From Actinomadura bangladeshensis (GTDB taxonomy: Bacteria > Actinomycetota > Actinomycetes > Streptosporangiales > Streptosporangiaceae), in the NCBI RefSeq assembly GCF_004348335.1, contig NZ_SMJW01000008.1:1-64000 (forward strand): DNA of 64,000 bases. The letters run 5' to 3'. Of this stretch, positions 1 through 64,000 are shown in pieces. Under the pieces are notes generated by a model. The model worked only from the letters and a program-made list of their open reading frames with translations. It had not been told where the DNA came from and ran no database searches. Numbering within the stretch: the stretch's first letter is position 1; every line of letters starts with the position of its first letter. The position numbers and the translations under genes were made by a program.

Positions 1-540
1 CAGGCCCCCCATGTGGCGTCTGGGCTCCTCCCTCCCCCGATGCGGGTTTCCGGCGTTCGTCGTTGACAGTCGGTCGGTTGGACGTCGTGGCGTCCCTGGG
101 GTGCTCACGCCCTTCTCTTCCGAGTAGCGTCCTCGCGGGGTGCCGCGTGTCCTGGTGGGGCCGGTTCTGAGTGCTCTGGGCCTTCCTGTGATCGTCTTGC
201 CCGTCGGCAGACCAACCGCGCGGTGGTGAGCGCTTTCCGTTCATCTTTACCGGGGCCCGTGTTCGTCGTAAAGCGTGGGTGTCTCCCGTGAAGTTCCGCA
301 ATCCAGAAGGCGCGCCCCTGGGTCGGGCGGATGAGGATGGGATATCCGTCCCGACGCTTAGGGGAGGGGGTGTGATCTATGAAGGCCGTCCGTAAGTGGA
401 ACGCGCTGCGCGCCGCGCGCGCAGGTGCCGTCCGTCCGGCTGGCAGGCACTTCAAGTGGACTGCCTGATAGTGATCGACGCGTGGGCCTGTGGAGGGCAT
501 TGCGCCCTTCACAGGTCCACGCCGAGGCGAGGTGAACTGA
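1..540. other. Gene-free leader region upstream of the first gene
   Basis: No open frame here has a convincing start or family match. There is a TTGACA-like hexamer at 63-68, but no matching -10 about 17 nt downstream. The sequence GAGGTGAACTGA just before 541 looks like the ribosome binding site of the first gene. Nothing else is recognised, and no StrR-type site was seen. Confidence 0.5.
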
Positions 541-1950
541 ATGCACCGCTGGAGTGTCGAGCGTTTCCATTGTGATGCAGAGGCCCTGGGGAACCTGGCG
601 GATCGATTCTTCGCCGCCGAATTATGGGAGAAGCCGCGTGACCCGCTGACGGACGCCGAGCACGCCGAGATACACCGGTCGATCGGAGAACTCCGGCACC
701 CCCGCGCGATCGAGGAGATCTGCGCGCTGGCGGCGACCCATCCCAACGCGGGGGTCAGGCGGACGATCCTGGAGGCGGTCGAGCCGTTTCTGGCCACCCA
801 TCCCGCGGCCCGCGAACTCGTCGTCTGGCTGCTCGGCGACGACGAGGACTTCGTCTGCTTCGCCGCCGCGCGGGCGGCCGGGCGCAACCGGATCGGGGAA
901 GCCTTCGAAGAACTGGAGCACATCACCGGCCCGGCCGACAGCGCGCTGTTCCGGAGCATCAAGCCGGTCGGCATCGGCGCGGCCGTCGTCGGCAGGGCCA
1001 TGGCGGAGATCCTGGGGGCCCCTGACCGCGCGGCCAGGCTGGAACCCGAGCGGGACTACGCCCGTACCGGACGGCTGCCCCGGGAGGCCCGGCTCGGCGA
1101 GTTCTGGGACTACGACCCGGAGAACCTGCCGCGTCCGGTCCCTGAGGGCATGGTGCTCATCCCGGGGTCCGACTTCATCGTCGGCATCGGCATGGACGAC
1201 ATCGTTCATCCCCTCTATGACGTCGATGACGCCGTGCCGAGGCGGACCCGCCATCTCCCCGATTTCCTGATCGACCGGTACCCGGTGACCAACCGCGAGT
1301 ACGACGAGTGGGCCGAAAGCCCGGCGGCGGCCGAACACCTGCTGTGCCACCCCGATGAGATCCCGGACAAGGACCATCGGCGCGGGCTGGCCGCGGACCC
1401 CCGGTTCGGTCCCGACCACCCCGCCGTCGGCGTCGACTGGTACGACGCGTACGCCTTCCTGGCCCACCACGGCAAGCGCCTGCCGACGGAACTGGAATGG
1501 GAGAAAGCCGCCCGCGGCGAGAACGGCGGGCATTACCCGTGGGGTGACGAGTTCGACCCCGACGCGGTGCGGTGGTTCGGTGCGGTCTTCGGTACTCCGG
1601 GCAGCCTGGAGGAGTGGCGGGATACGCTCTGCACCTTCGACGACACCACTCCCGAGGTCACCACGGTCCCGGTCGGTTCCCATCCCGGGAACGTCAGCTG
1701 CTACGGGGTCGCCGACATGGTCGGAAACTGCTGGGAATGGACGGACACCAACTACTTCACCCGTGAGCGAATGGTGCCGATGATCTCGGGCAGGCCCCGT
1801 CCGGAATGGGCCACGGCAGAGGAGTCCGCCGTCGTCATCCGGGGCGGGGCGTGGACCTCGATGGCGGAGGAGCTGACGACGTTCTTCCGGGGCAAGGACC
1901 TGTTCACCGACCGGCACAACGAGATCGGGTTCCGAGGGGTGATCCGATGA
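541..1950 (+). CDS. HEAT-repeat/FGE-sulfatase (SUMF1) domain protein A
   Basis: The 469-residue protein has an alpha-helical HEAT-like N-terminal half (about residues 25-165). From about residue 200 it carries a formylglycine-generating-enzyme-fold domain: PEGMVLIPG start, IDRYPVTNREYDEW, KRLPTELEWEKAARG, GNCWEWT near 395 and RGGAWTS near 435. True FGE binds copper through a Cys pair close to the C-terminal GG-x-W/F segment. That pair is absent here (GGAWTSMAEELTTFFRG), so classical sulfatase activation is unlikely. A ribosome binding site (GAGGTG) precedes the ATG. The stop overlaps the next start (ATGA), so it is the first gene of a coupled operon. The enzymatic role is unknown; many FGE-fold proteins are non-haem iron enzymes or scaffolds. 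Confidence 0.85.
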   Translation: MHRWSVERFHCDAEALGNLADRFFAAELWEKPRDPLTDAEHAEIHRSIGELRHPRAIEEICALAATHPNAGVRRTILEAVEPFLATHPAARELVVWLLGDDEDFVCFAAARAAGRNRIGEAFEELEHITGPADSALFRSIKPVGIGAAVVGRAMAEILGAPDRAARLEPERDYARTGRLPREARLGEFWDYDPENLPRPVPEGMVLIPGSDFIVGIGMDDIVHPLYDVDDAVPRRTRHLPDFLIDRYPVTNREYDEWAESPAAAEHLLCHPDEIPDKDHRRGLAADPRFGPDHPAVGVDWYDAYAFLAHHGKRLPTELEWEKAARGENGGHYPWGDEFDPDAVRWFGAVFGTPGSLEEWRDTLCTFDDTTPEVTTVPVGSHPGNVSCYGVADMVGNCWEWTDTNYFTRERMVPMISGRPRPEWATAEESAVVIRGGAWTSMAEELTTFFRGKDLFTDRHNEIGFRGVIR

Positions 1951-2726
1951 ACGTCCCGCAGCGCCTGCCGAGGTTCACGTTCACCGGGGCGGTCACGGAC
2001 GAGCAGCGCGCCTTCTACGAACGCCACGGGTTCCTGGTCTACGGCGGCGTGCTGGACCCGGACGACGTGCGGGTCGTCAAGGCCGACGCCGAACGCCTGG
2101 AGGCCCGGACGCTCGCCGGCGACATCCCCGCCCAGCACCGCGACAGAGTCCTGGACCCGTCCTACGACGAGAACGGGAAGGCGAGCCTGCACCGGCTGCC
2201 CTACTTCACCCTCTACTCCCCGCGGACCCGGGAACTGGTGGAACGGCGGGGCCTGGACGCGCTCGGTCCCGGGCTGCTGGGCAGGCCGGCATGGCGGTTC
2301 GAGGACTCGATCGACGGCGCCGTGTGGCAGATGAAACGGCGGAAACGCTCCTCCTACAACGCGCTGGACTGGCACCTCGACTTCCCGCACGACCACCCGG
2401 TCGCCCCGTTGGTGAACGTGGGGATCTACCTGGACGCGGCCACCAAGCAGAACGGCTGCCTCGTCGTCGCCCCCGGCTCGCACCGATTCCCGGCGCGCCG
2501 CCTGGAGCCCCTCGGCCTGCCGGTCGTGGTCGATGCGGGAGACGTCGTCTGCCACACCAACAACATCTTCCATCACTCCGGCCCGGTGCTGGACGGGACC
2601 AGCCGGGCGACGCTGTACCTGTACTACGCGGCGGGCCGGAGGCCGGCGGCCGGGACGACCTACACCCACCGGGCCGGCGAGGACTTCGCGGATCTGTTCA
2701 TCGAGACGGAGGCGGGCACGCCATGA
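1947..2726 (+). CDS. Phytanoyl-CoA dioxygenase (PhyH) family oxygenase
   Basis: This 259-residue protein is of the Fe(II)/2-oxoglutarate-dependent PhyH family. The predicted facial triad is visible: H143-x-D145 (in DWHLDFPHD) and a distal His at 209-210 (NIFHHSGP). R220 (GTSRATLYLYY) could bind the 2-oxoglutarate carboxylate. The ATG at 1947 overlaps the preceding stop by 4 nt, and its own stop overlaps the next ATG in the same way. It is therefore translationally coupled between the two FGE-like genes. Family members hydroxylate small molecules or CoA/carrier-bound substrates. A tailoring hydroxylation of the polyketide or sugar is plausible but not shown. Confidence 0.88.
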   Translation: MNVPQRLPRFTFTGAVTDEQRAFYERHGFLVYGGVLDPDDVRVVKADAERLEARTLAGDIPAQHRDRVLDPSYDENGKASLHRLPYFTLYSPRTRELVERRGLDALGPGLLGRPAWRFEDSIDGAVWQMKRRKRSSYNALDWHLDFPHDHPVAPLVNVGIYLDAATKQNGCLVVAPGSHRFPARRLEPLGLPVVVDAGDVVCHTNNIFHHSGPVLDGTSRATLYLYYAAGRRPAAGTTYTHRAGEDFADLFIETEAGTP

Positions 2727-4078
2727 CCGGCACGACGAACGCGCATCCGGGGCACGAGATCCCGGTCGAGGTCCTGCGCATGGCCTACTGGGCCGAGGGA
2801 CCGGCCGCGGTGCGGGACACCCTGCTCGATGACTACCTGGGCCGGCTGGAACTGCTGACCGACCCGGGGCTGCGCGATGAATGCCTGGCGGTCGGCCTGC
2901 TGCACGCCGTCCCCGAGGTGCGCCGGCGGGCGCAGGCGGCGGCGGCCCGGCTCAGCCCGGAACTGTCGGCCGAGGCGACCGGCTGGACGCTGGGCGACCC
3001 CGACGAGACCGTGCGGGCGGCCGCCCTGGCCGCCGCGGCCGGCGCGCCGGCCCTGCGGGCCCTGCTGGACTCGTTCGGCAGGTCGCCGGAGCTCGTCGCC
3101 TCGGGCCTGGACGGCTGCGTGACGGTGGCCGACGCGCACGCCCTGGCCGCGGCGCGCAGGCTCCTCGCCGACACCGGACTGGCCGGCGCGGTGCTGGCCG
3201 ACCTGCCCGTCCCGCTGTCCGCCGACCGGATGCCCAGCAGGCTCTCCGTGAGCGGGATGCGGCATGTACCGGCCGGACGGCTGATCCGGGGCCTCCACCC
3301 CGACCAGCGGCCGACCTGGGGGACCCCCGCCGCTCCCGCGGTGGCGGAGACCGCCGTGGCGGGGTTCTACCTGGACGTCCACCCGGTCACCAACGACGAC
3401 TACGACGCCTTTGCCGCCGACGTCGGCGAGCACGGCCATCTGTGGTGCCACCCCGACGAGCCGAGGGACGCCGACCACACCCGGTCCACCGCGGACGACC
3501 CGCGCTGCGCGGGAGACCACCCCGCCACCGGGGTCGGCTGGTACGACGCGGTGGCCTACGCCGCCTGGTGCGGCAAGCGGCTGCCCACCGAGGACGAATG
3601 GGAACGGGCAGCGCGCGGCGACGACCACCGCCGCTACCCGTGGGGCGAGGAGTTCCACGCCGACCGGGTGCACGGCCTGCACGCGGTGGCCGCGGGCGAC
3701 GGCGGCGACATGGACCGCGCGGAGTGGCTGCGGCGGCTCCAGGATCTGCGGGCCGACACGCTGCCCGCGCTGACCGCACCGGTGGGTCGCCGTCCGGGCG
3801 ACGAATCCCCGTTCGGCGTGCGCGACATGTGCGGCAACGTCTGGGAATGGACCTCCACCCGGTTCCTCGACGGCCTGCCGCTCGAGCCGCGCTTCGGGAC
3901 CATGGAGCCCGGCGACCTGTGGGGCGAGTGGTCGGCCGAGGTCTGCGTCCGCGGCGGGGCGTGGAGCTCGCCGCCCGCGCTGCTCACCGCCGTCGGCAGG
4001 GCCGGCAGGCCGCTGGTCGCCAGGAGCCCGGAGATCGGTTTCCGCTGCGCGGTGAGCGAGGCCGAGGTCACCGGCTGA
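2723..4078 (+). CDS. HEAT-repeat/FGE-sulfatase (SUMF1) domain protein B
   Basis: This 451-residue paralogue of protein A has the same layout. A leucine/alanine-rich HEAT-like region (about 15-165) is followed by an FGE-fold domain with YLDVHPVTNDDYDAF, KRLPTEDEWERAARG, GNVWEWT and RGGAWSS. It also lacks the copper-binding Cys pair of FGE (GGAWSSPPALLTAVGRAG). The start ATG at 2723 overlaps the PhyH stop, and the stop overlaps the MFS start. Two divergent copies flanking one oxygenase suggest a heteromeric assembly, with HEAT repeats as the interaction surface; that is inference. Confidence 0.85.
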   Translation: MTGTTNAHPGHEIPVEVLRMAYWAEGPAAVRDTLLDDYLGRLELLTDPGLRDECLAVGLLHAVPEVRRRAQAAAARLSPELSAEATGWTLGDPDETVRAAALAAAAGAPALRALLDSFGRSPELVASGLDGCVTVADAHALAAARRLLADTGLAGAVLADLPVPLSADRMPSRLSVSGMRHVPAGRLIRGLHPDQRPTWGTPAAPAVAETAVAGFYLDVHPVTNDDYDAFAADVGEHGHLWCHPDEPRDADHTRSTADDPRCAGDHPATGVGWYDAVAYAAWCGKRLPTEDEWERAARGDDHRRYPWGEEFHADRVHGLHAVAAGDGGDMDRAEWLRRLQDLRADTLPALTAPVGRRPGDESPFGVRDMCGNVWEWTSTRFLDGLPLEPRFGTMEPGDLWGEWSAEVCVRGGAWSSPPALLTAVGRAGRPLVARSPEIGFRCAVSEAEVTG

Positions 4079-5370
4079 TGGCCGGCGGGCGGTCGCGCCG
4101 CGGGTGGCTTCCCGCCGCGTACGCGCGCTGCCTCGCCGACCGCGAGTTCCGCCGGATGCAGCCCGGCTTCCTGATCTCCTTCCTCGGCGACGGAATGAGC
4201 ATGGTCGGCGTGGCCTGGCTGGCCCTTCAGCTGGCCGGGCCGGGCGACCGGGCGGCCGTGGTCGGGATGGCCGTCGCGGCCTACAGCCTCCCCGCGGCGG
4301 TGGGGTCGTTCTCGCTGGGACGCTGGCTGAGCTCGCGGAGCAGCAGGGCCCTGATCCTTCTGGACTCGCTGCTGCGCGCGGGCGTGTTCACGGTCATCCC
4401 CGTGCTGCACTGGCTGCGGCTGCTGGACGTCGCGGTCTTCATCGCGCTGCTCGCGGTGTCGTCGCTGCTGCACGCCTGGGGAATCGCCGGCCGGCAGACC
4501 TTCGTCGCCGAGACCCTGCCGCGGTCGGACCGGCTGGCCGGGCACTCGCTGGTGGGCGGCCAGGAGCAGCTGTCCTTCATCGCCGGACCGCCGCTGGCCG
4601 GGCTGGTGGCCTCCGCGTCCGGGCCGGCGACGGTCCTGGCCTTCGACGCGGCCAGCTACCTGTACCTCGCCCTCATGGCGGCGCGGCTGCGCGGCGAGGG
4701 GACGGCCGGCCGCCGGCCGCCGATCCCGCTGCGGCGGACCGGGCGGACCCTCGTCCGCCATCCCGGTCTCCTCGGCCTGCTGGTGCTGAGCTTCGTGTTC
4801 AACCTGCTCTACGGGCCGATCGAGGTGGCCGTCCCGGTGTTCGTGGCCGAACGGCTCGGCGGACAGCCCGCCCTGCTGGGCTGGATCTGGGGCGCCTTCG
4901 GCGTCGGAGCGGTCATCGGCGCGCTGGTCACCGGGACGCTGCGGCAGCTGCCGCTCTGGCCGACCGCGCTGGCCATCGTCGCCGGCTGGGGGCTGGCGAT
5001 GTACGCGCTCGCCGGGTTCGGGACGCTGACCGCCGCGATCGCGGGCTTCGGCTTCGGCGGGCTGGTCTACGCCCCGTACGGCCCGGTGTCGATCACCTTG
5101 CTGCAGCGGAAGGCGCCGGTCGACGAACTCGTGAGCCTCAGCGCGTTCCGCAGCGCGGTCCTGGTGACGGCGAGTCCGCTGGGCGCGGGGCTGGGCGGGC
5201 TGCTGGTCACCGGGCTCGGCCCGGTGGACGCGATCCGGCTCTCCGGCCTGGCGACGGTGGGGCTCGCGGTCCTCGGCGCGGCGTTCGTCCTGCTCGTCCG
5301 GCTGAGCCGCCGCGCCGACGGCCTCCAGGGCCCGGCGGTGCCCGGCAGGCGGTACGTCGACCAGCCCTGA
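4078..5370 (+). CDS. MFS transporter
   Basis: A 430-residue integral membrane protein with about 10-12 hydrophobic segments along its whole length, for example FLISFLGDGMSMVGVAWLAL near residue 25. It has the general look of major facilitator drug/macrolide exporters. The ATG at 4078 overlaps the stop of the FGE-like protein B, so it belongs to the 541-5891 operon. It probably exports the cluster product or an intermediate from the cytoplasm, alongside the ABC exporter at 18427. The substrate cannot be read from the sequence. Confidence 0.85.
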   Translation: MAGGRSRRGWLPAAYARCLADREFRRMQPGFLISFLGDGMSMVGVAWLALQLAGPGDRAAVVGMAVAAYSLPAAVGSFSLGRWLSSRSSRALILLDSLLRAGVFTVIPVLHWLRLLDVAVFIALLAVSSLLHAWGIAGRQTFVAETLPRSDRLAGHSLVGGQEQLSFIAGPPLAGLVASASGPATVLAFDAASYLYLALMAARLRGEGTAGRRPPIPLRRTGRTLVRHPGLLGLLVLSFVFNLLYGPIEVAVPVFVAERLGGQPALLGWIWGAFGVGAVIGALVTGTLRQLPLWPTALAIVAGWGLAMYALAGFGTLTAAIAGFGFGGLVYAPYGPVSITLLQRKAPVDELVSLSAFRSAVLVTASPLGAGLGGLLVTGLGPVDAIRLSGLATVGLAVLGAAFVLLVRLSRRADGLQGPAVPGRRYVDQP

Positions 5371-5405
5371 CACCAGCTGTCCCGACCCCATGACGAGGAG
5401 CGGTG

Positions 5406-5891
5406 ATGATCCTAGGACAGGACGAGATGCGAAGCCGGATCGAGCATGAGCACGTGGTCCGGCTGGCCACGATCGACGAACTCGGGCGCGCCCACGTGGT
5501 GCCGGTCATCTTCGCGGTCGACGGCGACGTCTTCTACTCGCCGACGGACCGGCCGTCGGAGGTGCGGCCGCGCCCGGCCAAGCGGCTGAGCCATCTGGAG
5601 CACGACCCGCGGGTCACGGTCCTGGCCGACTTCTACGACGACGACTGGCTGAAGGCGTGGTGGGTGCGGCTGCGCGGCACCGGCCGGGTGGTCGGTGGAG
5701 GCCCCGAGCGCACGCGTGCGGCCGGCCTGCTGGACCGCAAGTACCGGCAGTTCGCCGGTGCCGCGTACCTGGAGGACGGCGGCCCGGTGCTGGCCGTCGA
5801 CATCGAGGACTGGACCGGCTGGGCGTACACCGACCGACCCGCGGCGGCCCGCGGACGGCGGCCGTGGCGCGGCCGGCGGCGGCCCCGGTGA
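5406..5891 (+). CDS. Pyridoxamine 5'-phosphate oxidase-like / F420-dependent split-barrel protein
   Basis: About 161 residues with a flavin-binding split-barrel fold. Features are HVVRLATIDELGRAHVVPVIFAVDGDVFY, a central RLSHLEHDPRVTVLADFYDDDWLKAWWVRLRGTGRV strand pair, and a C-terminal VLAVDIEDWTGW. The length and pattern match mycobacterial Rv0121-type proteins that bind F420 or FMN. The ATG at 5406 follows GAGGAG with good spacing; a GTG at 5403 is also possible. The basic tail (RRPWRGRRRPR) is unusual. It is probably co-transcribed with the MFS gene. A redox tailoring role is inferred. Confidence 0.75.
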   Translation: MILGQDEMRSRIEHEHVVRLATIDELGRAHVVPVIFAVDGDVFYSPTDRPSEVRPRPAKRLSHLEHDPRVTVLADFYDDDWLKAWWVRLRGTGRVVGGGPERTRAAGLLDRKYRQFAGAAYLEDGGPVLAVDIEDWTGWAYTDRPAAARGRRPWRGRRRPR

Positions 5892-6078
5892 CCGGGGCGG
5901 ATGCCCGAGGACGCGGCCGGGCGGCCGGGGGCGGCCTCGCCGGCGGCACGAGGGCACTGCGAGCCGGGCTCCACCGGGGGCTCCTAAGTTCGGTCCTACG
6001 ACGAGACCGGAGGTGCCAGGTGCCCACTCCCCATGAGACGGCGGCCGTGCCGATCGGCAGCCGGGCCGGGACGTGACC

Positions 6079-7383
6079 ATGACCGACCACAAGGCACTGG
6101 CACTGGAAGAGGCGCGCAAGTACCACCGGCAGACCGGGGCCGACCAGGCCTTCGTTCCCGGGGAGACCGAGATCTGGCCGTCCGGCGCCGTCCTGGACGA
6201 GGACGACCGGGCCGCCCTGGTCGAGGCCGCGCTCGACATGCGGATCGCGACGGCGCGCAGCGCGCAGAAGTTCGAGTCGGCCTTCGCGCGCGCCATGCGG
6301 CGGCGCAAGGCGCTGCTGTGCAACTCGGGGTCGTCGGCCAACCTGCTGGCGATGTCGGCGCTGACCTCACCGCTGCTCCAGGACCGCCGGCTGCGGCCCG
6401 GCGACGAGGTGATCACGGTGGCCGCGGGATTCCCCACCACGGTGAACCCGATCTTGCAGAACGGCCTGGTGCCGGTCTTCGTCGACATCGAGCTGCCGAC
6501 GTACAACACGACCGTCGAGCGGGTGGCCGCGGCCATCGGGCCGCGCACCCGGGCGGTCATGATCGCGCACGCGCTGGGCAATCCGTTCCAGGCGACCGAG
6601 ATCGCGCAGCTGGCCGCCGAGCACGAGCTGTTCCTCATCGAGGACAACTGCGACGCCGTGGGCACGATGTACGACGGCAGGCTCACCGGCACCTTCGGCG
6701 ACCTCGCCACGGTCAGCTTCTATCCCGCGCACCACCTGACCATGGGCGAGGCCGGCTGCGTGCTGACCTCCAGGCTCTCGCTCGCCAGGATCGTGGAGTC
6801 GCTGCGGGACTGGGGACGCGACTGCTGGTGCGCGCCGGGCGAGAGCAACAAGTGCCTGAAGCGGTTCGACTACCAGATGGGCACGCTCCCGGCCGGATAC
6901 GACCACAAGTACATCTTCTCGCACGTCGGCTACAACCTGAAGACGACCGACCTCCAGGCCGCCCTCGGCCTCAGCCAGCTCGCCAAGCTGGCGGAGTTCG
7001 GCGCCCGCCGGCGGCGGAACTGGCGGCGGTTGCGCGAGGGGCTGGAGGGCCTGCCGCACCTGGTCCTGCCCGAGCCGACGCCGCGCAGCGACCCGAGCTG
7101 GTTCGGGTTCGTGCTCACGGTGAGCCCGGAGGCCCCGTTCAGCCGGGCCGAACTGGTCGCCTTCCTGGAGGACCGCAAGATCGGGACGCGGCGCCTCTTC
7201 GCCGGGAACCTCACCCGCCATCCGGCCTACATCGGAACCCGGCACCGGGTGGCCGGGGACCTGGCCAACAGCGAGCTCGTCACGGAGCAGACGTTCTGGG
7301 TCGGCGTCTACCCGGCGATCACCGACGAGATGATCGACTACGTCATCGCGTCGATCAGGGAGTTCGTGCAGCGGGCGCGCTGA
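6079..7383 (+). CDS. NDP-4-keto-6-deoxyhexose 3-dehydrase (E1/SpnQ type)
   Basis: A DegT/DnrJ/EryC1-fold PMP enzyme of 434 residues that removes the C3 hydroxyl of an NDP-4-keto-hexose. Two hallmarks separate it from ordinary sugar aminotransferases. The PLP lysine is replaced by His (FYPAHHLTMGEAG, about residue 219). The [2Fe-2S] ligands occur with exactly the E1 spacing C-X57-C-X1-C-X7-C (about C191, C249, C251, C259). A GTG at 6073 in the same frame is an alternative start. With the 2,3-dehydratase at 51871 and the 3-ketoreductase at 9709, it predicts a 2,3-dideoxygenated sugar, as in forosamine biosynthesis. Confidence 0.93.
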   Translation: MTDHKALALEEARKYHRQTGADQAFVPGETEIWPSGAVLDEDDRAALVEAALDMRIATARSAQKFESAFARAMRRRKALLCNSGSSANLLAMSALTSPLLQDRRLRPGDEVITVAAGFPTTVNPILQNGLVPVFVDIELPTYNTTVERVAAAIGPRTRAVMIAHALGNPFQATEIAQLAAEHELFLIEDNCDAVGTMYDGRLTGTFGDLATVSFYPAHHLTMGEAGCVLTSRLSLARIVESLRDWGRDCWCAPGESNKCLKRFDYQMGTLPAGYDHKYIFSHVGYNLKTTDLQAALGLSQLAKLAEFGARRRRNWRRLREGLEGLPHLVLPEPTPRSDPSWFGFVLTVSPEAPFSRAELVAFLEDRKIGTRRLFAGNLTRHPAYIGTRHRVAGDLANSELVTEQTFWVGVYPAITDEMIDYVIASIREFVQRAR

Positions 7384-7409
7384 CCGGCGTGCGGCTGGAC
7401 CCGCGGCCG

Positions 7410-7442
7410 GACGCGCCCGCGCGGCCCCCCGCGCGGGGCGTC
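7410..7442. terminator. GC-rich hairpin between convergent genes
   Basis: Near-perfect inverted repeat. A GACGCGCCCGCGCGG arm and a CCGCGCGGGGCGTC arm are separated by a C-rich loop, with a one-base bulge. It lies between the convergent ends of the 3-dehydrase and the 4,6-dehydratase. It is probably a bidirectional terminator without a T-tract, as is common in actinomycetes. Confidence 0.5.
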
Positions 7443-7447
7443 CGCCG

Positions 7448-8440
7448 CTACGCCGGCAGCGCCGCGGTGTCGTACCGCGCGAAGTCCTCGGCCCACCAGT
7501 CGCGATTGCGGTCGTACCAGGACACGACCTCGGCGAGGCCCTGCTCGAAGGGCACCCGCGGGGTGTAGCCCAGCTCGCGGCGGGCCCTGCCGTCGTCGAG
7601 GGAGTAGCGGCGGTCATGCCCCTTCCGGTCGGTGACGAAGCGCACCGCATCCCAGTCGGCGCCGCACTGCTCCAGGAGCAGGGCGGTGAGCTCCCGGTTG
7701 GTGAGCTCGACGCCGCCGCCGAGATGGTAGATCTCGCCCTCGCGCCCCTTCTCCAAGGCCAGCTGGACCCCCCGGCAGTGGTCGGCGACGTGCAGCCATT
7801 CGCGCACGTTGCGGCCGTCGCCGTAGAGCGGGACCTGCCGTCCACTGAGCAGGCTGGTGACGAAGCGCGGGATCACCTTCTCGATGTGCTGGTACGGCCC
7901 GTAGTTGTTCGAGCAGCGAGTGATCACGACCGGCAGCCGGTGGGAGCGGTGGTAGGCGCGGGCGAGCAGGTCGGCCGACGCCTTCGAGGCCGCGTAGGGG
8001 GAGTTCGGGAGCAGCGGGTCGTCCTCGGTCCACGACCCCTCGGCGACGGTGCCGTAGACCTCGTCGGTCGAGATCTGCACGATCCGTTCGATGCCCCGCT
8101 GCAGGCAGCACTCCAGGAGGCGGTGGGTGCCGAGGACGTTGGTGATGGTGAACGGCGAGGCGTTGAGCAGCGACCGGTCCACATGGCTCTCGGCCGCGAA
8201 GTGGACGACCGCGTCGTGGCCGGGCAGCAGATCGAACAGCAGGTCGCTGTCGCAGATGTCCTCCTTGACGAAGGTGAGCCGCCGGTCGTCGAGCGGAAGG
8301 TTGGCCGCACTGCCCGCGTAGGTGAGCTTGTCGAGGACGGTGATCGTGGCGTCCTCATAGCCCGGATAGAGGCCGCCGAGGACGCTGCGCACGTAATGCG
8401 AGCCGACGAATCCGGCTCCGCCGGTGACGAGAATTCTCAT
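7448..8440 (-). CDS. rfbB: dTDP-glucose 4,6-dehydratase
   Basis: A 330-residue extended SDR. It has the NAD-binding motif TGGAGFVGSHYVR at the N-terminus, the active-site STDEVYG (Thr, Asp, Glu) and the catalytic YAASK. FAAESHVDRSL is a typical family signature. It converts dTDP-glucose to dTDP-4-keto-6-deoxyglucose, the branch point for all deoxysugars of the cluster, using the product of the thymidylyltransferase at 22859. The ATG at 8440 fits the conserved MRILVTGGAG start; longer readings upstream have no family support. It is divergent from the glycosyltransferase at 8615. Confidence 0.95.
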   Translation of the reverse strand: MRILVTGGAGFVGSHYVRSVLGGLYPGYEDATITVLDKLTYAGSAANLPLDDRRLTFVKEDICDSDLLFDLLPGHDAVVHFAAESHVDRSLLNASPFTITNVLGTHRLLECCLQRGIERIVQISTDEVYGTVAEGSWTEDDPLLPNSPYAASKASADLLARAYHRSHRLPVVITRCSNNYGPYQHIEKVIPRFVTSLLSGRQVPLYGDGRNVREWLHVADHCRGVQLALEKGREGEIYHLGGGVELTNRELTALLLEQCGADWDAVRFVTDRKGHDRRYSLDDGRARRELGYTPRVPFEQGLAEVVSWYDRNRDWWAEDFARYDTAALPA

Positions 8441-8614
8441 GGACCACAGCGTTGTCGAGAACGGCGGATCCCCGGTGGAGCCCTGCTGGAAGGGGCTGGG
8501 AGACCTGTGCACCAGCCGCCCTCAACCGCGGTACGAGGCGGGTTCGGAACACTTCAGGTCGAGCACTCGGCCCGGTCATCACCTCCGCCGTCCAACGGAA
8601 GCAGGCGAATCGCC

Positions 8615-9649
8615 ATGAGATTCTTGTTCACCGCCGGTGGCAGCGCAGCGGTCGTCTTCGGCATGGCCCCTCTCGCGACGGCGGCGCGGAACGCGGGACA
8701 CGACGTCCTGATGACCGCCGAAGAGCCGCTGGTGGACACCGCGGCGGCCATCGGGATCCCCGCGGTCGCCACGCCCCCTCCGGGGATGACCGCCGCCCGG
8801 CTGGACGCGCTGCTGGACCTGGCGGAGGACTGGCCGGCCGATGTGGTCGTCGGCGGCCTGTCCTATGTCCCGGGGCTGGTCGCCGCCCATCTCAAGGTCC
8901 CCTACGTGCGGTCCTACTGGGGCATCTCCCCGTTGCGGGCCGAGGAGGGGCTGCCGGCCCTGCTGGCACGCATGGGCCTGGCCGGGCCGCCGGAGCACGA
9001 CATGTTCATCGACGTCTGCCCGCCGTGCCTGCGGCCGTCGCCCGCCGCCGGGGCGCAGCCGATGCGCTGGATCCCGCGCAATCGCCAGGTCCGCCTCGAA
9101 CCCTGGATGTACACCCGCCCCGAGGGCCGCCGCCGCGTCCTGATCACCTCGGGCTCGCGCATCCCGCTGCTCCGTACCGCGGGCGGCTCCCTGCGGCAGC
9201 TGGTGGACCGGCTGACCCGGGAGGGGGCCGAGGTGATCATCGCGGCACCCGACGGGGGCGCCGCGGAGTTCGGCGCCGGGCCGGGCGACGTCCGCATCGG
9301 CTGGATGCCGCTGGACGTGGTGGCCCCCACCTGCGATCTGGTCGTGCATCACGGCGGCGCGGCCACCGCGATGACCTTCATGAACGCCGGCGTCCCGCAG
9401 CTGATCACGCCCGAGGTCGGCTACGCGAAGGTCGTCGGTCGGGACATCGCCGGCTTCGGCGGCGCCCTGGTCGTCCTGCCGCGGGAGGAGCCCGGCCGGG
9501 ACCCGGCCGAGGTGATCGCCGCGGGCTGCCGGGAGATCCTCACCACCCCCCGGTACGCCGAGCGGGCCCGGGTCCTCGCCGAGGAGATCGCCGCGCTGCC
9601 GACCCCCGACGAGGTCGTCCGCACGCTGGAGGCCCTCGCGAGGGCCTAG
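8615..9649 (+). CDS. Glycosyltransferase 1 (GT-B, GT1 family)
   Basis: A 344-residue sugar transferase for natural products. The N-terminal RFLFTAGGSAAVVFGMAPLA is the acceptor-domain start, and the C-terminal half has WIPLD-like [20 protein letters not shown], the nucleotide-sugar site. It is clearly paralogous to glycosyltransferase 2 at 17023: both carry [18 protein letters not shown] and EPGRDP-EVIAA. It is about 58 residues shorter, mostly by loss of a loop in the acceptor domain (after about residue 50). The start ATG is at the usual position for the family. It likely attaches one of the cluster's deoxysugars. Confidence 0.9.
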   Translation: MRFLFTAGGSAAVVFGMAPLATAARNAGHDVLMTAEEPLVDTAAAIGIPAVATPPPGMTAARLDALLDLAEDWPADVVVGGLSYVPGLVAAHLKVPYVRSYWGISPLRAEEGLPALLARMGLAGPPEHDMFIDVCPPCLRPSPAAGAQPMRWIPRNRQVRLEPWMYTRPEGRRRVLITSGSRIPLLRTAGGSLRQLVDRLTREGAEVIIAAPDGGAAEFGAGPGDVRIGWMPLDVVAPTCDLVVHHGGAATAMTFMNAGVPQLITPEVGYAKVVGRDIAGFGGALVVLPREEPGRDPAEVIAAGCREILTTPRYAERARVLAEEIAALPTPDEVVRTLEALARA

Positions 9650-9708
9650 GCCGCGGAGCCCGCCGACGGGCGCACCGCCTGCTCCCGAACCGCGCCGGCG
9701 GCCGGGAT

Positions 9709-10689
9709 TCAGGCGGTGGCTCCCCTCGCGCTCGAACGCACCATGTCGACCAGCCGGGTCTGGTGGACGATCGCCTCCGCCTGGGCCGCGTAGTCCGCGC
9801 CCCGCAGGATCGAGCGGGCGAAGGACTCGGCGATGTTCTTGAACTGGTGGTCTGCCGGGAGGGTCAGCTCCTCCGTCCGGTCCTGGGACTCGATGCGGAC
9901 CACGGGCCGCCGGCTCGGCGGCGGGGTGAAGGCCCGCTCCAGCGTGAGCCGGGCGCGATCGCCCCACAGCGAGTAGCAGGACCGGTAGGAGTGCTCGAAG
10001 CCGAAGGACAGCTCGACGGTGACGCCCGACGGGGTGCACAGCAGGGCGTGGCCGGCCAGGTCGACGCCCCGGGCCGGGTCGGTCCGCAGCACCGAGCCGA
10101 CGACGTCCAGCTCGGCGCCGAGGAAATGGGAGGCCGCGCGGATCGGGTAGACGCCCACGTCCAGCAGGGCGCCGCCGCCCAGCTCGGGCCGGTAGCGCCA
10201 GTCGGCCGCGTCCAGCGGCGGGATGCCGAAGCTCGCGCTGAACACGCGGAGCTCGCCGATCCGGCCGTCCGCGATGAGCTTGCGCACCGTCTCGTGCTGG
10301 CTGTGATGGAGGAACATGTAGTTCTCCATCAGCAGCAGCCCGGCCTTCCTGGCCTGGTCCACGAGGCCGAGGGCGGTGGCGTGGTCACCGGTGAGCGGCT
10401 TCTCCGCGAGGACGTGCTTGCCGGCCGACAGGGCGCGGCTCGCCCAGTCCGCGTGCAGGCCGGTCGGCAGCGGGATGTACACCGCGTCGACGTCCGGCCG
10501 GTCCAGCAGTTCCCCGTACCCGCCGGCCGCGCCGCAGCCGAAGCGCCCGGCGACCTCGCGCGCCTTGGCCGGGTCGCGGCTCGCGACCGCCGTCAGCTCG
10601 ATGCCCTCGGCCTCTTTCATCGCCGGCAGGACCCGGCGGAGCGCGATGCTCGCGCAGCCCAGGACTCCCATGCGGATCGCGGATGGCAT
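9709..10689 (-). CDS. NDP-hexose 3-ketoreductase (Gfo/Idh/MocA family)
   Basis: A 326-residue oxidoreductase with an N-terminal Rossmann motif (MGVLGCASIALRRVLPAM) and the family signature AEKPLTG, which contains the catalytic Lys. It resembles the 3-ketoreductases (SpnN/UrdT-like) that act after the NDP-hexose 2,3-dehydratase in 2-deoxygenation, reducing the 3-keto group. It is the last gene of the long minus operon starting at 18231. The ATG is preceded by AAAGGA. Its partner 2,3-dehydratase is 41 kb away at 51871. Confidence 0.9.
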   Translation of the reverse strand: MPSAIRMGVLGCASIALRRVLPAMKEAEGIELTAVASRDPAKAREVAGRFGCGAAGGYGELLDRPDVDAVYIPLPTGLHADWASRALSAGKHVLAEKPLTGDHATALGLVDQARKAGLLLMENYMFLHHSQHETVRKLIADGRIGELRVFSASFGIPPLDAADWRYRPELGGGALLDVGVYPIRAASHFLGAELDVVGSVLRTDPARGVDLAGHALLCTPSGVTVELSFGFEHSYRSCYSLWGDRARLTLERAFTPPPSRRPVVRIESQDRTEELTLPADHQFKNIAESFARSILRGADYAAQAEAIVHQTRLVDMVRSSARGATA

Positions 10690-10702
10690 GCGGTGCGTCC
10701 TT

Positions 10703-11308
10703 TCAGCCGAGCTGCTCGACCAGGCGCCGCTCGATGTCCCGGCACCGGTGGTAGTCCGGCAGCAGGCCCGCCGCGGCCGCCTCGGCCAGCCGCGGGGCGG
10801 CCTGGTCCCGTTCGGACGTGATCGGCTCGTCGGGGATCGGCAGCCCCAACTCCGCGTCGAAGGCGGACACGGCCTTCTCGTATTCGGCCGCGTAGGGCTC
10901 GGTGAGCATGTACGACATCACGGTGTCGTCGGCGAGGGAGACGAAGGCATGGCCGACGCCGACCGGGAAATAGACCGCGCGGAACTCCCGCGGGTTCACC
11001 AGGACCGAGTCCCACTTGCCGAAGGTCGGTGAGCCCACCCTGATGTCGACGACGATGTCGATCGCCTCGCCGGCCGCGCAGTAGACGTACTTCGCCGTGC
11101 CGGGAGGAGTGACCGTGTAGTGGACTCCCCTGACCACACCCCGCCGGGACCTGCTGTGATTGGTCTGCGCGACAGGGGGGAACGGGCCGCCGCGGGCCTG
11201 GGCGAACGCGTGTCTCTGGTACGGGGATACGAACAGCCCGCGATGGTCGGGGAACACATCGGGAGTGAAGACGAGTGCGCCCTCGACCGCAAGCTCCGCC
11301 ACCTTCAC
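10703..11308 (-). CDS. dTDP-4-keto-6-deoxyhexose 3,5- (or 5-) epimerase
   Basis: A 201-residue RmlC-type cupin. It has RGVVRGVHYTV with the catalytic His, a conserved lysine in GTAKYVYC, IDIVVDIRVGSPTFGKW, and FPVGVGHAF in the C-terminal strand. Such enzymes invert C5 (and sometimes C3) and thereby set an L-configured sugar. Its presence points to at least one L-hexose. The GTG start is preceded by AAGGAG. It sits 13 nt upstream of the 3-ketoreductase in the same operon. Whether it acts at C3, C5 or both cannot be read from the sequence. Confidence 0.92.
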   Translation of the reverse strand: MKVAELAVEGALVFTPDVFPDHRGLFVSPYQRHAFAQARGGPFPPVAQTNHSRSRRGVVRGVHYTVTPPGTAKYVYCAAGEAIDIVVDIRVGSPTFGKWDSVLVNPREFRAVYFPVGVGHAFVSLADDTVMSYMLTEPYAAEYEKAVSAFDAELGLPIPDEPITSERDQAAPRLAEAAAAGLLPDYHRCRDIERRLVEQLG

Positions 11309-11333
11309 CTGGATCTCCTTGCATTCGGGACGC

Positions 11334-12443
11334 TCACAGCGTGCTGAGGACTTCGCAGAGCGCGTTGATCGTCTTCTCCTGAAGCTCGATCGAGAGCGCG
11401 GGATACATGGGCAGCGAGAAGATCTGGCCCGCCAGTTCCTCAGTGACCGGAAGCGAGCCGTTCCGGTAGCCCAGATGCGAGAAGCCCGTCATGGTGTGCA
11501 CGGGCCAGGGGTAGCTGATGTTGAGCTCGATGTCGTAGCCGCGCAGCCGTTCGAGGATGTCGTCGCGGCGCGGATGCCGGACGACGTAGACGTAGTACAC
11601 GTGCTCATTGCCCTCGACCACCTGCGGGAGCTTCAGGCCGGTGTCCCGCAGACCCTCCGCGTACCGCCGCGCCACGTCGCGCCGGCCGGCGATGTACGCG
11701 TCGAGGCGGCCGAGCTTGCGGCGCAGGATCTCCGCGTACAACTCGTCGAGGCGGCTGTTGTGCCCCGGCGTCTCGACGACGTAGTAGCGGTCCTCCATGC
11801 CGTAGTACCGCAGCCTCCGCAGCTTCCGCGCCACCTCGCCGCTCGCGGTGATCACCGCGCCGCCGTCACCGTAGGCCCCCAGGACCTTGGTCGGGTAGAA
11901 GGAGAACGCCGCGGCGTCGCCCATCGTGCCGGCCGGCATGCCGTGGTGGCGCGCCCCGTGCGCCTGGGCGCAGTCCTCGAGGATCACCAGGTCGTGCTCG
12001 TCCGCGAGGGCCCGCAAGGGCCGCATGTCGACGCACTGCCCGTACAGGTGGACCGGCAGCAGGCAGCGCGTCCGGTCGGTGATGGCCGCCTCCACCTGCG
12101 CGGTGTCCATCAGGTGGTCCTCCGCGCGCACGTCGACGAAGACCGGCCGGGCGCCGACCGCGTCGATCGCGACGACCGTCGGCGCGGCCGTGTTCGACAC
12201 GGTGATCACCTCGTCCCCGGGGCCGATGCCCAGCGCCTGCAGGCCGAGCTTGATCGCGTTCGTGCCGTTGTCCACCCCGACGCAGTGCGCGATGCCGTGG
12301 TAGGCGGCGAACTCCTCCTCGAAGCCGCGCACGCTCGGGCCCAGCACGAGCCGTCCGGAGCCGAACACCGTCCGCACCGCGTCGAGGATGTCGTGGTGCT
12401 CCTTCTCGTATTCGGCCAGGTAATCCCATACTCGAATGGTCAC
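11334..12443 (-). CDS. NDP-hexose aminotransferase (DegT/DnrJ/EryC1 family)
   Basis: A 369-residue PLP enzyme with the Schiff-base lysine in [18 protein letters not shown] and the cofactor Asp in LEDCAQAHG. It transfers an amino group to a keto sugar. Sequence type alone does not decide between C3 (DesV/DnrJ-like) and C4 (SpnR-like). Because a true 3-dehydrase is encoded at 6079, C4 amination of a 2,3,6-trideoxy-4-keto sugar is the better fit. The GTG start overlaps the stop of the N-methyltransferase by 4 nt, so amination and methylation are coupled. Confidence 0.9.
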
Positions 12444-13165
12444 GATCGCTCCTTGGCCGCCACACCGACGAAGATCCCGCGGCCGCCCTGGACGCCCTCG
12501 ACGTACTCGGCCTCAAGACCGGCCTCAGCGAAGGCGGATTCGTACTGAGCGCGAGTGAACAGCCTGTGCTCGTACGTCTCCGAGAAATGCCGCACCCCGG
12601 TCCGCGCGTCGGCGACCAGGAAATGCACGTCCATGGTCGAGGCGTCCCCGGAGCGCACCGTGTGCGACATCCTCGCGATGGACCGCGTCCCGGACTTGAC
12701 GACGTCATCGGAGACGTATCCGTCGATGAACTTCTCCAGGAACCACCAGGGCTCGACCACGACCACTCCCCCGTCGGCGAGATGGCGCGCGAAGCATTCC
12801 AGCGTTCCGCGCAGTTCGCCGACGCTCCGGGTATGGCCGATCGCCCCGAAGAGGCAGACGACGGCGTCGAACCGGCGGCCGAGGTCGAAGGACCGCATGT
12901 CGCCCTGGTGCAGCGGCACGTCCGGCAGCTTGGCCCGTGCCGCGGCGAGCATGTCCTCGGACAGTTCGACCCCCTCGACCCGATCGACGAACTCGGCGAA
13001 GTGCACGAGGTGCCCGCCGGCCCCGCATCCGACGTCGAGCAGGGAGCCCGCTCCCGGCCGCCGGCCGCGGATCACTTCGGTGAGGAACTCGGTCTCCGCC
13101 CGGTAGTCCTTGCCCCGGGCGCTGTTGAGGTCGTCGTGGATTTCGGCAACGTCACGTCCGTACAC
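12440..13165 (-). CDS. NDP-aminosugar N,N-dimethyltransferase (DesVI/SpnS type)
   Basis: A 241-residue SAM-dependent methyltransferase. Motif I is [28 protein letters not shown] and VVVVEPWWF are characteristic of the DesVI/TylM1/SpnS aminosugar methylases. It is expected to methylate the amino group set by the aminotransferase that follows it. The GTG at 13165 is chosen because GGGAGGGA lies just upstream and homologues begin MYGRD-like. The start overlaps the end of the 4-ketoreductase by 14 nt. Confidence 0.9.
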
Positions 13166-14171
13166 TGGGCTCCCTCCCTGGAGCTCCGCCCTGGTCGAGC
13201 AAGGCGGCCACGGTGCGGTCCACGGCGTCTCGCAGCCGCGTACGCGCACTCCATCCCGAAGCGCGCCGGAAGGGTCCGGGGTCGATCGCCACGCTCAGGA
13301 AGTCGATGATCGGCGCGTCGGCGCGCGGCGGTACCGACAGCACCGGCACCGCCGGCCTCCCGGTGTGCGCGGCTACCGACTCCGCCACGGTCCGGAAGAC
13401 CGCCCCCAGCGCGTCGCGGCGGCCGGTGCCCACCAGCCAGTGGCGTCCGGCGAGGGCGTCCGGACGCCGCAGCGCGGCCACGAACGCCTCGGCCGCGTCC
13501 TCGACGTACACCAGGTCGCGTTCGACCGTGCCGTCGTGCCACATGGTCAGCGGCTCGGCGGCCAGCGCCCGGCGGACCATCAGGGACACCACGCCCTGAT
13601 CGGGGACGGGCGACAGCCGGCTCTGCCCGAAGACGGTCGGCAGCCGCAGGCTCACCCCGCGCAGCACGCCCTCCACCGTGGCGGCCTTCAGGACCCGCTC
13701 CGCGGTGAGCTTCTGCCGGTCGTAGGCGGTCTCGGGGCGGTCGGGCTCGCCGCCGTCCAGCGGGTGCTCCGGCGGGAGGCCGACCTGGGAGGTCGTGGCG
13801 GCGAACACGACCAGCGGAGGCGCCCCCGCCGCAGGCCGCCGCCGGAGGGCCTCCACGAGGTCGCGCATCACCCCGACGTTGACCCGCTCGCTGTCCGGGT
13901 GCCGCTCGGCGTCGCGCCAACCGCCGCTGTGCTTGGCCAGGTGGAGGACCGCGTCCGCGTCCGACACCGCGTCGCCGAGACACGCGGTGTCGGTGAGATC
14001 CGCGGTCCGCACCTCGACGTCGGCGCCGGCCCGCTCCGGGACCGGGCTGCGCCGGCGGGCCACCGCGCGCAGCCGGACCGGCAGGTCCGCGAGAAGCGCC
14101 GTGAGGACGGACCCCAGGTATCCGGACGCCCCGAGCACGCACACCACCGGCCTGCCTCCGCTCCTGGTCAC
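13152..14171 (-). CDS. NDP-hexose 4-ketoreductase (extended SDR)
   Basis: A 339-residue NAD(P)-dependent reductase of the epimerase/dehydratase superfamily. The nucleotide site is VCVLGASGYLGSVL, and the catalytic Tyr-Lys pair lies in ETAYDRQKL. It resembles the UrdR/EryBIV-type enzymes that reduce the 4-keto group of deoxysugars. An amino sugar carrying nitrogen at C4 does not need it, so it implies a second, neutral deoxysugar or a shunt. GTG start; it lies 17 nt after the ACP gene in the same operon. Confidence 0.85.
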   Translation of the reverse strand: MTRSGGRPVVCVLGASGYLGSVLTALLADLPVRLRAVARRRSPVPERAGADVEVRTADLTDTACLGDAVSDADAVLHLAKHSGGWRDAERHPDSERVNVGVMRDLVEALRRRPAAGAPPLVVFAATTSQVGLPPEHPLDGGEPDRPETAYDRQKLTAERVLKAATVEGVLRGVSLRLPTVFGQSRLSPVPDQGVVSLMVRRALAAEPLTMWHDGTVERDLVYVEDAAEAFVAALRRPDALAGRHWLVGTGRRDALGAVFRTVAESVAAHTGRPAVPVLSVPPRADAPIIDFLSVAIDPGPFRRASGWSARTRLRDAVDRTVAALLDQGGAPGREPSVRT

Positions 14172-14188
14172 CGGACCGTTCCCGCCGC

Positions 14189-14455
14189 TCAGGAGGCTTC
14201 GCGGGCGAGCCGCGCGTTGACGGCCTCGATCAGGGCCCGCGGCGTGGTCGAATCGAGCAGCGTCTCGTCGTCCAGCTCGACGCCGAACTCCCGCTCGATC
14301 CGGCCGCCGGTCTCCAGGACGGCCAGCGAGTCGTAGCCGAGCTGCGCGAGATCGGTGTCCACGGTGTCGGCTCGGACGCCGTCGCCGTCGGTCGCGCCCG
14401 AAGCCTCGTGCAGGATGCGACGGAGATCCGTGATGGTGAATTCACCGAATGCCAT
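14189..14455 (-). CDS. Type II PKS acyl carrier protein
   Basis: An 88-residue ACP. The phosphopantetheine serine is S43 in LGYDSLAVLE, surrounded by the usual acidic helix II. It carries the growing poly-beta-keto chain made by the KS-alpha/KS-beta pair. Its start overlaps the KS-beta stop by 14 nt, in the classical KS-alpha, KS-beta, ACP order. Confidence 0.95.
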   Translation of the reverse strand: MAFGEFTITDLRRILHEASGATDGDGVRADTVDTDLAQLGYDSLAVLETGGRIEREFGVELDDETLLDSTTPRALIEAVNARLAREAS

Positions 14456-15698
14456 TGCGGCCCCTTTCCCTCGGTCCGTTCCAGTCGATGGATCGCAGGA
14501 CGACCGCGGAGTTGAAGCCGCCCTGCCCGCGCGCCAGGACGACGGCCGCGGCCACGGGCGCGCGCCGCGGCCGCGCGGTCACCAGGTCGATGTCGTACTC
14601 GGGCGCGAGGACGACGTTCGCCGTCGGCGGGATCAGTCCCGACCGCATGGCGAGGAGGGCGGCGGCGACGTCCAGCGGGGCGCCGCCGGATCCGAGCCGG
14701 CCCGTCATGGTCTTGGGCGCGGTGACCGGCACCCGGCGGGGCCCGAAGACCCCGGTGATCGCCGCCGCCTCGATCCGGTCGAGTTCCGGGAGGCCGGCAC
14801 CGTCGGCGAAGACGACGTCGATCTCGTCCGGCGCCAGGCCCGCGTCGTCCAGCGCGATCTCGATCGCCCTCCGCAGCCCCGGCTCCCGCCCGCTGCCCGG
14901 CCTGGGGTCGAACGTGGCCCCGTACCCGCAGATCTCGCCGTAGCCGCGGGCCGCGCCGCGCCGGCGGGCGGCCGCGAGGTCCTCGATGATCACCAGTGCG
15001 CCGCCCTCGCCCGGCACGTGCCCGGCCGCGTCGGCGTCGAACGGGAGGTAGGCCCGCTCCGGCCGCTCGCTGGTGCTCAGCCTGCCGCCGGCGAGCTGGG
15101 CCACCCATCCCCACGAGCAGATCGACGCGTCGATGCCGCCGGACACGACGAGGTCGGTGCCGTCGCGGACCAGGCGGCGCGCCTGCGCTATGGCGTCCAG
15201 CCCGCCCGCCTGGTCGCTGACCAGCACGCCGCTGGGGCCGCGCAGGCCGTGCCTGATCGAGATCTGGCCGGTGTTGACCGCGTAGAACCAGGCGAAGGAC
15301 TGGTAGGCGCTGACGTACTGGCCGCCTTTGCTCCACAGGTTCTGGAGTTCGCCCTGGCCGAACTCGAAGCCGCCGCACGAACTGGCGGTCACCACGCCCA
15401 TCCCGAACTCCGGCATGTCCCGCGTACGCACACCGGCGTCGGAGAGCGCCTGGTCCGAGCACACCAGGGCGAGCTGGGTCATCCGGTCGGTCTGCGGGAT
15501 GAGCCTGCTCGGGAGGTGCTCCGCGGCGTCGAACCCGGACACCTCTCCGGCGAGCTTCGCCGGATACCGCCGCGGATCGAATCGCGTGACGCGGCCGATG
15601 CCGCTCTTACCGCTGCAGGTGGCGGTCCAGTAATCGGTCGCGCCGAATCCGTTCGGGGCTACGACGCCGATTCCGGTCACCACGGCTCTGGGGGTCAT
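14442..15698 (-). CDS. Ketosynthase beta / chain length factor
   Basis: A 418-residue homologue of KS-alpha with the active-site Cys replaced by Gln (Q163 in [11 protein letters not shown]), the hallmark of KS-beta. It pairs with KS-alpha, sets chain length and primes by malonyl decarboxylation. The ATG at 15698 overlaps the KS-alpha stop by 4 nt, giving the usual translational coupling for 1:1 expression. Chain length cannot be assigned with confidence without a phylogenetic comparison to decaketide angucycline CLFs. Confidence 0.95.
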
Positions 15699-16966
15699 GC
15701 CGGCGCCCTGCCGGGACGGGTCAGGACCATCGCGCTCTGGAAACCGCCGAAACCGCTGCCGACCGTGAGCACGGTGTCGGTCCGCCAGTCGCGCGCCGTG
15801 ACCGGCACGTAGTCGAGGTCGCATTCGGGATCGGGCTCGTGCAGGTTCGCTGTCGGGGGCACCACGTTGTTCTCCATGGCCAGGACCGAGGCGGCGATCT
15901 CTATCGAGCCGATCGCACCGAGGGAGTGGCCGACCATCGACTTGATGGAGCTGATCGGGGTACGGCGGGCGTGCTCGCCGAGGCTGCGCTTGAACGCGGC
16001 GGTCTCATGCCGGTCGTTCTGCTTGGTCCCCGAGCCGTGCGCGTTGATGTAGTCGACGTCCCGCGGGTCCATCCGCGCCCCGGCCAGCGCCGCGCGGATG
16101 GCCTCGGCCATCTCGCGGCCGTCGGGGCGCAGCCCGGTCATGTGGAAGGCGTTGCTCCGGGTGGCGTATCCGGCGATCTCGGCGTACACGCGGGCGCCGC
16201 GGCGGCGCGCCGCGCCCAACTCCTCCAGGACGAACATCGCCGCGCCCTCGCCGAGCACGAAGCCGTTGCGGGTCCGGTCGAACGGCCGGGAGGCGTGCTC
16301 GGGATCGTCGTTGCGCGGCGTGGTCGCCCTGATCGCGTCGAAGCAGGCCACCGTGATCGGCGAGATCGGCGCGTCGGTGGCACCGGCGATCATCACGTCC
16401 GCCGCACCGTCGCGGATCAGCCCGGCCGCGTAGCCGACCGAGTCCAGCCCCGAGGTGCAGCCGGTGGACACCACGGTGGCGGGCCCCTCGGCGCCGGCCG
16501 ACCAGGCGACCTCGGCCGCGAACGAACTCGGCACGAAGTAGCCGTACAGGTGGGGCACGGCGTACTCGTGGTCGACGAGGTCCAGCCGGCCGCCGTCGCT
16601 GACCACCCGGTACTCCTGGTCCAGGCCCATCGTGGCGCCGACGGCGCTGCCCACCGACACCCCGGTGCGATGGGGCGGGACGCCGCCGAGGTCCAGCCCG
16701 CTGTCGTCCACCGCCTCCCGCGCGGTGACGACCGCGAACTGCGCCGCCCGGTCCATGCGGCGCGTCTCCTGCGGTCCCAGGCCGTGCTCCCAGGCGTCGA
16801 AGTCCGCCTCGGCCGCGACCCGGGACCGGAACCCGGCCGGGTCGAAGAACGTGATGCCGCGGGTCGACGTGCGGCCCGCGCTGAGCAGGTCCCAGAACCT
16901 CTTGACCCCGATTCCTCCCGGCGCCAGCACCCCGATCCCGGTGATGGCCACCCGCCGACCGCTCAC
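15695..16966 (-). CDS. Ketosynthase alpha (type II PKS KS)
   Basis: A 423-residue beta-ketoacyl synthase with the complete triad. The nucleophile is C170 in STGCTSGLD, one His is in [11 protein letters not shown] and the other is in [12 protein letters not shown]. It condenses malonyl units on the ACP. The GTG at 16966 ([12 protein letters not shown]) follows a G-rich Shine-Dalgarno sequence and gives the normal length; longer readings of this frame extend into unrelated sequence. Second gene of the 18231-9709 operon. Confidence 0.96.
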
Positions 16967-17022
16967 ACCGGCCCCCCGTCGTCGCACCTTGTCGCCATGA
17001 CGATCTCCAGCCGCGGACGCCG

Positions 17023-18231
17023 CTAGCGGGAGGCCAGCGCTTCCAGCATCGGGACGACCTCGGCCGGCGTCGGCTGGGCCGCCATCTCCGCGGCGAGCGA
17101 CCTCGCCCGTTCGGCGTAGCGCGGCTCGTCGAGGATCTCCCGGCAGGCCGCGGCGATCACCTCGCCCGGGTCCCTGCCCGGCTCCTGCTCCCGCGGCCAC
17201 AGCGCCTTGGCCGCGCCGAATCCGCCGAGGGACCGCGCGCAGGTGTCGCGGTGGTAGTCCGGCTTGCCCTCGGGGATGATCAGCTGCGGCACGCCGGCGG
17301 CCAGCAGCGTCAAGATGGTGGTCGTACCGCCGTGGTTGACGACCAGGTCGCAGGTGGGGGCGACCGCGTCCAGCGGGATCCAGCCGACGCGGACATCGCC
17401 CGCCTCCCGGCTGAACCCCTCGGCGGCCGGGATGCGGTCGGGGATCCGGTGCTCGGTCAGGTCCCGGTTGCCCGGGGAGGCGGCGACCAGCACATCGGCC
17501 CCCATCCCGGTCAGCTCGGTCACCAGCCGCGGCATGGACCATCCCCCGTCGTGGAACATCAGGCCGCGGCTGCCCGAGGTGATCAGGATGCGGCGGCGCC
17601 CCTCCGGGCGGGTGTACATCCAGCGCTCGAGGCGGCGCTGCGGGTTGCTCGGGATCCAGCGCAGCGGCTGCGCGGGGGGTGCGTCCGCCGGCCGCAGCGA
17701 CGGCGGCGTGGCGTCGAGCAGCAGGTCGGGCCGCGGCAGCGCGTCCAGCCCGAGCCGCTCCAGCTCGGGCCGCAGCTCCTCCTCGGCGCCCGCGTCGATG
17801 CGCGCCACCGGGATCTCGTTCTCGATATGGCGCACGTACGGGATCTTGAGGCGGGCTCCGAGCAGCATCGCCGAGAAGGCCAGCGCGCTGCCCACGATCA
17901 GGTCCGGGGCCCAGTCCTCGGCCAGCCGCCGCAGCGCCTCCCCGCCGGCCAGGGCCATCTTCGCGAAGCCGTGGCCCTGCGCGAGCATCTGCTCGTCCGC
18001 CGGCATCGGCACGTACTGCCGGGGCTTTCCGGAGAGGGGCACGCCCATGAACGTCCGGAGCGGTTCTTCGGTGAAGCAGAACGTGGGGAGTCCGATGGAT
18101 TCCGCGGTCTTCACCCACGGCTCGTGCACGGCCAGCATGACCTCGTGCCCGGCGTTCCGCGCCGCCGTCACCAGTGGGGCCACCGAATAGTAGGTCGGCG
18201 AGGAGCCCGTGACGATGTACAGGATTTTCAT
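17023..18231 (-). CDS. Glycosyltransferase 2 (GT-B, GT1 family)
   Basis: A 402-residue natural-product glycosyltransferase. The start is [20 protein letters not shown], and the donor site is [26 protein letters not shown]. It is of normal length for antibiotic GTs and is the full-length paralogue of glycosyltransferase 1. It is the first gene of the PKS/sugar operon, reading away from the StrR-type site at 18342. It presumably attaches the aminosugar or the neutral sugar to the aglycone. Confidence 0.92.
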
Positions 18232-18341
18232 GGCAGACCAAACTGTAGGAATAACGCTGCCGACTTGCTCTCGGACCGTTCTACCCTGAGCCGCCGGCCT
18301 TCTCAAAGCGTTCAAATTGCGCCGTTCAACCGGGCGGCTCC

Positions 18342-18370
18342 GTTCGACTGCGTCATATCCACAGTCGAAC
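18342..18370. promoter_or_regulatory. StrR-type operator, site A
   Basis: Perfect inverted repeat GTTCGACTG, 11 nt, CAGTCGAAC. This equals the recognition consensus known for StrR of the streptomycin cluster. The symmetry extends to 11-bp arms (18340-18350 and 18362-18372). Two further GTTCAA half-sites lie at 18310 and 18324. It sits between the divergent PKS/sugar operon (start 18231) and the ABC exporter (start 18427). It is the probable binding site of the regulator at 45381. Confidence 0.85.
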
Positions 18371-18426
18371 GGACATGCTGAATACTCCCGATAGCGAGCG
18401 ACGATGCGGAACGATGGGAGGAATTC

Positions 18427-20212
<1,786 letters not shown>

Positions 20213-20232
<20 letters not shown>

Positions 20233-21127
20233 CCGAAGCGACGACCGCGCCCGGCACCCGCTCACCGCCGGGCCGGCGCCCAAGCGGGTGCTGCTGACCG
20301 GCGCCACCGGACGGGTCGGCGGCCGGATCGCCCCGCTGCTGCTGCATCGCGGCGACCAGGTGCGCGTCCTCGTCCGCGACACCGCACGGGGCGGTCCGCT
20401 CGCGGCCCTCGGGGCGGAGGTGGTGGGCGGCGACCTGTGCGATCCCGCCGCGCTGCGCCGAGCGGTCGACGGGATGGACGCCGTGGTGCATCTCGGCGCC
20501 GCGACCGGACGCGACGCCACCCCGGAGCGGATGGCGTCGGTGAACCGGGACGGTGCCGCCGCGCTCGCCCGGGCCGCGTTGCGCGCGGGAGCGGCCCGTT
20601 TCGTCTTCGCCAGCACGTACTTCGTCTACGGCCCTGGGCGCGGACGTCCCGCGGACGAGGACGACGCCCTGAAGCCGCAGGGCGTCTACCCGAGCAGCAA
20701 GGCGGCGGCCGAGGAAGCGCTGCAGGACCTGTACCAGCGCGACGGGCTGGGACTGCGCGTGCTGCGGTTCGCCCTGGTGTACGGCTACGGGGACCCGCAC
20801 CTGGCCGAATCCGCGGCACGGATCCGGACGTGGCCGGCGCACCGGCGCCTCCACCTCGTGCATCACGCCGATGCCGGGCAGGCCGTGCTGCGGGCCCTGG
20901 ACGCCGACGGCGTGGACGGACGCGCCTTCAACGTCGGCGACGACGCGCCGGTCACGGCCGCCGAGGTGCTCCGGCTGCACGGGCGGCCGCTCGACCCGGC
21001 GGCGGCGGACCGGCCGCTCGACGACCCGTGGGCGGGCATCGTGGACACCACCCGGATCCGCGCGGACCTCGGCTTCCGGCCCGTGTTCCCGACCGTCTAC
21101 ACCGCCTGGAGCGCGGGCGCCTGGTGA
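20213..21127 (+). CDS. NAD-dependent epimerase/dehydratase (extended SDR), role unknown
   Basis: A 304-residue extended SDR. The nucleotide motif is LLTGATGRVGGRI, and VYPSSKAAAEE contains the Tyr-x3-Lys pair. It resembles nucleotide-sugar epimerases and reductases, but no specific sugar activity is evident. The GTG at 20213 overlaps the ABC gene by 20 nt; an ATG at 20219 is equally possible. Its stop directly abuts the stop of the convergent hydrolase gene, with no intergenic base. It may act on the deoxysugar pathway or on the polyketide. Confidence 0.75.
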
Positions 21128-22702
21128 TCAGGACCCGGCCGCCGGCTCCGGTGCCGGGTTGGCCTCGCAGGAGGCGTCGACGCCCTTCCGGGATGCCGGA
21201 CGGGTTCCGTCCTTCAGGTAGGCGATGACGTAGCCGTTCATGCACGGGTTGCCGTTGGGCGACAGGGCCGTGCCGTGGAAGTTGCCGCCGCGTTCCAGCA
21301 CCAGCCGGGAGTTCGGGAAGAGCCTGTGCACCTCGTAGGCGCCGGCCGCCGGGGTCACGGCGTCGTTCTCGCCCTGCGCCACCAGGATGTTCACGCCGCG
21401 GTGGCCGACCTTCTGCGGCTTGGCCGCGGGGACCGGCCAGAAGGCGCAGGGTGCGTTGTACCAGGCGTTGCGCCAGGTGACGAACCGCGTGCCCCGGTCG
21501 TACTGGCGGCGGTGGTCCTTGAGCCAGCGCTTCCAGCCGCGCGGCCACGCGGCGTCGCGGCACTGGATCGCGGTGGTCATCGCGTAGGTGTTCTGCCCGG
21601 GGTAGTCGACCGGGCCCCAGCTGTTGCGCAGTCCCGTCGGGTCCTTGCGCAGCACCCAGTCCGCCAGCACCTGCGCGTGGAACGTCCAGGTGTAGGTCCG
21701 GTAGGCGTTGATCTGGAAGATGTCGCCGTACTCCGCCGGCCCGATCGTCCCGTCGACCGGCGCCTCGCGGAGCAGGTCCATGCCCTTGTAGTAGTTCGCC
21801 TCGACCTCGGCGGCGGTGGCGCCCAGATGGTAGACCGAATCGTGCTCGGCGACCCAGGAGAAGAAGATGTCGGCGCGCTTCTCCAGTGCCGTGTTCTGGT
21901 CCAGGACGGCCCGGTACCCGACACGGCTGGGGCCGACCACGCTGTCGAGCACCATCCGGCGCACCCGGTTCGGGAACATCGAGGCGTAGACCGAGCCCAG
22001 GTACGTGCCGTAGCCGTAGCCGACGTAGCTGAGCTCGTCCTGCCCGAGAGCGGCCCGGATCAGGTCCAGGTCACGGGCGGTGGCCTTGGTGCTGAGGTGC
22101 TTGAGCACGTCGCCGTACTTCTCGCCGCAGCTCTCGGCGAACGAGCGGGCCTTGGCCAGCCACGCCCGCTCGTCGGCGGCGGTGCGCGGCACGTAGTCCG
22201 GCCGGGCGTGGCCCGGGTAGAGGAAGTCGGGATCGCAGGCGACCTTCGGTTCGCTCGCCCCGACGCCGCGCGGGTCGAAGCCGATCCAGTCGTAGGTGGC
22301 GCCGACCGCCGCCGGCAGCCCGGTCGAGCCGCCGGCGAACCGGGCGGACAGGTCCCGTCCGATGGCGACCGGCCACTGGCCGCGGTTCAGCAGCGCGATG
22401 CCCTGGTACTGCGCGTCCGGCGCGGTGTGCCGGGCCCGGGTCAGCGCCAGGGCGATCTTCCTGCCGCCGGGGCGGTCGTGGTCGAGCGGCACCTGGAGCG
22501 AGCCGCATTCCAGCCCCTTGAGGTAGCCGCCCATGATCGGGTCGTCGTCCGGGCAGGGCGTCCAGGCGATGCCCCCGGCCGCTTCCCGCGGTGCCGGTGA
22601 TGCCGCAGGTGCCGGCGATGCCGCCGCCGCGGCCCCCGGTACCGAGACGACCGCACCGGCCAGGCCGAGCCCGGCCGCTGCCGCGATCACTGTGCGCTTC
22701 AT
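21128..22702 (-). CDS. Secreted SlpD/tripeptidyl-aminopeptidase-like alpha/beta hydrolase lacking the nucleophile
   Basis: A 524-residue protein with a signal peptide (MKRTVIAAAAGLGLAGAVVS, then an Ala-rich cleavage region). The fold is of the Streptomyces S33 peptidases, with IGFDPRGVGASEP in the oxyanion region, NDAVTPAAGAYEVHR (acid) and a late GGNFHGTAL (His). The nucleophile elbow, normally G-Y-S-Y-G, here reads GYGYGTYLG. The serine is glycine (G230, codon GGC at 22013-22015). It should not be an ordinary serine peptidase. It is either an inactive, binding or chaperone-like member, or one with a different chemistry. It lies within the cluster next to the sugar gene rfbA. Confidence 0.85.
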   Translation of the reverse strand: MKRTVIAAAAGLGLAGAVVSVPGAAAAASPAPAASPAPREAAGGIAWTPCPDDDPIMGGYLKGLECGSLQVPLDHDRPGGRKIALALTRARHTAPDAQYQGIALLNRGQWPVAIGRDLSARFAGGSTGLPAAVGATYDWIGFDPRGVGASEPKVACDPDFLYPGHARPDYVPRTAADERAWLAKARSFAESCGEKYGDVLKHLSTKATARDLDLIRAALGQDELSYVGYGYGTYLGSVYASMFPNRVRRMVLDSVVGPSRVGYRAVLDQNTALEKRADIFFSWVAEHDSVYHLGATAAEVEANYYKGMDLLREAPVDGTIGPAEYGDIFQINAYRTYTWTFHAQVLADWVLRKDPTGLRNSWGPVDYPGQNTYAMTTAIQCRDAAWPRGWKRWLKDHRRQYDRGTRFVTWRNAWYNAPCAFWPVPAAKPQKVGHRGVNILVAQGENDAVTPAAGAYEVHRLFPNSRLVLERGGNFHGTALSPNGNPCMNGYVIAYLKDGTRPASRKGVDASCEANPAPEPAAGS

Positions 22703-22858
22703 ACGATTCCCCTCGTCGTGCGCGGCCCCGCCGCGCACCCCCGATATCGCGCGCTGCGAAACAATCACGGCCTCGCCGGAGGGTGCAGTACCTCACGCGA
22801 TGAGGTTGTCGAATCGTGACTTTTCGCCCAAAAATAGACCCGATATCGCCGATTTCGG

Positions 22859-23728
22859 TCAGCCGGATTCGGCCACTTCCATGATGTACCGGCCATAGTC
22901 CGACTTCGCCTGCCTGCTGCCGAGCCGGTAAAAGGCGTCCCGGTCGATGTATCCCAGGCGCCAGGCGATTTCCTCGACGCAGGCGATCCGCACCCCCTGC
23001 CGGTGCTCGAGCACCTGCACGTACTGCCCCGCCTCCATGAGGGCGTCGTGGGTCCCGGTGTCCAGCCAGACGTAGCCCCGGCCAAGCTGGATCAGCGTGG
23101 CCTCGTCCCGCTCCAGGTAGATCCGGTTGACGTCGGTGATCTCCAGCTCCCCGCGCTCGGAGGGCCGCAACCGCCCGGCGATGTCCACCACCCGGTTGTC
23201 GTAGAGGTAGAGCCCCGTGATCGCCAAGTTGGTCCGCGGCCTGGCCGGCTTCTCCTGGATCGACACGAGCCTCCCCTGCTCGTCCACCTCGCCGATCCCG
23301 TACCGCTCCGGGTCCCGCACCGGGTGGCCGAAGAGCACGCAGCCCTCGACGTTGCGCGCGGCCCGGTGGAGCAGCGTGCCGAAGCCCGCGCCGTGGAAGA
23401 TGTTGTCGCCCAGGACCAGGGCGACGGAGTCGTCTCCGATGTGGTCCGCGGAGACCAGGAACGCGTCCGCGAGCCCTCTGGGCTTGTCCTGCTCCGCATA
23501 GCTCAGCGAGATGCCGAGCGACGAGCCGTCCCCGAGGAGTCTGCGGAACGCGTCCAGGTCGTCCGGTGAGGAGATGATCTGGATCTCGGTGATGCCCGCG
23601 AGCATCAGCACCGACAGCGGGTAGTAGATCATCGGTTTGTCGTAGACCGGAAGCAGCTGCTTCGAAATGCCGAGCGTGATCGGGTGCAGCCGCGTCCCAT
23701 GGCCTCCGGCGAGGATGATTCCTTTCAC
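22859..23728 (-). CDS. rfbA: Glucose-1-phosphate thymidylyltransferase
   Basis: A 289-residue short-form RmlA. Its N-terminus KGIILAGGHGTRLHPITLG carries the nucleotide-binding GG-x-GTRL and is followed by SKQLLPVYDKPMIYYPL. It makes dTDP-glucose from glucose-1-phosphate and dTTP, the first step of all deoxysugars here. The GTG at 23728 is chosen because AGGAGG lies about 7 nt upstream and VKGIILAGG is the usual beginning. Stand-alone on the minus strand, 156 nt from the hydrolase. Confidence 0.95.
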   Translation of the reverse strand: MKGIILAGGHGTRLHPITLGISKQLLPVYDKPMIYYPLSVLMLAGITEIQIISSPDDLDAFRRLLGDGSSLGISLSYAEQDKPRGLADAFLVSADHIGDDSVALVLGDNIFHGAGFGTLLHRAARNVEGCVLFGHPVRDPERYGIGEVDEQGRLVSIQEKPARPRTNLAITGLYLYDNRVVDIAGRLRPSERGELEITDVNRIYLERDEATLIQLGRGYVWLDTGTHDALMEAGQYVQVLEHRQGVRIACVEEIAWRLGYIDRDAFYRLGSRQAKSDYGRYIMEVAESG

Positions 23729-23932
23729 CGCATGCCTCCTGCCCGAGAGAATGCCCGCCCCTTGATCGCCTTCCACGTCACATAGTGGCGGGCCGGCCGA
23801 GCGGCAGGCATCTTCTAAGGTGCTTTTTCGCCATTTGCCCGGCCGTACTCAAGTGGGCATCGATCCTTTTGCGAGAGCAGCCACACAAAGTGGCCATGAC
23901 CGGTTCCCCCTCACGAATGGCAAGTGACGAGG

Positions 23933-24121
23933 ATGCGAAAGTCGCGGTTCAAGTCGGCCCTGCGGTCCGTACTGGCACACGTCGGCGAAGGTCTGATGTG
24001 GACGGGGACCTTCTGGGCCGGGCCGATGTGGACCGATGCGCCTGCGGACGAGCCGGAGCGGGAGGCGCCGAGGGAAGGCGCCGCTACGGATTCAGCACCC
24101 AGGCGGAATGGTGCCGGGTGA
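23933..24121 (+). CDS. Possible small Trp-rich protein
   Basis: A short frame of about 62 residues beginning MRKSRFKSALRSVL, then LMWTGTFWAGPMWTDAPAD, with an acidic Glu/Pro-rich tail. Third codon positions are strongly GC-rich, as in neighbouring real genes, which supports coding. However, no good ribosome binding site is visible and the 3' end overlaps the convergent GNAT gene by 38 nt. No family is recognised. It could be a small cluster-specific protein or a chance frame. Confidence 0.3.
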   Translation: MRKSRFKSALRSVLAHVGEGLMWTGTFWAGPMWTDAPADEPEREAPREGAATDSAPRRNGAG

Positions 24122-24485
24122 AGCCGATGTGCGGGTAGTAGTCGGTGGCCGCCGGCGCCGACAGCAGCACGATCTTGGCCTGCGGCGCCTCTTTCCGCGT
24201 CGCGTCGATGAGGGCCCTGCCGATACCGGTCCGCTGGTACGGCCGGCTGACCGCGATATCGGACAGGTACGTGACGTAGGAGAAATCCGAGACACTGCGA
24301 GCGATGCCGACCAGCGCGCCGCCGACGCGGCAGGTGACGACCAGGTTGGCGTTGCGCACCATCGCCGCCATTCGTTCGACGTCCGCCACCGGGCGCCGTT
24401 CGCCGAGCCCCGAGGACCGGTAGACCTCCAGGACGTCGTCCAACTCCAGGGCGGCCCCGTTCTCCCGCTCAATCTCCCATGTCAC
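24084..24485 (-). CDS. GNAT N-acetyltransferase of the hydrazine cassette
   Basis: A 133-residue acetyltransferase fold with YLSDIAVSRPYQRTGIGRALI (the acetyl-CoA R/Q-x-x-G-x-G/A loop) and YYPHIGFTRHHSAW. The GTG start overlaps the lyase gene by 17 nt. In fosfazinomycin and kinamycin pathways a GNAT is encoded with the adenylosuccinate-lyase homologue and acetylates a hydrazine intermediate. The same pairing here suggests the same role. Confidence 0.82.
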   Translation of the reverse strand: MTWEIERENGAALELDDVLEVYRSSGLGERRPVADVERMAAMVRNANLVVTCRVGGALVGIARSVSDFSYVTYLSDIAVSRPYQRTGIGRALIDATRKEAPQAKIVLLSAPAATDYYPHIGFTRHHSAWVLNP

Positions 24486-25755
24486 GAAGAGCGTCCAATC
24501 GCTTGAGGATCACATCATGATGGACAAGGAAGCGTTCCGGCCCTAGCGGGCCGGTCTCGATTCCCTCGGCCCTGAGCAGCGTCTCGAGATCCGCAGCGCC
24601 GGACAGGGCTCCGTTCGCGGCGGCCTGGACCGCCCGGTAGGCGCGTTCGCGCTCGGTGCCGCTCTCCAGCAGATCGGCCAGCACCGCCGAACTGAACGCC
24701 AGGCCGCCGGTCCGGTCGATCGCGGCGCGCATCCGGTCCGGGAACACCTCGAGCGCCGCCACCAGGTCCGCCGCCGCGGTCGTCTGGTAGTGCGCGACGA
24801 TCATCGCGTCCGGGACGACGACCCGCTCGACCGACGAGTGCGACAGGTCGCGCTCGTGCCACAGCGCCACGTTCTCCAGCATCGTCCCCGCGTGGCCGCG
24901 CAGCAGCCGGGCCAGCCCGACCAGGCGCTCGCTGGTCGTCGGATTGCGCTTGTGCGGCATCGCGCTCGACCCCTGGTAGCCGGCCGTCCGGCTCTCCTCC
25001 ACCTCGCGGACCTCGCTGCGCGACAGCAGCCGCACCTCGGTGGCGATCTGCTCGACGCACGCGCCGAGCGCGGCCACCGCCTGCAGCAGCTGGGCGTGCC
25101 GGTCGCGGGCCACGACCTGGCTGGGCGCGGGCTCCACGCCCAGGCCGAGCTCCGCGCACACGTACTCCTCGACGAAGGGGTCGATCAGCGCGTAGGTGCC
25201 GACCGACCCGGAGATCGTGCCCACCGCCACCTCGGTGCGCGCCGCCTCCAGCCGCCGCACGGAGCGGTCGATCGCGAAGGCGAACCCGGCGAGCTTGTGG
25301 CCGAACGTCGTGGGCTCGGCGTGCATCCCGTGGGTCCGCCCGATGCACACGGTGTCCCAATGGCCGGCCGCCTTGTCGGCCAGCACGCCGCGAAGCCGCC
25401 GCGCCGCCCGGAGCAGGACGTCGCAGGCGCGGGCGAGGGTGTACCCAAGGGCCGTGTCCACGAGGTCGTAGCTCGTCATGCCCAGGTGCACCCACCGGGC
25501 GGAGTCGTCGGGGACGTCCTCGCAGAAGGCCGCGAGAAAGGAAAGGATCTCGTGGTCGCGCTCGCGCTCGAATTCCGCCACGCGCTCCGCCGACGGCACC
25601 TTGGCGCGCCGGATGTCGGCCAAGGCGCTTTCGGGTATCCGGCCGAGCGTCGCCTGCGCCTGAGACGCCAGGACCTCCACCTTGGTCCAGGTGGCGTAGC
25701 GCGCCTGATCCGTCCACAGATCTGCCATCTCCGGCAGCGAATAGCGGGATATCAT
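24469..25755 (-). CDS. Adenylosuccinate lyase-like enzyme of the hydrazine cassette
   Basis: A 428-residue fumarase/aspartase-superfamily lyase. It has the signature GSSAMPHKRNPTTSE, the active-site region GRTHGMHAEPTTFGHKL and HLGMTSYDLVDTAL. In housekeeping metabolism PurB releases fumarate. In fosfazinomycin and kinamycin the homologue eliminates fumarate from a hydrazinosuccinate derivative. Coupling to the GNAT, and divergent placement against amidase and glutamine synthetase genes, favours the specialised function. The ATG at 25755 lies about 95 nt from StrR-type site C. Confidence 0.9.
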   Translation of the reverse strand: MISRYSLPEMADLWTDQARYATWTKVEVLASQAQATLGRIPESALADIRRAKVPSAERVAEFERERDHEILSFLAAFCEDVPDDSARWVHLGMTSYDLVDTALGYTLARACDVLLRAARRLRGVLADKAAGHWDTVCIGRTHGMHAEPTTFGHKLAGFAFAIDRSVRRLEAARTEVAVGTISGSVGTYALIDPFVEEYVCAELGLGVEPAPSQVVARDRHAQLLQAVAALGACVEQIATEVRLLSRSEVREVEESRTAGYQGSSAMPHKRNPTTSERLVGLARLLRGHAGTMLENVALWHERDLSHSSVERVVVPDAMIVAHYQTTAAADLVAALEVFPDRMRAAIDRTGGLAFSSAVLADLLESGTERERAYRAVQAAANGALSGAADLETLLRAEGIETGPLGPERFLVHHDVILKRLDALRDMGD

Positions 25756-25850
25756 TTCCGTCCCTTCGCTGGATCAGTTCTACCGAAGGATAAGCACGAG
25801 CGGCGCCCGGGGCATAGCGGCCGTCGCCGACTTCTTCGTCCGTGCGGTCC

Positions 25851-25879
25851 GTTCAACTGCCGATTCGGCTCGGTTGAAC
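25851..25879. promoter_or_regulatory. StrR-type operator, site C
   Basis: GTTCAACTG, 11 nt, CGGTTGAAC, with the same 23-nt pitch between half-sites as site A. It lies between the divergent lyase/GNAT operon and the amidase operon, so it could control the whole hydrazine cassette. Confidence 0.75.
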
Positions 25880-25988
25880 CAGCCGGACGGGGCGGGCGGC
25901 GGGCACTCTTTCTCCGACCTTGCCCCCGAGCCCCGTCCTTGCCGGTCCAGCACTTGCACGGCGCTTTGCCGTGTCATCTAGTAGTCCC

Positions 25989-27404
25989 GTGCCAGTCACC
26001 GATGTCGCAAGCAATAGACAGCCGATCCACCAAGGTATTCGAGAGACAACGCAGTCCTTTCTCCGCGGCCGTTCGACCGTCACCGAGCACGTGCGGTCCG
26101 TGCTCGCGGCCATCGGTGCCTCGGACGCCGAGCTCGGCGCGTTCGTCACGGTCGCCGGCGACCGCGCGCTCCGGGAGGCGGCGGAGGCGGACCGGCTCAT
26201 CGCCGGGCTCGGCGAGGCCGCCTTCCGCGACCGGCCGCTGCTCGGCGTGCCGGTGGCGGTCAAGGACCTCATCCAGACGCAGGACCTCCCCACGCGGCGG
26301 GGGTCGCTGCTGCCGAACCGGCGCCCCGCGGTGGACGCCCCCGCGGTGGCCCGCCTCCGCGCCGCGGGCGCGATCGTGGTGGGCAAGACGGCGACCTCGG
26401 AGCACGGGTGGAGCGCCAGCACGGTGAGCCGGGTGGCCGGCCCCACCCGCAACCCGTGGGCCCTCGGAAGGACCGCCGGGGGGTCGAGCGGCGGATCCGC
26501 CGCCGCCGTGTCGGCGGGCCTGTGCACCGCGGCGCTCGGCACCGACGGCGCGGGCTCGATCCGCATCCCCGCGGCGTTCTGCGGCGTGGTCGGGTTCAAG
26601 CCGTCCGCCGGCCGGGTTCCCTACGTCCCCCCGTGCGCCGAGGGGCTGGCGCACGTCGGGCCGCTCGCGCGCAGCGTGGCCGACGCCGCGGCGCTCACGT
26701 CGCTGCTGGCCGGCCCCGACCACCGCGACCCGGACTCGGTGACCGGCCCGCCCGCGCTCAGGACGGGGCCCGTCTCCCTGCGCATCGGCTGGATCGAGTT
26801 CCCCCGGACGTCCGGTGAGGTCCGCAGGGCCACCGAGGACGTCCTGCCGGTGCTGACCGGGCTGGGACACCGCGTCGAGCGCATCGACGTCCCGTTCCCC
26901 GACCCGTACGCCGCCCTGGTGGACATCCTCGCCACCGCCGAGGCGAGCGGCACGTCGCCGGCCGACGAGCAGTGGTGCGACGAAGGCCGGCTCGCGGTCG
27001 TGCGCCATGGCCGCTCCCTGAGCGGCACGGCGGTGCTGCGCGCCGAGGAGGTGCGGCTCGCGCTGCGGGCGACGCTGGGCGCGGTAATGGACCGGTACCA
27101 CCTGCTGGCCATGGCGACCGTCCCCGTCGAGCCGTTCGCCGCGGACGCGATCGCCCCGCCGTGGGCGGCCGACCCGGACGACCTGCTGTGGCTCGCGTGG
27201 TCGCCCGCGACCTACCCGTTCAACATCACCGGCCAGCCGGCCCTGTCCCTTCCCGTCGGCGTCACGCCCGGCGGACTCCCGGTGGGGCTGCAACTCGTCG
27301 GCCGGCTCGGCGACGACGACCTGGTGCTGGCCGTGGCCGGACGCGTCGAGGCCGAACTCGGCCGCGCCTTCGTCCCGGCCGGCCCGACAGCGGAAAGAGA
27401 GTGA
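25989..27404 (+). CDS. Amidase (amidase-signature family) of the hydrazine cassette
   Basis: About 471 residues with the Ser-cisSer-Lys machinery of amidase-signature hydrolases. The lysine is K92 in VPVAVKDLIQT, the glycine/serine motif GGSSGGSAAAVSAG is at about 164-177, and GTDGAGSIRIPA carries the nucleophile. The GTG at 25989 is my choice; an ATG at 25920 would add 23 residues but overlaps the promoter region. In the kinamycin and fosfazinomycin cassettes an amidase hydrolyses an acylhydrazide to free hydrazine. It is followed after 2 nt by the glutamine synthetase homologue. Confidence 0.88.
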   Translation: MPVTDVASNRQPIHQGIRETTQSFLRGRSTVTEHVRSVLAAIGASDAELGAFVTVAGDRALREAAEADRLIAGLGEAAFRDRPLLGVPVAVKDLIQTQDLPTRRGSLLPNRRPAVDAPAVARLRAAGAIVVGKTATSEHGWSASTVSRVAGPTRNPWALGRTAGGSSGGSAAAVSAGLCTAALGTDGAGSIRIPAAFCGVVGFKPSAGRVPYVPPCAEGLAHVGPLARSVADAAALTSLLAGPDHRDPDSVTGPPALRTGPVSLRIGWIEFPRTSGEVRRATEDVLPVLTGLGHRVERIDVPFPDPYAALVDILATAEASGTSPADEQWCDEGRLAVVRHGRSLSGTAVLRAEEVRLALRATLGAVMDRYHLLAMATVPVEPFAADAIAPPWAADPDDLLWLAWSPATYPFNITGQPALSLPVGVTPGGLPVGLQLVGRLGDDDLVLAVAGRVEAELGRAFVPAGPTAERE

Positions 27405-27406
27405 TC

Positions 27407-28903
27407 ATGTTCTCCAGGCCATGGCCCCGGCCCGGCGGCGAGAGCGGCGTCGGCCGCCCTTCGTTCGTCGCCGAGTTCGGGCTCTGGGACGACCGGCAGG
27501 CCGCCGCGGCGGAGCGGATCGAGGTGGAGCTGGACGAGATCGACCTCGTCCGGGTCGTGTTCTGCGATCCGCACGGGTTGGCCCGGTCCAAGACGGTGCC
27601 CGCGGACGTGTTCCGGACAGTGCTGCGCAACGGCATGGACTTCAGCCCCGGGCCGTTCCTGTTCGACACCGGCCATGCCGTGGCCGTCGATTTCCTCGCC
27701 GACTCCGGCGTCGGGGTCGGTGAGCTTCGCGGCGCGGGCGATTTCGTGCTCGTCCCGGATCCGCGCACGTTCCAGGTCCTGCCCCGGACCGAGTCCAGGA
27801 CCGCCTGGGTGCTCGGCGACGAGTACCTGCGGGACGGCACGCCGCACCCGCTCGCGTCCCGCGGCGTGCTGCACCGTGTGTGCGCCGAGTACGCCCAGCA
27901 CGACCTGGCCCCGGTCATCGGGCTGGAGGTCGAGTGGTACCTCACGCGCCTTTCGGGCGGGCCGCCGGGGAACGCGGGCAACGGATTCGGCCTGCAGGGA
28001 GCCGCGCCGGCGGTGGAGGCGGTGAACTCCGGCTACCAGTTCAATCTCGACGGCCACTACGACTCGGTGGCCGAGGTCGCGGACCCGCTGGCCGCGATGC
28101 TCATGGCACTCGGCCTGCCGCTGCGCACGATGGAGCACGAGTCCGGCCCCGGGCAGCTCGAGACGACCTTCGCGCCCATGCCGGCCCTGGACGCCGCCGA
28201 CGCGATGCTGCTGTTCCGCACCCAGGTGAAGCAGTTCTGCAGGCGGCGCGGCTTCCACGCGTCCTTCATGACGCTGCCGCGCCTGGACGGCTTCGACTCC
28301 AGCGGCTGGCATCTGCACCAGTCCGTCACCAGCACGAAGACGAACCTCAACGTGTTCGCGGCGGGCGGCGGCACGGCGGACGCGATCTCCCCCGAGGGGG
28401 AGTCCTATGTCGAGGGCCTGCTGGCGCGGGCGCGGGAGTTCTGCCTGCTGTCGGTCCCGACGGTGAACGGCTACCGGCGGCTGGCTCCGGAGTTCCCGCT
28501 GGCCCCCACCGGCGTCGACTGGCGCTTGGAGGACCGCAGCGCCATGGTCCGGGTGCTGAGCGGCGACGCCGCGACCCACGTCGAGAACCGGATCGGGGAG
28601 CCGTGCGCGAACCCCTACCTGGTCATCGCCTCCCAGCTCTCCGCCGGCCTGGAGGGCCTGCTCTCCGGCCTCCCCGCCGAACCGAACGCCCATCCGGCGC
28701 TGCCGCGGTCGCTGCGCGAGGCGCTGAGCGCCTTCGGCGCGAGCCGGCGTGCCGAGGAACTGCTCGGCACGCCGCTCCGGACGTGCCTGGCGAAGCTGAA
28801 GGAGAGCGAGGCGTCGCGGTTCGAGACCTGGTGCGCGGCGGAGCGTCCCGCCGGCGGCGAAGTCACCGACTGGGAGCACCGCGAGTACTTCGGTGCCTTC
28901 TGA
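27407..28903 (+). CDS. Glutamine synthetase-like ligase (predicted glutamyl-hydrazine synthetase)
   Basis: A 498-residue GS-family protein. Metal and ATP residues are visible in VIGLEVEWYL, HESGPGQLETTFAP, SSGWHLHQSV and the C-terminal DWRLEDRSAMVRVL. Work on fosfazinomycin and kinamycin showed that a GS homologue joins hydrazine to the side chain of glutamate, making glutamic acid the hydrazine carrier. The neighbours here are the same set, so this role is proposed. The ATG at 27407 is preceded by GGAAAGAGA and lies next to the amidase stop; a GTG at 27401 is possible. Confidence 0.88.
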   Translation: MFSRPWPRPGGESGVGRPSFVAEFGLWDDRQAAAAERIEVELDEIDLVRVVFCDPHGLARSKTVPADVFRTVLRNGMDFSPGPFLFDTGHAVAVDFLADSGVGVGELRGAGDFVLVPDPRTFQVLPRTESRTAWVLGDEYLRDGTPHPLASRGVLHRVCAEYAQHDLAPVIGLEVEWYLTRLSGGPPGNAGNGFGLQGAAPAVEAVNSGYQFNLDGHYDSVAEVADPLAAMLMALGLPLRTMEHESGPGQLETTFAPMPALDAADAMLLFRTQVKQFCRRRGFHASFMTLPRLDGFDSSGWHLHQSVTSTKTNLNVFAAGGGTADAISPEGESYVEGLLARAREFCLLSVPTVNGYRRLAPEFPLAPTGVDWRLEDRSAMVRVLSGDAATHVENRIGEPCANPYLVIASQLSAGLEGLLSGLPAEPNAHPALPRSLREALSAFGASRRAEELLGTPLRTCLAKLKESEASRFETWCAAERPAGGEVTDWEHREYFGAF

Positions 28904-28932
28904 CCGACGATGAGGAAGCTGAGGAGGACGAC

Positions 28933-29268
28933 ATGCCGTGGGCGAAAGACGCTCCTTCGGCGGCCGGGGCCGAACGCGCCGAACGGATCGCGCGGCGGTC
29001 CCGCGCCGAGAACTGGCGGAAGCCGCCGCGCCGCATCGAGACGTCGGAATGCATCACCTGCGACCGGTGCCTGCGCAACTGCCCGCCCGAATTCGGGGCG
29101 ATCCTCGATCGCGGACTCGACGTCGTGATCGTCCCCGAACTGTGCTCCGGCTGCCCGGTGTGCGTGATGGTCTGCCCCGTCGACTGCATCTACGTGGACG
29201 AGCAGTGGACACCGACGCCCGACCGGCTGTGGGACCACCTCGGCCTGATGGCCGGAGGATCGCCATGA
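28933..29268 (+). CDS. 2x[4Fe-4S] ferredoxin
   Basis: A 111-residue ferredoxin with a 35-residue basic N-terminal extension. It has two complete CxxCxxCxxxCP motifs: CITCDRCLRNCP, and CSGCPVCVMVCP followed by VDC. It should supply low-potential electrons. GAGGAG lies directly upstream, and the stop overlaps the next start (ATGA). It is therefore coupled to the unknown 625-residue protein, its most likely redox partner. Confidence 0.92.
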   Translation: MPWAKDAPSAAGAERAERIARRSRAENWRKPPRRIETSECITCDRCLRNCPPEFGAILDRGLDVVIVPELCSGCPVCVMVCPVDCIYVDEQWTPTPDRLWDHLGLMAGGSP

Positions 29269-31142
29269 GCGCGCCCACCGAGCGGGGCGCCGCGCCGTCC
29301 CGCAAGGCCGCGCTGGCGAAGGCGCGGCAGAGCCGGCGGCCCAGCCGGCTCGGGCAGCGGGCCGGGACCGCCGGCAAACCGGACTACCCGGTGGCCGAGG
29401 ACGCCGGGTTCCCCGGGCTGCTCAAGCGCACCTGGCGGCGGGCTGCCGCCGCGGACGACCTGCCCGCGGCCGTGGACGCGCTGCTGACGCTCGCCGGCCA
29501 CGTCCCCGCCGACATCCAGCTGCGCGCGCTGCCCGTCCCGGCCGAGTGCGCGCTGAAGGTCCTGTTCGGCAGGTCGTGGCGGGAAGACGGCCGGACCGCC
29601 GATCCGGCCGGCACCGCGGAGGCGGCGTTCCTCGGCGAGATCGGGCTGAGCACCAGCGGCCGCGTCCTCGTGCGCGTCCCGTCGGAAGGCCCGCTGTCCC
29701 CCGACGGCCTCGTGGGCGGCGTGCTGCGCGTGCCATGGTCCGCGCGGCAGCTGTCGGACTACCGGGCCGAACTGGCCCGTGCCGCCGAACGGCTGCGCGC
29801 GTCGGTCGCCGACTGCCGCGCGTGGCTCGCGGCGGCTGGACCGGGCGGCCGCCAGGACATGCTGGACGACCTCAAGGAGGCGGCCCTGCGGACGGCGCCG
29901 TTCGTGCTGTACTCCGGGGACCGCCAGTACACCAACTTCCGGGACCGCAACACGCTGACCGGTAAGACGCTTCGGCCGGGGCACCCGGACTGCGCGCTCA
30001 GCAGCCTGGCGGGCGTACCGCTCGAACTGTGGTCCGACAGCGACGTGCTGATGGTGGTCTGCCTGACGCTGCTGGTGCGGTCGGTGGGGTTCGCCCGGAT
30101 CGAGGAGGCCAACGGGACGCAGCTCACCACCGAGCATGTGGCCCACCTGCTCGAACGGACGCGGGTGGCGTACAACGGCGTTCCCGGCGGGCGGCGGGTG
30201 CCGCCGGCGGCCTCGGCCCGGGTCGCGGCGCTGAGCGACCTGGCGGAGGCGGTCGCCGCACGCCGCCGGGAGATCACCACCAGGGTCAGGCTCTACCGCG
30301 AGATCCACGGCCCGCTGATGCACAAGATCGAACGCATCGCGGGGGCGCCCGCCGGCGGCGCGCGGCGGCTGGAGGCCGACCTCTGCGCGCGCGTACGCGA
30401 CCGGCTCCCGGTGGCGGGCGGCACGCTCGGGGAGCTGGGCGCCGCGATCGAGGCGTCGCCCCGCTGGCTGGCCGAGCCGCGCGGCGAGTTCGGCACGGGC
30501 CTGGAGTCCCTGGTCTACGAGACCGTGCGCGCGGCGACGGCGGCGTTCGGCGCCGACTGCGCGATGAGCCGCGGCATGCGGTCGCTCACGGCACTGGTCG
30601 AGGCGCTGCGCGGGCGCAAGTGGGCCGAGATCGCCGGCTGGGACATGCCGCACTTCTTCTGCTGCGTGGTGCCCGCGCCGCAGGCCCGGCGCCACTTCGG
30701 GGACTCGCCCGCGCACCTGGCCGACACCGCGTGGTCGATCTCCGCGCGCATGCAGTACAACTCGTGGCACTTCCTGGCCGGCAACCTCCCGAAGGTTCCC
30801 GAGGTCAAGGCCCGCGACTACTTCGTGCCGCCCACCATCTCCGACATCGCCCACCACTCCGACCAGCACCACCACGGCCACGTCGCCGCCAAGGTGCGGT
30901 ACAGCGTCCGCAGCCCGCAGGCGGTGGACGTGCTCGGCCGGACCTTCAACGGGTTCGTCGACCTGCGGCTGCTGCGCTGCGAAGGGCGGCCGTTCGACGA
31001 GCAGGACCTGCTGGCCGCCGACCGCGCCTCGGCCTTCATCGCGAAGGCCACGGGCCTCGCCGCGGCGCTCGCCGCCGAGGGCGCGGACATCGAGGTCACG
31101 GCGTTCGACACCCGGTGGCACTGGGAGAAGATCGCCCGGTAG
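29265..31142 (+). CDS. Conserved large protein of unknown function in the diazo cassette
   Basis: A 625-residue soluble-looking protein without a family I can name. The N-terminus is basic. A middle section is FVLYSGDRQYTNFRDRNTLT. Most striking is an aromatic and histidine-rich segment near the C-terminus: MQYNSWHFLAGNLPK, then DIAHHSDQHHHGHVAAK. It also has FFCCVVPAP. The His/Asp cluster could bind metal. It is translationally coupled to the ferredoxin. As the last gene of the hydrazine operon and with no assigned function, it is the best local candidate for the step attaching or oxidising the N-N unit; this is inference. Confidence 0.8.
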   Translation: MSAPTERGAAPSRKAALAKARQSRRPSRLGQRAGTAGKPDYPVAEDAGFPGLLKRTWRRAAAADDLPAAVDALLTLAGHVPADIQLRALPVPAECALKVLFGRSWREDGRTADPAGTAEAAFLGEIGLSTSGRVLVRVPSEGPLSPDGLVGGVLRVPWSARQLSDYRAELARAAERLRASVADCRAWLAAAGPGGRQDMLDDLKEAALRTAPFVLYSGDRQYTNFRDRNTLTGKTLRPGHPDCALSSLAGVPLELWSDSDVLMVVCLTLLVRSVGFARIEEANGTQLTTEHVAHLLERTRVAYNGVPGGRRVPPAASARVAALSDLAEAVAARRREITTRVRLYREIHGPLMHKIERIAGAPAGGARRLEADLCARVRDRLPVAGGTLGELGAAIEASPRWLAEPRGEFGTGLESLVYETVRAATAAFGADCAMSRGMRSLTALVEALRGRKWAEIAGWDMPHFFCCVVPAPQARRHFGDSPAHLADTAWSISARMQYNSWHFLAGNLPKVPEVKARDYFVPPTISDIAHHSDQHHHGHVAAKVRYSVRSPQAVDVLGRTFNGFVDLRLLRCEGRPFDEQDLLAADRASAFIAKATGLAAALAAEGADIEVTAFDTRWHWEKIAR

Positions 31143-31145
31143 GGC

Positions 31146-31190
31146 AGAGCCCGCGGCCCCCGGCCGGAGAGGCCGGGGGCCGCGGGCTCT
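31146..31190. terminator. Perfect 20-bp stem bidirectional terminator
   Basis: Inverted repeat with 20-nt arms (31146-31165 and 31171-31190) and a 5-nt loop (ggaga). It lies between the convergent ends of the diazo operon and the oxygenase operon. Very stable; no U-tract is needed on either side. Confidence 0.85.
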
Positions 31191-31197
31191 TCCAGGG

Positions 31198-31938
31198 TCA
31201 GGCCACCGTGGGCTGCGGCGCCGAGCGGGAGTGCACGACCTGGTAGGCGTTCCAGTCGACGGCGGTCGTCAGGGAGTTCCGCCTGTCCTGGGACTTGCGG
31301 CGGGCGGCCGGCTGCTCGTCCTCGTCCTGCGCCCGGAACGCGTCGTAGGACTCCTTGCCGTCCCACTGCGAGTAGACCACCACGAAGTCGTTGTCCGAAC
31401 CGATGGCCTCAAGGTCGCCGTCGCTGGCCGGACCGCGGGACCGGATGCCCCGCAGCACGTTCCGCGAGCGGTAGCCCGGCACGTCCACCAGCCAGTCGTG
31501 GGCGGCGCCCAGCACGGCGATCAGCTCGGTCTGGTCGGAGGGCTCCACCCCGAGGATCTCGATCACCGTGTAGTCGTCGCGCTCGGGCGAGATCTCGGTG
31601 GCATCGCCCTGCGCGGGGTGGCGCCGGCTCACCTCCACCTCGGTCTGCATCAGCCGCATGAACGTCGTGATCTCGTGGAACACCGGCACCGTGCGGTGCT
31701 TGAACTCCGCACCCGCGTACCTGGACTCCAGGTCCTGCGCGCCCCGCCACTGGATGAAGTTCGCGGTCCCCGGGTCCGCCAGGCCCCGGTGGACGGTGCT
31801 GGAGATCCAGCCGGGGAACGCCGCGGTGTCGACGATGGCCCGCATCTCCCGGACCAGCCGGTCGACTCGTCGGGGCGTGTCCGTCTTGAACAGGTTGATG
31901 ACCGTCAGGTACCCGTCTTCGGGATTGATGAAGGGCAT
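31198..31938 (-). CDS. Didomain ABM-family oxygenase (JadG/GilOII/AlpJ type), predicted ring B opening
   Basis: A 246-residue protein of two antibiotic-biosynthesis-monooxygenase ferredoxin-like domains. The first is about residues 8-100 (YLTVINLF, NFIQWRGAQDLESRY). The second is about 120-240 (YTVIEILGV, FVVVYSQWDGKESYDAF). This size and duplication match the angucycline enzymes JadG, GilOII and AlpJ, which cleave ring B of dehydrorabelomycin on the way to jadomycin, gilvocarcin and kinamycin. Here it is the last gene of the oxygenase operon, next to the diazo cassette, consistent with a benzofluorene route. Confidence 0.82.
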   Translation of the reverse strand: MPFINPEDGYLTVINLFKTDTPRRVDRLVREMRAIVDTAAFPGWISSTVHRGLADPGTANFIQWRGAQDLESRYAGAEFKHRTVPVFHEITTFMRLMQTEVEVSRRHPAQGDATEISPERDDYTVIEILGVEPSDQTELIAVLGAAHDWLVDVPGYRSRNVLRGIRSRGPASDGDLEAIGSDNDFVVVYSQWDGKESYDAFRAQDEDEQPAARRKSQDRRNSLTTAVDWNAYQVVHSRSAPQPTVA

Positions 31939-31951
31939 GCTTCTCGCATCC

Positions 31952-33452
31952 TCAGGTGGCTGTGGCGACGGCCGCGGCGGACGCCGCGGCCTGATGACCG
32001 TCGTGCGGCTGCCCGAACCACCGGGTCAGGGCGTCGGGCAGGCCCGCGTCCCCGGAACCGGCGGAGCCGATCCAGGCGATGTAGCCGTCCGGCCGTACCA
32101 GCACGGCGTCGACGTCCGCGAGAGCCCCGGCCGGACGGTCGCCGGCGGTGACGACATCGATCCGGTCGGTCCACGGCCCGGCGGCGGCGCGCAGCCCGTC
32201 GTCGCCGCCAAGGTCGAAGAGGACGCCGCGTCCGGCGGACAGGTGCTGGAAGGCGCTCTCCCGGCCGGCGGCCAACTCGACGTCGGGCAGCCGGCGGCCG
32301 AGCAGCGGATGGTCGCCCGGCCCGACGTCGTACCGGATGTCCAGGCCGGTGACCATGCCGACCAGCAGCTTCTGGACCTCCTCGTAGGCCAGCAGCTCGG
32401 CCATGACCTCGCGCATCGGGTCCATCTCGTCGCCGCCGAGGTACAGGATGCGCTGGGCGAGGGTGTTGGCCAGGATGCGGGCGCCCACGGGATGCCGCTC
32501 GTCGTGGTAGGTGTCCAGCAGGCCGGCCGGCGCGTGCCCGCCGATCGCGGCGCCGAGCTTCCAGCCCAGGTTCACGGCGTCGCCGATGCCCGCGCTCATC
32601 CCCTGGGCACCGACCGGCAGATGGATGTGGGCGGCGTCGCCCAGCAGGAACACCCGTCCCCGGCGGTACCGCGCGGCCTGCCGGGCGGCGTCGGTGGTCC
32701 AGCTCGTCCACAGCGGGGTCCCGCCGCTGATGTCCTCGCCGGTCAGCCGGTTCAGCGCGGCGGCGACCTCGCCGAAGGCCGGCGCGCCCTCGCCCTGGCG
32801 CGCCATGCCCCGCTCGTACACGATCACGCGCTGGATCTCCGGGCCCAGCGGCAGGACCATCACCATCCCGCCCGGCACGCGCTCGCCGGAGAAGCGCGGC
32901 CGCAGACCGCAGCCCTTCACGTCGGCGAACCACATCTCGATCGTCGGATCCGTGCCCGGGAAGTCGACGCCGGCCATCTTGCGGACGTCGCTCCGGGCGC
33001 CGTCGCAGCCGGCCACGTAGCGTGCGCGCAGGCGTTTCGGCCCCTCCGGTGTGACGACGTCCAGCTCGACGCCGTCGTCACCGGCATGGAGCCCGGTGAC
33101 CTCGTGCTCCCGGTGGACCACCGCTCCCAGCCCGCGGGCCCACTCCGCCAGCAGCCCCTCGGTGAGCGACTGGGGCTTCCCCCGGGCGCCGTAGGAGCCG
33201 CCCTCCAGTACCCGGAAATCGATGGGCAGCCCGCCGAAGTGACCGAACGGGATGGTCTCCAGGTCACCGAAGCGCGGCAGCAGCCCGCGCTGGTCGAACT
33301 CCTCGATGGCGCGGGCGGAGAAGCCGAGCGCGCGCGACTGCCTCATCGGCTCGGCGAGCCGCTCCAGCACGATGGTCTCGGCTCCCGCCAGGCGCAGCTC
33401 GCCCGCGAGCATCAGTCCGGTGGGGCCCGCCCCGACCACGATGACATCGGCG

Positions 33453-33466
<14 letters not shown>
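31952..33466 (-). CDS. Class A FAD-dependent monooxygenase 1
   Basis: A 504-residue aromatic polyketide hydroxylase. It has an N-terminal FAD dinucleotide fold (VIVVGAGPTGLMLAGEL), the DG motif (GCDGARSDVRK) and the GD motif (LLGDAAHIHLPVGAQGMSAG). The C-terminal thioredoxin-like domain ends VRPDGYIAWIG. It belongs to the PgaE/JadH/UrdE group of angucycline oxygenases. The ATG at 33466 overlaps the end of monooxygenase 2 by 14 nt. It probably supports hydroxylation or dehydration steps around ring B. Confidence 0.9.
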
Positions 33467-34912
<1,446 letters not shown>

Positions 34913-34916
<4 letters not shown>

Positions 34917-37372
34917 GACGCCGCGCGCCCGCCCGCCGAGCCCTCGGCGTAGGCCTTCGCGGCGTGCAAGGTGACCAGGCTGTTGCCGCTCAGCGCCTTG
35001 CGGACGGTCTCCTTCGCGGTCGCCACGTCCGCCCCCGAGCCGAGGACCTCGGCGATGCGCGCCGTGTTGATCCGCACCGTGTGCCGCGATGTCACCGACA
35101 CGCCGGCCCCGTCGCGCTCCTCGATGAGCCAGCGCCCGGTGTGCAGCGTCATCAGGGCGGGCGTGACGATCTGCTTGTAGACGATGTCGGTGTACGGCCG
35201 GCAGACGCGCACGGACCGGGTCGTGTGCGTCGATCCGTCCTTCGTGGTGGTGTCCATCTCGAGGATCTGCAGCCCGGGGGTCTCCTCCTCCAGCGACACC
35301 CGCGCGACGTGCGGGAGCCGCTGCTGCCACAGCTGGGCCTCGTTGAGGAAGTCGTAGACGTCCTTGGCACTGCCGTCGACCAGCACCGTGTCTTCGAACG
35401 TGAGGAGCCGGTCGGGGCCGCTCAGCTCCACGCTCGTCTTGAGGGCGTTCAGCTCCGCCGTGCTGTTGCGGTCGACCGCCCGGCCGATCCAGTCGAGATC
35501 GGCGGGGTCGTCGCCCGCGGCGAAGAAGTCGTGCAGCAGGCGCACCCGGCACTCGGATTCCGAAACGGGCTCGATCACCCATTCGCCGCCCATGCCCCCG
35601 ACCGGGTGCTGGGACCGCTCCTGGCGGAACGAGACGCTCATCCGCCGCGGGTCGTGCCGGCGCCTGGACGTCCAGGTCTTGGCCTTGCCGTTCGCCGTCG
35701 CCCAGATCCGGATCAGCTCGCTGTCGCCGTCCCGGTCCAGGCATTCGGCGTGGACGGTCGGCGGGAAGACCTCCGGCCACCTGCCGACATCCGCGATCAG
35801 CTCGTACACCCGCGCGGCGGGAGCGGCGACGCCGACCGCGTGCTCGGTCTCCCGCACTTCGCCCACCTCGCGCACTCCGCTCGTCTCCTTCGCCTCGCTC
35901 GCCTCGCTCGCCTCGCCGAACCAGCGCCGCAACGCCGCGGCGAGACCGTCCTCCCCCGGGCCGGTCCAGGCGACGTATCCGTCAGGACGGATCAGCACCG
36001 ACTCCGTCGCGGCTCCGCCGTCTTCCGGGCCGGCCGGGAAGGCATCGGTCCGGACCAGGTCGACGCGGTCGGACCATCCGGCGGCGCACCGGGCGGTGCC
36101 GCCCGAGCCGTCGGCGGTGATCAGGACGCCCCTGGCCGGATGCAGCAGCCGCGCGATCCGGGTGGAGCCGCCATCGGGCAGCCCCAGCTCGCGGTCCGCC
36201 ATCCGCCCGCCCAGCAGGGGATGGCGTCGCTGCTCGCCGACGTCGTACCGGATGTCGAACCCGCTCACCATGCCGGCCAGATGCCGCGCCACGACCGGGA
36301 GCGCCATGAGCTCCCCCATGACGGTGCGCAGCGGCCCGACCGAACTGCCGCTCAGGTTGAGCGTCCCCTGAGCGCGGGTGTTGCGCAGAACCCGCTCCCC
36401 CACCGGGTGCCGCTCGCCGTGGTAGGTGTCCAGCAGGGTCTCCGGAGCCCGTCCCGCGACCGTCGCGGCCAGCTTCCAGCCGAGGTTGGCCGCGTCCTGC
36501 AACCCGACGCTCATCCCCTGGCCGCCGGCCGGCAGGTGGATGTGCGCGGCGTCCCCGGCCAGCAGCACGCGGCCGCGCCGGTACTCGGTGACCTGGCGTG
36601 TGGCGTCGGTGAAGCTGCTCACCCAGCGCGCCCGGCCGCCGTGGATCGACTCGCCCGTCAGCCGCTGCCACGCGTCCGCGACATCGGCGAAGGCCGCCTG
36701 GCGGCCCTTGTCCGGCGTGACCCCGTTCTCGCACACGATGATGCGGAAGTAGCCCTCCTCCAGCGGTGCCGCCATGACCATGCCGGTCGGCAGGAGCTCG
36801 CCGATCATCCGCGGCCGGATGTCGCAGCCGGTGACGTCGGCGAGGTACATCTCGCGCGTGGCGTCGGAGCCCGGGAAGTCGAAGCCGGCGAGCTTGCGGA
36901 CGGTGCTCCGGCCGCCGTCGCAGCCCACCAGGTAGCGGGCCCGGTACTCCTCTTCGCCCGCCGGCCCGCGCACGGTCGCGGTGACGCCCTCTCCCGTGCC
37001 GTCCAGGCCGGTGAGCTCGTACCCGCGGCATATCCGCGCGCCGAGGTCCCGCGCCCAGCCCTCGAGCATCTCCTCGATCTTGTACTGGGGCGCGCCGTGC
37101 ACGCCGAAGTACGCGCCTTCGAGCACTCCGAAGTCGAGCGGGATGCCGCCGAAGTGCCCCCGCCTGGTGATCTTGCCGTCGTCCAGTCGGTCCAGCAGGC
37201 CGCGCTGGTGGAGCACCTCGGCCGCACGCGCGGTGAATCCGATGCCGCGTGATTCCCAGCTGCGCTCGTCCCGCCGTTCGACCACGGTGACGGTCGCGCC
37301 GCCGAGCCGGAGCTCGCCCGCGAGCATGAGTCCGGTCGGGCCCGCGCCGACCACGATGACGTCAGTTTCCAT
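34913..37372 (-). CDS. Fusion of FAD monooxygenase and didomain aromatase/cyclase
   Basis: An 819-residue two-part protein. Residues 1 to about 500 form a class A monooxygenase (VIVVGAGPTGLMLAGEL, GCDGGRSTVRK, LLAGDAAHIHLPAGGQGMSVG, ending RPDGYVAW and RRWFG). A repetitive Glu/Ala/Ser/Val linker follows (EASEASEAKETS, then VREVGEVRE; DNA about 35860-35920). Residues about 525-819 carry two START/Bet v1-like domains typical of didomain ARO/CYC proteins such as JadD (VYELIADVGRWPEVFPPTVHAE and VYDFLNEAQLWQQRLPHVARV). No stop or frameshift separates the parts. It would combine first-ring cyclisation/aromatisation with an oxygenation. Confidence 0.9.
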
Positions 37373-38396
37373 GGGGGATCGCCTCGATGATCGAGACCGG
37401 TGAGGTTGTGGGGACCACCCCGGTGACCTTCAGGCCCGCCTTGGCGAACAGCTCGGTGTACTCCGGCAGCGTGCGCTCCTTGGCCCCCAGCAGGAGGAGG
37501 AGCCACAGGTCGATGATGTTGCCGATGTGCCGTTCGTTGTTCCCGCCGAGCACGTACTCGATCACGAGCGTCTTTCCGCCGGGGGCGATCGCGTCCCGGA
37601 CGTTCTTCAGCAGCGTGAGACAGTCGGGTTCGGTGAAGTCGTGCAGGATGTGCTTGAGCACGTAGGCGTCCGCGCCCGCCGGCAGCTTGTCGAAATGGCC
37701 GCCGTTCTCGATCCTGACCCGCCCCGCGGCACCGGCCGCCTCGAACACCGGTGGCGCGTCCGCGGTCGCGGCCTCGGAGTCGTACAGCACGCCGTGCGTG
37801 CCGGGCGCCTGCGCGAGGATCCCCGCCAGCAGGGTGCCACGCCCGCCGACCACGTCCACGACCGTGCCGAACTGGGAGAAGTCGTACGCCTTGAGCACCG
37901 GGTCGGTCTCCGCCCCGGACATGCTGCTCATCCCGTAGAAGAACTCGGCCGCGTAGTCGGGGTTCGCCGTGAGGAACTCGTAGGCCCCCATGCCGCGGAG
38001 TTTCGGCAGGTTGGCCTCGCCGCTGCGCACCGAGGCGAGCAGGCCGCCCCACTCCTCCCAGAGCAGCGGGTGGCCCATCAGCATCGCGATGCCGCGCATC
38101 GAGTCGGGGGCGTCCTCGCGCAGCGCGTCGGCCATCGGCGTGAGCGCGAACCGCCCGTCCGCCCGCACCGCGAACACCGCATGGCCGGACAGCGTGCGCA
38201 GCAGCCGGTACATCGCCTCGGGATCGCAGCCGGTCCGCTTGGCGATCTCGTCCGCGTGCAGCGGTCCGTCGCCGAGGACGTCCGCCACGCCGAGCTTCGC
38301 CGCGACAGAGATCGCCTGGGTCAGCACCGCGCCTTGAATCAGATCCAGCAGCGAGTACGCGGCGGACCGGTCCCGCGCCGGGGGCGACGTGGACAT
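37362..38396 (-). CDS. SAM-dependent O-methyltransferase (DnrK/TcmO family)
   Basis: A 344-residue methyltransferase. The N-terminal dimerisation domain has LLDLIQGAVLTQAISVAAKLGVADVL. The SAM domain has VVDVVGGRGTLLAGIL and KHILHDFTEPDCLTLLKNV, where His is the usual general base. It is the first gene of the oxygenase operon, and its stop overlaps the fusion gene by 11 nt. Some relatives (RdmB-like) are hydroxylases; the complete SAM motif here supports methylation. The target is a phenol of the aglycone or a sugar hydroxyl. Confidence 0.88.
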   Translation of the reverse strand: MSTSPPARDRSAAYSLLDLIQGAVLTQAISVAAKLGVADVLGDGPLHADEIAKRTGCDPEAMYRLLRTLSGHAVFAVRADGRFALTPMADALREDAPDSMRGIAMLMGHPLLWEEWGGLLASVRSGEANLPKLRGMGAYEFLTANPDYAAEFFYGMSSMSGAETDPVLKAYDFSQFGTVVDVVGGRGTLLAGILAQAPGTHGVLYDSEAATADAPPVFEAAGAAGRVRIENGGHFDKLPAGADAYVLKHILHDFTEPDCLTLLKNVRDAIAPGGKTLVIEYVLGGNNERHIGNIIDLWLLLLLGAKERTLPEYTELFAKAGLKVTGVVPTTSPVSIIEAIPHGN

Positions 38397-38494
38397 GGTT
38401 TGCCTCCCGAGAATTGGAGCTCGTGAAGGCCGACCGTAAGTCGCCGCATCCTCGTTCAACAACTTTCGTTTTGCGCCGGTCAACCGCACGGTGC

Positions 38495-38523
38495 GTTCAA
38501 CTGAAGAATGGACGCGATTGAAC
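38495..38523. promoter_or_regulatory. StrR-type operator, site B
   Basis: GTTCAACTG, 11 nt, CGATTGAAC, with half-sites at the same 23-nt pitch as sites A, C and E. An extra GTTCAAC lies at 38454. It sits between the divergent O-methyltransferase/oxygenase operon and the ketoreductase/cyclase operon. Confidence 0.7.
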
Positions 38524-38610
38524 GTGTACTTCTTCTACCCGCGCTCGACCGAGATTCCTGCAATCCCTGCCACGCTGCTGCTCCACCGTATCCACGAAGG
38601 AGCAGGCGGA

Positions 38611-39396
38611 ATGGCGGACAATGGACAGCGGGTCGCGCTGGTCACCGGCGGGACGAGCGGAATCGGCCTCGCGGTCGCCGAAACCCTCGCCGGCCGCGGG
38701 CTCAAGGTCTTCATCTGCTCGCGCAACCCCGAAGCCGTCCGGGAGACGGCCGGCAAGCTCCGCTCGAACGGCTGCCAGGCCGACGGCACGGCGGCCGACG
38801 TCCGGCGCCGCGAAGATGTCGAACGGCTGGTCGGCGCCGCCGTGGAGCGCTACGGACGCGTCGACGTCCTGGTGAACAACGCCGGACGCAATGGCGGCGG
38901 CGTGACCGCGGAGATCGACGACGACCTCTGGTACGACGTCATCGACACCAACCTCAACAGCGTCTTCCTGATGACCCGCGAGGTGCTCAGGTCGGGAGGG
39001 CTGCTCGACCGGGGCTGGGGACGGATCATCAACATCGCGTCGACCGGCGGGAAGCAGGGCGTCGTGCTCGGCGCCCCCTATTCGGCCTCCAAACACGGCG
39101 TCGTCGGATTCAGCAAGGCGCTGGGCATCGAACTCGCGAAGACGGGTGTCACGGTCAACGCCGTCTGCCCCGGTTATGTCGAAACTCCGATGGCGCAGCG
39201 GGTAAGGCAGGGCTACGCCGCGCACCACAACACCACCGAGGAAGCGATCCTCGAGCGTTTCGAGGCGAAGATTCCCCTGGGCCGCTACTCCACCGCCGAG
39301 GAAGTGGCCGGCCTCGTCGGTTATCTGGTCGGTGACGAGGCCGCGCCCGTGACGGCACAGGCGATGAACGTCTGCGGAGGGCTCGGAAACTACTGA
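38611..39396 (+). CDS. Type II PKS C9-ketoreductase
   Basis: A 261-residue classical SDR of the actKR/JadE group. It has ALVTGGTSGIGLAVAETLA, VLVNNAGRNGG, catalytic Ser in IASTGGKQG, the Y-x3-K in YSASKHG and PGYVETPMA. It reduces the nascent polyketide at C9 before first-ring closure. The ATG at 38611 follows GAAGGAG. First gene of the plus operon downstream of StrR site B. Confidence 0.94.
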   Translation: MADNGQRVALVTGGTSGIGLAVAETLAGRGLKVFICSRNPEAVRETAGKLRSNGCQADGTAADVRRREDVERLVGAAVERYGRVDVLVNNAGRNGGGVTAEIDDDLWYDVIDTNLNSVFLMTREVLRSGGLLDRGWGRIINIASTGGKQGVVLGAPYSASKHGVVGFSKALGIELAKTGVTVNAVCPGYVETPMAQRVRQGYAAHHNTTEEAILERFEAKIPLGRYSTAEEVAGLVGYLVGDEAAPVTAQAMNVCGGLGNY

Positions 39397-39416
39397 GTGA
39401 AGGTGACGGAATACCG

Positions 39417-39743
39417 ATGTACAGCACGCTGATCGTCGCCCGGATGCAGCCGCACTCGTCGGCGGAGGTCGCCCGGCTCTTCACCGCGTTCGACCGGACC
39501 GACATGCCGGACCGGATGGGCACCAGGCGGCGGGAGCTCTTCAGCTACCAGGGCCTGTACTTCCATCTGCAGGACTTCGAGGCGGACGGCGGGGAGAGCA
39601 TCCTGCAGGCGCGGACCGACCCCCGCTTCATCAAGATCAGCGACGACCTGAAGCCCTACATCGAAGCCTACGACCCGGTGACCTGGCGCTCCCCCGCGGA
39701 CGCCATGGCCACCCGCTTCTACCACTGGGAAGCGAACGGCTGA
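39417..39743 (+). CDS. TcmI/JadI-type polyketide cyclase
   Basis: A 108-residue ferredoxin-like-fold cyclase beginning MYSTLIVARMQPHSS, with LFSYQGLYFHLQDF and a C-terminal DAMATRFYHWE. Members close the later rings of aromatic polyketides; JadI-like ones give the angular benz[a]anthracene. It lies 20 nt after the ketoreductase. Its pairing with the didomain ARO/CYC supports an angucycline-type fold. Confidence 0.92.
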   Translation: MYSTLIVARMQPHSSAEVARLFTAFDRTDMPDRMGTRRRELFSYQGLYFHLQDFEADGGESILQARTDPRFIKISDDLKPYIEAYDPVTWRSPADAMATRFYHWEANG

Positions 39744-39804
39744 CCGCCCGCCGTACATGCCGAGCCCGCACATGCCGAGCCCGCACATGCCGAGGAGGCC
39801 CGCA

Positions 39805-40422
39805 TTGCCGCACCACGCCCGTATCCCGGTGGACTTCTGGTTCGACCCGTCCTGCCCCTGGGCCTGGATGGCCTCCCGATGGGTCCTGGAGGTGGCCGAG
39901 CACCGGCCCCTGGAGCCGCGATGGCACGTGATGAGCCTGACGGTGCTCAACGAGGGGCGCGACGATCTGCCCGAGCGCTACCGGCGGGGCCTGGCGACGG
40001 CACTGGAGGCGGTGCGCGTCTGCGTCGCCGCCGAGCAGAAGTACGGGTCCGAGGTGCTGGGGCGGTTGTACACCGAACTCGGCACCCGGTTCCATCCGCG
40101 GCAGGCGCCCAAGGAGCGGTCCACCTACGAGTCGGCGCTGGCCGCCGCGGGCCTCGACCCCGCGCTGGCGGGGGCCGCCCGGACCGACGAGTTCGACGAG
40201 GCGCTGCGCGCCTCGCACAAGGACGGCATGGACCGGGTCGGCACCGACGTGGGCACCCCCGTCATCGCCGTCGGGGGTGCGGCGTTCTTCGGCCCGGTGG
40301 TGTCGCCCGCCCCGCGCGGCGAGGCCGCGGTCAAGCTCTGGGACGGGGTCCTCGCCGTGGCCGAGACCGACGGCTTCTTCGAGATCAAGCGGACCCGTAC
40401 CCGCAAGCCGATCTTCACCTAG
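39805..40422 (+). CDS. DsbA-fold oxidoreductase, Rv2466c-like, with single active-site Cys
   Basis: About 205 residues with a thioredoxin/DsbA fold (IPVDFWFDPSCPWAWMASRW, then TPVIAVGGAAFFGPVV). The family motif CPWC reads CPWA, so the resolving Cys is lost. It resembles mycothiol-dependent reductases. The TTG at 39805 has AGGAGG six nt upstream. A longer reading from the ATG at 39757 only adds a peptide encoded by a 15-bp tandem repeat. A thiol-dependent tailoring or detoxification step is possible. Confidence 0.75.
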   Translation: MPHHARIPVDFWFDPSCPWAWMASRWVLEVAEHRPLEPRWHVMSLTVLNEGRDDLPERYRRGLATALEAVRVCVAAEQKYGSEVLGRLYTELGTRFHPRQAPKERSTYESALAAAGLDPALAGAARTDEFDEALRASHKDGMDRVGTDVGTPVIAVGGAAFFGPVVSPAPRGEAAVKLWDGVLAVAETDGFFEIKRTRTRKPIFT

Positions 40423-40430
40423 GCCGATCC

Positions 40431-41294
40431 TCACCTGGGCGCGGTCCAGTTGCCGCGCAGCCATGCCTCGAGGCCGACGAGGTCCGGCCGGATGCGGCGG
40501 AGCCCGGGCAGGTCGGCGTGGTAGCCGTCGCGCTCGAACCAGTCGAACATGGCGGCCAGGTCCGGCCGCGCCGCCCGGAGCGGCTCGATCGGCAGCGGTT
40601 CGTACCGGGCCGGGACGCCGCAGGCGCGCTCGAACGCCTCGGCCATCTGCGGTCCGGTCAGCTCGTCGCCGGCGATCTCGACCCGGCGGCCGAGCCAGGC
40701 GGCCGGGTCCTGGAAGGCGTCGGCGGCGAACACCCCGATGTCGCCGGTCGCGATCAGCTGGACCGGGACCTCGGGCCGCAGCCACATGCGCAGGACGAGC
40801 CGGCCGTCCACCAGGCGGGGGCCCAGGTCCTGGAACATCTCGTGGAACATGGCCGGCCGCAGGACGGTCGCCGGCAGGCCGAGCTCGCGGATGTGCCGTT
40901 CGATGTTCGCCTTGCTCTCGAAGTGCGGGATGCCGCTCGAGCGGTCGGCGCCGCCGACCGAGCTGTAGACCAGGTGCGCCACCCCGGCCTCGGCCGCGGC
41001 GTCGGCCACCGCCTTGCCCTGCCGCTCCTCGGCGGCCACGCCTCCCGGCCCCCGGAACGTCTGGACGCTGAAGACGCCGTGGAGCCCCTTCATGGCCGCC
41101 CGCAGCGACGCTTCGTCGTCCAGGTCCCCGCGTACGAGCACGGCGCCCGCGTCGGCGAGCGCCCGTGCCGCGGGCGCGTGCGGGTCACGGACCAGGGCGT
41201 GCACGGTCCGCCCTCTGCGGAGCAGCTCGCGGGCGGTCGCCCCGCCCTGCCGCCCGGTGGCGCCCAGCACCAGGATCGCCTCGTCTACCGCCAC
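40431..41294 (-). CDS. NmrA-like NAD(P)-binding protein
   Basis: A 287-residue atypical [25 protein letters not shown] at the N-terminus, [22 protein letters not shown] in the middle, and no classical Y-x3-K. Such proteins act as quinone or flavin reductases or as redox sensors. The GTG start is preceded by CGGAGG. Its stop faces the DsbA-like gene 8 nt away, and it follows the SDR at 41323 in one minus transcript. Confidence 0.82.
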
Positions 41295-41322
41295 GGTGTT
41301 CCTCCGTCTCCGGGCCCGTCCG

Positions 41323-42051
41323 CTACCACGGCACGGTCCCCTCATCCGACAGGCACGCGCCTGACGGTCCAGCGTCGTCCAGCAGCGCCAGCCGGACCGC
41401 GATCGCGGCCCCGGCCGCCGGAGTCCGGTCGCCCCGGTGGCCGTTGATGTCCGTGGCCACCTGTCCGGGGTCGGCCGCGTTGACCTTGATCGCCGTCCCG
41501 CGCAGCTCCTTCGCGTACGCGACCGTGATGGCGTTCAGCGCGGTCTTCGAGGACTGGTAGGCGATCAGGTTGAGGCCCGCGAACGGGGAGCCCGGGTCCG
41601 AGCACAGGGTCAGCGACCCCACGTGGCTGGACAGGTTCACGATGCGTCCGGCCGGCGAGCGGCGCAGCAGCGGGAGCATCGCGTTCGTCACCGACACCAC
41701 GCCGAAGACGTTGGTCTCGTACACCGCCCGCATGTCATCGGCGGACGCCGCACTGGGGGGCCCCTGGAAGCGGCCCGCGACACCGGCGTTGTTCACCAGG
41801 ATGTCCAGCCGGCCGTGGCGCCGCTCGATCTGCTGCGCGGCGGCGGTCACGGACACCGCGTCCGTCACGTCGATCCGCAGCGGCACCGCCGCGATGCCGC
41901 GGGCGGCCAGCGCGTCGGCGGCCTGTTCGCCGCGCACCTCGTCCCTGGCGCCGATGAGGACGGTGCTCCCCTGTTCGCCCAACTGCCGTGCTATCTCGAA
42001 TCCGATGCCCTTGTTCGCGCCCGAAATGAGCGCGACCTTCTGAACCGGCAC
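41323..42051 (-). CDS. Carbonyl-reductase-like SDR
   Basis: A 242-residue classical SDR. It has [24 protein letters not shown] (CBR1-like), [10 protein letters not shown], catalytic Ser in VNLSSHVG, Y-x3-K in YQSSKTALN and [10 protein letters not shown]. The GTG at 42051 is chosen from the family start and a weak AGGGA upstream. It reads divergently from the monooxygenase pair at 42242. It is probably a ketoreductase for an aglycone carbonyl. Confidence 0.85.
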
Positions 42052-42162
42052 GTCCGAAGTCCCTTCGCGTGACGCAAAGTTCGCGCTTTCACAATGAGGG
42101 TCGCGACCGCCCGCCCGCATCTCGGAAATTGCTGTAGCGCGAATGCAGGACGAACCCAGGGC

Positions 42163-42196
42163 GTTCAATTGAACCCCGACCGGCGAGATGTATAGC
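42163..42196 (+). promoter_or_regulatory. Palindrome overlapping a candidate promoter
   Basis: GTTCAATTGAAC (42163-42174) joins the two half-sites seen in the StrR-type operators, with no spacer. TTGAAC at its right could serve as a -35 element, with TATAGC at 42191-42196 after 16 nt as -10. It would drive the monooxygenase pair at 42242 and could also affect the divergent SDR gene. Confidence 0.5.
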
Positions 42197-42241
42197 TTGA
42201 CGCCGGCGATTGCCTCGCCCATAAGGCATGGAGGGTCGGAA

Positions 42242-43756
42242 ATGGATACTGACGTCATCATTGTCGGCGCCGGGCCGGTGGGTTTGATGCTCGCCGGCGA
42301 ACTCCGGCTGGGCGGGGTGAATGTCACCGTCTACGACAGGCTGCCCGCCCCGACCGGGGAATCGCGGGCCCTCGGCTTCAACAGGCGGGCCGCCGAGTCG
42401 CTCGGCCAGCGCGGGCTGCTGCACCGGCTGGGCGATTTCCGCTGGGGGCCGATGGGGCACTTCGGCGGCGTGCGCATCGACCTCGGCATGCTGGACGAAG
42501 ACCACAGCGGTGTGCTCGGCCTGTCCCAGGCCAGGACCGAGGAGATGCTGGGAGCCTGGGCGGCCGAGCTGGCGGTCCCGGTGCGGCGCGGATACCGGCT
42601 GACGGGCTTCCGCGAGACCGCGGACGGCGTCGTGGCCGCCCTCGATGGAGCGGAAGGCCGCATCGAGCACACCGCCGGGTACCTGGTCGGCTGCGACGGC
42701 GCGCAGAGCACCGTCAGGACCCTGGCCGGCATCCCCGCTCCCGGCCGGGAGGCCACGCGCGGCATGTACACCGCCGAGGTCGCCGGGGTCGCGCTGCGCC
42801 CGCGTCCCATCGGGGAACGGCTTCCCGGCGGCAACATGGTGGTGTGCACTCCCCTGGGGGACGGCCGCTTCCGCATCGTGGTCCACGACCGGAGCCTGCC
42901 CCCCGACCAGGACCCCGGCTCGCTGACGTTCCCGCAGGTCGCCGACGCGTGGCAGCGGCTCACCGGGGAGTCCGTCCACCACGCGCGGGCACTGTGGCTG
43001 TGGGCCTGCGGAAACGGGGCGAGACTGGCCGACCGGTACCGGCGCGGCCGGGTGCTCCTGGCCGGTGACGCCGCGCACGAGATGCCGCCGCTGGCCGCGT
43101 GGGGACTCAGCGCCGGTCTTCAGGACGCGGTGAACCTCGGCTGGAAGCTGGCGGCCACGGTCAACGGCTGGGCACCGGAGGGCCTGCTCGACACCTACCA
43201 CGCCGAACGCCACCCGGTCGGGCGGCGGCTGCTCCGCGACGCGCAGGCGGCGTCGATGCTGTACCTGGGCGACGCCGACATGGACCCGATCCGCAGCGTG
43301 CTGGGCGAACTGGTCGCCTACAAGGACGCGGCCGAGCATCTGGCGGGCATCGTGAGCGGGCTCGGGATCCGCTACGACATGGGCTCCGGCGACCATCCGC
43401 TGCTGGGAAAGCGCATGCCGCCCGACGTCCGGCTGACGCTGCCGGACGGCGGCCATGTCCGGGTCACCGACCAGCTGCGCACCGGACGCGGCGCCCTCTT
43501 CGCCACTTCCCGGCGCGGCGACGCCGTCCAACTGGCCGAGCCCTGGGCGGACCGCATCGACATCGTCACCGGCACGTGGGCCGGCGACCCCGCGTTCGAC
43601 GCGGCGCTCGTCCGCCCCGACGGCTACATCGCCTGGACCTCCCCCGGCACCGACGCCGACCTCGCCGACACGCTCGGCCGCTGGTTCGGCGCCCCGCGCG
43701 GTACCGCCGCGCGCCTCACCGCGACCGCCCGGCCGGCGGCCGGCGGCACCGACTGA
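42242..43756 (+). CDS. Class A FAD-dependent monooxygenase 4
   Basis: A 504-residue flavoprotein with VIIVGAGPVGLMLAGELRLGG, the DG motif VGCDGAQSTVRT and a GD motif beginning LLAGDAAHEMPP. The normally following GGQG(M/L)N stretch is changed to LAAWGLSAG. The C-terminal domain ends ALVRPDGYIAWTSPG. It is highly similar to the next gene, 14 nt downstream, and the pair looks like a tandem duplication. It probably hydroxylates or oxidises a quinone ring. Confidence 0.9.
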   Translation: MDTDVIIVGAGPVGLMLAGELRLGGVNVTVYDRLPAPTGESRALGFNRRAAESLGQRGLLHRLGDFRWGPMGHFGGVRIDLGMLDEDHSGVLGLSQARTEEMLGAWAAELAVPVRRGYRLTGFRETADGVVAALDGAEGRIEHTAGYLVGCDGAQSTVRTLAGIPAPGREATRGMYTAEVAGVALRPRPIGERLPGGNMVVCTPLGDGRFRIVVHDRSLPPDQDPGSLTFPQVADAWQRLTGESVHHARALWLWACGNGARLADRYRRGRVLLAGDAAHEMPPLAAWGLSAGLQDAVNLGWKLAATVNGWAPEGLLDTYHAERHPVGRRLLRDAQAASMLYLGDADMDPIRSVLGELVAYKDAAEHLAGIVSGLGIRYDMGSGDHPLLGKRMPPDVRLTLPDGGHVRVTDQLRTGRGALFATSRRGDAVQLAEPWADRIDIVTGTWAGDPAFDAALVRPDGYIAWTSPGTDADLADTLGRWFGAPRGTAARLTATARPAAGGTD

Positions 43757-43770
43757 ACAGGAGCGCGAGC

Positions 43771-45285
43771 ATGGCATGGGACGTGATCGTCGTGGGCGCG
43801 GGCCCGGTCGGGCTGATGCTGGCCGGCGAACTGCGCCTCGGCGGCGTCGACGTCGCCGTCTACGAGAGGCTCCGCACCCCGCCGCGCGAATCGCGCGGTG
43901 CCAGCTTCACCAGACGGACGGCCGAGTGCTTCGATCAGCGGGGGCTCCTCGGCAGGCTCGGCGAGACCGAGCCCGCCGACGGCCACTTCGGCGGTGTGCC
44001 GATCGACCTCGGCATGTTCGAGGAAGACCACGCCGCCGCCAGGGGGATCTCCCAGTTCCGCACCGAGCGGATGCTCGGAGACCGGGCGGCCGAACTCGGC
44101 GTGCCGGTGCTGCGCGGATACGAGGTGACCGGGTTCCGCGAGACACCGGACGGCGTCGTGGTGGCGTTCACCGGGCCGGACGGCGACGGCGAGGACACCG
44201 CCCGGTATCTGGTCGGGTGCGACGGGAGCCGCAGCACCGTCCGCAGGCTGGCCGGCATCGATTTCCCCGGCTCGGAGCCCACGCGCGGGTTCTACACCGC
44301 CGACGTCACGGGGATCGACACCCGCCGCCGGCGCATCGGCGAGAACCTGCCCGACGGCAGCATGGTCATGGCGATGGACCTGGAGGACGGCGTCACCAGA
44401 GTCGTCGTCCACGAGAAGGGCATGCGGCCGCGGGACCGGGACTCCCTGACCTACGCCGAGCTCGCCGACGCGTGGCAGCGGCTCACCGGTGAGTCGATCC
44501 ACCACGGCGAGTGCCGCTGGATCAGCTGCTTCACCGACGCCTCCAGGGTCGCCGCCGAGTACCGGCGCGGCCGGGTGCTCCTGGCGGGCGACGCCGCGCA
44601 CGCGCAGCCCCCGGCCATGGCGCAGGGGCTGAGCGTGGGCGTGCAGGACGCGGTGAACCTCGGCTGGAAGCTGGCGGCCGCGGTCGACGGCTGGGCGCCC
44701 GAGGACCTGCTCGACACCTACCCCGCCGAACGCCACCCGATCGGGCGGCAGCTGGCGCGCAACGCCAGCGCCGCGATCGAGCTGCGGCTCACCGGCGAGG
44801 AGATGGACCCGGTCCGCGGCGTCCTGAGCGAGCTGGCAGGCCACCGGGACGCGGCCGAGTACCTGGCCGGGATGCTGAGCGGGCTCGGGATCCGGTACGA
44901 CATGGGCCCCGGCGACCACCCGCTGCTGGGAAGGCGCATGCCGCCCGGCATCCGGCTGGCCCTGCCGGACGGCGGCCGCACCCGGATCGCCGACCTGCTC
45001 CACCGCGCACGCGGCGTCCTCATCACCACCCCCGGCCACGGCGGCACCGGCCGGCCGGCCGCCCCGTGGGCCGACCGCGTCGACCTCGTCTCCGGCACCT
45101 GGGACCGCGCCCCCGCACCGTTCGCGGGCTTGGACGCGGTGCTCGTCCGCCCCGACGGCTACATCGCCTGGACGTCCCCCGGCACCGACGCCGGTCTCAC
45201 CGACGCGCTCGGCCACTGGTTCGGCACCGGCTCGGCACCGGCTCGGCGAGAGCCAGCACCACAAAAGGCAGAACACCTCTCATAA
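43771..45285 (+). CDS. Class A FAD-dependent monooxygenase 5
   Basis: A 504-residue paralogue of the preceding gene. It has VIVVGAGPVGLMLAGELRLGG, the DG motif VGCDGSRSTVRR, the GD motif LLAGDAAHAQPPAMAQGLSVG and C-terminal VLVRPDGYIAWTSPG. The ATG follows CAGGAG. Long stretches match monooxygenase 4 (for example GRVLLAGDAAH and QDAVNLGWKLAA), which supports recent duplication and division of labour. Confidence 0.9.
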   Translation: MAWDVIVVGAGPVGLMLAGELRLGGVDVAVYERLRTPPRESRGASFTRRTAECFDQRGLLGRLGETEPADGHFGGVPIDLGMFEEDHAAARGISQFRTERMLGDRAAELGVPVLRGYEVTGFRETPDGVVVAFTGPDGDGEDTARYLVGCDGSRSTVRRLAGIDFPGSEPTRGFYTADVTGIDTRRRRIGENLPDGSMVMAMDLEDGVTRVVVHEKGMRPRDRDSLTYAELADAWQRLTGESIHHGECRWISCFTDASRVAAEYRRGRVLLAGDAAHAQPPAMAQGLSVGVQDAVNLGWKLAAAVDGWAPEDLLDTYPAERHPIGRQLARNASAAIELRLTGEEMDPVRGVLSELAGHRDAAEYLAGMLSGLGIRYDMGPGDHPLLGRRMPPGIRLALPDGGRTRIADLLHRARGVLITTPGHGGTGRPAAPWADRVDLVSGTWDRAPAPFAGLDAVLVRPDGYIAWTSPGTDAGLTDALGHWFGTGSAPARREPAPQKAEHLS

Positions 45286-45314
45286 CTCGCCTTTAGGGCA
45301 CGTCAACCCGCGCT

Positions 45315-45334
45315 CGACTGCGACTAAAGAGGCC
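45315..45334 (+). promoter_or_regulatory. Shared promoter motif upstream of the StrR-like gene
   Basis: A 20-nt element, CGACTGCGACTAAAGAGGCC, identical at 17 of 20 positions to one in front of the monooxygenase at 48002 (49813-49832 on the minus strand). Its left end is part of GCTCGACTG, eight of nine bases of a StrR half-site, so feedback by the regulator is possible. Confidence 0.45.
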
Positions 45335-45380
45335 CCTGCCACGCTCGTCGGGCACGGCGGGCGAAAGGAGACGACACCAG

Positions 45381-46490
45381 ATGGGCCATGACCATCGGCA
45401 TGCCGCCTTAATCGTTGGGGACTTCCATTATGCCGGGCCCGGCGACGACGAATCCGCGACCGCTGACGGATTCGATCTGAAGAATTTCGAGAGGCTGCCG
45501 GCACGAGATTTTCCAGTAGCTGCGCTGTCGCCGGGAGTGCACCTGCGCCAGGGCGGTACGAGCGCCACTCACGTCCAACTGCTCATCGACGCGGTGGGGA
45601 ATTCGGAGCTGCCGCCCATCCTGGTGCAGGAGGACGGCCGGCGCGTGATCGACGGTCTACACCGGCTGGAGGCCGCCAAGGTCCGCGGTGACCGCACCAT
45701 CAAGGGCCGCCTCCTCGACTGCACCGACTCCGAGGCGCTCGTGCTCGCCATGAAGGCGAACAGCTCGCACGGCCTGCCGCTGTCGAAGGCCGACCGCGTC
45801 GCGGGTGCCCAGCGCGTCCTGGCCGCGCATCCCGACTGGTCCGATCGAGCCGTCGCCGCCATCACCGGACTGAGCGCGAAGACGATCGCGTCGCTGCGCA
45901 GGCGGACCGGGGACGGAGCGGTCCATGCCGACGGCAAACGGCTCGGCCGCGACGGGCGGCGGCGCCCGGTCAACGCCGGCGAGGCCGGGAACCGCGCCGC
46001 CGAGTACATCAACGCCCATCCGAACGCCCCGCTCAGGCAGGTCGCCAGGGAGACCGACGTCTCGCTCGGCACCGTCCACGCCGTGAGCGCGCGGCTCCGC
46101 CGCGGCTTCGGCGCGGAGCGCGGCGGGCGCCGGGCGCCGGCCGCACCGCCGGACCCGCATCCGGCCGGCGCGCTCACCGGGACCCTCACGGCGGTGCCCG
46201 CCGTGGACGGCACGCGGCCGCGGCGCAGGAACCACACCGACGCGCCGCTCGTCTGGGCCGGGGTGGCGGCCAAGGTGGCCAACGACCCGGCCGTCCGCTA
46301 CACCGAGGACGGCAAGGAGTTCCTGCGGTGGATGGCGCTCCACGCGACCGATCCGGCCGGGTGGCGGGAGTTCGTCAACACCATCCCGGCGCACTGGCTC
46401 AGCGTCCTGGCTCCGATAGCCGACAGCGTCAGCAAGGAATGGAGCCTGTTCGCCGAGCGGCTCAAGACCAAGCAGGAAACGGAACGATGA
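45381..46490 (+). CDS. StrR-like pathway-specific transcriptional activator (ParB-domain family)
   Basis: A 369-residue regulator. A ParB/Srx-like N-terminal domain (about 35-130) has LPPILVQEDGRRVIDGLHRLEAAKVRG and LAMKANSSHGLPLSKADR. A central helix-turn-helix reads DWSDRAVAAITGLSAKTIASLRRR, and a second HTH-like segment is NAPLRQVARETDVSLGTVHAV. This order is that of StrR, NovG and related activators. Four StrR-type operators elsewhere in the window fit it. The ATG follows AAAGGAG. It is translationally coupled to the oxidase gene that follows. Confidence 0.92.
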   Translation: MGHDHRHAALIVGDFHYAGPGDDESATADGFDLKNFERLPARDFPVAALSPGVHLRQGGTSATHVQLLIDAVGNSELPPILVQEDGRRVIDGLHRLEAAKVRGDRTIKGRLLDCTDSEALVLAMKANSSHGLPLSKADRVAGAQRVLAAHPDWSDRAVAAITGLSAKTIASLRRRTGDGAVHADGKRLGRDGRRRPVNAGEAGNRAAEYINAHPNAPLRQVARETDVSLGTVHAVSARLRRGFGAERGGRRAPAAPPDPHPAGALTGTLTAVPAVDGTRPRRRNHTDAPLVWAGVAAKVANDPAVRYTEDGKEFLRWMALHATDPAGWREFVNTIPAHWLSVLAPIADSVSKEWSLFAERLKTKQETER

Positions 46491-47953
46491 TGGACAACGC
46501 ACGGGATCAGGCATCCGGAACACCGCACGTGGTCATCGTCGGAGGTGGCATCGCGGGGCTGGCGGCGGCGTTCTTCCTGCGGGACGAGCCGGTCAGGGTG
46601 ACGCTTCTGGAGGGCGCTCCGCGAATCGGCGGGAGTCTGGCCGTGTCGGAGGTCGCGGGCGTCGCCGTCGACGAGGGCGCGGAGGGGCTGTACGCCCGGC
46701 GTCCGAAGACCAAGAGGCTGATCGCCGCGGCCGGGCTCGGCGACCGGCTCGTGCCGGCGAGCACCACGGCGACGGCGATCTGGACCAGGGGCGGGCTTCG
46801 GCCGCTGCCGGACCGGCAGTTCATGGGCGTCCCCGCCGACATGGAGGAGCTGGCCGCGTCCGGCGTGCTGTCCGGCCAAGGAGTGGCGCGGGCGCGACGC
46901 GAGGCCGACCTGCCCGCGACCGGACGCGACGGGGACGTCTCCGTCGCCGCCTACGTCGCGGGGCGGTTCGGCCAGGAGGTCGTGGACCGCCTCGTCGACC
47001 CGTTCCTCAACGACGCGTGCGCCGGGCGCGCGGCGGATCTGTCGTTCGAGGCCATGCTGACCCCGCTGGCCGTCGCGAGCGGCAAGCACGCGTCGCTCAC
47101 CGGGGCCGCGCGGTCGATGCTGCCGCCCCCCGGGGCGGGAGAGGCGTCCCCGCCCGGACTCGCCACCCTCACCGGCGGGCTCGGCACGCTCCCCCCGGTG
47201 CTGGCGGACGCCGTCCTCGCCGCCTCGCCGGGAAGCGCCGTACGGACCGGAACCGAGGTCAGGGAGCTCGCCCGCACCGAGCACGGCTGGCGGCTGACCG
47301 CAGGGCCGGCCGCCGACCCGGAGCACATCACGGCCGACGCCGTCATCCTCGCCGTGCCCGCCGGGCCCGCCGGGGACCTGCTGGCCGGGGCCGGGGCCAC
47401 CGCGGCGGCGGCCGGGCTCGCCGAGATCCCGTACGCCGGCGTGGCGATCATCACGCTCGCCTACCCCCGCACGGCCTCCGGCAACGGGCAGGGCGGGCGC
47501 GGGCCCGCCGGGCGGCGGCTCTGCGGGTACCGGGTGCCGGCAGTGGACGGGCGCATGGTCAGGGCGGTCACGTTCTCGTCGGTCAAGTGGCCGCACCTGG
47601 CGGGTCCGGGGGGCGAGGTCGAGATCGTGCGCTGCCAGGCCGGCGGGTTCGGCGCGGAGGAACTGCTGCGGCGTGACGACGCCGACCTCGCGGCGCTCGC
47701 GGCGTCGGAGTTCGCCGAGGCCACGGGCGAGGCCGGCGCTCCGGTCGCGTCCCGGGTGACCCGCTGGGACGGCGCTCTGCCGCAGTACACGGTCGGTCAC
47801 CCGGACCGGGTGCGGCGGATCCGCGCCTCGGTGGCGGCCCTGCCCGGGCTCGCGGTGTGCGGCGCGGCGTACGACGGGGTGGGCGTGGGCAACTGCATGG
47901 CCACCGCGAGCAAGGCCGCCGACCAGGTGCTCGCCTTCCTGCGGAAGAAGTAG
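46487..47953 (+). CDS. Protoporphyrinogen/coproporphyrinogen oxidase-like FAD amine oxidase
   Basis: A 488-residue HemY-type flavoprotein. The N-terminal FAD site is HVVIVGGGIAGLAAAFFLRD, followed by LLEGAPRIGGSLAV and VDEGAEGLYARRPKTKRLI. The C-terminus AAYDGVGVGNCMATASKAADQVL is a typical family FAD-binding end. The ATG overlaps the regulator's stop (ATGATG), so the two are co-translated. Haem synthesis genes do not usually sit in such clusters; a desaturation or oxidation of the polyketide is an alternative. Confidence 0.85.
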   Translation: MMDNARDQASGTPHVVIVGGGIAGLAAAFFLRDEPVRVTLLEGAPRIGGSLAVSEVAGVAVDEGAEGLYARRPKTKRLIAAAGLGDRLVPASTTATAIWTRGGLRPLPDRQFMGVPADMEELAASGVLSGQGVARARREADLPATGRDGDVSVAAYVAGRFGQEVVDRLVDPFLNDACAGRAADLSFEAMLTPLAVASGKHASLTGAARSMLPPPGAGEASPPGLATLTGGLGTLPPVLADAVLAASPGSAVRTGTEVRELARTEHGWRLTAGPAADPEHITADAVILAVPAGPAGDLLAGAGATAAAAGLAEIPYAGVAIITLAYPRTASGNGQGGRGPAGRRLCGYRVPAVDGRMVRAVTFSSVKWPHLAGPGGEVEIVRCQAGGFGAEELLRRDDADLAALAASEFAEATGEAGAPVASRVTRWDGALPQYTVGHPDRVRRIRASVAALPGLAVCGAAYDGVGVGNCMATASKAADQVLAFLRKK

Positions 47954-47957
47954 CCGC

Positions 47958-47995
47958 CCGGCCTCGGGGCCGGCGGACGCCGATCCCGAGGCCGG
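47958..47995. terminator. Hairpin between convergent genes
   Basis: CCGGCCTCGGG and CCCGAGGCCGG, 11-bp arms with a 16-nt loop. It lies between the convergent HemY-like gene and monooxygenase 6; probable bidirectional terminator. Confidence 0.65.
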
Positions 47996-48001
47996 TTCGC
48001 C

Positions 48002-49762
48002 TCACCCGCTGTGGTCCAGGACGCGCGAGACCGCCGCCGCCAGATCGCCCTCGGGATCCGCGCCGGCGGTGCCGCTCCGCCATGCCACGTGGTTGTCCGG
48101 GCGCACCAGGACAGCCCCCTCGCCGGTCACCTGCCGGAGGGCCTCCCAGCGGCCGTCGACGTCGGCGTAGTCCGCGCCGGTGCCGATGCGGGCCGCGGCG
48201 ATCGGGATCGAGAACTTCTCCGCCACCCGCGCGGCCGCCTCGCACCACGGCGTTCCCTCCGGGCCGGTGAGCAGTGCGAAGCCGGTCCCGGCACCGGTCA
48301 GGTCGAGGGTCGACAGGCGCCGGCCGTCCCGCTCGATCCACGCGTGCGGCAGCAGGTGCCCGGGGCGGGTCGTCGGCTGGTACGCGTCGCGCATGGGCGT
48401 GCGGGCCGGCGGCGGGCCGCCGTCGGGGACGATCGCGCCCTCCTCGTAGGCGAAGCCCATCTCCACGTCGTGTGCCTGGCAGCCGCCGCGGTGCGTGGCG
48501 AGGACCTCCGCCGCCCGCGCTCGTGCGACCGCGCCGATCGGGGACGTGGAGAAGTACGTGGCGAAGGCCGTCCGCCTGCGCTCCGGCGGGGTGCGATGTC
48601 CGAAGCCGAGGGCGTCGAGGACGGCCTGGTGGTGGGCGGCCGCCGACACCGCCCAGTCGACGTTGTGCCGGCCGACGGGCCGCCGCTCGGCGTCATAGGT
48701 GTCGAGCAGGCCGTCGGGCGCGCGGCCGGTGAGCACCGCGGCCAGCTTCCACGCGAGGTTGTGCGCGTCCTGGATCCCGGTGTTCAGGCCGAGCCCGACG
48801 GTCGGCGGCTGGCGGTGGACGGCGTCGCCGGCCAGCAGCACCCGGCCCTCCCGGTACCGGTCGGCGAGCAGCGACTCCACGGTCCACCGCGTCACATGGT
48901 GCACGGTCAGCTCGAGTTCCGGCAGGCCGAGGACCGCGCGGATCTTGGGGACGACCTCGTGCTCGTCGGGGCGGACGGAGCTGCCCGGCGGGAAGTGCAG
49001 GACCCACTCCTCGCAGCCCTTCCCCCAGCTCGGCCCCATCTCGATGAGGTTGCCGCACAGATCCGGATCGGACGGGTTGAGGAAGTGCGTGATGAGCGTG
49101 CCATCGCGCCACCAGGCCGACAGGTCGGCGGAGAAGTACGCGGTCGTCACGTCGACCACCCCCGGCAGGCCGCGCATCCGCACGCCCGCGGCGGCACCGA
49201 CCGTGCGGCCGCCGTCGGCGGCGACGAGGTACCGCGCGGTGACCGCGGTGACCTTCCCGGTCCCGACGTCCCGGATCTCGGCGACGACGCGGTCCCCCTC
49301 GTCGGTGAACGCGGTGAGCTCGTGGCCGAACAGGACGCGGCCCGGATTGCGCCGCTCGGCGTGGCGGCGCAGGATCGGCTCCAGCCTGACCTGCGGCAGC
49401 TTGACGGGGAGGACGGGCCCGGCCGCCGCGTACGTCTCGCGCAGCGCGCCGCCGCCGAAGGCGTCCATCTCGTGGATCACCTGCGCGTCGAGCGCTCCGC
49501 CGCCGCCGAGCGAGGTCAGCCAGCGGACCTTGCCGAACTCCTCCAGCGCCGCCCCCTGCTCGGCGGTCTCCCGGTCCAGCCCGTGCTGGCGGAAGATCTC
49601 CATCGTGCGCTGGTTGAGGTAGTGGGCCTTCGGGATCTTCGACGTGCCGGCGTGCCGTTCCACCAGCAGGTGGCCGACGCCGTGGTCGGACAGGAAGACG
49701 GAGGCGGCCAGGCCGCACCCGCCCCCGCCCACGATCAGAACCGGGACCTCGACTGCTCTCAT
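48002..49762 (-). CDS. Class A FAD-dependent aromatic hydroxylase 6 (TfdB/RdmE-like)
   Basis: A 586-residue flavin monooxygenase of the phenol-hydroxylase branch. It has VLIVGGGGCGLAASVFLSD, AHYLNQRTMEIFRQHGL, the DG motif VAADGGRTVGAAAG and the GD motif LLAGDAVHRQPPTVGLGLN. The C-terminal thioredoxin-like domain ends VLVRPDNHVAWRSG. It is longer than, and of a different subgroup from, the five PgaE-like enzymes. A single gene with its own promoter element (49813). Likely target: an aromatic ring of the aglycone. Confidence 0.9.
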   Translation of the reverse strand: MRAVEVPVLIVGGGGCGLAASVFLSDHGVGHLLVERHAGTSKIPKAHYLNQRTMEIFRQHGLDRETAEQGAALEEFGKVRWLTSLGGGGALDAQVIHEMDAFGGGALRETYAAAGPVLPVKLPQVRLEPILRRHAERRNPGRVLFGHELTAFTDEGDRVVAEIRDVGTGKVTAVTARYLVAADGGRTVGAAAGVRMRGLPGVVDVTTAYFSADLSAWWRDGTLITHFLNPSDPDLCGNLIEMGPSWGKGCEEWVLHFPPGSSVRPDEHEVVPKIRAVLGLPELELTVHHVTRWTVESLLADRYREGRVLLAGDAVHRQPPTVGLGLNTGIQDAHNLAWKLAAVLTGRAPDGLLDTYDAERRPVGRHNVDWAVSAAAHHQAVLDALGFGHRTPPERRRTAFATYFSTSPIGAVARARAAEVLATHRGGCQAHDVEMGFAYEEGAIVPDGGPPPARTPMRDAYQPTTRPGHLLPHAWIERDGRRLSTLDLTGAGTGFALLTGPEGTPWCEAAARVAEKFSIPIAAARIGTGADYADVDGRWEALRQVTGEGAVLVRPDNHVAWRSGTAGADPEGDLAAAVSRVLDHSG

Positions 49763-49812
49763 GCCCGTCCCTTCCAGAAGACAAAAGGCCATTATCTATT
49801 CACCCTGGCGGC

Positions 49813-49832
49813 GGCCTCTTTAGTTCCAGTCA
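49813..49832 (-). promoter_or_regulatory. Shared promoter motif upstream of monooxygenase 6
   Basis: On the minus strand this reads TGACTGGAACTAAAGAGGCC, 17 of 20 bases identical to the element in front of the StrR-like gene. It lies about 50 nt from the ATG at 49762. Confidence 0.45.
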
Positions 49833-49919
49833 AGGACGGGTGGATTCCCGCGGCTGGTTTTTCCGCACGGAATTCAGTTAACGTGTCGGCCTCTCCGGAA
49901 CGCGAGCAGTGAGGCGGCC

Positions 49920-50669
49920 ATGGACTCCACGTTGATCGGCATATGCGCACGGACGGCACCGGTGGCGTTCCAGGGCGCCGACATGACCGTCAGCTTCGCG
50001 TACCAGCCGCATGTGGCCCGGGTCGCCGCCGCGGGCTGCACTCCCGTCCTGCTGCCGCTGCTGCCCGGCGTCGAGCACGTCGTCCGGCGGCTCGACGGCC
50101 TGCTGATCCCGGGCGGGCCGGACGTGGACCCGGCCCTGTACGGGCGCGGCGCGCACCCGGAGACCCGGGTCGGCAGCCCGGCCATGGACGCCGCCGAGCT
50201 GGCGCTGGTCGGGACGGCCCTCAGCACCGGCACGCCCATCCTGGCCATATGCCGCGGCATGCAGCTGCTCAACGTGCACTGCGGAGGCACACTGCACCAG
50301 CATCTGCCGGAGGTCACCGGCGACGACGGCCACTGCCCGGACGCAGGGGCGTTCGCTCTCGGCGGGCATCCCCTGGACCTGGAACCCGGCAGCCGGATCG
50401 CCGAGATCTTCGGCGGCGACGTGCCCGAGACCGCCTGCCACCACCATCAGGCGATCGATCGGGTCGGCGCCGGCCTGACCGCCACCGGCCGGGCCCCGGA
50501 CGGAGTGATCGAGGTGCTGGAAGCGACCGGGCACCCATTCGCGGTCGGCGTGCAATGGGAGGCGGGCCACGTCGAGGACGAGCGGCTTTACCGGGCACTC
50601 GCCAACGCCGCAAAAGAAGCGTCGCAAGGGTTCGAGAATGCTCAAAACTTGCAAACGAGAGCATCCTGA
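49920..50669 (+). CDS. Class I glutamine amidotransferase-like gamma-glutamyl hydrolase (peptidase C26/PuuD type)
   Basis: A 249-residue protein with the catalytic Cys in PILAICRGMQLLNV, a His in ACHHHQAIDRV and the late GVQWEAGHVEDERL, where most relatives have VQWHPE. The oxyanion segment is LLIPGGPDVDPALYG. Relatives hydrolyse gamma-glutamyl amides such as gamma-glutamyl-GABA. In a cluster predicted to carry hydrazine on the glutamate side chain, it could release the N-N unit from gamma-glutamyl hydrazide; this is inference. Confidence 0.85.
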   Translation: MDSTLIGICARTAPVAFQGADMTVSFAYQPHVARVAAAGCTPVLLPLLPGVEHVVRRLDGLLIPGGPDVDPALYGRGAHPETRVGSPAMDAAELALVGTALSTGTPILAICRGMQLLNVHCGGTLHQHLPEVTGDDGHCPDAGAFALGGHPLDLEPGSRIAEIFGGDVPETACHHHQAIDRVGAGLTATGRAPDGVIEVLEATGHPFAVGVQWEAGHVEDERLYRALANAAKEASQGFENAQNLQTRAS

Positions 50670-50715
50670 ATCCAGCCTATTACCCACCCCCCCCCGACCG
50701 CCCAGGAGAAGGCAA

Positions 50716-51162
50716 ATGCCGCCACGAATGACCAACCCGTCGCTCGTCGTTCCCGACGCCCTGCAGCCGCTGCTCGACCTGTCCGAGGCCATCGGCAAGG
50801 CCGGCGTCCCGCAGCGGACGCTCGACCTGGTGCGGCTGCGGGTGAGCCAGGTCAACGGCCGTGTCTACGCGCTCCCCCCTGATCTGGGCCGGGACGGGAA
50901 GGCCGACGAGCGGCTGCTCGAGGTGTCCGGCTGGCGGGACGCGTCCTGCTTCGACGCGGCCGAGCGCGCCGCCCTGGCACTGGCCGAGGACGCCAGCCGC
51001 CTCAGCGAGCGGGAGGACGCGGTGCCCGACGAGGTCTGGGCGGAGGCCGCCCGGTTCTATGACGAGCGCGGGCTCGGCGCCCTCGTCCTGCAGATCGGCC
51101 TGGTCAACCTCTGGAACTGCGTCAACGTCGTCACCGCGCAGGTGCCGGCGGACTGGCGCTGA
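50716..51162 (+). CDS. Carboxymuconolactone decarboxylase-family protein without CxxC
   Basis: A 148-residue AhpD/CMD-like helical protein (RTLDLVRLRVSQVNGRVYAL, then ALALAEDASRLSEREDAVPDEVW). Redox-active members have NGCxxC after SQxN; here the sequence is NGRVYA, so both cysteines are gone. The ATG at 50716 follows CAGGAGAAGG. It lies between the gamma-glutamyl hydrolase and the sulfotransferase homologue in one probable operon. A non-redox, ligand-binding or isomerase-like role is possible. Confidence 0.78.
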   Translation: MPPRMTNPSLVVPDALQPLLDLSEAIGKAGVPQRTLDLVRLRVSQVNGRVYALPPDLGRDGKADERLLEVSGWRDASCFDAAERAALALAEDASRLSEREDAVPDEVWAEAARFYDERGLGALVLQIGLVNLWNCVNVVTAQVPADWR

Positions 51163-51201
51163 TCGCGACCGGCCGACCGCGGCCGAGGAAGGGACATCAC
51201 C

Positions 51202-51864
51202 ATGGTGAGGCTCATCAACGCCGGTCTGGGCAGGACCGGCACGACGTCGCTGAAGGCGGCGCTGGAACGGCTCGGCTACGGCCCCTCGTACCACATGTTC
51301 GACATCATCGGCAGCGAAGAACGCCTCAGGCAGTGGGAGGGGATCGTCTGCGACGGGCAGCCGCCCGACTGGGAGACCGTCTTCGACGGCTACGCCTCCG
51401 CCGCGGACGGGCCCTCGGCCGTCTACTACGCGCAGATGTTGGAGGCGTTTCCCGAGGCGAAGGTCATCCTCACGATCCGCGATGGCGAGGGCTGGTACCA
51501 GAGCACCCACGACACGCTCTACCAGTTCGCCCTCAAGAGCCGGGAGACCCCTCCACCGGCCGGCTCGACGCAGGCGCGGCTGTACCGCGTGGTGAACACC
51601 ATGGTCTGGGAAGGGCTCTTCCACGGCCGGTTCGCCGACAGGGAGTACGCGATCGAGGTCTTCCGCGACCACAACCAGGAGGTCGTCAACGGCATCGATC
51701 CGGACAACCTTCTCGTCTACGACGTGACGCAGGGCTGGGAACCGCTGTGCGCCTTCCTGGGACTCGATGTACCGGTGGAGGACTTCCCCCGTGTCAACGA
51801 CACCGAGTCCATGCGCCAGGTCATCGGGAAGATGAGCGGCGCGGGCCCGGCCTTTCCGGAATGA
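51202..51864 (+). CDS. Sulfotransferase-fold protein
   Basis: A 220-residue P-loop sulfotransferase-family protein. The 5'-phosphosulfate-binding motif is NAGLGRTGTTSLKAALERLG at the N-terminus, and VILTIRDGEGWYQS resembles the 3'-phosphate-binding segment. It would transfer sulfate from PAPS to a hydroxyl or amine. In this cluster the acceptor is unknown; it may be a late tailoring or self-protection step. It is the last gene of the 49920-51864 operon and converges on the 2,3-dehydratase with a 6-nt gap. Confidence 0.82.
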   Translation: MVRLINAGLGRTGTTSLKAALERLGYGPSYHMFDIIGSEERLRQWEGIVCDGQPPDWETVFDGYASAADGPSAVYYAQMLEAFPEAKVILTIRDGEGWYQSTHDTLYQFALKSRETPPPAGSTQARLYRVVNTMVWEGLFHGRFADREYAIEVFRDHNQEVVNGIDPDNLLVYDVTQGWEPLCAFLGLDVPVEDFPRVNDTESMRQVIGKMSGAGPAFPE

Positions 51865-51870
51865 GGTCTC

Positions 51871-53259
51871 TCACGCCGGGCCGCGGCCGATGCCGGCCGC
51901 GCCCGCGTTGAGGACGGCGAGAAGGGTCCGCGCCTGCACGTTGACGTACCGGCTGTGTCCCGCCAGCCAGTTCAGCTGCCCCGGGGTGACCCAGTGGTAG
52001 CCGGGCGGGGCCTCGGCGGGAGTCGTCGACTCGCCGGTCTCGACGATCAGGTAGCGGCTCTCGGCGTTGAGGAACCGGCCGCCCTCCTCGGAATGGACCG
52101 CCGAATAGCGGATGTCGGCCGGGTCCGCGTTCAGCATCAGGTCGAGGAAGGGCGGGCGGCGCGCGGCCGGCAGGTGCGCGTAGTTCGCCGGGACGGCCTG
52201 CACGGTCGGCCCGAGTTCGGCGGTGTCGAGGAAGCCGCCTTCGACACGGGCGTGCACGAGAAGATGCGGCACGCCGTCGAAGACGCGGTACGCGAACCCG
52301 ACGATCCCGGGGCCGACCGGTTCGAAGAGGGGCTGCGTCCAGCTCGCGACCTCCCGCCCGGCCCCTTCCACACTGACGGCCATCACCCGGAAGAACCTGT
52401 GGTCGGCACGGTGGACGGAGTGATCGTCGCGGCGCCAGCCGGCCACGTCGCGCAGCGGCGTCAGCCGGGCCAGCACGTCGTGGCGGGCCCGTTCGCCGGT
52501 GAACCAGGACAGCAGGCCGTCGTCCGAGGACAGCGCCCGCCGGTCCGAGTACGGCATCGGAGCGCTGGCCAGCACGGTGCGCGCGTCCATGTTCACCAGG
52601 TTGTCCCGGTGCAGCAGCGCGCCGAGCTGTCCCAGCGTGAGCCAGCGGAAGTCGTCGTCGACGGGCACGTCCTCGTCCACTTCGACGATCATGTTGCGGT
52701 TGCGCTTGCGGAAGAACCACGAGCCGTGCTCGGACTGCAGGACGTCGGTGAGCACCCGGTGCCGGTCGCGACGCAGGAAGTACTCCAGGTACTTCACCGC
52801 CGCCCCGCCGTGCGTCTTCGTGTAATTGCTGCGGGTGGCCTGCACGGTCGGCGACAGCTGCACCAGATTGGGGTTGCCGGGCTCCATCTTCGCCTGGAGG
52901 AGGAAGTGGAGCACGCCGTCGAACTCCCTGGCGAGGATTCCGAGGATGCCGATCTCGGGCTGCACGATGATCGGCTGCTCCCACTGCGCGGTGGGCCGTA
53001 CGACCTCGAGGCCCGTGACGGAGAAGAACCGCCCGCTGCGGTGCCTCAGGTCACCGGTGTCCGCCGCGAACGACCACCCGTCGAGGTCGGCGAACGGGAT
53101 CCGCCGCACCCGTGCCCCGCACGCCCGCCTGCGGGCGGCCAGCCAGTCCGCCGCGTCGCGGGTCGCGATGCCGGCGCCTTCGGCCGCCGCCGCGGAGCGG
53201 GCGAGCCGTTCGGCGGTCCCGGCGCCGGAGCGCGGACGCAGCACAGCACGGGTGGTCAC
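51871..53259 (-). CDS. NDP-hexose 2,3-dehydratase
   Basis: A 462-residue protein made of two similar halves. One has HFLLQAKMEPGNPNLVQLSPTVQATRSNY and the other HLLVHARVEGGFLDTAELGPTVQAVPANY, each followed by a GQL motif. This internal duplication is diagnostic of the UrdS/SpnO family. It starts C2 deoxygenation of NDP-4-keto-6-deoxyglucose, and the product is reduced by the 3-ketoreductase at 9709. GTG start. Its promoter carries StrR-type site E inside the end of the AraC gene. Confidence 0.94.
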   Translation of the reverse strand: MTTRAVLRPRSGAGTAERLARSAAAAEGAGIATRDAADWLAARRRACGARVRRIPFADLDGWSFAADTGDLRHRSGRFFSVTGLEVVRPTAQWEQPIIVQPEIGILGILAREFDGVLHFLLQAKMEPGNPNLVQLSPTVQATRSNYTKTHGGAAVKYLEYFLRRDRHRVLTDVLQSEHGSWFFRKRNRNMIVEVDEDVPVDDDFRWLTLGQLGALLHRDNLVNMDARTVLASAPMPYSDRRALSSDDGLLSWFTGERARHDVLARLTPLRDVAGWRRDDHSVHRADHRFFRVMAVSVEGAGREVASWTQPLFEPVGPGIVGFAYRVFDGVPHLLVHARVEGGFLDTAELGPTVQAVPANYAHLPAARRPPFLDLMLNADPADIRYSAVHSEEGGRFLNAESRYLIVETGESTTPAEAPPGYHWVTPGQLNWLAGHSRYVNVQARTLLAVLNAGAAGIGRGPA

Positions 53260-53293
53260 GGTCGGTCATTCCTTCCAGGTCGGGTGAGGAGCC

Positions 53294-54175
53294 CTAGAGC
53301 GTGCGGGCGTCTTCGAGCGTGCCGTGGCGGCCCTGCGTTCGACTGCGCGAAGTCGCCAGTCGAACGGGCCTGCCGCCGGCGTGCCCGGCCGGTGCGGGGC
53401 GGACGGTGATGAAAGGGCATCCCGAGGCAGCCGCGAGGGTGGGCCGGGGCTCCAGGTCGGGCAGCGCGAGCAGGACGGGCGGGTCCGCCGGCCGGCCATG
53501 GCGCAGGCGCACCGCGACGCTGGTGGCGGCGTCCGCGGTGATCGTCACAGGGTCGTGCCTGCTGACCAGCGCCGTCCGGTGGACCCACGGATCGGGTCCC
53601 AGGCTCTCGGTCCTGCCGACCGCGTGGACGAACCACTCGCCTTCGGGGACGTCCGGCAGGTGGTAGCAGGACGGACGGCCCCTCGGCACATCGACGACGA
53701 CGGCGGCGGTGGGCGGGTGCTGCACGATGGGCGTCTCGAAGGCGCCCACGTACACCCGCGCGTTCCCGTGCCCCTCCGGCACACTGATGGTCCCCGCGAC
53801 GGCACCGCGGCCGGGACGCGGCCTCGGCCGCGGATCCGGCAGATCGAACCCCCCGGTCCGCGACAGGCGCCGGAACCGGCCGGGCGAGACGCCGACGCTG
53901 GCGGTGAAATAGTTGGTGAACGAGCCGAGGCTGCTGTACCCGACCGCGCAGGAGATGTCGGCGATCCGCATCGAGGTGTCCATCAGCAGGCGTTTGGCCT
54001 GCTGGACGCGGATCGCGGCGAGGAAGCGGCCGGGGGTGACGCCGGTCGTCTCCCTGAACAGGCGCGTGAAGTAGAAGCGGCTGAGCCGGGCGCTCTCCGC
54101 GATCTCCGTGAGCGAGAGCGGCTCGCCGTAACGCTCCCACATGCATTCGACTGCCCTTTCAACGGCGTCGTCCAT
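53294..54175 (-). CDS. AraC-family transcriptional regulator
   Basis: A 293-residue protein with the AraC DNA-binding domain at the N-terminus. Two HTHs are visible: LSLTEIAESARLSRFYFTRLFRETTGVTPGRFL and RIADISCAVGYSSLGSFTNYF, ending GVSPGRFRRL (about residues 1-105). A long C-terminal region of about 185 residues (PEGHGNARVYVGAF, then EWFVHAVGR) is probably the sensor. The ATG at 54175 follows GAGGTG. The N-terminal HTH position is the reverse of AraC itself. Confidence 0.87.
   Translation of the reverse strand: MDDAVERAVECMWERYGEPLSLTEIAESARLSRFYFTRLFRETTGVTPGRFLAAIRVQQAKRLLMDTSMRIADISCAVGYSSLGSFTNYFTASVGVSPGRFRRLSRTGGFDLPDPRPRPRPGRGAVAGTISVPEGHGNARVYVGAFETPIVQHPPTAAVVVDVPRGRPSCYHLPDVPEGEWFVHAVGRTESLGPDPWVHRTALVSRHDPVTITADAATSVAVRLRHGRPADPPVLLALPDLEPRPTLAAASGCPFITVRPAPAGHAGGRPVRLATSRSRTQGRHGTLEDARTL
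53337..53365. promoter_or_regulatory. StrR-type operator, site E
   Basis: Perfect GTTCGACTG, 11 nt, CAGTCGAAC. It lies inside the 3' end of the AraC gene and about 80 nt upstream of the 2,3-dehydratase GTG. It most likely serves the dehydratase promoter. Keeping a perfect palindrome inside coding sequence argues for function. Confidence 0.82.
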
Positions 54176-54276
54176 AGGCACCTCGCTGCGTCTGCTCCTG
54201 GCCTCCCACGGTGGGCCGCGGCCGTCGCGGCCGCCTAGAGCGGCGCTCGTGGACCGCCGATTGGGCAAGCTCCGAG

Positions 54277-55611
54277 ATGGACGCGCCCGGCGCTTGGCAC
54301 ACGCTGGGACGCGTGCACAACATTCATGACGCGAACACGACCGCCCACGGCGGACCGGTCCGACCCGAGCCCCGACCGGCCCCCGCACACCATCTCCTGC
54401 TCCTGGACGCGCGGACGGTGACGGAACTGCGCGGCCGGGTGGCGCACCTGATCGACCAGGTCCGGGCGCCGGGGCCCGACGGCCTCGGTGACGTGGCCGA
54501 ACGCTCGCAGCGGGGGCTCGCCGGCCGTCCGGTACGGGCGGGCGTCGTCGCCGCGTCGGCGGAGCAGGCATGCGAGCGGCTCGGCGCGCTGGCCGCGGCC
54601 CTGCGCGACGGCGTGGCGGCGACCTTCGACGTTGCCAACGGGGTGTTCGCGGGCGACGCCGACCGGGTGGACGGCGAGCCGCGGATCGGATACCTGTTCC
54701 CGGGCCAGGGGTCCACCATCGGGATCGGCGGCGACGCGCTCACCGGCCGGTTCGACACGGCACGGGACTTCTACCGGACCGTCCCGCTGCCCGCGGCCGG
54801 CGACCCCGGCTCACTCGGCGCCGCCCAGCCGCGGATCGTCGCCTCGTCCGCCACCGGGGTGCGGGTCCTGTCCGAACTCGGCATCGAGGCATCGGTGGCG
54901 GCCGGCCACAGTCTCGGCGAGCTGACGGCGCTGCAGTGGGCAGGCGCGATGAGCGAGGCGGACCTGCCGGCCCTCGCGGCGGCACACGGCCGCATCCTGG
55001 CGGACGTGTGCACGGGCGACGGCATGATGGCGGTGGTCACCGGGAGCCGGGACGAGGTCGAGCCCCTGCTGCGCGGCGAGCCGGTCGCCGTCGCCGGTTA
55101 CAACAGTCCGGCGCAGACGGTCGTCGCGGGTCCGGCCGAGGCGTTCCCCCGCGTCCGGCGCGCCGCCGTGGCGGCCGGTCTCAAGGCGGCCCGCCTTCCG
55201 GTACCCGACGCGTTCCACACCCCGGTGATGGCACCCGCGGCGGGGCCGCTGCGCGCGTACCTGGCGGGCAGGCGGTTCCGCCCGCTGGAGCGGCGGGTCG
55301 TCTCGACGGTGACGGGCGACGTCCTGCCGCCGGACACCGATCTTCGCGACCTCCTCGTCGAGCAGCTCTGCACGCCGGTCATGTTCAGCCAGGCGGTCCA
55401 GCGGATGGCCGGCGAGGTCAGCCTGATCATCGAAGTCGGGCCCGGCCGCTTGCTGTCGGTCCATGCCGCCAGGGTTTGCCCGGACGTCCCCGTCGTGCCG
55501 CTGGCCGCCGATGAGCCGTCGCTGTCCGGCGTGCTGTCCGCGGCGGCCGCCGCCTACGTCCTCGGGGCACCGGTCCGGCACGACCGCCTGGTCGCCGGCT
55601 CCACCGTTTGA
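54277..55611 (+). CDS. Stand-alone acyltransferase (malonyl-CoA:ACP transacylase fold)
   Basis: About 444 residues. After a roughly 120-residue lead the AT core begins GYLFPGQGST, has the nucleophile elbow GHSLGE and the catalytic His in PDAFHTPVM. In FabD-like transacylases an Arg before a Gly binds the malonyl carboxylate; the aligned position here is His (AAAHGRILADV). A non-malonyl substrate is therefore possible. The start is uncertain: the ATG at 54277 and GTG at 54313 both lack a strong ribosome binding site. It is 15 nt upstream of the carboxyltransferase, suggesting substrate supply or starter loading for the PKS. Confidence 0.83.
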   Translation: MDAPGAWHTLGRVHNIHDANTTAHGGPVRPEPRPAPAHHLLLLDARTVTELRGRVAHLIDQVRAPGPDGLGDVAERSQRGLAGRPVRAGVVAASAEQACERLGALAAALRDGVAATFDVANGVFAGDADRVDGEPRIGYLFPGQGSTIGIGGDALTGRFDTARDFYRTVPLPAAGDPGSLGAAQPRIVASSATGVRVLSELGIEASVAAGHSLGELTALQWAGAMSEADLPALAAAHGRILADVCTGDGMMAVVTGSRDEVEPLLRGEPVAVAGYNSPAQTVVAGPAEAFPRVRRAAVAAGLKAARLPVPDAFHTPVMAPAAGPLRAYLAGRRFRPLERRVVSTVTGDVLPPDTDLRDLLVEQLCTPVMFSQAVQRMAGEVSLIIEVGPGRLLSVHAARVCPDVPVVPLAADEPSLSGVLSAAAAAYVLGAPVRHDRLVAGSTV

Positions 55612-55626
55612 GGAAGACGCATCACC

Positions 55627-57213
55627 ATGAGCGAACAGTTCTCCGTTCCGGCGCCGGACGCCGGACGGCCCGGGCCGACGACCAGGGACCGCGTCCGGCG
55701 GCTGCACGAGATCCGCACGCGGGCGATCAACGGCGACGAACTGGCCACGGAACGGCAGCACGCCAAGGGCAAGCTGACCGCGCGGCAGCGGCTGGAGCAG
55801 CTGCTCGACGGCGGTTCGTTCACCGAGTTCGACCTGTTCCGGCGGCGCGCGAACGGCGCCGGCCCCGCGGGGCCCGCCACCGACGGGGTCGTGGCCGGCG
55901 CGGGCACCGTGCACGGCCGCCGGGTCTTCGCCTACGCGCAGGACTTCCGCGTCCTCGGCGGGTCGCTCGGCGAGGTGCACGCCGCGAAGATCCACAAGGT
56001 CATGGACCTCGCCCTCGCCGCCGGGGCGCCGCTGGTCGCCCTCAACGACAGCGGCGGGGCGCGGATCCAGGAGGGCGTCACCGCGCTCGCCGGCTACGGC
56101 GGGATCTTCCGCCGCAACGTGCGCGCCTCGGGCGTGATCCCGCAGATCAGCGTGGTGCTGGGCCCCTGCGCCGGCGGCGCGGCGTACTCACCGGCACTGA
56201 CGGACTTCACCTTCATGGTCCGCGACACCGCGCACATGTTCGTCACCGGGCCGGACGTCATCCGGACCGTGACGGGGGAATCGGTCTCGCACGAAGAGCT
56301 GGGCGGCGCCCGGGTGCACGCCTCCACCTCCGGCGTCGCGACCTTCGTCCATGACGACGAGGCGGCCTGCCTGCAGGACGTCCGCTACCTCATCTCGCTG
56401 CTGCCGGCCAACAGCCATGATCTCCCGCCGTCCTGCGAGACCGGCGATCCGCCGGACCGGCGCTGCCCCAGGCTCGCCGACATCGTGCCCGCGAACCCGA
56501 AGATCCCCTACGACATGCGGGACGTGGTCGCGGAGATCGCCGACCACGGCGAGTTCATGGAGGTCCACGAGCACTGGGCCGGCAACCTCGTGTGCGCGCT
56601 GACCCGCATCGGCGGACGTACGGTCGGCCTCCTCGCCAACCAGCCGCTCGTCCGCGCCGGCGTCCTCGACATCGACGCCTCCCAGAAGGGGGCCAGGTTC
56701 GTGCAGATGTGCGACGCGTTCAGCATCCCACTGGTCACGCTCGTCGACGTGCCCGGCTTCCTGCCCGGCGTGGATCAGGAGCATCACGGGATCATCAGGC
56801 ACGGGGCGAAGCTGCTGTACGCGTACTGCGACGCCACCGTGCCCCGCATCCAGGTGATCCTCCGCAAGGCCTACGGCGGCGCCTACATCGTGATGGACTC
56901 GCGATCCATCGGAGCGGACCTGTCCTACGCGTGGCCGACCAACGAGATCGCCGTCATGGGAGCCGAAGCCGCCGTCGGCGTGATCCACCGCAAGGAGCTG
57001 GCCGCCGCCGACGATCCCGATCGGCTCAGGTCGCAGCTCATCGCCGGGTACACGGAAGAGCTCATCCACCCGTACTACGCGCCGGAACGGGGTCTGGTCG
57101 ACGATGTGATCGATCCGGCGGACACGCGCATCACCATCACCCGGGCGCTGGATCTGCTCAGCGAGAAGCGACCGGAGACACGACCTCGCAAGCACGGCAA
57201 TCCCCCCTTCTAG
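55627..57213 (+). CDS. Acyl-CoA carboxylase beta (carboxyltransferase) subunit
   Basis: A 528-residue biotin-dependent carboxyltransferase of the PccB/AccB group. Landmarks are FAYAQDFRVLGGSLGEVHA, LNDSGGARIQEGV, GPCAGGAAYSPALTDF and RKAYGGAYIVMDS. In Streptomyces enzymes the residue after GGAY influences specificity, with Asp in propionyl-specific PccB and Ile in AccB. The Ile here favours acetyl-CoA, that is malonyl-CoA supply. It lacks a biotin domain and needs a separate alpha subunit, not seen in the window. Likely precursor provision for the PKS. Confidence 0.92.
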   Translation: MSEQFSVPAPDAGRPGPTTRDRVRRLHEIRTRAINGDELATERQHAKGKLTARQRLEQLLDGGSFTEFDLFRRRANGAGPAGPATDGVVAGAGTVHGRRVFAYAQDFRVLGGSLGEVHAAKIHKVMDLALAAGAPLVALNDSGGARIQEGVTALAGYGGIFRRNVRASGVIPQISVVLGPCAGGAAYSPALTDFTFMVRDTAHMFVTGPDVIRTVTGESVSHEELGGARVHASTSGVATFVHDDEAACLQDVRYLISLLPANSHDLPPSCETGDPPDRRCPRLADIVPANPKIPYDMRDVVAEIADHGEFMEVHEHWAGNLVCALTRIGGRTVGLLANQPLVRAGVLDIDASQKGARFVQMCDAFSIPLVTLVDVPGFLPGVDQEHHGIIRHGAKLLYAYCDATVPRIQVILRKAYGGAYIVMDSRSIGADLSYAWPTNEIAVMGAEAAVGVIHRKELAAADDPDRLRSQLIAGYTEELIHPYYAPERGLVDDVIDPADTRITITRALDLLSEKRPETRPRKHGNPPF

Positions 57214-57244
57214 CGGCGTCGCGATCTCCGGGGGACCGCCCCCC

Positions 57245-57306
57245 GTTGACGTGCGGCGTATCGGTGCCATCTGGCGGCCCATGACAACGACACGCCGCAC
57301 GTCAAC
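57245..57306. repeat. 15-bp perfect inverted repeat between convergent genes
   Basis: GTTGACGTGCGGCGT (57245-57259) and its exact complement (57292-57306) are separated by 32 nt. They lie between the convergent ends of the carboxyltransferase and SARP genes. The loop is large for a simple terminator, so it is either a terminator with a branched loop or a protein-binding site. Confidence 0.6.
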
Positions 57307-57394
57307 CCAGCCGGTGGAGCTTGGTGGGAGCCTTACCGGCGGCCCGGTGCCCCCGCTTTCCCGGCGGCCGCGTCGCCGTCCACCGGTGACCGGT

Positions 57395-58243
57395 TCACCG
57401 GGCACCGTCCAAGCGGCTCGCGGCGAACTCCTCGCGCGGCCACGCCATCGCCCCGGTCTCCAGCGCGGGATCCCCCGACAGGATGGCCGCCTGCAGGCGC
57501 TGCAGCCTCGGGGCGGGCTCGACCCCGAGCTCGCGGTTGAGCACGGATCTGAGCCGGTGGAATGCCTGCAGCGACCGCCCGACGTGCCCCGCGCGGTACA
57601 GGGCCGCCATCAGGAACGCGCAGAGGTTCTCGTTCATCGGGTCCCGGGCCGTCACGAGCGTCAGTTCGCCGAGCAGGTCGCTGTGCCGCCCCAGGGCCAG
57701 ATCGGCCTCGATCCGCCGCTCCAGCGCCCCCTGCCGGCGTTCCTCCAGCGACGCCGCCTCGATCTCGAGGACGCGGCCCTTCCGGACGTCGACCATCGCC
57801 GGACCGCGCCACAGCTGCAGCGCCCGGCCGAGCTCCGCCGCCGTGCGGCGATGGTCCCCGTTTTCGGCGGCCGCCCGTCCGGCCCGTACCCGGCGCTCGA
57901 AAACCTCGACATCGGTCTGGCAGGCGTCTTCCTCCAACAGATAGCCGTAATGGCAGGTGCCGAGCATCTGCCGGGCGCGCGGATGGCCGCAACTGGCTGC
58001 GGTCAGAGCGTTCCGCAACTGCAATATGTAGGTCTGCAGCGTCGTTGCGTAACTGCGCGGCGGGAAGTCGCCCCACAGTTCCTCGATGAGCGTGGGCACC
58101 GTGACGACCCGGCCCGCGTTCAGGGCGAGCAGAGCCAGCACCTGACGTTGCTTGGGTGCGCTGGCCGGCACCGGCTTCTGGTTGAGGTTAATGGTCAGTG
58201 GGCCGAGCAGCCCGATGCTCAGCGGCCTGGGATCGCGGTCCAT
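57395..58243 (-). CDS. SARP-family pathway regulator
   Basis: A 282-residue Streptomyces-antibiotic-regulatory-protein homologue. The N-terminal OmpR-like winged helix is about residues 8-100 (SIGLLGPLTINLNQKPV, RQVLALLALNAGRVV, LIEELWGDFPPRS). The BTAD domain is about 105-255 (DVEVFERRV, LQLWRGPAMVDV, RLRSVLNRELGVEPAPRLQRLQ). It has the minimal size of ActII-ORF4/DnrI, without an ATPase part. The ATG at 58243 has GGGGAG upstream. It likely activates promoters through direct repeats, in addition to the StrR-like regulator. Confidence 0.92.
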   Translation of the reverse strand: MDRDPRPLSIGLLGPLTINLNQKPVPASAPKQRQVLALLALNAGRVVTVPTLIEELWGDFPPRSYATTLQTYILQLRNALTAASCGHPRARQMLGTCHYGYLLEEDACQTDVEVFERRVRAGRAAAENGDHRRTAAELGRALQLWRGPAMVDVRKGRVLEIEAASLEERRQGALERRIEADLALGRHSDLLGELTLVTARDPMNENLCAFLMAALYRAGHVGRSLQAFHRLRSVLNRELGVEPAPRLQRLQAAILSGDPALETGAMAWPREEFAASRLDGAR

Positions 58244-59002
58244 GATCGTCTCCCCGTAGTGCACTGGTGGACCTATCCCGCTGATCATGCCTTCCGAATG
58301 CGCAGATTTCCAGTGAGCCGATTGCATCCATGTTCGGCCTGCGGTGGAGGGTAACGATGGTCCGGATGGCGGCCATGAGGCGGCAGGGGATCACCGGACT
58401 TTGTGGAAAGTCGAGGGCCGGCGAGAATTTCACGTTTGAATGGCCACTGGCTTCACTGGAGTCCCAACTGTTCGCTCCCACCCCAGGAGTACGGGGTGGA
58501 CCAGACGACCTGGTAGACCATTACTCCGTCGGCCACATGCACCGACCGTCCGGCGGCGGCCGTCCAGAGCGACTTCCGCCGGCGGGCCGCGACGAGTTCG
58601 CAAACAAGATCCACCGTCGCATCAAGCCTTCACGCGCCCCGCTCCGACTCGGCGCACGGAATGGATCCGGTGAGCGGTACTAATGTCACGGCCCGAACCT
58701 CCGACAAGGGCGCGGCATGATAAGCAGGAGCGGCCGACCGACGTAGCCACAGTTTTATTACCCGTTTCGCGGCACGCACCCGTCACTACGATGTCACGGT
58801 GAGTCACCAATATTCCGATGGCGTTTGCCATTGGTCGGCAGAACACAGATCAATCTGAACTCCATGGCTTTTCGAGAACGTTCTTTCGCACCTTTTGCGT
58901 CCGGTAGGACGAGTTCGCCTGCGACCGCTTCTCGAGCGATCGTCCACCGCCCTGCTGGAAATTGGCGAATCGGCCCCATCCATTCGGATCGAGGAGATCT
59001 CG
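58244..59002. other. Long intergenic region between the SARP gene and the alpha/beta hydrolase
   Basis: About 760 nt without a recognisable gene. Short open frames occur (for example 58330-58683) but have no family look or good start. It is AT-richer than the coding DNA near 58740-58880. It must hold the divergent promoters of the SARP and hydrolase genes. No StrR-type site was found. It may mark the cluster edge. Confidence 0.5.
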
Positions 59003-59779
59003 ATGCGCAAAGTCGTTTCCCGGGACGGCACGACGATCGCTTACGAGAAGACCGGCGACGGCCCTCCGATCGTGCTTCTCAACGGCGCGTTCCGCGACCA
59101 CACGATCTTCGATCAGCTCGTTCCGGAACTGTCGCCGCACTGCACCGCCTACGTCTACGACCGCCGGGGACGCGGCGAAAGCGGCGACTCCCCCTCCTAC
59201 GCCGTCGCGCGCGAGATCGAGGACCTCGCAGCGGTGATCGACGAGGCCGGCGGCCGAGCGGTGGTGTTCGCCGGGTCCTGCGGCGCGAACCTGGCCCTCG
59301 AAGCGGCGCTGGCCGGCGTACCGATCACCAGGCTCGCGCTGCACGAGCCGTACTACCGGGTCGAAGGCCACCGCCGACCCGCCGCCGACTTCGCGGCCAA
59401 CCTCCGGGCCCTGCTGGCCGACGGCAAACGCGGTGAGGCGGCGGAGTACTTCCTCTCCGAGTTGATGGACCTCTCACCGGAAATGATCGCCGACTGGCGG
59501 CGGGGACCACTGTGGGCGGAGAACGAGGCGAACGCCCACACCCTCCTTTACGACACCGCGCTCTGCGGCGACTTCAACGTCCCCGTGCAACGGCTGGCCG
59601 CCCTCCGGATACCGGCCCTGGTGGTCAACAGCGACGGCACCAGCGATTGGTTCCGCGACGCGGCGCGGGCGACGGCGGCCGCACTCCCCAACGCGCGGGG
59701 AATGCAGCTGCCCGGTTCATGGCACCGGGTGCAGATGGACGTCCTCGCCCGCGTCCTGGCCGACTTCGCCACCACCTGA
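59003..59779 (+). CDS. Alpha/beta-fold hydrolase with Cys nucleophile elbow
   Basis: A 258-residue cytoplasmic hydrolase: MRKVVSRDGTTIAYEKTGDGPPIVLLNG, then VYDRRGRGESGDS. The elbow VVFAGSCGANLAL has Cys where most relatives have Ser. The acid is probably the Asp in VVNSDGTSDWF and the base the His in LPGSWHRVQ. The ATG at 59003 follows GAGGAG. It may be a housekeeping or edge gene. Cys-nucleophile relatives include dienelactone hydrolases, and some members are dehydrases or thioesterases. Confidence 0.83.
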   Translation: MRKVVSRDGTTIAYEKTGDGPPIVLLNGAFRDHTIFDQLVPELSPHCTAYVYDRRGRGESGDSPSYAVAREIEDLAAVIDEAGGRAVVFAGSCGANLALEAALAGVPITRLALHEPYYRVEGHRRPAADFAANLRALLADGKRGEAAEYFLSELMDLSPEMIADWRRGPLWAENEANAHTLLYDTALCGDFNVPVQRLAALRIPALVVNSDGTSDWFRDAARATAAALPNARGMQLPGSWHRVQMDVLARVLADFATT

Positions 59780-59843
59780 CAGCGGGTGTCCCTGCATCCG
59801 CGACCGCCGCCCGGAAGGGCCGGGTGCAGGTCCTGCGGGCCGA

Positions 59844-60695
59844 TCACTCGGCGGGCGCACCGCCGGGCTCGGAGGCAGGGGCCGTGAAGGGGGTGCGGGC
59901 GCTGGGGGCGCCGAGTTCGGGGCGGCCGCCGGTCTCGTAGCGGAAGGCGAAGGGGATGCCGGCGGCGGCGAGCGGGCGGGGGCGGTCCATGAGGTGGAAG
60001 TGCAGGTGGGGCTCGGAGGTGTTGCCGGAGTTGCCGACCTCGCCGAGCACGTCGCCCGCCCGGACGCGGTCGCCCTTCGCCACGCGGACGGAGCCGCGGC
60101 GCAGGTGCGCGAACACCGCGTACACGCCGCCGCCCAGGTCGAGGGTGACGGAGTTGCCGACGACGAACCGGCCGCCCGACAGGGTCAGCAGCGAGAGAAG
60201 CTGGCGGAAGAGCATCCCCTCGACCAGCAGGTAGAGGAGGCCGGGCCAGGAGTTCCGGCTCCAGTGGTCGCGCTGCCGGCCGCTCGCCTGGACGACGACG
60301 CCGTCGGCGGGCGCGAGGACGTCCTGCCCGAACGCCGGGAACGTCTCCGGGCGCGCCGCGAGCGGCCACCGGCGGAGCGGGGTCCACGGCCGTCCGGGAT
60401 CGGGCACGTGGACGAGGTCGATCGCGTACGTCTGGCCCAGCTCGTGGGTCCCGTGGCTGGGCACCTTGTCGGCGGGGCTGTTGACCGCCGCCCAGCGGCC
60501 CCGCACCGGGCTGCGCACCACGACCGGCTCGCGGTCCGGGCCGCCGCCGGGCACGAAGAACAGCACGATCCCCGCGACGATCAGGACGAGCCCGGCCCAC
60601 CAGAGCGCGCCGACGCCGTGCAGGGGTTCGGTGAAGCACACCAGCAGTCCGAGCAGCAGGAGCACCGTCCGGAAGCGGGCGATCGTCCTGAGCAT
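59844..60695 (-). CDS. Membrane-anchored M23 (LytM-type) peptidase
   Basis: 283 residues with two N-terminal hydrophobic segments (about 8-50: VLLLLGLLVCF and LWWAGLVLIVAGIVLFFV) and a peptidase M23 domain. Zinc ligands lie in SHGTHELGQTYAIDLV (His, Asp) and EPHLHFHL (HLH), with VFAHLRRGSV as the catalytic His region. It is active outside the membrane on peptidoglycan or as a fold-only relative. It lies 45 nt downstream of the ArsR-type gene in one transcript. Unrelated to the polyketide pathway as far as can be seen. Confidence 0.87.
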   Translation of the reverse strand: MLRTIARFRTVLLLLGLLVCFTEPLHGVGALWWAGLVLIVAGIVLFFVPGGGPDREPVVVRSPVRGRWAAVNSPADKVPSHGTHELGQTYAIDLVHVPDPGRPWTPLRRWPLAARPETFPAFGQDVLAPADGVVVQASGRQRDHWSRNSWPGLLYLLVEGMLFRQLLSLLTLSGGRFVVGNSVTLDLGGGVYAVFAHLRRGSVRVAKGDRVRAGDVLGEVGNSGNTSEPHLHFHLMDRPRPLAAAGIPFAFRYETGGRPELGAPSARTPFTAPASEPGGAPAE

Positions 60696-60740
60696 CTCTC
60701 TCTCCTCCGATCGGGTCGGTCGGCGGCGGGCGCCGCGCCG

Positions 60741-61241
60741 TCAGCGGCGGGCCGCCGCGAGGACGGTGAGCAGCGGCACCACCCGTTCGCCCGGGACGCC
60801 GTACTGCCCGCGCGCGGTGGTGCGCAGCCAGCCGGCGGCGACGAGCTGCCGCAGGTGGTGGTAGAGCTGGCCGGTCGTCCCGAGGCGTTCATGGGCGGCC
60901 AGCTCGGCGGTGGTGCGGGCGCCCTGGAGGATCTCGCGGAGCAGCAGCAGCCGCACCGGATGCGCCAGCGCGCTCAGCGTCTCGGCGGCCTGCGACCAGT
61001 CGTCCGCCAGCAGGTCGTCCACCGGGTGGCCCTGCTGCCACTCGTAGTGCTCGCCGGCCGGCAGCGTCACCGAGCCGGTGAACAGCACGCCGCCGGGGTC
61101 GGCGACGCGGTCCTTCAGCCCGTCCAGCGCCCAGAAGGTGTCGTCGGGACGGTCCCGGCCGGCCGCCGGACGCGGCCCCTCCAGCCGGGCCACCCGCTCC
61201 TCCAGGCGCGCGACGCGATCCGCCAGGGTCTCCTCAACCAC
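60741..61241 (-). CDS. ArsR-like winged-helix transcriptional regulator
   Basis: 166 residues. The N-terminus is a short coiled-coil-like segment (LADRVARLEERVARLEG). The C-terminus is a winged helix of ArsR type (LSALAHPVRLLLLREILQG, TTAELAAHERLGTTGQLYHHLRQLVAAGWL). GTG start. The TACGTA-type palindrome 12 nt upstream is a likely autoregulatory operator. Confidence 0.87.
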   Translation of the reverse strand: MVEETLADRVARLEERVARLEGPRPAAGRDRPDDTFWALDGLKDRVADPGGVLFTGSVTLPAGEHYEWQQGHPVDDLLADDWSQAAETLSALAHPVRLLLLREILQGARTTAELAAHERLGTTGQLYHHLRQLVAAGWLRTTARGQYGVPGERVVPLLTVLAAARR

Positions 61242-61252
61242 GACTCCACTAT

Positions 61253-61266
61253 TACGTAATTACGTA
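61253..61266. promoter_or_regulatory. Palindromic operator candidate upstream of the ArsR-like gene
   Basis: TACGTAATTACGTA is a perfect 14-bp palindrome in an AT-rich patch, 12 nt from the GTG start. Its position fits autorepression by the ArsR-like protein. Confidence 0.6.
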
Positions 61267-61529
61267 CAATCGGCAAGTTGCCCTGCCCTTCACTCCGCCG
61301 TCCTCCGGACGACCTGGTCCGGCGACGCCCGGACGGCGGGCGCAAGGTCGGCGCCGATCTTCGAAAAGTTTCGGATGCTGATCACGCGTGCGGTCCGGCT
61401 CGTGACGTTCTGACCACTGAAAGCCGATGGAAACGGTTGACGGTAGGGACGCTTGGGGTTATTTTCCTGTCTACTCTCGAAAAGCTATCGAAAAGTTTCG
61501 AGGTCGCTCCCCCACTGAGGAGACCGCCG

Positions 61530-64000
61530 ATGGGCAGATCCCCGCGGACGTGGAAAGTCCTCCTGACCCTGGTCCCTACCGTCGTCGCCTTCACCGCCGT
61601 GCCCGCCGCCGCGATGGCCGCGGCCGGACCGGCCGGCCATGGAAAGCCCCGCCACGCCGACCCGGAGTCCTACATCTCGTTCCGCGGCGGGCGCGGCTAC
61701 TTCCCGCTCGTCGAGCACGGCAGGGCAGCGCCGCTGGTGGTCAGCGGCGCCGACTTTCCCGGCGTCGTGCGCGTCGTCGGCGACCTCCAGTCCGACGTCG
61801 AGCGCGTGACCGGCGTGAAACCGCAGATCGCGCAGGCCGTCGATGCCGTTGAAGGCAGGGTGCCGTCCGGCCGGGACATCGTCATCGTCGGGACGATCGG
61901 CAAGAGCCCGCTCATCAACGACCTCGTCTCGTCCGGCAAGCTCGACGTGAACGGCATCGCGGGCAAGTGGGAGACGACGCTCGAACAGGTCGTCGACCAC
62001 CCGATGCCGGGCGTGCGCCGCGCCTTCGTGATCGCCGGCAGCGACCAGCGCGGGACGATCTACGGCGCGTACGACGTCTCGAAGAACATCGGCGTCTCGC
62101 CCTGGTACTTCTGGGACGACGTCCCGTCGCGGCACCGGCGCGCGCTGTACGTCAAGCCGGGCCGACACACCCAGGGCACTCCGGCGGTGAAGTACCGGGG
62201 ATTCTTCATCAACGACGAGAATCCCGCGCTGAACCGGTGGGCGCCGAAGTTCTTCGGGAACGGCAAGGCGCCCGGCTATCCGAACGGCTTCAACCACGAG
62301 TTCTACGCCAAGATCTTCGAGACGATGCTCCGGCTGAAGGCCAACTACCTGTGGCCGGCGGTCTGGGGGCGGGCGTTCGCCGAGGACGATCCGCTGAACC
62401 ACGCGACCGCGAAGAAGTACGGCGTGGTCATGGGGACCTCCCACGAGGCGCCGATGATGCGCGGCATCGAGGAGTGGAACCGGCACGCCGTCCCCGCCCA
62501 GCGGGACGCGGACGGCACCATCGTCAAGCCCGGCCACGACCCGTACGGCGGCACGGGCGAATGGAGCTACCGCCGTAACGCCGCCGCCATCGAGAAGTAC
62601 TGGAGAGACGGCGTCCAGCGGATGGCCGACGAGGACTTCGAGGGCGTCGTCACGCTCGGCATGCGCGGGAACGGCGACGTCAGCCTCCCGGACGGCGACG
62701 GCATCGACCTGATGCGCAGCATCATCGCCAAGGAGCGCGAGATCCTCGGCGACGTCACCGGCAAGGACCCGACCGCCACCCCGCAGGTGTGGACGCTCTA
62801 CAAGGAGGTCCAGCGGTACTGGGACCGGGGGCTGCGCGTGCCCGACGACGTCACGGTCGTCTTCACCGACGACAACTGGGGCAACATGCGCAAGATGCCC
62901 GATCAGAGCCTGCCGGCGCGCACCGGCGGGTACGGGCTCTACTACCACTTCGACTACGTCGGCGGCGGCCGCAACTACAAGTGGGTCGACACCGCGCAGC
63001 TCGGCAACACCTGGGAGCAGCTGCACCAGTCCTACCAGTACGGCATCCGCAACCTGTGGGTGGCGAACGTCGGCGACATGAAGAACGACGAGCTGCCGCT
63101 CCAGTTCTTCCTCGACTACGCGTGGAACCCCGACAAGTGGCCGCTGCGGAACCTGAAGGAATGGGAGCGGCAGTACGCCGCGCAGAACTTCGGCACCGAG
63201 CACGCGGACGAGATCGCCGACGTCCTCGACACGTACGGGAACCTCCAGGCGCTGCGCAAGCCGGAACTGCTGAACCGCCGCATCACCGTCGACCCGGACA
63301 AGGACCTGTCGACCGACTCCGGCGCGGTCGTCTACGACGACGAGCAAACGCCGTTCTACCTGAACCAGTACAGGGAAATGGCCACCGTCACCGCACGGTG
63401 GAAGCGCCTGGCCGCACAAGCGGAACGGATACGCGAACAACTGCCCAAGGCGTACCAGGACGCCTACTACCAGCTCGTCCACTACCAGGTGAAGGCGACC
63501 GCGAACCTGTACGAGCTGCGGGAAGCCGAGTTCACGAACATCCTGTACGCCAAGCAGGGACGGGCCGCCACCAACGAGTACGCCGACCTCGCCGAGGCCC
63601 GTTTCGCCGACGACCAGGCGATGTCGGACCACTACAACACCGGACTCGCCGGCGGGAAATGGAACGGCTTCCAGAGCCAGCCGCACATCGGCTACGGCGA
63701 CGTCGAGCGGTACGGCCCGAACGCGCCCTGGCAGCAGCCCGAGCGCGACAACGTGGCCCTGCCGGACGAGATCTTCCCCAAGCTCCAGCGGATCGACGTC
63801 CCGGACGGCGCCGACATGGGCGTCGCCATCGACGGCTCCGACGCGTGGTGGCCGAACGCGAAGTCCGCGGCCGTCCTGCCGGAGTTCAGCCCCTACCAGA
63901 GCGGCCCCGCGCAGTACATCGAGGTGTTCAACCGCGGGTCCGACCCGTTCCAGTACAAGATCTCCCCCGCCGAGCCCTGGGTGCGGGTGACCCACGACCG
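61530..64000 (+). CDS. Glycosyl hydrolase family 115 protein (secreted), truncated by the window end
   Basis: The first 823 codons; no stop before the window edge. A Sec-type signal peptide (WKVLLTLVPTVVAFTAVPAAAMA) is followed by the GH115 catalytic region: VKYRGFFINDENPALNRW, MLRLKANYLWPAVWG, GTSHEAPMMRG, WTLYKEVQRYWDRG and FTDDNWGNMRK. GH115 enzymes remove glucuronic acid from xylan. The ATG at 61530 follows GAGGAGA. It is probably a biomass-degradation gene outside the antibiotic cluster. Confidence 0.9.
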   Translation, partial: MGRSPRTWKVLLTLVPTVVAFTAVPAAAMAAAGPAGHGKPRHADPESYISFRGGRGYFPLVEHGRAAPLVVSGADFPGVVRVVGDLQSDVERVTGVKPQIAQAVDAVEGRVPSGRDIVIVGTIGKSPLINDLVSSGKLDVNGIAGKWETTLEQVVDHPMPGVRRAFVIAGSDQRGTIYGAYDVSKNIGVSPWYFWDDVPSRHRRALYVKPGRHTQGTPAVKYRGFFINDENPALNRWAPKFFGNGKAPGYPNGFNHEFYAKIFETMLRLKANYLWPAVWGRAFAEDDPLNHATAKKYGVVMGTSHEAPMMRGIEEWNRHAVPAQRDADGTIVKPGHDPYGGTGEWSYRRNAAAIEKYWRDGVQRMADEDFEGVVTLGMRGNGDVSLPDGDGIDLMRSIIAKEREILGDVTGKDPTATPQVWTLYKEVQRYWDRGLRVPDDVTVVFTDDNWGNMRKMPDQSLPARTGGYGLYYHFDYVGGGRNYKWVDTAQLGNTWEQLHQSYQYGIRNLWVANVGDMKNDELPLQFFLDYAWNPDKWPLRNLKEWERQYAAQNFGTEHADEIADVLDTYGNLQALRKPELLNRRITVDPDKDLSTDSGAVVYDDEQTPFYLNQYREMATVTARWKRLAAQAERIREQLPKAYQDAYYQLVHYQVKATANLYELREAEFTNILYAKQGRAATNEYADLAEARFADDQAMSDHYNTGLAGGKWNGFQSQPHIGYGDVERYGPNAPWQQPERDNVALPDEIFPKLQRIDVPDGADMGVAIDGSDAWWPNAKSAAVLPEFSPYQSGPAQYIEVFNRGSDPFQYKISPAEPWVRVTHD

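Follow-up and report, generated by a model that had tools for sequence, protein, structure and literature searches.

The 64,000-nucleotide stretch of Actinomadura DNA analyzed here (the window) very probably carries, from about 6 to 60 kb, a lomaiviticin-type diazobenzofluorene cluster in which a hydrazine cassette would lead through a KinJ homologue to coupling by an AlpH-like enzyme, and in which two sugars would be added. This reading is based on gene content, family membership, conserved residues, phylogeny and synteny in a draft genome of 609 contigs. At the Salinispora pacifica CNR114 locus, 37 of the 46 window genes g6 to g51 have counterparts of at least 60% identity, in an order that is largely kept and inverted. 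Because of this extensive and largely collinear correspondence, the cluster is, on the evidence of its genes, a further lomaiviticin-type member.

Predicted genes and gene groups of the Actinomadura cluster, with the matches on which each assignment is based
Feature	Position	Strand	Basis
E1-type sugar 3-dehydrase	6079..7383	+	NCBIfam RfbH 664 bits, over cut-off; PDB 3bcx 3.3e-149
dTDP-glucose 4,6-dehydratase	7448..8392	-	TIGR01181 370 bits, over cut-off
Glycosyltransferase	8615..9649	+	TIGR04516 140 bits, under its cut-off
Putative sugar 3-ketoreductase (Gfo/Idh/MocA)	9709..10671	-	Pfam
RmlC-like sugar epimerase	10703..11308	-	TIGR01221 136 bits, under cut-off 155.75
Sugar C3-type aminotransferase	11334..12443	-	PDB 7b0d, 2oga, 3frk QdtB top; lysine motif SFYPTK
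Sugar N,N-dimethyltransferase	12440..13165	-	PDB 3bxo 2.8e-79
Sugar 4-ketoreductase candidate	13152..14147	-	Pfam Epimerase; putative role
Minimal type II PKS (ACP, KS-beta, KS-alpha)	14189..16951	-	KS-alpha 86-89% to Actinomadura and Kibdelosporangium clusters, 69% to Salinispora
Second glycosyltransferase	17023..18231	-	TIGR04516 136 bits, under its cut-off
Glucose-1-phosphate thymidylyltransferase	22859..23728	-	TIGR01207 428 bits, over cut-off
GNAT acetyltransferase, putative KinN/FzmQ role (hydrazinosuccinate acetylation)	24084..24485	-	Pfam Acetyltransf_10; 76-89% identity to counterpart in seven other lom-type clusters
PurB-like lyase, putative KinM/FzmR role (acetylhydrazine release)	24469..25755	-	NCBIfam purB over cut-off; cassette clade 99/99
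Amidase, putative KinK/FzmO role (deacetylates glutamyl-acetylhydrazine)	26091..27404	+	Pfam Amidase 7.9e-98; synteny
GS-like ligase, putative KinL/FzmN role (acetylhydrazine onto glutamate)	27401..28903	+	Pfam Gln-synt_C 7.2e-57; cassette GS clade 98/98
Dicluster ferredoxin, putative KinI role (electrons to KinJ)	28933..29268	+	Pfam Fer4_21; 67-84% to ferredoxins adjoining KinJ homologues
KinJ/FzmP-family heme enzyme, predicted N-N bond former	29265..31142	+	625 aa; no known domain; nine KinJ residues kept
AlpJ/JadG-family ring-cleaving oxygenase (ABM)	31198..31938	-	PDB 5f9p 1.4e-65, 9kdp 1.1e-60
FAD aromatic hydroxylase	31952..33466	-	Pfam FAD_binding_3
FAD aromatic hydroxylase	33453..34916	-	Pfam FAD_binding_3
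FAD oxygenase fused to two-domain polyketide cyclase	34913..37372	-	Pfam FAD_binding_3 + Polyketide_cyc x2
AlpH-like, probable SAM-independent glutamylhydrazine installer	37362..38396	-	PDB 8h3t AlpH 2.1e-111
Ketoreductase	38611..39396	+	Pfam adh_short
Polyketide cyclase	39417..39743	+	Pfam Cyclase_polyket
NmrA-family SDR, probable Lom19 counterpart	40431..41294	-	Pfam NmrA; 75% to Salinispora counterpart; Lom number from gene counting
Two FAD oxygenases, A-ring oxidation candidates	42242..45285	+	Pfam FAD_binding_3 + Rng_hyd_C in each; role suggested by PMC4506494
Peptidase C26/amidotransferase-like, KinW/Alp1W candidate	49920..50669	+	Pfam Peptidase_C26 3.3e-51
NDP-hexose 2,3-dehydratase	51871..53109	-	Pfam Hexose_dehydrat 7e-153
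Alpha/beta hydrolase, probable Lom6 (epoxide hydrolase) counterpart	59003..59779	+	Pfam Abhydrolase_6; 76% to Salinispora; Lom number from gene counting

The Salinispora lom-type loci, which resemble the window in their genes and are presumed to produce lomaiviticin, have the same cassette layout. In contrast to them, the window has an E1-type 3-dehydrase, a C3 aminotransferase and an N,N-dimethyltransferase, and is without a DUF3050 gene. The aglycone may also differ from the Salinispora product, since the minimal PKS is only 69/63% identical to that of the Salinispora locus. Salinispora gene 58 has no counterpart in the window, and its Kibdelosporangium homologue belongs to no Pfam family; the sole window match of gene 57 is the AlpH-like protein, at 36%.

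A new glycoform is likely from the gene complement, and the sugar set probably gives a new member of the family. The sequence-only reading had also expected a new product, on the grounds that a 3-dehydrase does not match the 3-hydroxylated aminosugar of lomaiviticin. That sugar argument holds only in part, because the aminotransferase is of C3 type, because lomaiviticins F-H from a Micromonospora sp. carry the 3-dimethylamino sugar 4-O-methyl-L-angolosamine on the lomaiviticin core (PMC11857394), and because the 3-dehydrase is more probably for a second, neutral sugar; novelty is likely for another reason. The dimethylaminosugar pathway proposed in the same reading is supported; the cluster has a C3 aminotransferase and an N,N-dimethyltransferase (matched to PDB 3bxo). 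The 3-dehydrase carries HH at the position of the aminotransferase PLP lysine motif and has C-x-C-x7-C. The single aminotransferase of the cluster is a C3-class and not a C4-class enzyme, and therefore the 3-dehydrase would more likely feed a second, neutral 2,3,6-trideoxy sugar than the aminosugar. Most likely, the two sugars are a 3-dimethylamino-2,3,6-trideoxyhexose of the angolosamine or rhodosamine type and a 2,3,6-trideoxyhexose of the rhodinose type. Lomaiviticins F-H additionally bear pyrrolosamine or methoxy groups, and the available part of their description (PMC11857394) mentions no neutral 2,3,6-trideoxy sugar. The Kibdelosporangium cluster retains the epimerase, C3 aminotransferase, N-methyltransferase and 4-ketoreductase candidate, and no 3-ketoreductase was found within the 70 kb examined there, which fits a 3-amino sugar route.

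Alternatively, the 3-dehydrase and the aminotransferase could act on one sugar to give a forosamine-like 2,3,4,6-tetradeoxy-4-dimethylamino product, a prospect that we consider real but rather unlikely. The 3-dehydrase, aminotransferase and N-methyltransferase do share one cluster. Moreover, the record named 'Rhodococcus rhodnii NRRL B-16535' (G116:C24), which has the same cassette and similar enzymes (3-dehydrase 84-85%, C3 aminotransferase 82%, N-methyltransferase 78%), pairs the same 3-dehydrase with an adjoining C4-type aminotransferase. However, the window aminotransferase is of C3 type in a comparison with PDB entries, and the C4-type proteins of two other clusters have this same gene as their best match in the window, at 30-33%, and match nothing in the 6.6 kb of the contig beyond it. 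The 'Rhodococcus rhodnii' cluster further differs from the window in having DUF3050 and a second aminotransferase, of C4 type, and its minimal PKS resembles that of Salinispora (68/64% to the window's).

For the polyketide portion, the presence of cyclase, KS, ACP and deoxysugar genes is confirmed, and the assignment to an atypical-angucycline cluster is supported. The predicted JadG/AlpJ-like ABM enzyme is likewise confirmed as kin to solved structures of the AlpJ/JadG/GilOII oxygenases; its best match, 5f9p, is AlpJ. The oxygenase-cyclase fusion is represented by separate genes in several relatives. The AlpH-like protein has AlpH (8h3t) as its best PDB match, ahead by 166 bits (next best 7.4e-61), and AlpH puts glutamylhydrazine on the polyketide (PMC10477347). 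Ten of the 12 substrate-pocket positions reported for AlpH (PMC10477347) are identical, and the SAM motif is degenerate, reading DVVGGRG against DxGxGxG with the first Gly lost. The protein also keeps K266, H267, H270 and D271, but these alone are no marker of AlpH because the methyltransferase MmcR has all four.

These features bear on whether the product is instead a monomeric kinamycin- or fluostatin-like diazobenzofluorene and not of the dimeric, glycosylated lomaiviticin type, which we judge unlikely. The kinamycin (kin/alp) system shares the hydrazine cassette KinI-N and the AlpH and AlpJ enzyme types and logic (PMC10477347), dimerisation genes are not established in the available part of PMC4506494, and the minimal PKS is not close to the Salinispora one. 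Nevertheless, the GS gene precedes the ferredoxin and KinJ genes as in Salinispora, whereas it follows KinJ in most Streptomyces loci compared. The AlpH-like motif begins with DVV in the window, and a DFC start occurs in none of 20 lom-layout loci as opposed to 16 of 17 others (L053 is the exception). Two glycosyltransferases, deoxysugar genes and counterparts of the NmrA and hydrolase proteins are also present, and the sugar and glycosyltransferase genes are additions relative to kinamycin. In the lomaiviticin-type reading, the identities of the sugars, the order of steps, expression and a dimeric state of the product are what we infer. Cluster 26 of Streptomyces CS159, compared here by its description, is a published lom-related cluster outside Salinispora that has three glycosyltransferases, is missing KS genes, and has a predicted product that is related but not the same (PMC5797532).

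The 625-amino-acid KinJ homologue matches neither Pfam nor NCBIfam at a threshold of 0.001, and a PDB search gave nothing at an E value of 1; this absence of a known domain and the adjoining ferredoxin gene agree with the description of the KinJ/FzmP family. According to a preprint, these heme proteins with a KinI-type ferredoxin yield hydrazinosuccinate, and the KinJ residues named are K356, C468, R497, M498, N501, H504, H541, R551 and R570, with R496 and R550 also printed (PMC12154649). When these are mapped by a constant offset of -2, the window equivalents are K354, C466, R495, M496, N499, H502, H539, R549 and R568, and all nine are invariant in 28 homologues. An AlphaFold2 model of the protein has a mean pLDDT of 89.9. 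The roles named after KinJ, KinI, KinW and Lom proteins were assigned by comparison to homologues in sequenced genomes. Missing from the sequence-only reading were the homologues of KinJ, AlpH and KinW/Alp1W, as well as the gene order shared with the Salinispora lom-type loci.

A silent or decayed cluster is quite improbable. Expression is presumed here, the Actinomadura livida KinJ homologue is split over two frames, and UPLC revealed no lomaiviticin-like compound for the lomaiviticin-like cluster of Streptomyces CS159, as far as the available part of PMC5797532 reports. The cassette genes of the window are nonetheless full-length, and its KinJ and AlpH homologues are conserved at the positions checked.

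The interval 24084-31142 holds six cassette genes, of which five (GNAT, lyase, amidase, GS and ferredoxin, at 24084-29268) had been recognized earlier as two coupled divergent groups. The groups diverge around 25756-26090, and genes overlap by 17 bases (GNAT/lyase) or 4 bases (amidase/GS and ferredoxin/KinJ homologue). Their grouping is more than chance, as the same genes occur together again in other genomes. The five genes FzmN-R are common to the fosfazinomycin cluster (PMC6133997), which differs in having a phosphonate pathway and no ferredoxin within the cluster (PMC12154649). A lyase tree was built for 51 loci, of which L107, L108 and L182 have no row (aligned span too short or no match kept); four of its rows duplicate loci that it already contains, one of these, L104, being the window's own. 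The lyase belongs to a clade of cassette lyases (99/99; 27 rows, 23 distinct sequences) separate from a PurB-like paralogue of its own genome (42-45% identity); the outgroups have long branches, and hence the cassette clade alone was used. In its own tree the GS shares a clade (98/98) with the GSs of 21 further cassettes, and three paralogues from its genome, outgroup rows with very long branches, lie outside. Clustering with housekeeping PurB and polyamine-type GS, proposed earlier as a check on the hydrazine assignment, is not what the trees show for either enzyme. A chance location of ordinary metabolic paralogues (lyase, GS and amidase) within a PKS cluster, as the purB call by NCBIfam might suggest, is scarcely credible given the trees, the conserved synteny and the adjoining KinJ and AlpH homologues. 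The N-N reading of the cassette is right, and the trees, synteny and KinJ homologue support the same hydrazine pathway as in fosfazinomycin and kinamycin.

On the published enzymology of homologues, the KinJ homologue and ferredoxin would reduce nitrite onto aspartate to form hydrazinosuccinate, the GNAT would acetylate it, and the lyase would then free acetylhydrazine. The GS-like ligase would place acetylhydrazine on the glutamate side chain, and the amidase would strip the acetyl group to leave glutamylhydrazine. In parallel, an angucycline would be assembled by the type II PKS together with cyclases and FAD oxygenases. Ring contraction by the AlpJ-like enzyme would turn it into a benzofluorene, to which the AlpH-like enzyme, again by homology, would join glutamylhydrazine. 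The diazo group would arise on glutamyl loss, perhaps with the KinW-like protein, and A-ring oxidation and sugar addition by the two glycosyltransferases would follow.

Nitrite supply is a gap in this reading, because there is neither a DUF3050 gene nor an over-cut-off nitrosuccinate lyase, yet S. ambofaciens cannot make kinamycin without Alp2F, which produces nitrite (PMC12181624). DUF3050 has no match in the Actinomadura genome, where the GS-ferredoxin gap is 29 bases, and the best match there to the CreD model has 453.7 bits against a curated cut-off of 650. This frame (C606) was dropped as a nitrite source; it passes the PcaB cut-off and adjoins genes whose starts resemble, by eye, an IclR regulator and 4-hydroxybenzoate hydroxylase. 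Only G117 and G119 among 23 genomes exceed the CreD cut-off, and matches of 557-587 bits in G105, G109, G112 and G113 may be real. CreD/CreE homologues are missing from most KinJ clusters and hence are not required (PMC12154649). The genome has two NarG-type nitrate reductases, but over 21 genomes NarG shows no clear complementarity as a substitute for DUF3050 or CreD: it occurs in five of seven genomes that lack both DUF3050 and an over-cut-off CreD and in eight of the 13 that carry DUF3050, but G117, which has CreD and lacks DUF3050, has no NarG.

Of 21 lom-layout loci, 13 have the DUF3050 diiron-type gene between those for GS and ferredoxin; being absent from eight, it is not defining. Its protein is a candidate nitrite source for KinJ where CreD/CreE are absent. 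MgoB gives a DUF3050 match (PMC3298696); a PvfB-type N-oxygenase role was dropped, since PvfB belongs to another family (PMC10724926), and none of seven papers that name DUF3050 ties it to lomaiviticin in its title. A more far-reaching reading, less likely than not as a whole, is a new lomaiviticin-type glycoside with 3-dimethylamino and 2,3,6-trideoxy sugars, made with a cassette that lacks a dedicated nitrite-maker. General nitrogen metabolism would then provide the nitrite or nitrate for KinJ, whereas in many related clusters the DUF3050 protein within the cassette would supply nitrite. Kinamycins and lomaiviticins are under study as antitumour leads (PMC10477347), and Actinomadura appears to carry a lomaiviticin-type cluster with a differing sugar set. 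With the window one can also test which enzyme supplies KinJ with nitrite where CreD/CreE are absent, and the presence or absence of DUF3050 among close relatives offers a natural comparison for this question.

Gene calling by codon GC bias gave 54 genes (g1-g54) for the window, which covers bases 1-64000 of a 70585-base contig (C598) in a draft genome of 8.7 Mb. These calls and domain searches confirmed the GNAT, lyase, amidase, glutamine synthetase (GS)-like and ferredoxin genes where the sequence-only reading had placed them as a hydrazine or diazo cassette, with a 17-base GNAT/lyase overlap and a 4-base amidase/GS overlap; both the N-N cassette and its surroundings are genuine, and known enzymology accounts for them well. 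The key gene of the interval is a further one, encoding a 625-residue protein with no match in Pfam, NCBIfam or PDB. It bears the features of the KinJ/FzmP family, which passages of a 2025 preprint (PMC12154649) describe as heme enzymes lacking a recognizable domain; there, KinJ and the ferredoxin KinI convert aspartate and nitrite to hydrazinosuccinate, the turnover in vitro being low. The window protein has nine residues named for KinJ in those passages at a constant offset of two, as mapped by offset to the published KinJ numbering. None of the nine varies among 28 aligned homologues, and AlphaFold2 models the protein with a mean pLDDT of 89.9. The homologue of Actinomadura livida JCM 3387 (L099) is split over two reading frames, being either broken or affected by a sequencing error.

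Positions of features in the window (C598) and in other sequences
Feature	Sequence	Positions	Strand
PhyH dioxygenase between two FGE-sulfatase-domain proteins	C598	541-4078	
Minimal PKS	C598	14189-16951	
GNAT	C598	24084-24485	-
Lyase	C598	24469-25755	-
Amidase	C598	26091-27404	+
GS-like	C598	27401-28903	+
GS-ferredoxin gap, 29 bases	C598	28904-28932	
Ferredoxin	C598	28933-29268	+
KinJ/FzmP family	C598	29265-31142	+
AlpJ-like	C598	31198-31938	
Oxygenase-cyclase fusion	C598	34913-37372	
AlpH-like	C598	37362-38396	
Peptidase C26	C598	49920-50669	
NarG type	G000:C30 (own genome)	3585-7211	
NarG type	G000:C277 (own genome)	6521-10141	
DUF3050	L093	8815-9606	
KinJ homologue, split	G047:C9 (L099)	254720-256583	

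A housekeeping origin of the lyase and GS, which would have spoken against the cassette, was not found in trees, because both proteins group with cassette enzymes and apart from paralogues in their own genome. The lyase falls among cassette lyases in a clade of 27 rows (99/99; 23 distinct sequences), separate from the own-genome PurB-like protein and from PcaB-like proteins, and the GS-like protein clusters with 21 other cassette GSs (98/98), outside of which lie the three own-genome paralogues (27-30% identity).

Scanning genome contigs with the KinJ alignment yielded 64 loci, a set that may lack records closely similar to that of the window. Five Actinomadura records, two Actinoallomurus, Kibdelosporangium aridum, Phytoactinopolyspora and four Salinispora carry the cassette along with homologues of AlpH and AlpJ at 72-83% identity, and further loci have them at lower identity. 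Counterparts of at least 60% identity exist in Salinispora pacifica CNR114 for 37 of the 46 genes g6-g51, the exceptions being g6, g11 (30%), g12, g14 (35%), g17 (45-46%), g19, g39 (58%, at the locus that g38 also matches), g48 (33%) and g49. Matched genes run consecutively from g51 to g22 in inverted order, whereas the left part differs, with the PKS genes and g21 displaced. Because of these counterparts and their largely collinear order, the window cluster is, as judged from gene content, of the lomaiviticin (lom) type. Counting genes with KinJ as Lom29 would make the NmrA protein Lom19 and the alpha/beta hydrolase Lom6, in agreement with statements in PMC4506494 and PMC12154649. Lom-like clusters beyond Salinispora were already known, as an excerpt on Streptomyces CS159 indicates (PMC5797532). 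A 12.4-Mb record labelled Rhodococcus rhodnii NRRL B-16535 (L095, G116:C24) also carries a lom-type cluster; its flanking genes resemble, by eye, those of Kibdelosporangium, and the record is possibly mislabelled. The sulfatase-domain and PhyH genes at the left edge of the window had no match in the related clusters compared, and hence probably lie outside the cluster.

The minimal PKS is of a different lineage from those of the Salinispora and R. rhodnii-labelled clusters, though much else is collinear. Its KS-alpha and KS-beta are 86-89% and 79-82% identical to those of other Actinomadura and Kibdelosporangium loci, but only 69/63% to those of Salinispora and 68/64% to those of the R. rhodnii-labelled locus. 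PKS genes may have been exchanged, and the starter unit could differ.

The sugar genes comprise a 4,6-dehydratase, a 2,3-dehydratase, a 3-ketoreductase, an epimerase, a candidate 4-ketoreductase and an E1-type 3-dehydrase (PDB 3bcx, 3.3e-149; HH replacing the lysine motif, C-x-C-x7-C present), along with one aminotransferase, one N,N-dimethyltransferase and two glycosyltransferases. The aminotransferase best matches PDB 7b0d, 2oga and QdtB, whereas the R. rhodnii-labelled locus has a second one matching 2po3 (1.1e-115); we take 2oga to be DesV (C3), 2po3 to be DesI (C4) and 3bxo to be DesVI. Kibdelosporangium retains the epimerase, C3 aminotransferase, N-methyltransferase and candidate 4-ketoreductase, and no 3-ketoreductase was found in the 70 kb of its sequence compared, a gene set that fits a 3-amino sugar. 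The likely sugar pair is of angolosamine/rhodosamine type and of rhodinose type, the latter as in the rhodinose route of urdamycin. The sequence-only reading had tied the 3-dehydrase to the aminosugar, a link that is doubtful because the aminotransferase is C3-type and lomaiviticins F-H, according to an excerpt of PMC11857394, bear 4-O-methyl-L-angolosamine; a new glycoform is still likely. Among the matches listed, titles and abstract openings named no lomaiviticin bearing rhodinose or forosamine, and no kinamycin, lomaiviticin or diazobenzofluorene from Actinomadura. In the available passages, forosamine belongs to macrolactams and rhodinose to landomycins (PMC5797532, PMC11766693), and the Actinomadura angucyclines named in PMC11766693 are of other kinds. 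The cluster adds a new member to the lomaiviticin type, one whose sugar set is probably new.

Of the 21 loci with the Salinispora-like order of GS, ferredoxin and KinJ (lom-layout; Micromonospora rosaria L062 included), 13 have a DUF3050 gene between GS and ferredoxin, L093, L095, L040 and L052 being among the loci with the gene; L064 and L096 carry it elsewhere near the cassette (15 of 53 loci with GS and KinJ matches in total). The Kibdelosporangium copy has E-x11-H at 93-105 and E-x29-H-x3-D-x3-H at 177-215, the spacing of the residues proposed in an excerpt of PMC4520260 as the family's diiron ligands, and a DUF3050 match is also present in MgoB, from the mangotoxin mgo operon (PMC3298696). 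The papers found to name DUF3050 included none on lomaiviticin or kinamycin by title, and the related literature, among the matches listed, mentioned it nowhere. Possibly the DUF3050 protein supplies nitrite to the cassette. The window's GS-ferredoxin gap holds no such gene, and a profile search found none in its own genome, against 13 of 21 genomes positive and 0 of 14 controls. Since A. fibrosa has the gene and the Actinomadura species adjoining it in the lyase tree do not, DUF3050 is dispensable or replaced. Two NarG-type nitrate reductase genes in the own genome exceed the cut-off; comparison of 21 genomes gave no clear pattern of NarG as a replacement.

The AlpJ-like product matches PDB 5f9p, which we take to be AlpJ, and 9kdp. 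The AlpH-like product resembles an O-methyltransferase, yet AlpH tops its PDB matches (375.6 bits versus 209.4 for the next). According to parts of PMC10477347, AlpH couples glutamylhydrazine to the polyketide without SAM; 10 of 12 pocket positions named there are identical (F157 is Tyr, V314 is Ile), although four of these (K, H, H, D) are shared with the methyltransferase MmcR. The SAM motif reads DVVGGRG, versus DFCGGQG in AlpH. Its first Gly is kept in one of 37 loci examined (L048; L101 aligned only in part), and a DFC start occurs in 0 of 20 lom-layout loci versus 16 of 17 others. The Peptidase C26 protein probably corresponds to KinW/Alp1W, and alp1W deletion abolished most kinamycin production (PMC10477347, same parts). 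A FAD oxygenase and a two-domain cyclase form a single 819-residue protein in the window, as in A. rudentiformis, A. fibrosa and Kibdelosporangium; in Salinispora pacifica, the R. rhodnii-labelled locus and others, each has a gene of its own.
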